From a virus, in IMG/VR virus record IMGVR_UViG_3300021962_000810, positions 1-20,523 of that record: a DNA stretch of 20,523 nucleotides, one strand, 5' to 3'. How positions within the stretch are numbered: position 1 is the stretch's first letter; each line of letters opens with the position of its first letter. Positions 1 through 20,523 of this stretch are shown piece after piece. Below the pieces are notes generated by a model, which worked only from the letters and a program-made list of their open reading frames with translations, made no database searches and was not told the origin of the DNA. The translations under genes were made by a program, and so were the position numbers.

Positions 1-204
1 ACCTCGATACTCAGCAGGCCAGTCATCACGACCCCGCTGCCCGAACTTCCGGTCAACCCCGTGCTGACTCGCAATCGGGAAACGATCCCGAGTCGGTACT
101 TCCGCGACATCAACTACGATCCCGAGGAGATTCTCGCCGCGGCGATGCGCGGTTTGGGCGGAAAGATGGCCATGCGATCGGTTCTTGGTGAAATGGGAAG
201 ATAA
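1..204 (+). CDS. 3' end of an unidentified gene, probably virion-associated (partial)
   Basis: An open frame runs in from the left edge and stops with TAA at 202-204, giving the last 67 residues of a protein. The visible part is proline-rich at first (PVITTPLPELPVNPVL), then has a charged stretch (SRYFRDINYDPEEI) and a short Ala/Gly/Met-rich tail ending in GEMGR. No domain is recognisable. Only 5 bases separate it from the next gene on the same strand, so it is probably co-transcribed with the virion-type genes that follow. A role in the virion is inferred from position alone. The start and most of the protein lie outside the window. Confidence 0.6.
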   Translation, partial: TSILSRPVITTPLPELPVNPVLTRNRETIPSRYFRDINYDPEEILAAAMRGLGGKMAMRSVLGEMGR

Positions 205-209
205 CCACT

Positions 210-647
210 ATGGCAATCGAGAACTTCCTTCAGAACGCTGCCAACTTCGCAACCGGTGGACTGTACAATCAGCTCACCGGACGCGACAAAGAACTTGAGG
301 AGCAGAAGCTCGCTGAGGCTGCTGCATTTCGGGCTAACCCGGAGCTTGTCCGAGAAGCTGCCAAGTACGACCCGAGCATCATGGAGCGCCTCGGGAACCT
401 GCTGACCGGAGGCATCTACGGGCAGGCCAGTGGCATGAACGAGAAGCTCCAGCAACGGAGTCTCGCCAAGCAGCAGATCATGGAGGATGAGCTTCAAGCG
501 CGAATGCTTGAACGCATGCGGGGCTACGGAATCAGCCCTGTTGAAGAACCCATTGGAAGCGAATTGAATCCTGATCGCAGTGCCGCACCGATTCCCGTTG
601 CGCCTGGAACCATTCGCAAGAGGAACACTTTCGCTGGAGGCTACTGA
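210..647 (+). CDS. hypothetical virion protein with duplicated TGG motif
   Basis: A 145-residue protein I do not recognise. It contains an internal duplication: residues 12-35 (NFATGGLYNQLTG followed by a charged helix) and residues 63-86 (NLLTGGIYGQASG followed by a similar helix). A third copy of this motif lies at residues 29-41 of the next protein. The rest is rich in Glu, Gln, Ala and Arg and probably helical, with a proline-rich C-terminus. The ATG follows the preceding stop by 5 bases with only a weak GGGAAG upstream. Its position before two long virion-type genes resembles the smallest member of the internal core set of T7-like phages (gp14 position). That comparison is inference from gene order, not homology. 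No signal peptide is evident. Confidence 0.7.
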   Translation: MAIENFLQNAANFATGGLYNQLTGRDKELEEQKLAEAAAFRANPELVREAAKYDPSIMERLGNLLTGGIYGQASGMNEKLQQRSLAKQQIMEDELQARMLERMRGYGISPVEEPIGSELNPDRSAAPIPVAPGTIRKRNTFAGGY

Positions 648-650
648 CCT

Positions 651-2168
651 ATGGCTACGAACTACAATTACCCGAGCGTTGAAAACATCGAGACTCAGGC
701 GCAATACCGCCCTGGTGTCGCTTCCAACATCTTCAACGTCCTGACCGGTGGTCTCGCCGGCCAAATCACCGGAAGCACTCAACGCGCTCAGGAAGCCGCT
801 CGTGCCCGTCAGGCGCTGCTTCAAGAGGAGTTCAATAAGCGGGATGAGCAACGGATGCTTGAGCGCCAGTTGATGGTGAACGCGCTTCAGCAGGGAATTG
901 CTGCTCCAGAAGGTGCCACGTTCGAGGAGAGGATGGCCGACTTCAATAAGAAGCGAGTTCGTCGAGATATTGCTGCGTTTCAAGGAGCCAAAGAAGGCCT
1001 TGAAAGTCCTACTGGTCCCTATCAGTCACCGCTGCAATCTGAACCCGCATTCCAAATTGCCGCAGCTCAGGCTCAATCCGAGGCGGTTAAACGCGCTTCC
1101 GAAATTGAGCAAAACAAGAGATTGCAGGCGCTCAACGACTTTGAGTTCCTCAAGGGCTCAAACGCCCAGCTCCGCGGCAATGAAACCCCCGGAGAGCTTT
1201 CCGCTTTGGCGTACCAAGCTCGCATCAAGGCTCAGTCGCTGTATCCTCAAGAGATTAGACAGGCAGCAGACAAGGATGCAGCAATCGAGCTGTTCAATCA
1301 GAATCCTGATCTTGAGGCTTTCAAGGGTTACAACGAGCAGTCGATTCAAAACCTCCCTCTTAGTGCTTACAAGGGGTTGAATGCGCGGGCCAACAAAGAC
1401 CTCCAGAAGAGTGTTACGGAGAAGAACAAGCTGGCTCAGGAGAATGCGGTCGTTGAGGCCACGAAGATTCTCAATGGACCGGTCGAAGAGCGCGATCCGG
1501 TGAAGCTGTATAAGTTGTCTCCGTACCTTCCGGACTACCTCATCAAGAGTCCCAAGTTCCAAGCGGCAACCGGCACTGGCCCTGGACCTACGAGCGATGA
1601 AGTTAAAGCTATCAAGACTTACACCGAATCGCTTGATGGAGCCAATCGGGTTTCAAGCCTCATCGCTCGTGTTGCTGCCACTCCTGGTGGTCTCAAGAAG
1701 TTCTCCGAGAACAACTTCGGATACATCTCCGATCAGTTGAACACCAAGGGATCCAAGTTCTTCGCAAATGACGATGAGCGTGAACTCGCCAGAGCCTTGA
1801 AGGCTGAATACGAGTCGTTCAGGCAAGGGCCTCGAAAGGCTCTATTCGGTGCTTCACTCACTCCTGGAGAAGAGGCCAGCTCTTCGTTGTCTTGGGGTTC
1901 TCCTGCGGACAAGGATTTCATGAATCGTGCGATCCAGTACATCGATCGACTGCAAGGCGAAGATCCGATTGGAATCTACATCGATATGGGAAGGTCTATA
2001 GATCCCAGAATCATCCAAAGGGTTTCTGGTCTGAAGAAGAACTACCAAGAGATCAGACCCACGTTTGGCGTTCGCTCGTATACGTCAGGTGCTCAGGGTG
2101 CTGCGGCAGCTCCTGCTGCTGGAGGCGGAAAAGTGATCGAAATGACGCGGTCTGGAACGAGGAAATAA
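651..2168 (+). CDS. hypothetical internal virion-type protein
   Basis: A 505-residue protein without a recognised domain. The N-terminus carries NVLTGGLAGQITG (residues 29-41), matching the duplicated motif in the preceding protein, and then a long Gln/Glu/Arg-rich predicted helix. The middle is mostly helical and charged, with repeated YP and NLPLSAYKGLN-type segments. The C-terminus has a low-complexity Ala/Gly/Pro linker (GAQGAAAAPAAGGG) and a short basic tail. GGAGG at 636-640 sits 10 bases before the ATG, and the gene starts 3 bases after the previous stop. Size, helical character and position suggest the middle member of a podovirus ejection/core set (inference). Scaffold-like or tail-associated roles cannot be excluded. 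Confidence 0.7.
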   Translation: MATNYNYPSVENIETQAQYRPGVASNIFNVLTGGLAGQITGSTQRAQEAARARQALLQEEFNKRDEQRMLERQLMVNALQQGIAAPEGATFEERMADFNKKRVRRDIAAFQGAKEGLESPTGPYQSPLQSEPAFQIAAAQAQSEAVKRASEIEQNKRLQALNDFEFLKGSNAQLRGNETPGELSALAYQARIKAQSLYPQEIRQAADKDAAIELFNQNPDLEAFKGYNEQSIQNLPLSAYKGLNARANKDLQKSVTEKNKLAQENAVVEATKILNGPVEERDPVKLYKLSPYLPDYLIKSPKFQAATGTGPGPTSDEVKAIKTYTESLDGANRVSSLIARVAATPGGLKKFSENNFGYISDQLNTKGSKFFANDDERELARALKAEYESFRQGPRKALFGASLTPGEEASSSLSWGSPADKDFMNRAIQYIDRLQGEDPIGIYIDMGRSIDPRIIQRVSGLKKNYQEIRPTFGVRSYTSGAQGAAAAPAAGGGKVIEMTRSGTRK

Positions 2169-2169
2169 C

Positions 2170-5100
2170 ATGGCTATCCAAGTTAAAGTCGAAGGTCTCG
2201 GCACACTCAGCTTCCCTGATGATACCCCAGAGGATGTCATCTCTGATGCTGTCAGGCGTGAGGTGGCCAACCAGGACGCTCAGAATCAAAAAGTGGCTCG
2301 TTTGAGCAGGCTTCCGATGACCGGTGGAGCATTCATGCCTCCGACCAAGCAGACGATCGGAGAAGAGTCCATGGCTGAAGCCGAAGCGATTCAACGCGAG
2401 AAGATGCGCGATCTCGGAAAGGCTTCTCTTAGATACGGCGTTCCACTTGCCGCTGGTATTGCCGCTGGACCTGTAACCGGACTCGCTGCTCTTGCTCGAA
2501 CTGCTCTTATTGGAGGAACCGCGGCGGGCGCTGGCGAAACGGGCGCTGAGACGATTGAGAAATTCGCTGAAGGACAAGAATATCGTCCTGGTCAGATTTT
2601 AGGAGCAACAGTTCGAGGAGCCGTTCCATATCTCAAGGGAGCTGGCCCGCTCACCACGTTGGCTAAAAACGTAACTGCGGCAGGAACCGGTGGTGTTGCC
2701 GGTGGAATGCTCGAAGGAGGAGTCACTGATGCGCGTTCTGCGATCAAGGAATTCGGCATTTCAGGCGGTCTTGCTGGCGTTCCTCAGGCTGCTGAGAGCT
2801 TTGCTGGAGCTGTTGGCAGCTTCTTCCGCAAAGCGGGAGAGAAGGCTCAGGTTCTTGAGAAGGCTGGCATCACTCCGTTGGCCACAGATGTGGTTCCCGG
2901 CCTCGCTTCGTTCGCTCAGAGGGCGCAATCGAAGATGGGTCTCAACACTCTGCGTCAGCTTGAGGAAAATCAGGTCGCTGAGATTGAAAGACGAGCCCGT
3001 GAACTCGGTGGATCGGTCAATCCGACCGATGTTGTCCGCGTTTACGAGGATGCGGTTCAGCTTTTGGGCCTCAACAAGGTCAATGACATCACCGGACAGA
3101 GCCGAACCTTCGCCGGGGCCACTGAAGCTCTCCAAAACGCGGTCAACGAGGCCAAGAAGTACGGCAATGAGTTGATGCAGTCTGAGCAGCAGGCTTTCAA
3201 GGAGACTCGAACCAGAGAACTCAACGATGTGGAGCAGAATTGGCTCCAATTCGTGGATTCTCTTGGCACTCAGACCGAACAAAAGATCGCTGGAGCACTG
3301 AATCCTAGGATCGCGGCACAAGAAGCACGAGCTACGAGAGAAGCGTTCCCTGCTGGAGTGCCTGAAGGCGCTGATACTGCCCGAAAAGGATTCAGGATCC
3401 AGCAACTCATCACTCAACCGGCAGAAGGCCAGCCTCCAGGTCTGAAGCAGCTCACTGACGACTTCTTCAAGAAAGAATACGCGGGCATTCCGACTGAGGA
3501 ACGCGTTTTTAGACCGGATGTTCCGATTGGAGAAACTGGAGTTTCACTAATCGACAAAGTTCAAGAACTGAGGGCTTTAATTCCAAAAACTGGAATGCCA
3601 GGACTTGAAGACATCATTAAAGGTGCCAGCAGAACCGAACGAGTTCCTATTGCTGGAACTGGTGGAATGGCTTCAAAAGCAGTGCCTTCCAACTTTTCGT
3701 TGTCTGAACTTCGAGAAATCAGGTCCAACCTTGAAAACTGGGCCTATTCCAAGGAAGCGTACGGAAGTAAGGCTCAAGCAAAGGCAAAAGAGCTTTCAAA
3801 CTACATCACCACGTTGCTCAACGAGCAGGCTCCGATCGTTTATAAGCCTGAAATCGCTGAAAAGTTTCTACAAACTCAAGCCAAGTACGCTCAAGTTCGC
3901 AAACTCTGGGAGAACCCATACATTGAAAGAGCGTTCGCAGGGATTGAAGCGACTCCTGAGAAGTTCCTCGAACAGCTTGGAAACTCGGTCACGAAATACG
4001 GCACTCAAGGCATTCAATACCGTGGCATTTCAGATCTTCTGGACAACCTGAAGGCCATCGGTGTCGAGGGCGTTCCTGATCGCTCCGAGATCAACTCTCT
4101 GGTGCAGCAGTTCATTGCCACCAAAGCGGCCAACGCCGCTGGCGGAATCGACAACACCAAGCTGCTTGGAATCCTCAACGGCATCGAGCGGACAGCCCCG
4201 GGATCGCTTCAGGAACTTGGGTTCGGAAACCTCGCTCAGCTTCGCAACTTCGATGTCGTCAACAACCTGATCCAGTCGAGCACCAAAGATAAAAAGGTCG
4301 ATTACCGTGGCCTGCTCACAAAGCTGAACGTCATGGAGTCCCAATCTCCGGGAACCCTCAAGGCTCTTGGGCTTGGACCCATCGACGATCTGGAGAAGCT
4401 GAACCGAAACCTTGGCGCTGCTGAGACCGAACTGTCGGAGGCTGTGAAAGCTCGTGAGGCGGCTAAATCCGACACGCTCACCGGTTACAAGATCAGCGAG
4501 CGCATTCTTGGCCTGCTTGAAGACTCCAGGGACATCAAGTCCGTGATGAACACGCTTGAGGATCAGGTCAGCAACGCGGCCACTCCAGAGCTTCGCAAAG
4601 CCGCCGCTGATGCGCTGATCAACACGCGGGCCACCAAGATCGAGGACATCCTGTTTGGAACGCGCCAGAATGGGGTGTCACCCGGAGCGTCCAGCCTTGA
4701 TCCGGACAACATCCGAAAGATGCTTGCCACGCCTTCGACGCGAGAGGAGTTCTCAAACATCGTTGGACCGCGGGTACTGAAGCAGATCGAAGACGAACTC
4801 CTGCCGGCATTCGACATCATCAGGGATCGTCAGCTTCGTGCTGGTGGAGCGGGCCAGACAACCGGTGGCCAGCTTGTTGAAAAAGCCACCCTGAGCGGAT
4901 TCAAATCGCCTTTTGTTATCGGTGGAACGCTGCTAGCAACCGGAGGTGAACTTAAGACATCAGCTCTTGCTGGATTGGTGACACTGGCCGCTGATATCGG
5001 TGTGCCGTACCTTGCGGCAAAGGTGCTTGCCCGTACAGTCGGAGCGACCGGACTCCGCAGCAAACAGGCCAGTGCTCAGGCCATCGAATCGCTCGCTCGC

Positions 5101-5193
5101 GCCGTCAATAAAGCTCCGAATCGAGAGGCTGCGCTGCGCCTGATGCGCGACTTTTCCGAGACCGGAGAAGCCCCGAGCAACACGCGGGAATAA
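2170..5193 (+). CDS. large internal virion / DNA-ejection-type protein
   Basis: A 1007-residue protein starting one base after the previous stop, with GAGG at 2159-2162 as the likely ribosome site. The first ~35 residues (IQVKVEGLGTLSFPDDTPEDVI) follow a pattern I associate with the N-termini of large phage internal virion proteins. Residues ~80-120 are Gly/Ala-rich and hydrophobic (PLAAGIAAGPVTGLAALA), and residues ~915-960 hold a second hydrophobic stretch (VIGGTLLATGG, then ALAGLVTLAADIGVPYLAAKVLA). Both could contact membranes. Between them lies a long Gln/Glu/Lys-rich helical body. No transglycosylase or protease motif is visible. It is the last gene of the virion block and is followed by the regulatory region of the early genes. 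A role in DNA ejection is inferred from size, position and the hydrophobic ends. Confidence 0.7.
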   Translation: MAIQVKVEGLGTLSFPDDTPEDVISDAVRREVANQDAQNQKVARLSRLPMTGGAFMPPTKQTIGEESMAEAEAIQREKMRDLGKASLRYGVPLAAGIAAGPVTGLAALARTALIGGTAAGAGETGAETIEKFAEGQEYRPGQILGATVRGAVPYLKGAGPLTTLAKNVTAAGTGGVAGGMLEGGVTDARSAIKEFGISGGLAGVPQAAESFAGAVGSFFRKAGEKAQVLEKAGITPLATDVVPGLASFAQRAQSKMGLNTLRQLEENQVAEIERRARELGGSVNPTDVVRVYEDAVQLLGLNKVNDITGQSRTFAGATEALQNAVNEAKKYGNELMQSEQQAFKETRTRELNDVEQNWLQFVDSLGTQTEQKIAGALNPRIAAQEARATREAFPAGVPEGADTARKGFRIQQLITQPAEGQPPGLKQLTDDFFKKEYAGIPTEERVFRPDVPIGETGVSLIDKVQELRALIPKTGMPGLEDIIKGASRTERVPIAGTGGMASKAVPSNFSLSELREIRSNLENWAYSKEAYGSKAQAKAKELSNYITTLLNEQAPIVYKPEIAEKFLQTQAKYAQVRKLWENPYIERAFAGIEATPEKFLEQLGNSVTKYGTQGIQYRGISDLLDNLKAIGVEGVPDRSEINSLVQQFIATKAANAAGGIDNTKLLGILNGIERTAPGSLQELGFGNLAQLRNFDVVNNLIQSSTKDKKVDYRGLLTKLNVMESQSPGTLKALGLGPIDDLEKLNRNLGAAETELSEAVKAREAAKSDTLTGYKISERILGLLEDSRDIKSVMNTLEDQVSNAATPELRKAAADALINTRATKIEDILFGTRQNGVSPGASSLDPDNIRKMLATPSTREEFSNIVGPRVLKQIEDELLPAFDIIRDRQLRAGGAGQTTGGQLVEKATLSGFKSPFVIGGTLLATGGELKTSALAGLVTLAADIGVPYLAAKVLARTVGATGLRSKQASAQAIESLARAVNKAPNREAALRLMRDFSETGEAPSNTRE

Positions 5194-5249
5194 TTTCCGC
5201 AAGAAATAGTTTGCAACACTCGGCAACACGGGATACGTTCTGTCCCGTG
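5177..5249 (+). promoter_or_regulatory. control region with inverted repeat at start of the recombination operon
   Basis: CACGGGA at 5227-5233 and TCCCGTG at 5243-5249 form a perfect 7-bp inverted repeat with a 9-base spacer, and its right arm includes the GTG start at 5247. The heptamer GCAACAC occurs three times: 5177-5183, 5213-5219 and 5223-5229. A weak promoter may be TTGCAA (5211-5216), 17 bases, then TACGTT (5234-5239). That would put transcription start at about the GTG and make a nearly leaderless mRNA. The small HTH protein encoded just downstream could bind here, but nothing in the sequence proves it. The repeat could instead be an mRNA hairpin. No T-run follows, so a terminator is unlikely. 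Confidence 0.4.
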
Positions 5250-5420
5250 AGCGTAAAACTACTCTCTATCAAGGAGATCGCACAGACGCTCGGGACTCAT
5301 CCCGAGACCGTGCGTCGCTGGATCAGGGATGGTCGGCTTCCAGCCATGAAGGCAACGAAGCGCACGATCCGTGTTCGCTCCGACGTCATCGAGCAACTAC
5401 TCCGAAACAACAACAAATGA
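5247..5420 (+). CDS. small MerR/excisionase-type helix-turn-helix protein
   Basis: A 57-residue DNA-binding protein. LLSIKEIAQTLGTHPETVRR followed by WIRDGRLPA is a clear winged-HTH of the MerR/excisionase type: the helix-turn-helix, then the W-I-R-x-G-x-[LI]-P strand typical of these proteins, and a basic wing. I chose the GTG at 5247; a TTG at 5211 in the same frame would add 12 unlikely residues and overlap the putative promoter. The stop overlaps the ATG of the RecT gene (ATGA at 5417-5420), so the two are translationally coupled. It may be a transcription regulator of the recombination operon or an excisionase. No integrase is seen in the window, which favours the regulator reading. Confidence 0.8.
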   Translation: MSVKLLSIKEIAQTLGTHPETVRRWIRDGRLPAMKATKRTIRVRSDVIEQLLRNNNK

Positions 5421-6196
5421 ACGCAATCGCAACGACAACCGCTGATGCATCCTCCGAGATGTACAGCAAGATCGCAGACCCCATCACCGCCATCGAGAAG
5501 ATGGGCGAGTGGATAGCTTCCAGCGGCATGCTGGGATGCACCAAGGTCGAACAGGGCAAACTCATCGCGTGGCAATGCGCCGCCGAGCGCAAGACCCCGT
5601 TCGATTTCAAGCGCGAGTACCACATCATCAACGGCTCACTCAGCATGCGCTCCGATGCCATGCTGGCCGGCTACCGCGCTCGCGGCGGCAAGGTGCTGTG
5701 GAAGCAGTTCGACACCAAGGCGGCAATCGCTGTCTGGAAGTACGACGGCAACGAATGCGAGATCGGATTCACCCTTGAGGACGCCAAGCTCGCGGGTCTC
5801 CTCCCCGCCAAGCCGGGTTCCGGGTGGGCCAAGGATCCGGGTGCAATGCTCCGCGCTCGTTGTATCTCCAAAGCAATCCGCATGCTGGCTCCTGAAGTGG
5901 TGGCCGGCATCTATACCCCGGAAGAGACCGAGGACTTCCAGCCCGCGCCCGCTGAGGTGGCTGTCGCTCCAGCCAAGGCCTTCGACCTCGTGGCCAAGCT
6001 CGAAGAACTCTTCGAGGCTCGTGAGTACGATGTAAACGCGCTGCTGCTCAAGGCTGGTCGAATCAAGGAAGGCCAGACCTTCCGCGATTTGGATGACACC
6101 TTCGCCAGCAAGTACATCAGCAAGCCTGACCTCATCCTCAACAAGCTGCCCGTCATCGTGACCACCGAGATCGTGAACACGGAGGTGCAGCCGTGA
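5417..6196 (+). CDS. recT: RecT-family single-strand annealing recombinase
   Basis: A 259-residue protein with the RecT pattern: an N-terminal region with GKLIAWQCAAERKTPFDF, a central beta-rich core (YHIINGSLSMRSDAMLAGYR), and the signature around residues 136-171 (GWAKDPGAMLRARCISKAIR, then PEVVAGIYTPEE). RecT proteins coat single-stranded DNA and anneal it to complementary strands. The C-terminal ~80 residues are helical and variable. The next gene encodes a RecE-type nuclease and overlaps by GTGA, the normal pairing for this recombination system. The start follows an A/C-rich leader (CGAAACAACAACAA) with no Shine-Dalgarno site. It probably supports recombination-dependent replication, end repair or genome concatenation. 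The family call is strong; the biochemical details are from the family. Confidence 0.88.
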   Translation: MNAIATTTADASSEMYSKIADPITAIEKMGEWIASSGMLGCTKVEQGKLIAWQCAAERKTPFDFKREYHIINGSLSMRSDAMLAGYRARGGKVLWKQFDTKAAIAVWKYDGNECEIGFTLEDAKLAGLLPAKPGSGWAKDPGAMLRARCISKAIRMLAPEVVAGIYTPEETEDFQPAPAEVAVAPAKAFDLVAKLEELFEAREYDVNALLLKAGRIKEGQTFRDLDDTFASKYISKPDLILNKLPVIVTTEIVNTEVQP

Positions 6197-6972
6197 GCGG
6201 AGAACTCATCTGCAACATGCCGGCGGCGATCTACCACGGCACCAAGGCACTCTCGAAGTCCGGGCTTGATCAGTTTCGCAAGTCGCCCGCCCATTTCCGC
6301 GCTTGGCAGGACGGCATCACCAAGAACGAGTCGTCCCCCGCCCTTGAGTTCGGCACTGCGGTTCACATGGCGATCCTTGAGCCTGAGCTATTCGCCAAGT
6401 CATACACTGTCTTCACCGGCGATCGCCGCAACAAGGACGGAAAAGCAGCCTACGAGGCCGTCATCGCATCGGGCATGAACCCGCTCAACCAAGAGCAATG
6501 GGACAACATCACCGGAGCCGCTGCCGCGGTTCACGCTCACCCTGCCGCCGCTCCGCTGCTCAACGGCATCCAGACCGAGGTCTCGTGCTTCGACACTTGG
6601 ATGGGCGCGAAGGTCAAAGCCCGCATCGACGGCCTTGGGAAGGACTACATCATCGACGTCAAAACCACCCAGGACGCATCGCCAGTGGCCTTCGGGAAGT
6701 CATGCGCCCAGTTCCGATATCACGTTCAAGCCGCGTGGTATCGCCAGATCACAGGTATCCAACGGTTCGTGTTCATCGCGGTCGAGAAGGAGGCACCCTA
6801 TGGCGTGGCCTGCTACGAACTCGATGAGCAGGCCATCAACCTCGGCATCGATATCATCGAGGAACAACTCCGAACATACGTCGAGTGCGAGCAACTCAAC
6901 TCTTGGCCCTGCTACTCGTCCCAGATCCAATCACTCTCGCTGCCCGCGTGGGCGGCTCGTCAGTCCGAATAA
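6193..6972 (+). CDS. recE: RecE-type PD-(D/E)XK exonuclease (exodeoxyribonuclease VIII-like)
   Basis: A 259-residue protein with the features of the RecE-like / DUF3799 nuclease family. These are LSKSGLDQFRKSPAHF near residue 20, LEFGTAVHMAILEPELF at 51-67, the catalytic block ARIDG (Asp146) with IIDVKTT (Asp155-x-Lys157), and FRYHVQAAWY at 174-183. RecE degrades one strand of a DNA end to leave a 3' tail for RecT. It is much shorter than E. coli RecE and corresponds to the nuclease domain alone, as usual in phages. The GTG start is supported by GGAGGTG ten bases upstream and by the GTGA overlap with recT. Confidence 0.88.
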   Translation: MSGELICNMPAAIYHGTKALSKSGLDQFRKSPAHFRAWQDGITKNESSPALEFGTAVHMAILEPELFAKSYTVFTGDRRNKDGKAAYEAVIASGMNPLNQEQWDNITGAAAAVHAHPAAAPLLNGIQTEVSCFDTWMGAKVKARIDGLGKDYIIDVKTTQDASPVAFGKSCAQFRYHVQAAWYRQITGIQRFVFIAVEKEAPYGVACYELDEQAINLGIDIIEEQLRTYVECEQLNSWPCYSSQIQSLSLPAWAARQSE

Positions 6973-6996
6973 CAACAGCAACACACATCCCAACAC

Positions 6997-7416
6997 ATGA
7001 AATTCAAAGTCGATCGTTCCCAAGCCGAAGTTAAGCCGTTTGCCGGTCCCGGCGAATACACCATCGTCATCCAGTCCGCCAAGGACGAGGGTCTCGACAA
7101 GAGCGGTAACAGCGTCGCCACGCTGCGATACAAGGGCACTGGTGGAGAAGTCATCAGCGACCGCTTCATCCTCAAGGACACCATGATGTGGCGTCTGCAG
7201 GCGTTGATCAGCGCGACTGAAGCCAACATCGATGACGGTGCCGAGTTCGATTTTAGCGTCGGAGGAGCATTCACACGGTTCCTCCAGGGCTTCGTTGGGC
7301 TGTCGATGATCGTCGTCCTCGAAGAGGAGAAGTACACCGACAAGCAAGGTCAGGAGCAGACCGCTCTGCGTGTTCGTCGGATGAAGAAGGTGCCGTCCGA
7401 TAACGACACCATCTAA
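6997..7416 (+). CDS. DUF669-like protein, possible ssDNA-binding accessory
   Basis: A 139-residue, mostly beta-strand protein. The order of elements fits the phage DUF669 family, which is often encoded beside RecT/RecE or single-strand annealing systems: PGEYTIVIQSAKDE near the N-terminus, a strand-rich middle (ISDRFILKDTMMWRLQAL), then FLQGFVGLSMIVVLEEEKYT and a final ALRVRRMKKV strand. A single-strand-binding role is suspected for the family but I cannot confirm it here. It follows recE by 24 bases, a gap filled with CAAC-type A/C-rich sequence and no Shine-Dalgarno site. A strong hairpin follows the stop codon. An OB-fold SSB would be the main alternative call. Confidence 0.6.
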   Translation: MKFKVDRSQAEVKPFAGPGEYTIVIQSAKDEGLDKSGNSVATLRYKGTGGEVISDRFILKDTMMWRLQALISATEANIDDGAEFDFSVGGAFTRFLQGFVGLSMIVVLEEEKYTDKQGQEQTALRVRRMKKVPSDNDTI

Positions 7417-7430
7417 CCACTAAACAAAAG

Positions 7431-7456
7431 CCCCCGGAGGTTGCAGCCTCCGGGGG
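7431..7456. terminator. strong GC hairpin after the recT-recE-DUF669 unit
   Basis: CCCCCGGAGG (7431-7440), a six-base loop TTGCAG and CCTCCGGGGG (7447-7456) form a perfect 10-bp stem 14 bases after the stop of the preceding gene. On the + strand no T-run follows. On the - strand the stem is followed by CTTTTGTTT, so it looks more like an intrinsic terminator for leftward transcription, or a Rho-assisted or mRNA-stabilising hairpin for the rightward transcript. The next gene on the + strand starts 39 bases later. Confidence 0.55.
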
Positions 7457-7494
7457 TGACATGAGTCCAAAACAACAAAGCGCAACGACACGCT

Positions 7495-8985
7495 ATGCAA
7501 CTGAGACCGTACCAAGAAGAGTGTGTGGGTCAAGTCTTCCAGTCTTGGGAAGATTATCAACGATCGCTGATCGTCATCCCCACTGGTGGCGGGAAGACCA
7601 TCGTCTTCGCTCACATAGCCAATCGCGCTCAGGGTCGCACCCTCATCATCGCGCACCGCGAAGAACTCCTTCAGCAGGCCAAGGACAAGATCAAGCAGGC
7701 CGTCGGTCGAGACGCTGCACTCGAACGCGCTGAGGACTTCGCGGGTCCAGAGTTCCGTATAGTTGTCGGATCCATTCAAACCCTTCTACGCCGACACAAT
7801 CGGTTCGATCCCGATTACTTCACCAACATCATCATCGACGAGGCGCATCACGTTGCAGCCGACTCGTACCAGAGCGTTCTAAGCCACTTTCCGCAGGCCA
7901 ATATCCTCGGGGTCACCGCAACCCCAGATCGCTCCGATAAGAAACAGCTCGGGTCATTCTTCGAGAACGTCGCCTACGAGGTCACACTCCTCGATCTCAT
8001 CAAGCAGGGCTATCTCGTACCCATCAAAGCCCGTGTCTGCGATGTCTCCATCGATCTCACCAAGGTCAAGTTCCACGCCGGCGACTTCGATGCCAATGAC
8101 ACCGCTCACGCCATCGAGCCGTACCTCGAACGCATAGCAGCCCAGATCAAGCAGTTCGGCGGGAAGAAGACCATCGTGTTCCTGCCGCTCATAGCCACAT
8201 CGGAGAAGATGACCTCCATCTGCCGCGCAATCGGCCTCGATGCCGAGCACGTGGATGGCACCAGCACCGATCGTAAAGAGATCCTCAAGCGTTTCTCCCA
8301 GAAGCAGCGCGGAGTCCTCTGCAATGCCATGCTACTGACCGAGGGGTACGATGAGCCTAGCATCGACACCATCGTCTGCCTGCGCCCCACCAGAAGCCGC
8401 TCACTCTACACCCAGATGATCGGTCGCGGCACCCGGCTGCATGCCGGCAAGACCCATCTCACCATCCTCGACTTCCTATGGATGACCGGACGCCACAAGC
8501 TCGTGCGTCCCACGCGCCTCATCTCCCAGGATGAGATCGGAGACATCGCTGATGAACTCACGGCCAAGCAGGGCGAGTTCGATCTCCAGGAGGTCGTCAA
8601 CGACGCGGTGATACAGCGCGAGAATGCGTTGGCCAAGCAGTTGGCTCAGAAGAAGAAGCTGTCCGGGAAGACCATCGATCCGCTAGAGTTCGCCTTGTCG
8701 ATCCACGACACAACGATGGCCGACTGGGAACCGACCATGCCGTGGCACTCGCAGCCGGTCACTGAATCGCAGGCCAAGACACTCAAGAGCTTCGGGTTCT
8801 CAACCGACTCGATCACCTGCCGCGGTCAGGCCAGCGCGGTGCTGGATCGTGTGATGAATCGAGCGGCCCTGAAGCTCGCCACACCCAAGCAGGTTCGCTG
8901 TCTGACCCGTTTCGGAATCAAGAACGCGCACACATGGAAGTTCGATGCGGCCTCCCAATTCCTGTCGAAGGCATTCCAACGATGA
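7495..8985 (+). CDS. SF2 DNA/RNA helicase (DEAD/DEAH, ResIII type)
   Basis: A 496-residue helicase with superfamily 2 motifs in order: LRPYQ at residues 3-7, Walker A PTGGGKT (29-35), DEAH box IIIDEAHH (112-119), motif III VTATP (140-144), and in the second RecA domain EGYDEP and motif VI QMIGRGTR near residues 305-315. Known relatives unwind or remodel nucleic acid during phage replication and recombination. After the core there is a C-terminal extension ending in two similar ~35-residue segments: TESQAKTLKSFGF...GQASAVLDR and ATPKQVRCLTRFGI...DAASQFLSK. These look like a tandem DNA-binding module. The ATG follows a CAAC-type leader without a Shine-Dalgarno site. The stop overlaps the next gene (ATGA). 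Confidence 0.9.
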   Translation: MQLRPYQEECVGQVFQSWEDYQRSLIVIPTGGGKTIVFAHIANRAQGRTLIIAHREELLQQAKDKIKQAVGRDAALERAEDFAGPEFRIVVGSIQTLLRRHNRFDPDYFTNIIIDEAHHVAADSYQSVLSHFPQANILGVTATPDRSDKKQLGSFFENVAYEVTLLDLIKQGYLVPIKARVCDVSIDLTKVKFHAGDFDANDTAHAIEPYLERIAAQIKQFGGKKTIVFLPLIATSEKMTSICRAIGLDAEHVDGTSTDRKEILKRFSQKQRGVLCNAMLLTEGYDEPSIDTIVCLRPTRSRSLYTQMIGRGTRLHAGKTHLTILDFLWMTGRHKLVRPTRLISQDEIGDIADELTAKQGEFDLQEVVNDAVIQRENALAKQLAQKKKLSGKTIDPLEFALSIHDTTMADWEPTMPWHSQPVTESQAKTLKSFGFSTDSITCRGQASAVLDRVMNRAALKLATPKQVRCLTRFGIKNAHTWKFDAASQFLSKAFQR

Positions 8986-9119
8986 ACACCGCCCTGACAA
9001 TCATCTCCATGGCCGTGCTGATGCCCCTCTGCGTGATCGCAGGCATCTACGTAGGCCACACTCTCACCATCCGGTCCCAACAAACCAAAACCAATGAGCA
9101 AAACAATCGTAGCCTGTGA
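8982..9119 (+). CDS. 45-residue single-span membrane protein
   Basis: A short frame overlapping the helicase stop (ATGA) and running 26 bases into the resolvase gene. It encodes one hydrophobic helix (TIISMAVLMPLCVIAGIYVG, residues ~7-26) followed by a polar tail rich in Gln, Thr and Asn. Both overlaps and the clean transmembrane pattern favour a real gene. The likely location is the inner membrane with a cytoplasmic C-terminus, by the positive-inside reading of the single Arg after the helix, which is weak evidence. No function can be named. A holin is unlikely because it has no lysis neighbours and a single short span. Confidence 0.55.
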   Translation: MNTALTIISMAVLMPLCVIAGIYVGHTLTIRSQQTKTNEQNNRSL

Positions 9120-9549
9120 CCCCGGCGTGAACGGCGGGTTCGCTGTCCAGACCAAGGACGGCATCCTACTGTTCCCAATGCCCGAGTCACTCCCCGACAT
9201 GGCGCAACTCCTCACCGGCTTCAAGCTGGCCGATTCCCACATGTGGATCGAGAAGGTGCCCAAGTTCGTGTCCAAACTGACCCCGGCCTCTGCGGTCGCC
9301 ACGCTCCACGAGAACTACGGCATCATCCAAGGACTGGCCTACGCCACCGGCTACGCGCTGCACCGCGTGGAACCCAAGGTCTGGCAGGAACCCCTCGGAC
9401 TCGGCGGTCGCAAGGCATGCGCCACGGGTCCTGAGTGGAAGCGCAAGCTCAAGTCCAAGGCCCAGGAGCTGTACCCGCACCTCGATGTGACGCTCGGCAA
9501 CGCGGACGCGCTGCTGATCCTCCACTACGCCCAGGGAGGTGGCCGATGA
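9094..9549 (+). CDS. RuvC-like Holliday junction resolvase
   Basis: A 151-residue RNase H-fold nuclease of the RuvC type. The first acidic residue lies in ACDPGVNGGFAV (Asp9), the second in MWIEKVPKF (Glu53) and the third in LGNADALLI (Asp138). Between them, ENYGIIQGLAYATGYALHRV-type sequence followed by PKVWQ is typical of phage RuvC relatives. The enzyme would cut four-way junctions made by RecT-driven recombination or branched replication intermediates before packaging. A fourth acidic residue (Asp131 or nearby) was not assigned with certainty. Its ATG follows the leader CCAACAAACCAAAACCA, with no Shine-Dalgarno site. Confidence 0.82.
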   Translation: MSKTIVACDPGVNGGFAVQTKDGILLFPMPESLPDMAQLLTGFKLADSHMWIEKVPKFVSKLTPASAVATLHENYGIIQGLAYATGYALHRVEPKVWQEPLGLGGRKACATGPEWKRKLKSKAQELYPHLDVTLGNADALLILHYAQGGGR

Positions 9550-9695
9550 GCGAGCTGGCCAAGAAGCTGAATCAGCAGGGTACCGGCGTGTACCAGCTTA
9601 CCCGCAAGGAAGCGGGCGAGGCATACCGCGCTGCGAAGAAGGTCAAAGCGTATCAGATCACGTACTGGAACCGGAAGAAGAAGGAGGCGAAATGA
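9546..9695 (+). CDS. small basic hypothetical protein
   Basis: A 49-residue Lys-rich protein (LAKKLNQQGTGVYQLTRKEA, then AYRAAKKVKAYQITYWNRKKK). The ATG overlaps the resolvase stop (ATGA) and is preceded by GGAGGTGG at 3-base spacing. The basic charge and aromatic residues suggest nucleic-acid contact (inference). It opens the cassette of tiny genes and is the first of seven consecutive starts with a clear purine-rich ribosome site. Confidence 0.6.
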   Translation: MSELAKKLNQQGTGVYQLTRKEAGEAYRAAKKVKAYQITYWNRKKKEAK

Positions 9696-9889
9696 GTGAC
9701 AACAAGTCAGAGACTGTACGTCTCACATTCAAAGGGCTGCTGTCCATCTACTTGCCCGAGAAGACGATGATGGAAGTCTACAACGCCATCGAGCTGTCCT
9801 GCCGTAGAAATAACTGGGGCATCGCAATCGACGAGAGCAACCGATTGGACTTCGTTCCGATGGTGAAGGTGGTGGAGGGCGAGCAATGA
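9692..9889 (+). CDS. small hypothetical protein
   Basis: A 65-residue protein starting at ATG 9692, inside an ATGA overlap with the preceding stop and with AAGGAGG 5 bases upstream. A longer frame extends upstream, but the internal ATG is favoured by the coupling and the ribosome site. The sequence looks like a compact alpha/beta fold: a short strand (TVRLTFKGLLSIYL), a helix (MMEVYNAIELSCRRNN), and a final strand (LDFVPMVKVVEGE). No family is recognised. The stop overlaps the next ATG. Confidence 0.6.
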   Translation: MSDNKSETVRLTFKGLLSIYLPEKTMMEVYNAIELSCRRNNWGIAIDESNRLDFVPMVKVVEGEQ

Positions 9890-10260
9890 ACGGCACACCG
9901 AGAACGGACCAGATGGAGCAACACGCTCCTGTGGGTCTACGCAGGAACTCTGCGTTTGAACAAGCATCTGATTTGTGCCGCCAACTCGAACGCGAACTAA
10001 ACGCGGCCAATGCAGACGTTGAGCGACTCACCAAATCCAATCTGCAACTCCGCGAAGGCTGCGAGGGGCTGAAGCAACGCATCAAGCGGCTGGAGGACTG
10101 CATCGAAACCGCATGGGGAATCATTGCCAATGTAAGCGGCGGTGATTGGACCCGACAGAAACCTCATTGGCAGGAAGCTGTTGTTCGATGGAGGGACAAC
10201 GACTTCCATCCGATCATGAAAGAACTGTCAGAGCGCAAAGCCAAGGAGGCCAAGCTGTGA
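9886..10260 (+). CDS. coiled-coil protein, TPRTD family copy 1
   Basis: A 124-residue protein with TPRTD at residues 4-8, then FEQASDLCRQLERELNAAN and a leucine-spaced coiled coil to about residue 75, ending in a Trp-rich segment and a Lys/Glu tail. The order TPRTD ... RQLERxL ... AN is repeated in the 95-residue protein at 10998-11285, so the two are paralogues. The ATG follows GGAGGGCGAGCA and sits in an ATGA overlap. The coiled coil suggests oligomerisation or partner binding. Function is unknown. Confidence 0.65.
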   Translation: MNGTPRTDQMEQHAPVGLRRNSAFEQASDLCRQLERELNAANADVERLTKSNLQLREGCEGLKQRIKRLEDCIETAWGIIANVSGGDWTRQKPHWQEAVVRWRDNDFHPIMKELSERKAKEAKL

Positions 10261-10463
10261 GAAGATCAACCGAAACACTGATCGCAGCCATGCGGATTCT
10301 GTCTCAGGATATTCAATCCGACGATGGAGTGGCCAACGATTTCATTGCTGAAGCAGCCCAGCGACTGGAGGAGCAGCATATGCGAATCACCCAACTAGAG
10401 CAGGAGAACGACGCTCTGAGAGCCGATCTGCTGCTGTGGGAGAATGGAGGGCCGTTGCCGTGA
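10257..10463 (+). CDS. small helical protein, DGxAN family copy 1
   Basis: A 68-residue protein read from GTG 10257 (GTGA overlap, AAGGAGG 8 bases upstream). Residues ~8-35 read AAMRILSQDIQSDDGVANDF followed by IAEAAQRLEE. The same pattern (ALKILAQQIHSEDGAANVV, then AEAADRI) is seen in the gene at 12748-12993, so these are paralogues. The C-terminal half is a coiled coil (ITQLEQENDALRADLLL). I do not know a function. Its coupling to both neighbours marks it as part of one translational unit. Confidence 0.65.
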   Translation: MRRSTETLIAAMRILSQDIQSDDGVANDFIAEAAQRLEEQHMRITQLEQENDALRADLLLWENGGPLP

Positions 10464-10651
10464 GTAGCATTTCACTTTTAGAACAATGTATGTACGGACT
10501 TGTGGCCGGTTGTTTTATGTCCTTAGCAATCCTGTGGGGCGATCAGCTTGGCAAGAGCAGTATGCGCGAAGAAGCCGTAAGGAAAGGCCACGCTGAGTGG
10601 GTGGTCGATTGCGCGGGTAAAAATCAATTCAAATGGAAGGAGTGCAAATGA
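10460..10651 (+). CDS. small membrane-anchored protein
   Basis: A 63-residue protein from GTG 10460, with GGAGGG at 9-base spacing and a GTGA overlap. It has one hydrophobic span (CMYGLVAGCFMSLAILWG, residues ~9-26) and then a soluble tail, AVRKGHAEWVVDCAGKNQF followed by KWKEC. A segment of this kind (Ala-x-x-x-Gly-x-Ala-x-W ... F-x-W-K) recurs in small phage proteins in my experience, but without assigned function. The tail is probably cytoplasmic. Membrane location is inferred from the hydrophobic segment. Confidence 0.6.
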   Translation: MSSISLLEQCMYGLVAGCFMSLAILWGDQLGKSSMREEAVRKGHAEWVVDCAGKNQFKWKECK

Positions 10652-11001
10652 GCGAACCAATCTACTTTTCAACCAACAGCCACCCGATATCCAACCCAAC
10701 GACGCAGATCATGCGGGTCGATCTGGATGGTGGGTTCACGGTCAATGAATCCATACCCGCTACTGATGCAGCCAAAGAAGTGCTTCGGATTATGAAGGAG
10801 CAATGGTTTGCCGACGCACAGGCCACAAAGATCCGCGAACTCCAATCCGATGTGAACGAGCTGAAGGAGCTGGTCGAGTACCTGCAAGATCGGATCAGGA
10901 AGATGAAGATGGCTGGAGACGACTTGGACTCATGGCTAGGCCGAGAAACACCAGTCACGGTGCGAATCAACTGGAGACGGGTCAAGGAGGTGAAGCTGTG
11001 A
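10648..11001 (+). CDS. small coiled-coil hypothetical protein
   Basis: A 117-residue protein from ATG 10648 (ATGA overlap, AAGGAG 5 bases upstream). The N-terminus is a strand-like region (MRVDLDGGFTVNESIPATDA), followed by a long helix with heptad-like Leu/Ile spacing (KIRELQSDVNELKELVEYLQ, then DRIRKM) and a short basic end (INWRRVKEVKL). No family is recognised. The start at 10633 in the same frame was rejected because it lacks coupling. Confidence 0.6.
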   Translation: MSEPIYFSTNSHPISNPTTQIMRVDLDGGFTVNESIPATDAAKEVLRIMKEQWFADAQATKIRELQSDVNELKELVEYLQDRIRKMKMAGDDLDSWLGRETPVTVRINWRRVKEVKL

Positions 11002-11285
11002 ACCATCTTGTTAACGCCAACAAAAAGGTCGTCAGCAAAACACCGCGCACAGACCGACAGACGTACATCAATGTAGCATTTCAACAGTACGTCAAAATCG
11101 GCTTCGCCCGTCAGCTAGAGCGGCAACTGGCTGGAGCGAACAAGCGGATCATCGAGCTAGAGAAGGAGAACGAACGCATCCACAGATTGGAACGTGCTGG
11201 CGATATGCTGTGCGCTGCTGCCGCCTTCCTAGGCTGGCATGGTGAGATTGAGCAATGGAACAAGGTGAAGGGGCAGAAGCCATGA
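10998..11285 (+). CDS. coiled-coil protein, TPRTD family copy 2
   Basis: A 95-residue protein from GTG 10998 (GTGA overlap, AAGGAGGTGA upstream). It carries TPRTD at about residues 15-19, FARQLERQLAGANKRIIELE and a coiled coil continuing to about residue 70, then an Ala/Leu-rich segment and a polar end. It parallels the 124-residue protein at 9886-10260, but the C-terminal parts differ. The duplication within 1 kb suggests a small family diversifying in this cassette. Function is unknown. Confidence 0.62.
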   Translation: MNHLVNANKKVVSKTPRTDRQTYINVAFQQYVKIGFARQLERQLAGANKRIIELEKENERIHRLERAGDMLCAAAAFLGWHGEIEQWNKVKGQKP

Positions 11286-11497
11286 ACGTCCCCATCGGCC
11301 CTGCCGCATACGTCTTCAAGCACAAGAGAACCGGACAAGTCGTCGTCGTTCCTAGCGAACAATGGAATGAGTATTGGTTCCATAAGGACTGGGAACACAC
11401 GGCCAGCCTCAACGCCTGCGGCGCAATCCAATACCTCATCAACGTCAAACCGAAGGAGCGGAACCGATATTTGAGATCACTCACCGAAAAGGTATGA
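11282..11497 (+). CDS. small hypothetical protein
   Basis: A 71-residue protein from ATG 11282, overlapping the previous stop and preceded by AAGGGG. The sequence opens with VPIGPAAYVFKHKRTGQVVV, probably two beta strands, followed by an aromatic-rich segment (WNEYWFHKDWEH) and a helix ending ERNRYLRSLTEKV. It resembles a small alpha/beta domain, but I recognise no family. It is the last gene in the run with a purine-rich ribosome site. Confidence 0.55.
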   Translation: MNVPIGPAAYVFKHKRTGQVVVVPSEQWNEYWFHKDWEHTASLNACGAIQYLINVKPKERNRYLRSLTEKV

Positions 11498-11703
11498 CCC
11501 TCCTGCTCCACGAACTCCCGCACCATCACCACCTCCGAAACTCCGCACTCAACACAATCGACGTTCGCATCCGGTGCCGACACACCAAGTCGAGCCGCGA
11601 CCCGAGAACGTGGAAGATCAAGAACAACAGCTACAACGAACTCAATGATTCCTGGCAGACGAACTTCGACTTCATCGTCACCGTCGCCAGCGACCAACAA
11701 TAA
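11494..11703 (+). CDS. small hypothetical protein with His cluster
   Basis: A 69-residue frame coupled to the previous gene by ATGA. The N-terminal part is LLLHELPHHHHLRNSALNTI, with a cluster of five histidines, followed by a strand-rich polar segment (WKIKNNSYNELNDSWQTNFD, then FIVTVAS). The alternating hydrophobic pattern at the end looks coding, but support is mainly positional. Only a weak AAAAGG precedes the start. The long antisense frame here (11149-11880) is judged a shadow. The His cluster could bind metal, but no second ligand group is apparent. Confidence 0.45.
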   Translation: MTLLLHELPHHHHLRNSALNTIDVRIRCRHTKSSRDPRTWKIKNNSYNELNDSWQTNFDFIVTVASDQQ

Positions 11704-11704
11704 A

Positions 11705-11965
11705 ATGAACCAGCTAGCAAGATTTGGGTTGACCAAGGAGTCGATGCAGCGCATGCTCGGCACCGTCACCGTCACCACCACGGCAAAGAAACGGGAGATT
11801 CCTCCCGGTCCTAACCGTAAGTGGTACAGCGTTCCAGACGACATCAAGACAGCTATCCTCGAAGCCCACCCAACCTCCACCTACCGTGAGTTGGCCAAGA
11901 AGTATGGCGTGTCCCTAACCAGCGTATGGAAAATCAAGAACCAAAACCAAAACAACAAGAAGTAG
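11705..11965 (+). CDS. small helix-turn-helix protein
   Basis: An 86-residue protein starting at ATG 11705, two bases after the previous stop codon (TAAAATG). Residues ~58-80 read TYRELAKKYGVSLTSVWKIK, a standard helix-turn-helix of the resolvase/homeodomain-like type. The middle is basic and Pro-rich (KKREIPPGPNRKWY). It probably binds DNA and may regulate phage or host genes. The final 40 bases overlap a second gene in another frame starting at 11926. The leader is A/C-rich (GCGACCAACAATAAA) with no Shine-Dalgarno site, the pattern of the next several genes. Confidence 0.65.
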   Translation: MNQLARFGLTKESMQRMLGTVTVTTTAKKREIPPGPNRKWYSVPDDIKTAILEAHPTSTYRELAKKYGVSLTSVWKIKNQNQNNKK

Positions 11966-12105
11966 AGGAACTACAACGATGGAAGCAGTTATGTCACGAA
12001 TTGGCCGCATGCTTGGGCTGCGGCTGCACAACTCAGACCGGCCTGTGCATGCAGTGCCACAAAGCCAACAAACGATACAGAGCAGTCCAAATACCCCTTC
12101 GATGA
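11926..12105 (+). CDS. 59-residue Cys-rich (zinc-ribbon-like) protein in overlapping frame
   Basis: ATG 11926 opens a frame inside the end of the preceding HTH gene and stops with TGA at 12103-12105, giving 59 residues. The N-terminus is polar (MENQEPKPKQQEVEELQRWK). The second half has the cysteine pattern CLGCGC-x7-CMQC followed by HKANKRYR, which is typical of a small zinc ribbon or zinc knuckle with a basic tail. The stop is in an ATGA overlap with the next HTH gene at 12102, which strongly supports both frames. The competing frame here (from 11979) gives unremarkable sequence over the same bases. It may act with the neighbouring HTH proteins. The metal role is inferred from cysteine spacing. 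Confidence 0.65.
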   Translation: MENQEPKPKQQEVEELQRWKQLCHELAACLGCGCTTQTGLCMQCHKANKRYRAVQIPLR

Positions 12106-12494
12106 AACTCCGCGAGTCCATAAACCAAGTCACCGAACTCAGATCAAAGGGCCACACATACAAGGCCATTGGCCAACAACTCGGGTTCACCAAGCAGCGA
12201 GTCCACCAGATCCTACGATCTGCCAAGACGCTCAAGGAGAATGAGGCGCTCTGGACCAACGGACTCAGTGCCCGCAACGTGGCAATTCTCTCGAAGCTTC
12301 ACATCACCTCACGCGAGGTAGCCATCCACGCGATCAAGACCGGTGACATCAGGCCATTCAAGTGGGCCAACTACGGTGCCACTTCCTACACCGAACTCTG
12401 CGAGTGGCTAGGCATTCAGCCGGTCGCCAACACCGCAAACAGCCGAAGCTCACGCGCATCCAAGGTCTGCCCGCACTGCAACAAACCCCTATGA
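12102..12494 (+). CDS. helix-turn-helix protein with C-terminal CxxC
   Basis: A 130-residue protein. I place the start at ATG 12102 rather than 11979 because 12102 forms ATGA with the stop of the Cys-rich gene, and the residues before it read as a shadow of that gene. The N-terminal HTH is GHTYKAIGQQLGFTKQRVHQ (residues 17-36), close to sigma-70 region 4-like and related response-type helices. The middle contains TSREVAIHAIKTGDIRPFKW, and the end carries CPHC (about 124-127), a single CxxC knuckle. It is probably DNA-binding. With the two genes before it, it makes a cluster of three putative regulators. Confidence 0.68.
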   Translation: MKLRESINQVTELRSKGHTYKAIGQQLGFTKQRVHQILRSAKTLKENEALWTNGLSARNVAILSKLHITSREVAIHAIKTGDIRPFKWANYGATSYTELCEWLGIQPVANTANSRSSRASKVCPHCNKPL

Positions 12495-12751
12495 GCCGAC
12501 ATTCATTCCCGCTCGTCGAATCCATCAAGGTGGTCACCCTCTCAGGCGGGATCACCGTCCGAGTGTGGCGTGATCGAACCAAAGAGAACCTGAAGACCAA
12601 CTACGGCGACGGTGATATCCACCTCACCTGCGTGGCCCAAGCTCATGATCACTTCGAGATGATCAAGACCCTGGCCCGCTTGGAGAATGTTCGAGCCGTT
12701 GAGTTGGTCGATCAGAAAGGCAACGGAATCAAAGTCCACAAACAACCATGA
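12491..12751 (+). CDS. small beta-rich hypothetical protein
   Basis: An 86-residue protein from ATG 12491 (ATGA overlap). It has alternating strand-like stretches (SIKVVTLSGGITVRVWRD and DIHLTCVAQAHDHFEMIKTL) and ends in VRAVELVDQKGNGIKVH, suggesting a compact beta or alpha/beta domain. There is no recognised family. The leader CAACAAACCCCT lacks a Shine-Dalgarno site, so translation may rely on coupling. The stop overlaps the next start. Confidence 0.58.
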   Translation: MSRHSFPLVESIKVVTLSGGITVRVWRDRTKENLKTNYGDGDIHLTCVAQAHDHFEMIKTLARLENVRAVELVDQKGNGIKVHKQP

Positions 12752-12993
12752 GCCACTCCTCGACACGCGACCTTGCAAGCGCCCTCAAGATCCTGGCCCA
12801 ACAGATCCACAGTGAAGACGGCGCAGCCAACGTCGTCTGCGCTGAAGCCGCCGACCGGATCCTTCTGCTCGTCACCCTCACCAACGAACTGACAGCACAC
12901 ATCCTGGCCAGCCCAATCCACCACCCCAAATGCACAGCCAAGACCAAGGGAAGCTACTGTAATTGCATCCTATCCCGGGTGACACCATCATGA
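12748..12993 (+). CDS. small helical protein, DGxAN family copy 2
   Basis: An 81-residue protein from ATG 12748 (ATGA overlap, leader CCACAAACAACC). Residues ~8-38 (LASALKILAQQIHSEDGAAN, then VVCAEAADRI) match the gene at 10257-10463. Downstream the copies differ: this one has a hydrophobic helix (LLLVTLTNELTAHILA) and a His/Cys-containing tail (HHPKCTAKTKGSYCNC) that could bind a metal. The two copies lie 2.5 kb apart with other genes between, so this is a dispersed, not tandem, duplication. Confidence 0.6.
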   Translation: MSHSSTRDLASALKILAQQIHSEDGAANVVCAEAADRILLLVTLTNELTAHILASPIHHPKCTAKTKGSYCNCILSRVTPS

Positions 12994-13256
12994 AAACCCC
13001 ACGACACGAGCAGCCATGGTACTCATGCCGGCTCGAAAACAACAAGAAGCCTGAACCACTCACCGAAGAAGAGAAGACCATCATGAGCGGTGTGAACCGC
13101 AAACTCATCGAAGACGCCCCACGCCTCATCGCCTACGGAGTTCAGAAAGGATGGATCTCCTACCCCAAGAAACCACGCACCCAACACACATGGATAACCA
13201 AGGACAGCCCACCGCTCGAACAGGACGATTCGTCAACATTCACAACGGATCCGTAA
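12990..13256 (+). CDS. small hypothetical protein
   Basis: An 88-residue protein from ATG 12990, in an ATGA overlap with the preceding stop. It starts KTPRHEQPWYSCRLENNKKP and contains a helix (EEEKTIMSGVNRKLIEDAPR) followed by a Lys/Pro-rich stretch and an acidic/Ser/Thr tail. I recognise no family. The last 67 bases overlap the next gene in another frame, so one of these two boundaries could be wrong. The coupling at its start supports its reality. Confidence 0.52.
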   Translation: MKTPRHEQPWYSCRLENNKKPEPLTEEEKTIMSGVNRKLIEDAPRLIAYGVQKGWISYPKKPRTQHTWITKDSPPLEQDDSSTFTTDP

Positions 13257-13390
13257 TCGTCGAAGTCATAGGCCAAGGACAGTACCGTCTAGGAGAGACC
13301 CGCCGCACTGTAACCATCTACAGTCGAGACGGGTCTCTTTTCGTCCGCAATTCCCAAGAGTTCCATCGAGTCTTCAAAGAACTCAAGTAG
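13190..13390 (+). CDS. small beta-barrel-like hypothetical protein
   Basis: A 66-residue protein that I start at ATG 13190, preceded by CACCCAACACAC and no Shine-Dalgarno site. It overlaps the end of the previous gene by 67 bases. The sequence FVNIHNGSVIVEVIGQGQYR, then RRTVTIYSRDGSLFV, alternates short strands and turns as in a small SH3- or OB-like barrel. It ends with a helix (QEFHRVFKEL). A long hairpin with a T-run is embedded in its coding region. It is the last gene before the primase-helicase. Function is unknown. Confidence 0.5.
   Translation: MDNQGQPTARTGRFVNIHNGSVIVEVIGQGQYRLGETRRTVTIYSRDGSLFVRNSQEFHRVFKELK
13294..13341 (+). terminator. terminator-like hairpin inside a coding region
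   Basis: AGAGACCCG (13294-13302) pairs with CGGGTCTCT (13330-13338). Inside this, ACTGT (13307-13311) pairs with ACAGT (13320-13324), and the T-run TTTT (13338-13341) overlaps the end of the stem. The whole structure lies within the gene at 13190-13390, about 75 bases before the primase-helicase start. It has the shape of an intrinsic terminator or attenuator. It might limit read-through into the replication gene, or it may be a coincidence of coding sequence. Confidence 0.4.
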
Positions 13391-13413
13391 TCCGAACCCA
13401 GCAACGCAACGAC

Positions 13414-15270
13414 ATGACAACGCTCCTCGAACGAGCGGCGCTTTGGCTCGCCAAGGTACCGCCAGCCATCTCCGGATCCGGAGGGCACTCGCAAACCTAC
13501 ACCGCCGCCGTTGGCCTAGTCCACGGCTTCGGCCTTTCAGACACCGACGCATTCGCGCTCCTGTCCGATTGGAACCGCTCATGCCAACCTCCATGGCAGG
13601 ACCGCGAACTCCTCCACAAGATCCGACAGGCCAATGAGAAGTCCCACTCCAAGCCCCGCGGCCACCTCGCCAATTCCTCAAGCACCGTGTCCATTGAGCC
13701 ATTGGACCTGACACGGGTCCGATTCAGCAGGCCAAAGCCCGTGGAGGCTACGCAGAAGGCCGAGGTGTCTACGGAGCCCTCCGCGCCATCAAACCCGCCC
13801 GCAGCCCCCATCCCGGCCTCGCACGATGCCTCGGAGTTCAAGCGGTTCCTCACATCCGCCTTCGCGCCCACCGAGGTGGTCTGCATCTGCGAGCAGGTCG
13901 AGGACGGTACCCCCATGACCAGCGGATCCTTCCTGCCCGTCGAGGATTGGATCGCCCGCTTCGATGACCCCGAGTCCATCCTCTTCCGACCCGATCGGAA
14001 TCAGGGCGTCTTCGTCCGCATCAACCCGTTCAAGCCCAACCTCTACAGCGGCTCCGACAACGATGTCATGGCCTACCGCCATGTCCTGGTGGAGTTCGAT
14101 CAGAAGCCCAAGGCCGAGCAGGAACAGCTCCTCCGCTCATCGGGCCTGCCCATCAGCGTCCTCATCGACTCCGGTGGCAAATCCATCCACGCATGGGTCC
14201 GGGTCGATGCACCCAATCGCAAGGAATGGGACGCCCGCAGGGATGCCATCTACGCGGCCATCCCCGATGTCGATCCCAAGAACAAGAACCCATCGCGCTT
14301 CTCCCGGCTCCCGGGCGCATGGCGGGGCGAAGAGAAGCAGAAGCTGTTGGCCAGCAACCTGGGCGCTCGCTCGTGGGAAGAATGGCTCACCGATCGGGAG
14401 ACCGATGATGACAAGGCCACCGTCGTCACGGTCAAAGACCTCATCAACTTCGATCCCGACAAAGATCCGGACAACCTCATCGGCAAACGGTGGCTTACCC
14501 GCGGATCCTCCATGATCATCTCCGGTGGCACCGGCATCGGAAAGTCATCCCTCATGATGCAGATCGTCATCCAGTGGGCCATGGGCAGAGACTTCTTCGG
14601 TGTTGCACCAGTGCGACCACTCCGCATCGGTATCGTGCAAGCAGAGAACGACAAGGGCGACCTCGCAGAAGCCTTCAGGGGCGTCATCAAGGGGCTCAAT
14701 ATGCCCACTTCCGATATCTACACCCTCCAGGAGAACCTCCACTTCAGGACCGAGGCCGTCCGCACCGGTGACGCGTTCCTCGCCTACGCCCGCCGGTTCA
14801 TCACCAGATCGAAGCTCGATGTCATCATCGGTGACCCGCTCTTCTCCTACTTCGGTGGCGATCTGTCGGACCAAGGCGAGGTCAGCGTGTTCCTACGGAA
14901 CAAGCTCCAGCCCATCCTCCACCAGACCAAGGTCGCTTGGATCTGGATGCACCACATCTCCAAAACCCAGCGCAAGGACGGCGAACCCATGACCACCATG
15001 GAGCTCGCCCACTCCGGGTTCGGATCCAGCGAACTCGCCAACTGGGCGCGAGAGATCGCCGTGTTGGTAGAAGTAGGCCAGTCGAAGCCCCGTCGGTTCC
15101 AACTGGCCTTCTGTAAGCGGGGATCAAGGCTGCCGTCTAATACCCTCAACCTTCAGCATTCTCCCAGTGAGATCGTATGGGAGCAGTGGAACCCGATGGT
15201 GATGACAGGGGCTCAACTGAAGGAACCGAGTGGTAGGAAGGGAGCTTATCCCAAAAGGCGGGGTCCTTAG
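13414..15270 (+). CDS. primase-helicase (AEP-like primase fused to RepA-type ATPase)
   Basis: A 618-residue replication protein. Residues ~1-75 match an N-terminal module common in phage and plasmid primases (PPAISGSGGHSQTY, LVHGFGLSDTDAFALL, then CQPPWQDREL). Residues ~190-310 look like an archaeo-eukaryotic primase core: HVLVEFD (223-229) and SGGKSIHAW (253-261), then NPSRFSRLPGAWR. The C-terminal half is a RecA-like ATPase of the RepA/AAA_25 kind, with Walker A SGGTGIGKSS (370-379), Walker B DVIIGDP (469-475) and WMHHISKTQRK. It would make primers and unwind DNA at the phage origin. The ATG follows CAGCAACGCAACGAC. The last ~40 codons overlap an antisense gene. It follows a 23-base gap after the preceding stop. 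Confidence 0.82.
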   Translation: MTTLLERAALWLAKVPPAISGSGGHSQTYTAAVGLVHGFGLSDTDAFALLSDWNRSCQPPWQDRELLHKIRQANEKSHSKPRGHLANSSSTVSIEPLDLTRVRFSRPKPVEATQKAEVSTEPSAPSNPPAAPIPASHDASEFKRFLTSAFAPTEVVCICEQVEDGTPMTSGSFLPVEDWIARFDDPESILFRPDRNQGVFVRINPFKPNLYSGSDNDVMAYRHVLVEFDQKPKAEQEQLLRSSGLPISVLIDSGGKSIHAWVRVDAPNRKEWDARRDAIYAAIPDVDPKNKNPSRFSRLPGAWRGEEKQKLLASNLGARSWEEWLTDRETDDDKATVVTVKDLINFDPDKDPDNLIGKRWLTRGSSMIISGGTGIGKSSLMMQIVIQWAMGRDFFGVAPVRPLRIGIVQAENDKGDLAEAFRGVIKGLNMPTSDIYTLQENLHFRTEAVRTGDAFLAYARRFITRSKLDVIIGDPLFSYFGGDLSDQGEVSVFLRNKLQPILHQTKVAWIWMHHISKTQRKDGEPMTTMELAHSGFGSSELANWAREIAVLVEVGQSKPRRFQLAFCKRGSRLPSNTLNLQHSPSEIVWEQWNPMVMTGAQLKEPSGRKGAYPKRRGP

Positions 15271-15784
15271 TCGCTTCCTGCAATTTGCGGAAGTTCTCTT
15301 CCTTTGCCCTCTCCACCAGCTCCTCAGGATCCACATCCGGGGAGCTTTTCTCTTCCTGAGCCTCAGCGTCTGAGTCGGCCACATCTCTGGAACCCTTCCG
15401 CCGACGCAACGTCCCGATCATCTGCCGCAGCTTACGGTCCTCAGACCTCAGCGAGGATATATCACGCTTCATCTCAGTGATCATTGCCAATAGCATTGAT
15501 ACCTTATCAACTTCCTCGGCAGGAACCCAATCACAACCACGCCACTGGCGATGGATTCGATCATATATCAATACGCCGCTCTTTATGTTACGCATCGAAT
15601 TGAACGAGCGGATCGCCTTACCGAGATCGCATCGGAGGTTGTCCATTATGTAGGCCAGAACCTCGGATCGGCTCGGGTCGATGTCGTGCCTCATCGGCGG
15701 CATCAGGCGGAACATGGCGCGGAGGGTGGAACCATTCTCTAGATAACTCATGGTAGAACCAACGTAGCTTCCATCAGGACGCAT
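15146..15784 (-). CDS. coiled-coil acidic protein, antisense overlap with primase-helicase 3' end
   Basis: A leftward 212-residue protein. The N-terminal ~85 residues are mixed (MRHDIDPSRSEVLAYIMDNL, then RCDLGKAIRSF), possibly a small helical domain. Residues ~92-125 form a coiled coil (VDKVSMLLAMITEMKRDISS, then LRSEDRKLRQMI), followed by a basic patch (RRRKGSR), an acidic linker and a Pro/Ser-rich tail. The composition is protein-like, and no rightward frame of similar quality covers 15271-15784. Its last 125 bases lie opposite the end of the primase-helicase gene. The start may be ATG 15784 or the ATG at 15751; neither has a clear Shine-Dalgarno site. The coiled coil and basic patch suggest a DNA- or partner-binding regulator. 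I recognise no family. Confidence 0.62.
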   Translation of the reverse strand: MRPDGSYVGSTMSYLENGSTLRAMFRLMPPMRHDIDPSRSEVLAYIMDNLRCDLGKAIRSFNSMRNIKSGVLIYDRIHRQWRGCDWVPAEEVDKVSMLLAMITEMKRDISSLRSEDRKLRQMIGTLRRRKGSRDVADSDAEAQEEKSSPDVDPEELVERAKEENFRKLQEATKDPAFWDKLPSYHSVPSVEPLSSPSGSTAPIRSHWENAEG

Positions 15785-15846
15785 GTCAAGGAAGCAGAAA
15801 TAAACCCTAATCGTGGCACCAGAATCTTATCCACCCCCCCCGCTAT

Positions 15847-15888
15847 CTCCCCTAAAAGGGAGTCTTAATACTCCCTTAAAAGGGAGTC
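15847..15888. repeat. alternating CTCCC/GGGAG repeats
   Basis: AAAAGGGAGTC occurs at 15854-15864 and again at 15878-15888, with the inverse ACTCCCTT (15870-15877) between them and CTCCC (15847-15851) ahead. The middle copy can pair with either flanking copy, giving two mutually exclusive hairpins of about 8 bp. Such an arrangement can act as a switch in RNA or as a protein-binding array. It lies between the start of the leftward coiled-coil gene and the large hairpin at 15901. Confidence 0.6.
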
Positions 15889-15900
15889 AAAAATAGCATC

Positions 15901-15952
15901 GCCGAGACGCTGCGGGGGCGTTTTAAGACGCCCCGCGCTCGGCGGCAATTTT
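15901..15952. terminator. large hairpin with T-runs, possible bidirectional terminator
   Basis: GCCGAG (15901-15906) pairs with CTCGGC (15938-15943). Inside it, GGGGCGT (15915-15921) pairs with ACGCCCC (15928-15934). On the + strand TTTTT follows at 15948-15952; on the - strand CTATTTTTG follows a few bases beyond the other end. It could stop the rightward transcript that reads on from the primase-helicase gene. It could also stop leftward read-through from the operon at 16.5-18.2 kb, keeping that operon separate from the coiled-coil gene. Confidence 0.55.
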
Positions 15953-16169
15953 TGAGAACCCCCGATTCCGGATTGCGAAACTTGGAAGCAGTGGATCCCG
16001 AGGGTAGGAGGTAGGGGTATCGGAGCACTGAAACCGGAATGGTTGGTCCGATGGATGGATATGGATGCCTCGCAATCGAGCGGAAAGGGGTCGCCAGTGC
16101 GTCGGAGGGGTTCTTCCGCATCAAATTGCGAAAGCGGGGTCTGCGGGGCTGGAAATCGAAGGGCCGAAA

Positions 16170-16280
16170 CCGCTCCATTCTGCCGCTCCATTCAACCCAT
16201 GGATGGTTGGCCCACTCGATCCCGCTCCACGATGAGGTATCGGGGCATTAGCATTTCTAATTTCCGAATTCCGAATTCCG
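16170..16280. repeat. short direct repeats (iteron-like) in the non-coding region
   Basis: CCGCTCCATTC occurs at 16170-16180 and 16183-16193, with a partial copy CCGCTCCA at 16222-16229. TGGTTGG appears twice, near 16040 and near 16204. The heptamer unit ATTCCGA/AATTCCG is tandemly repeated at 16261-16280. Repeats of this size and spacing can be initiator-binding iterons, but they may be unrelated low-complexity sequence. Confidence 0.5.
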
Positions 16281-16444
16281 TATGGCTTATGGAAGATTGG
16301 GGAATAGTGATAAATCGGGGGGGGGGCGGACGCGGGAGCTTGTGACATACGGTGGCGGGCGCTTGTGTTAAATCGGAGCCGTTGGACATTGGGTGTCCTA
16401 GGGGGGCTGGCGATCGGCAAGGAAGGAAGGGAGCGGATCCGGGC

Positions 16445-16474
16445 AAAGAAAAGCCCCTAGGGGGAACCTAGGGG
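16445..16474 (-). terminator. intrinsic terminator of the leftward operon
   Basis: CCCCTAGG (16454-16461), loop GGGAA and CCTAGGGG (16467-16474) form a perfect 8-bp stem. Read leftward it is followed by CTTTTCTTT (16453-16445), a good U-run. It starts 24 bases after the stop of the last leftward gene, where a terminator of that operon is expected. Confidence 0.75.
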
Positions 16475-16498
16475 GGCGAGAGGAGAATGGCCTGCTTG

Positions 16499-16591
16499 TC
16501 AGCCATTCCCGGCGAGGGCCGATAGGAACATGAGACCGACGAAGAAAGCGCCGAGGAGGAGGTAGCCAAGGGCACGAAAGAGGTCGGTCAT
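16499..16591 (-). CDS. 30-residue membrane microprotein
   Basis: A 93-base frame on the - strand, too short for usual gene calls. The ATG (16591-16589) overlaps the stop of the preceding leftward gene (ATGA). The product is a single hydrophobic helix (ALGYLLLGAFFVGLMFLSAL, residues 7-26) with a short MTDLFR head and a GNG tail. The operon terminator begins 24 bases after the stop. Coupling, position and the clean membrane pattern support it. A single-pass microprotein of this sort could modulate a membrane protein or act as a small inhibitor. Function is unknown and there is no homology that I recognise. Confidence 0.6.
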   Translation of the reverse strand: MTDLFRALGYLLLGAFFVGLMFLSALAGNG

Positions 16592-16782
16592 TCCAAAGCC
16601 TCGATTAAAAGCGAAAACTCCCGGAGGGTGTCGCTTGACGTATACTCGGGGCGAAGGGTGACAACCCTTCCTTCACGGAAGGATATCGTCGCCCCGTTGT
16701 TTCGCTTCGCGCCCCATGCATTAAACATACGGGAAAACTCCCGGGCGTGCTCCTCGAGTAGGAAAGTGTGGGTTGTTTTCAT
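16588..16782 (-). CDS. small hypothetical protein
   Basis: A 64-residue protein. I use the ATG at 16782, two bases after the stop of the upstream gene (TGATCATG); the same frame extends upstream but would overlap that gene. The product, KTTHTFLLEEHAREFSRMFN followed by a beta-like segment (ATISFREGRVVTLRP) and a C-terminal helix (TLREFSLLIEALE), looks like a small alpha-beta-alpha fold. Its first codons resemble those of the upstream gene (both ATGAAAAC, encoding MKTT). It shares a stop/start overlap with the downstream microprotein gene. No function is recognised. Confidence 0.6.
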   Translation of the reverse strand: MKTTHTFLLEEHAREFSRMFNAWGAKRNNGATISFREGRVVTLRPEYTSSDTLREFSLLIEALE

Positions 16783-16784
16783 GA

Positions 16785-17018
16785 TCAGATCATGCCAAGG
16801 GCGATCAGAAGTGAAGGGCACCCATGGGAGCAGCGCCCGTCGGGTTCGACAATGCAACCCTCAGTGCAGCACGCAGGACTTGTACCCTCGAACATAGCAT
16901 GGCGGGCGTATTCAAAAGCGCCGTCTTCCGACGGCTCCCAACCCTCGTTTTCAAGCGCTTCCATGGCGCTGATTCGGTACGGGTTGCGGGTTGCGGTAGG
17001 GACTTGTGTGGTTTTCAT
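16785..17018 (-). CDS. small Cys-rich conserved phage protein
   Basis: A 77-residue protein starting at ATG 17018 (leader CCCATTCAAAAC). Residues 1-45 are polar with a helix (YRISAMEALENEGWEPSEDG). The end holds ACCTEGCIVEPDGRCSHGCP, with Cys at 50, 51, 55, 63 and 67, followed by SLLIALGMI. I recognise the C-terminal pattern (CCxEGCxVEPDGxCxHGxPSxL) from small phage and bacterial hypothetical proteins, with no assigned function. The cysteines probably bind zinc. It is one of two Cys-rich proteins in this operon. A longer frame to 17078 exists but lacks support. Confidence 0.65.
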   Translation of the reverse strand: MKTTQVPTATRNPYRISAMEALENEGWEPSEDGAFEYARHAMFEGTSPACCTEGCIVEPDGRCSHGCPSLLIALGMI

Positions 17019-17079
17019 GTTTTGAATGGGCTTCAATTGCCCGCACAACCCACGGTTACCCATGGGCTGGCCGGGCAAT

Positions 17080-17790
17080 TCAAGCGATCAAAGCGGGCAT
17101 ATCAATGAAATGCCGGGCTCCGGTCCCGTGAACGGGAATGTGGATTGAGCGCTGGCCAGTCCTAGCGCCCGCGCAGGCGAGACACTCCGAACATGGGGTT
17201 CCGACCCGATCGGAGGCGCAAAGAGTCTCGATCGAGTGGTGATCGAGGTCTGGTGTCACACGGAAGGTTGACCAGCCCATGCTGCGGGCAATGAGGAGTT
17301 CGGCCGCAGTGTCCACACTGGCCATTAATAGTTGCTTCCAACCCTGCAGACTAGGCTTGCGCCATTGGTGCGTATAGCCTGTCCACCCAGATGAAGCGCC
17401 GGCGATCGCGAGGGCGAGGCTAAGAGGGAGATGCGTGGGGTCGCCATAGGCTCCGAAGCGGACCCGTCGGCCGGTGAAACACTCGAGAGAGCGCAAGGGA
17501 GAGTATCGGCCCGCTTTCCACGCCTTCCAAATCCCTTGGGGGGCTTGGCCAGGATTTACGTAGCATGATCGGCCTACTCCGAAGCGACCGTTTTCTTCGT
17601 GCCCGCGATGCATGCAATTGCCGCAGATTAATCTGTCAAGTCCCGTGCGTATCGCTTCGGTAGGGGAAACGGATTTCACTAGGATCCACACTTGGATCAT
17701 GTCGCCGGTCTTCCGATTGTCGGAAGGGGACTCGAAGCCCGTCGCAATGATCACACGATGCTGGTCTTCGTGGATAATGAAACCGTTCAC
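17080..17790 (-). CDS. conserved phage protein with CxxC motifs, unknown function
   Basis: A 236-residue protein, the largest of the leftward operon. I recognise it as an unnamed family found in many phages. Its ordered motifs are GDMIQVWIL (29-37), CGNCMHRG (Cys56, Cys59), SCYVNPGQAPQGIWKAW (Cys76), RFGAYGDP (111-118), GWTGYTHQW (135-143), MASVD (156-160), GWSTFRV (172-178), and Cys191 with CSECLAC (200-206) before HIPVHG. Seven cysteines in conserved positions suggest two metal sites or an Fe-S cluster. The GDP and HQW segments recall a TIM-barrel enzyme (inference). The GTG start at 17790 overlaps the preceding stop (GTGA) and has GGAGGT 5 bases upstream. Confidence 0.72.
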   Translation of the reverse strand: MNGFIIHEDQHRVIIATGFESPSDNRKTGDMIQVWILVKSVSPTEAIRTGLDRLICGNCMHRGHEENGRFGVGRSCYVNPGQAPQGIWKAWKAGRYSPLRSLECFTGRRVRFGAYGDPTHLPLSLALAIAGASSGWTGYTHQWRKPSLQGWKQLLMASVDTAAELLIARSMGWSTFRVTPDLDHHSIETLCASDRVGTPCSECLACAGARTGQRSIHIPVHGTGARHFIDMPALIA

Positions 17791-17981
17791 TGGAGACCTC
17801 CTTCGGCAATGGGGGCGATCGATCGAAGCAAGGCGCTAGGAACGGGCCGATCGGTGTCAACGTATCGGGCATGCGACTTATACTTGTGGCCTCCGGATTG
17901 CAGTGATCTCCCATAGCCCGTCCAAGTCAGGCGGACCCGTCGCCCGTTGACCTCTGCAATGACACCCTCAAAGGAGAACAT
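17787..17981 (-). CDS. small beta-rich hypothetical protein (start uncertain)
   Basis: From ATG 17981 the product is 64 residues: MFSFEGVIAEVNGRRVRLTW followed by TGYGRSLQSGGHKYKSH and a polar end. It looks like two or three beta strands and a basic loop. Three in-frame GTG codons upstream (first near 18041) would add a Cys-containing segment (CTRRYGHCYVHAC), so the true start may be earlier. The ATG has no Shine-Dalgarno site. Its stop overlaps the GTG of the 236-residue gene, which supports it as part of the operon. No function is recognised. Confidence 0.55.
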   Translation of the reverse strand: MFSFEGVIAEVNGRRVRLTWTGYGRSLQSGGHKYKSHARYVDTDRPVPSALLRSIAPIAEGGLQ

Positions 17982-18076
17982 GGATTGGCGCACACAAGCG
18001 TGCACGTAGCAGTGCCCGTATCGGCGGGTGCATTGCACGTAGGCGATCAGGTTTGGCAGGTAGTGTTCGGGAGGGT

Positions 18077-18190
18077 TCAAAGGGAACCTCCGATCCAAAG
18101 GGATTGCTCCCGGAGCCCGTTGACGATGACGATTGAGATGATCGCGAGCCAAAAGAGGGTCGCGAGAATGCGTTTTGCGCGTGGTTTCAT
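18077..18190 (-). CDS. 37-residue single-span membrane protein, first gene of leftward operon
   Basis: From ATG 18190 the product starts with a basic head (MKPRAKR), then a hydrophobic helix (ILATLFWLAIISIVIVNGL, residues 8-26), then a short polar tail. The basic N-terminus predicts the head inside the cell. It lies 11 bases left of a perfect dyad and ~37 bases left of a good leftward -10/-35 pair, so it is the promoter-proximal gene of the operon. Together with the 30-residue protein at the end of the operon it brackets four soluble proteins. Function is unknown. Confidence 0.6.
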   Translation of the reverse strand: MKPRAKRILATLFWLAIISIVIVNGLREQSLWIGGSL

Positions 18191-18200
18191 GATTTGAAAG

Positions 18201-18217
18201 GAACCGACTATCGGTTC
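18201..18217. promoter_or_regulatory. operator-like dyad downstream of the leftward promoter
   Basis: GAACCGACTATCGGTTC is a perfect 7-bp inverted repeat with a 3-base centre. It lies just after the predicted leftward transcription start (about 18220) and before the ATG at 18190, the usual place for a repressor site. The binding protein is not known. Confidence 0.55.
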
Positions 18218-18226
18218 ACGGGAGAG

Positions 18227-18255
18227 AGAATCGCAAAGGATCGCACACTTGTCAA
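18227..18255 (-). promoter_or_regulatory. sigma-70-type promoter for the leftward operon
   Basis: On the - strand, TTGACA (18255-18250) is a perfect -35, followed after 17 bases by GATTCT (18232-18227), a partial -10 (3 of 6). Transcription would begin near 18220, run through the dyad at 18201-18217 and reach ATG 18190. On the + strand the same bases read TTGTCA (18249-18254), which could also serve as a weak rightward -35 with TATTTC at 18270-18275. Confidence 0.55.
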
Positions 18256-18283
18256 TACTCACGCACAAATATTTCAGGGTGGT

Positions 18284-18304
18284 TCACTTTGTGGGGCAAA
18301 GTGA
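18284..18304. promoter_or_regulatory. operator-like dyad before the terminase genes
   Basis: TCACTTTG (18284-18291), five bases, then CAAAGTGA (18297-18304) form a perfect 8-bp inverted repeat ending 4 bases before the ATG at 18309. It would block transcription or translation initiation of the small terminase gene if bound or folded. The sequence GGTTCAC occurs beside both this dyad and the leftward one. Confidence 0.55.
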
Positions 18305-18308
18305 GGGC

Positions 18309-18770
18309 ATGGGTAGGAAGGAGAATAAGGAAGCGAAAGAGACGGAAAGCGCCGTCCAGGTTGTGGAGGGGAAAACACCTTCGATTCGTCCCTCCGGTTA
18401 CGTCAAAAAAAATGGTCCCGATCCCAAGACGGTCTCCGCTTCCGACTGGGCCCGCGTCTTGGATGCCGCTTCCTTGGGGCTTCCGCTTGAAAGGCTATGG
18501 GCTCTTTCAGGAATGAGTGACAAGACGTTCACCAAGTACCTTTCCCGCTTCCCGGAGAAAGCGAAGGAGATCGAAGGAGCCCGGTCTCGGGGCGAGTATG
18601 ACCTCACCTCCGTCGTTCGATCCTGCGGACCAGGTTGGCAAGGAAGCGCTTGGCTACTGGAGCGAACCCGAGGCTACGTAGCAAGAGCTCAACTCGAACA
18701 CACTGGTAAGGGAGGGAAGGAACTCTCAGTATCCGGAGCCCTACTCGGAGCATTCGGAGGAGGGAAATAG
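18309..18770 (+). CDS. terS: terminase small subunit (DNA recognition)
   Basis: A 153-residue protein immediately before the large terminase gene. I start it at ATG 18309; a TTG at 18249 in frame would run through the operator region. Residues ~55-85 form a helix-turn-helix (LGLPLERLWALSGMSDKTFT, then KYLSRFPEKAKE), typical of small terminases that bind the packaging site. The central helices (ARSRGEYDLTSVVRSCGPGW) and a segment ending WLLERTRGYVARAQLEH fit the oligomerising part. The C-terminus is Gly-rich. It forms a ring that recognises phage DNA and regulates the motor. The assignment rests on the HTH, position and general pattern. Confidence 0.75.
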   Translation: MGRKENKEAKETESAVQVVEGKTPSIRPSGYVKKNGPDPKTVSASDWARVLDAASLGLPLERLWALSGMSDKTFTKYLSRFPEKAKEIEGARSRGEYDLTSVVRSCGPGWQGSAWLLERTRGYVARAQLEHTGKGGKELSVSGALLGAFGGGK

Positions 18771-18776
18771 CACCAC

Positions 18777-18847
18777 GGGGGGGGGCGACCCCCAAGAGGG
18801 GGGTGGGTGTTACCTGTATACCCCCTCCCCCTACCGCCACCAATTTT
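18777..18847 (+). other. G/C-run leader before the large terminase gene
   Basis: The gap has nine G (18777-18785), five C (18789-18793), AGGGGGGT (18797-18804) and ACCCCCT (18820-18826), then CCCC and an A/C-rich stretch (CTACCGCCACCAATTTT) to the ATG. It can fold into GC-only hairpins or a G-quadruplex. No Shine-Dalgarno site is seen. Such runs also invite sequencing error, so length should be confirmed. Confidence 0.4.
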
Positions 18848-20383
18848 ATGCCAGTCAAGCAAATTAAGCGGAAGAAATCCCCTTCACTCGGAATGGGTTC
18901 TCACATCCCTGCGTGGAAGCAGCGCAAGCTCCTGGAGGAGGCGCAGCAGCTCAAGAACTTCCCGAAGATGATGCTTGGCCTACGTGATACCTATCCTTGG
19001 CAGGAGGCGGTGCTCGGGGCGTTGAACGAGAAGCACTCGAAGGTGGCTCTGAAGGCGGCTAACGGCTCTGGCAAGACGAGCATGGTGGCGGCGTCAGCTG
19101 TCATCTGGCACATGCTCCGCTGGCCGGGGAGCCTCGTTGTCTGCACCGCTGGCGTGTACCGACAGGTGGCCGACGCTCTGTGGCCGCATCTGAGGAAGAT
19201 GATCAATGGGTTGGGTGGCGAGGAGAACGGCTTCTCGATCAAGGACGGCGAGATCCGCTACGTGTACCCGAAGAAAGTGGACGGGCAGGAGCTGATCAGC
19301 CGGTGCATCGGGTTCAGCGCGAGCAACCCGGAGAAGGCGGAGGGCTGGCACGTGCAGGGTCCGAGCAATGACCTGATGTACATTGTTGATGAGGCGAAAG
19401 CGGTTCCGGACGGGATATTCCAGTCGATGGAGCGGTGCCAGCCGACGCGGACGCTCCTCATGAGCAGCCCGGGTGGCAGCTCCGGGTACTTCTACGATGT
19501 CTTCAGGCGAAATGATGGCAAGTGGCAGACCTTCACGGTGACGGCATACGACTGCCCGCACATCCGGAAGGAGTGGATTGATGAGCAGATGGCCCGCTGG
19601 GGCGAGGGTCACCCGCTGGTGCGCTCGATGATTTACGCGGAGTTCATGGAGGATGACGGGAGTCTCACCGCTGTCAAAACCGCCGACTGGCAGAAGGTGG
19701 TGAGTGGCCCGCCCAAGGAGGAAACCGACGGCCACCGCCTGACCGCTGGGTGTGATTTCAGCGCCGGTGGGGATGAGAGCGTGATGGTGGTGCGCCATGG
19801 GAACACGGTGAAGGGGCTGATCCGCTGGCGGGACAAGGACACGATGGCCAGCGTGGGCCGTTTCATCGCGGAGTTCAGGAAGTGGAAGCTGAAGGCTGAT
19901 GATATCTATGCGGATGTGGGAGGCATGGGCGTGGTAATGTGCGACGCCCTGAGAGCCGAAGGCTGGGATGTGCGGCGTGTGAACTTCGGGGAGCGGGCCA
20001 TTCGGGATGATCAGTTCGTGAACCGAGCGGCGGAGATGTGGATCGAGTTCGGTCGGATGGTGGAGGAGGGGAAGGTGAATCTTGGTCCCGTAGGGACCGA
20101 CGAGGTGCTGCTCCAGCAGTTCGTGAGCCGTAAGGTGAGGACGAACGGGAAGGGGAAGCTCACGCTGGAGGGGAAGGATGAGCTCCGCGCTCGCGGGGTG
20201 AACAGCCCGGATCGGGCTGATGCTATGGTGCTGGCCTTCTGCGGTGGTGGCGGGAAGCGGATGGATGAGTACATGAAGGCGCTGGGCGAGGATGGGCGGA
20301 GTCTGCTGGAACGCATGGAGGATGAGCTGGGAGCGATTGAGCCTGAGGGGGTTGCGCTTGCTGGTTGCGAGGTGGGGGGATAA
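18848..20383 (+). CDS. terL: terminase large subunit (packaging ATPase and nuclease)
   Basis: A 511-residue packaging motor. The start at ATG 18848 is preferred to an upstream in-frame codon at 18803, which lies in the G/C-run leader. Walker A is KAANGSGKTS (69-78) and Walker B YIVDEAK (with Asp181-Glu182). The C-terminal RNase H-fold nuclease has acidic residues in AGCDFSAGGDES (Asp303), DDIYADVGGMG (Asp356) and NSPDRADAMVLAF (Asp458). It packages DNA into the prohead and cuts it. Codon choice is G-rich (CTG, GTG, GCG, CGG), unlike the C-ending codons of 5.4-15.3 kb, matching the skew change. A GGGGAGG ribosome site lies after the stop for the next gene. Confidence 0.93.
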   Translation: MPVKQIKRKKSPSLGMGSHIPAWKQRKLLEEAQQLKNFPKMMLGLRDTYPWQEAVLGALNEKHSKVALKAANGSGKTSMVAASAVIWHMLRWPGSLVVCTAGVYRQVADALWPHLRKMINGLGGEENGFSIKDGEIRYVYPKKVDGQELISRCIGFSASNPEKAEGWHVQGPSNDLMYIVDEAKAVPDGIFQSMERCQPTRTLLMSSPGGSSGYFYDVFRRNDGKWQTFTVTAYDCPHIRKEWIDEQMARWGEGHPLVRSMIYAEFMEDDGSLTAVKTADWQKVVSGPPKEETDGHRLTAGCDFSAGGDESVMVVRHGNTVKGLIRWRDKDTMASVGRFIAEFRKWKLKADDIYADVGGMGVVMCDALRAEGWDVRRVNFGERAIRDDQFVNRAAEMWIEFGRMVEEGKVNLGPVGTDEVLLQQFVSRKVRTNGKGKLTLEGKDELRARGVNSPDRADAMVLAFCGGGGKRMDEYMKALGEDGRSLLERMEDELGAIEPEGVALAGCEVGG

Positions 20384-20401
20384 GAGGAGGGGAGGACATT
20401 T

Positions 20402-20523
20402 ATGATGACCGATAAACAGCGGAGTTCGTTGCAGGGGCAGATTGTCGAGGCTGTGGGCCAGCGTAGCCCGTGGGAGCTGCGGCAGACGAGGTGGTACGAG
20501 CTGCGGCACCATGGATTGCGCCG
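20402..20523 (+). CDS. 5' end of probable portal protein gene (partial)
   Basis: The frame opens at ATG 20402 (a second ATG follows at 20405), with GGAGGGGAGGA about 8 bases upstream, and runs off the right edge after 40 codons. The visible sequence includes RSPWELRQTRWYELRHHGLR, which recalls the N-terminus of portal proteins that have an RHxGLRR segment before a membrane-proximal stem. Position right after the large terminase is the usual place for portal. Only the first residues are seen, so the assignment is moderate. A head-completion or other structural protein is possible. Confidence 0.6.
   Translation, partial: MMTDKQRSSLQGQIVEAVGQRSPWELRQTRWYELRHHGLR

Follow-up and report, generated by a model that had tools for sequence, protein, structure and literature searches.

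A leftward phage operon with a constant three-gene frame, variable cargo and a putative role at the host membrane

What might a tailed phage gain from a leftward block of genes that begins and ends with membrane proteins of only 30–37 residues? This question is raised by IMG/VR virus record IMGVR_UViG_3300021962_000810, the whole of which (20,523 nucleotides, a 20.5-kb record) is the window analysed here. Its rightward part encodes RecT together with an exonuclease VIII-like nuclease and two further enzymes, a RadD-like helicase and a primase-helicase; the genes for TerS and TerL come next, at 18.2–20.4 kb, and six leftward genes, here called A to F, occupy 18190–16499 (Table 1). A preliminary description of this DNA had read them as an accessory module, possibly for superinfection exclusion, host takeover or anti-defence, and as the best candidate in the window for an undescribed system. 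The relatives of this virus are tailed phages of ∼37 kb, including G001 (37,372 bases), in which TerL lies at both ends. The window TerL is nearest to those of Akkermansia phages, at only ∼36% identity, and one relative of protein C lies on a Chthoniobacterales MAG contig; these matches only hint at a Verrucomicrobiota host, and a search for a close prophage as a host clue found none. Most rightward genes of the window (e.g., those at 5417, 6997, 7495, 12748 and 13414) have A/C-rich leaders before their starts and no Shine-Dalgarno-like site, and no sigma-70-like promoter was found at 1–15000, where shuffled sequences average 5. The terminase gene of relative G005 (G005:C1:28504-30087) has one in-frame TGA within the match, which may be an assembly error.

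Table 1. Positions of the six genes and of the associated transcription signals in the window.
Feature	Position	Strand	Description
Gene A	18190-18077	(-)	37 aa; first gene; single-span membrane microprotein by hydropathy
Gene B	18080-17787	(-)	97 aa; TTG start overlapping the A stop; rare cargo
Gene C	17790-17080	(-)	236 aa; GTG start; Cys-rich; PHROG 2554; DUF7227-like fold (model)
Gene D	17018-16785	(-)	77 aa; Cys-rich; ACCxEGCxVEPDGxCxHGCP
Gene E	16782-16588	(-)	64 aa; rare cargo
Gene F	16591-16499	(-)	30 aa; last gene; single-span membrane microprotein by hydropathy
Promoter	18227-18255	(-)	-35 TTGACA 18255-18250; 17-nt spacer; -10 GATTCT 18232-18227
5' leader hairpin	18201-18217	(-)	GAACCGA-TAG-TCGGTTC; 17 nt; between promoter and first start codon
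Intrinsic terminator	16454-16474	(-)	CCCCTAGG-TTCCC-CCTAGGGG + T tract

Across relatives, pN/pS was 0.30 for A, 0.22 for B (8 sequences), 0.26 for C, 0.29 for D, 0.36 for E (4 distinct sequences only) and 0.35 for F, with high pS (0.60–0.65) for C, D and F in this comparison. As judged from these values, each below 0.4, the six leftward frames are real genes under purifying selection, although not all of them are small as originally described, given the length of C. The stop/start overlaps attributed to the set were found at A/B, B/C and E/F (4 nt each), whereas D and E lie 2 nt apart and C and D are separated by a 61-nt gap.

Shared transcription signals, which the preliminary description had also proposed, recur in relatives. 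The promoter was missed by a generic scan, and its -10 element fits only 3 of 6 positions. Nevertheless, 33 of 57 distinct loci have, upstream of A, TTGAC followed by A, C or T, a 17-nt spacer and a T-ending hexamer, with TTGACA or TTGACT, 17 nt, and then TTTAAT, CTTAAT, TTTACT, GATTCT or similar in the relatives. In G001, the same position scores best among the TTGAC-type sites listed. Behind F, with one mismatch tolerated, 84 of 85 relatives have a stem and T tract with compensatory stem changes, and a stricter test without mismatches detected them in 39 of 57 distinct flanks, compared with 6.8% of shuffled flanks. By these conserved signals, the six genes form one transcription unit. The hairpin in the 5' leader begins ∼3 nt past the expected transcription start, and its position would be that of 5'-stabilising hairpins. 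Its covariation (0.442 in 11 distinct sequences) exceeded the shuffled mean of 0.128, with 0 of 500 shuffles as high and slid versions reaching at most 0.164. A DNA operator at this position was considered and is disfavoured, because the hairpin sequence changes while the pairing stays. In loci with other genes ahead of A, a different 17-nt hairpin often stands directly in front of A.

Several features were observed around the operon. The TerS start is probably the ATG at 18309, which immediately follows an inverted repeat (TTCACTTTGT-GGG-GCAAAGTGAG, 18283–18309) that recurs in relatives. Between the terminator and the leftward coiled-coil gene cc212 (15146–15784, minus strand), some 670 bases (15785–16453) hold no convincing gene, which is unusual for a compact phage genome, and a GGAATTCGGAATTCGG repeat lies near 16265–16280 within this gap. 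Upstream of cc212, at 15845–15890 (minus strand), are the near-identical palindromes CTCCCTTTTAAGGGAG and CTCCCTTTTAGGGGAG, which are operator-like and are also present in G001 and G005. By 125 nt, the cc212 gene itself overlaps the primase gene antisense at the 3' end of the latter; it has homologues in 26 of the 32 complete loci and a pN/pS of 0.52. In some relatives, a C5 cytosine DNA methyltransferase gene (L082:4296-5246) is located downstream of F, between F and cc212.

Not all six genes are equally constant. Because C or D served as bait in fetching the loci, the presence of C follows from the design. Of the 32 distinct loci that include both flanks, all have C and F, 13 have D, 3 have E, 2 have B, and 6 have a window-like A. 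An A-class microprotein gene was located upstream of C in all 57 distinct loci. These comparisons indicate that the operon is a three-gene frame, A-C-F, with variable cargo (B, D, and E), and that bracketing by membrane microproteins, with the spans called by hydropathy, is genuine and invariant across the clade. The bracketing first proposed is thus upheld, but a fixed set of six genes is not. It would be possible to regard the small frames as chance ORFs in G+C-rich DNA, as small ORFs are common in the window and E has 4 distinct sequences, but this is highly improbable given the conserved order, overlaps and terminator, the pN/pS values of all six genes, and the presence of F in 32/32 and of A-class genes in 57/57 loci.

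The cargo genes gave few clues from known families. Profile searches found no family match for B. The AlphaFold2 model of D was poor (pLDDT 59), and 124 pattern matches to D in bacterial genomes included none confirmed as D. D-like Cys-rich proteins (L175:4001-4150 and L204:3001-3192) are encoded by LR756500, a huge phage of 462 kb, and by a Streptomyces plasmid. None of A to F matched PADLOC-DB 2.0 models at E ≤ 0.1, and no operon member matched Pfam or NCBIfam. The proposal of an undescribed system is only partly borne out: C belongs to a catalogued family, PHROG 2554, which usually occurs without membrane microproteins beside it, and the six genes are not found as a fixed group.

A-class proteins have 34–37 residues, a basic N terminus, a single hydrophobic span by hydropathy, and a C-terminal Gly-Gly, the codons of which form the ribosome-binding site (GGAGG) of the next gene; F homologues have 29–33 residues. 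Given that this GGAGG lies in the last codons of A, that the A stop overlaps the start of the next gene, and that A follows a conserved hairpin, A could be mainly a regulatory leader frame, the translation of which opens the next gene while the protein itself is functionless. We consider this quite unlikely, since the hydrophobic span is kept in 57/57 loci despite sequence divergence and pN/pS for A is 0.30.

In 20 loci whose TerL shares 97% identity or more with that of the window, some of which are the same contig fetched twice, we found three A types with a median identity of 39% between types, while F was 80–100% identical, C 72–100%, and TerS had a median of 58%. A was the most divergent part measured in these loci, indicating by sequence comparison that A alleles are exchanged among phages with near-identical TerL. 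Such exchange, among phages that otherwise hardly differ, would point to an arms race centred on the target of A. However, the TerS identities imply that the whole region recombines, and given that the terS-primase region is variable as a whole, the exchange of A need not result from such a race. One A type resembles F (LLRALGFLAL), a score reached by 0.2% of class-preserving shuffles, while the other three A types tested against F were not clearly similar (35%, 5% and 16% of shuffles reached the score). Common descent of A and F is thus possible, and clear for one A type only.

Two microproteins, single-span by hydropathy, in one operon, with one A type resembling F, also bring to mind holin-like or antiholin-like peptides with which A and F would time lysis. 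A lysis role is unlikely because a holin is encoded elsewhere: relative G001 has a gene for a Phage_holin_10 protein in its structural region, at a distance from the operon. Moreover, the operon has its own promoter and adjoins no endolysin that we found. A lysis cassette as the main reading was accordingly rejected on the basis of the holin in G001.

Protein C offers the most extensive comparisons. It matched PHROG 2554 (E = 2.8e-63, 215.7 bits) over 221 residues, as did all 42 aligned relatives, although C covers only positions 299–521 of the 529 in this profile. The family is widespread in phages and listed as function unknown, and a literature search on DUF7227, PF23872, PF17338 and PHROG 2554 found no paper. 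Relatives of C were present in 147 annotated phage records, which include mycobacteriophages and Gordonia, Klebsiella, Microcystis, Roseobacter and Ruegeria phages, and in 501 stretches from uncultivated viruses, as well as on cyanobacterial and Methylobacterium plasmids and in bacterial contigs. Unlike in the arrangement described here, no membrane microprotein is tightly coupled to the gene in mycobacteriophages and in phages of Gordonia and Klebsiella. Outside this clade, such a microprotein was found in 5 of 29 phages, compared with 6 of 117 control ORFs, and in three lineages only, so that a wider association between C and microproteins is a lead, too weak to claim. These lineages, which are unrelated (L158–L162, L169 and L098), each have the membrane microprotein gene tightly coupled beside the C homologue.

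The AlphaFold2 model of C was confident (pLDDT 89.2, pTM 0.86). In Foldseek searches, it had no match in the PDB at E ≤ 0.001, including solved radical SAM structures; against viral models, it shared the fold of DUF7227 (probability 1.00, E = 5.4e-7) and was weakly similar to one GP88 model (probability 0.80, E = 0.034). At the sequence level, C fell below the curated cut-offs of both families. For DUF7227 (PF23872, cut-off 27 bits), the window protein was unmatched and 19 of 42 C relatives matched weakly (best E = 0.00028), with a best score of 15.4 bits, below cut-off, in another search. For GP88 (PF17338, cut-off 24.4 bits), there was no match in four records carrying C. Among 289 bacterial genomes, 8 had GP88 matches, mostly below cut-off, and since the frames that we read were DUF5131-type proteins, GP88 itself is not represented in that sample.

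Residues invariant in 42 diverse C sequences include C56, C59, C76, C191, C200, C203, C206, H141 and H221, and the protein has RxGxYGDP-, GYTHQW- and MASxD-type motifs. The seven conserved cysteines suggest metal or Fe-S binding. In our own reading of the model and alignment, C recalls the order of radical SAM/DUF5131 proteins: an N-terminal Cys loop, a helix, a strand with a GGEP-like YGDP motif, more beta/alpha units, and a late Cys group. C could be the business end of the operon, a radical-SAM-like or other Fe-S enzyme that would modify a nucleotide, an RNA or a host factor (e.g., in counter-defence), with the N-terminal C56, C59 and C76 for a catalytic cluster, the C-terminal C191, C200, C203 and C206 for an auxiliary cluster, and A and F in a secondary role. 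Its occurrence in many phages without A and F is consistent with this view, as are the invariant cysteines and the YGDP motif after the Cys loop. However, zinc would account for the cysteines equally, and neither a PDB fold match nor a DUF5131 profile match was found, so that we regard an enzymatic core as the main alternative, but a rather unlikely one. Membership of C in the radical SAM family as such was rejected, given that the window protein has CX2C with the third cysteine 17 residues further (CX2C-X16-C) instead of CX3CX2C, that no fold in the PDB matched, and that a profile-profile comparison with DUF5131 (PF07505), represented by 17 DUF5131-type sequences, gave an hhalign probability of 0.1.

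Our leading interpretation, held tentatively, is that the operon is a membrane-acting accessory unit for superinfection exclusion or host takeover. Consistent with this interpretation are the conserved promoter, leader and terminator, the presence of an A-class gene in 57/57 and of F in 32/32 loci, purifying selection, A alleles with ∼39% identity, variable cargo together with an adjacent C5 methyltransferase, and a holin located elsewhere. On the other hand, there was no PADLOC match, other phages mostly have C without a membrane microprotein beside it, the terS-primase region is variable, and the spans were called by hydropathy only. The accessory character first proposed thus gained from the operon's own promoter and terminator, variable cargo, A exchange and the methyltransferase that sometimes occupies the neighbouring slot, with exclusion, takeover and anti-defence as candidate roles. 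Superinfection-exclusion membrane proteins such as T4 Imm are small, phage-encoded and made apart from virion genes. Imm-type proteins are larger and have a demonstrated phenotype, whereas A and F have 30–37 residues, are paired, and are known here from sequence.

By its sequence signals, this is an independently transcribed accessory operon of a ∼37-kb tailed-phage clade, with A translationally coupled to the next gene and with a sigma-70-like promoter that host RNA polymerase may read early or constitutively. A and F would insert in the host inner membrane with the N terminus inside and alter a membrane step of the host or of an incoming phage, while C would be a cytoplasmic protein, with bound zinc or an Fe-S cluster, that acts on a small molecule or a target in the host. 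The most likely outcome would be that the entry of competing phages is blocked, or that host membrane functions are tuned during takeover.

The anatomy of this operon is solid at the sequence level, and is conserved beyond what the preliminary description could see. Only A, F and the Cys-rich C stay constant in a slot whose other genes turn over, and one gene, A, is exchanged among near-identical phages, which provides a natural experiment. The operon also places the widespread, unsolved PHROG 2554 family in a compact genetic setting. More speculatively, and with a low probability in our view, A, F and a phage-wide Fe-S (radical-SAM-like) C could act jointly at the host membrane as a new counter-host module, with A as the exchangeable specificity part; if true, PHROG 2554 and its DUF7227/GP88 relatives in hundreds of phages would thereby gain a function. 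Finally, these results suggest that very short phage membrane proteins, which usually go unannotated, can be among the components of an accessory operon that are best conserved.
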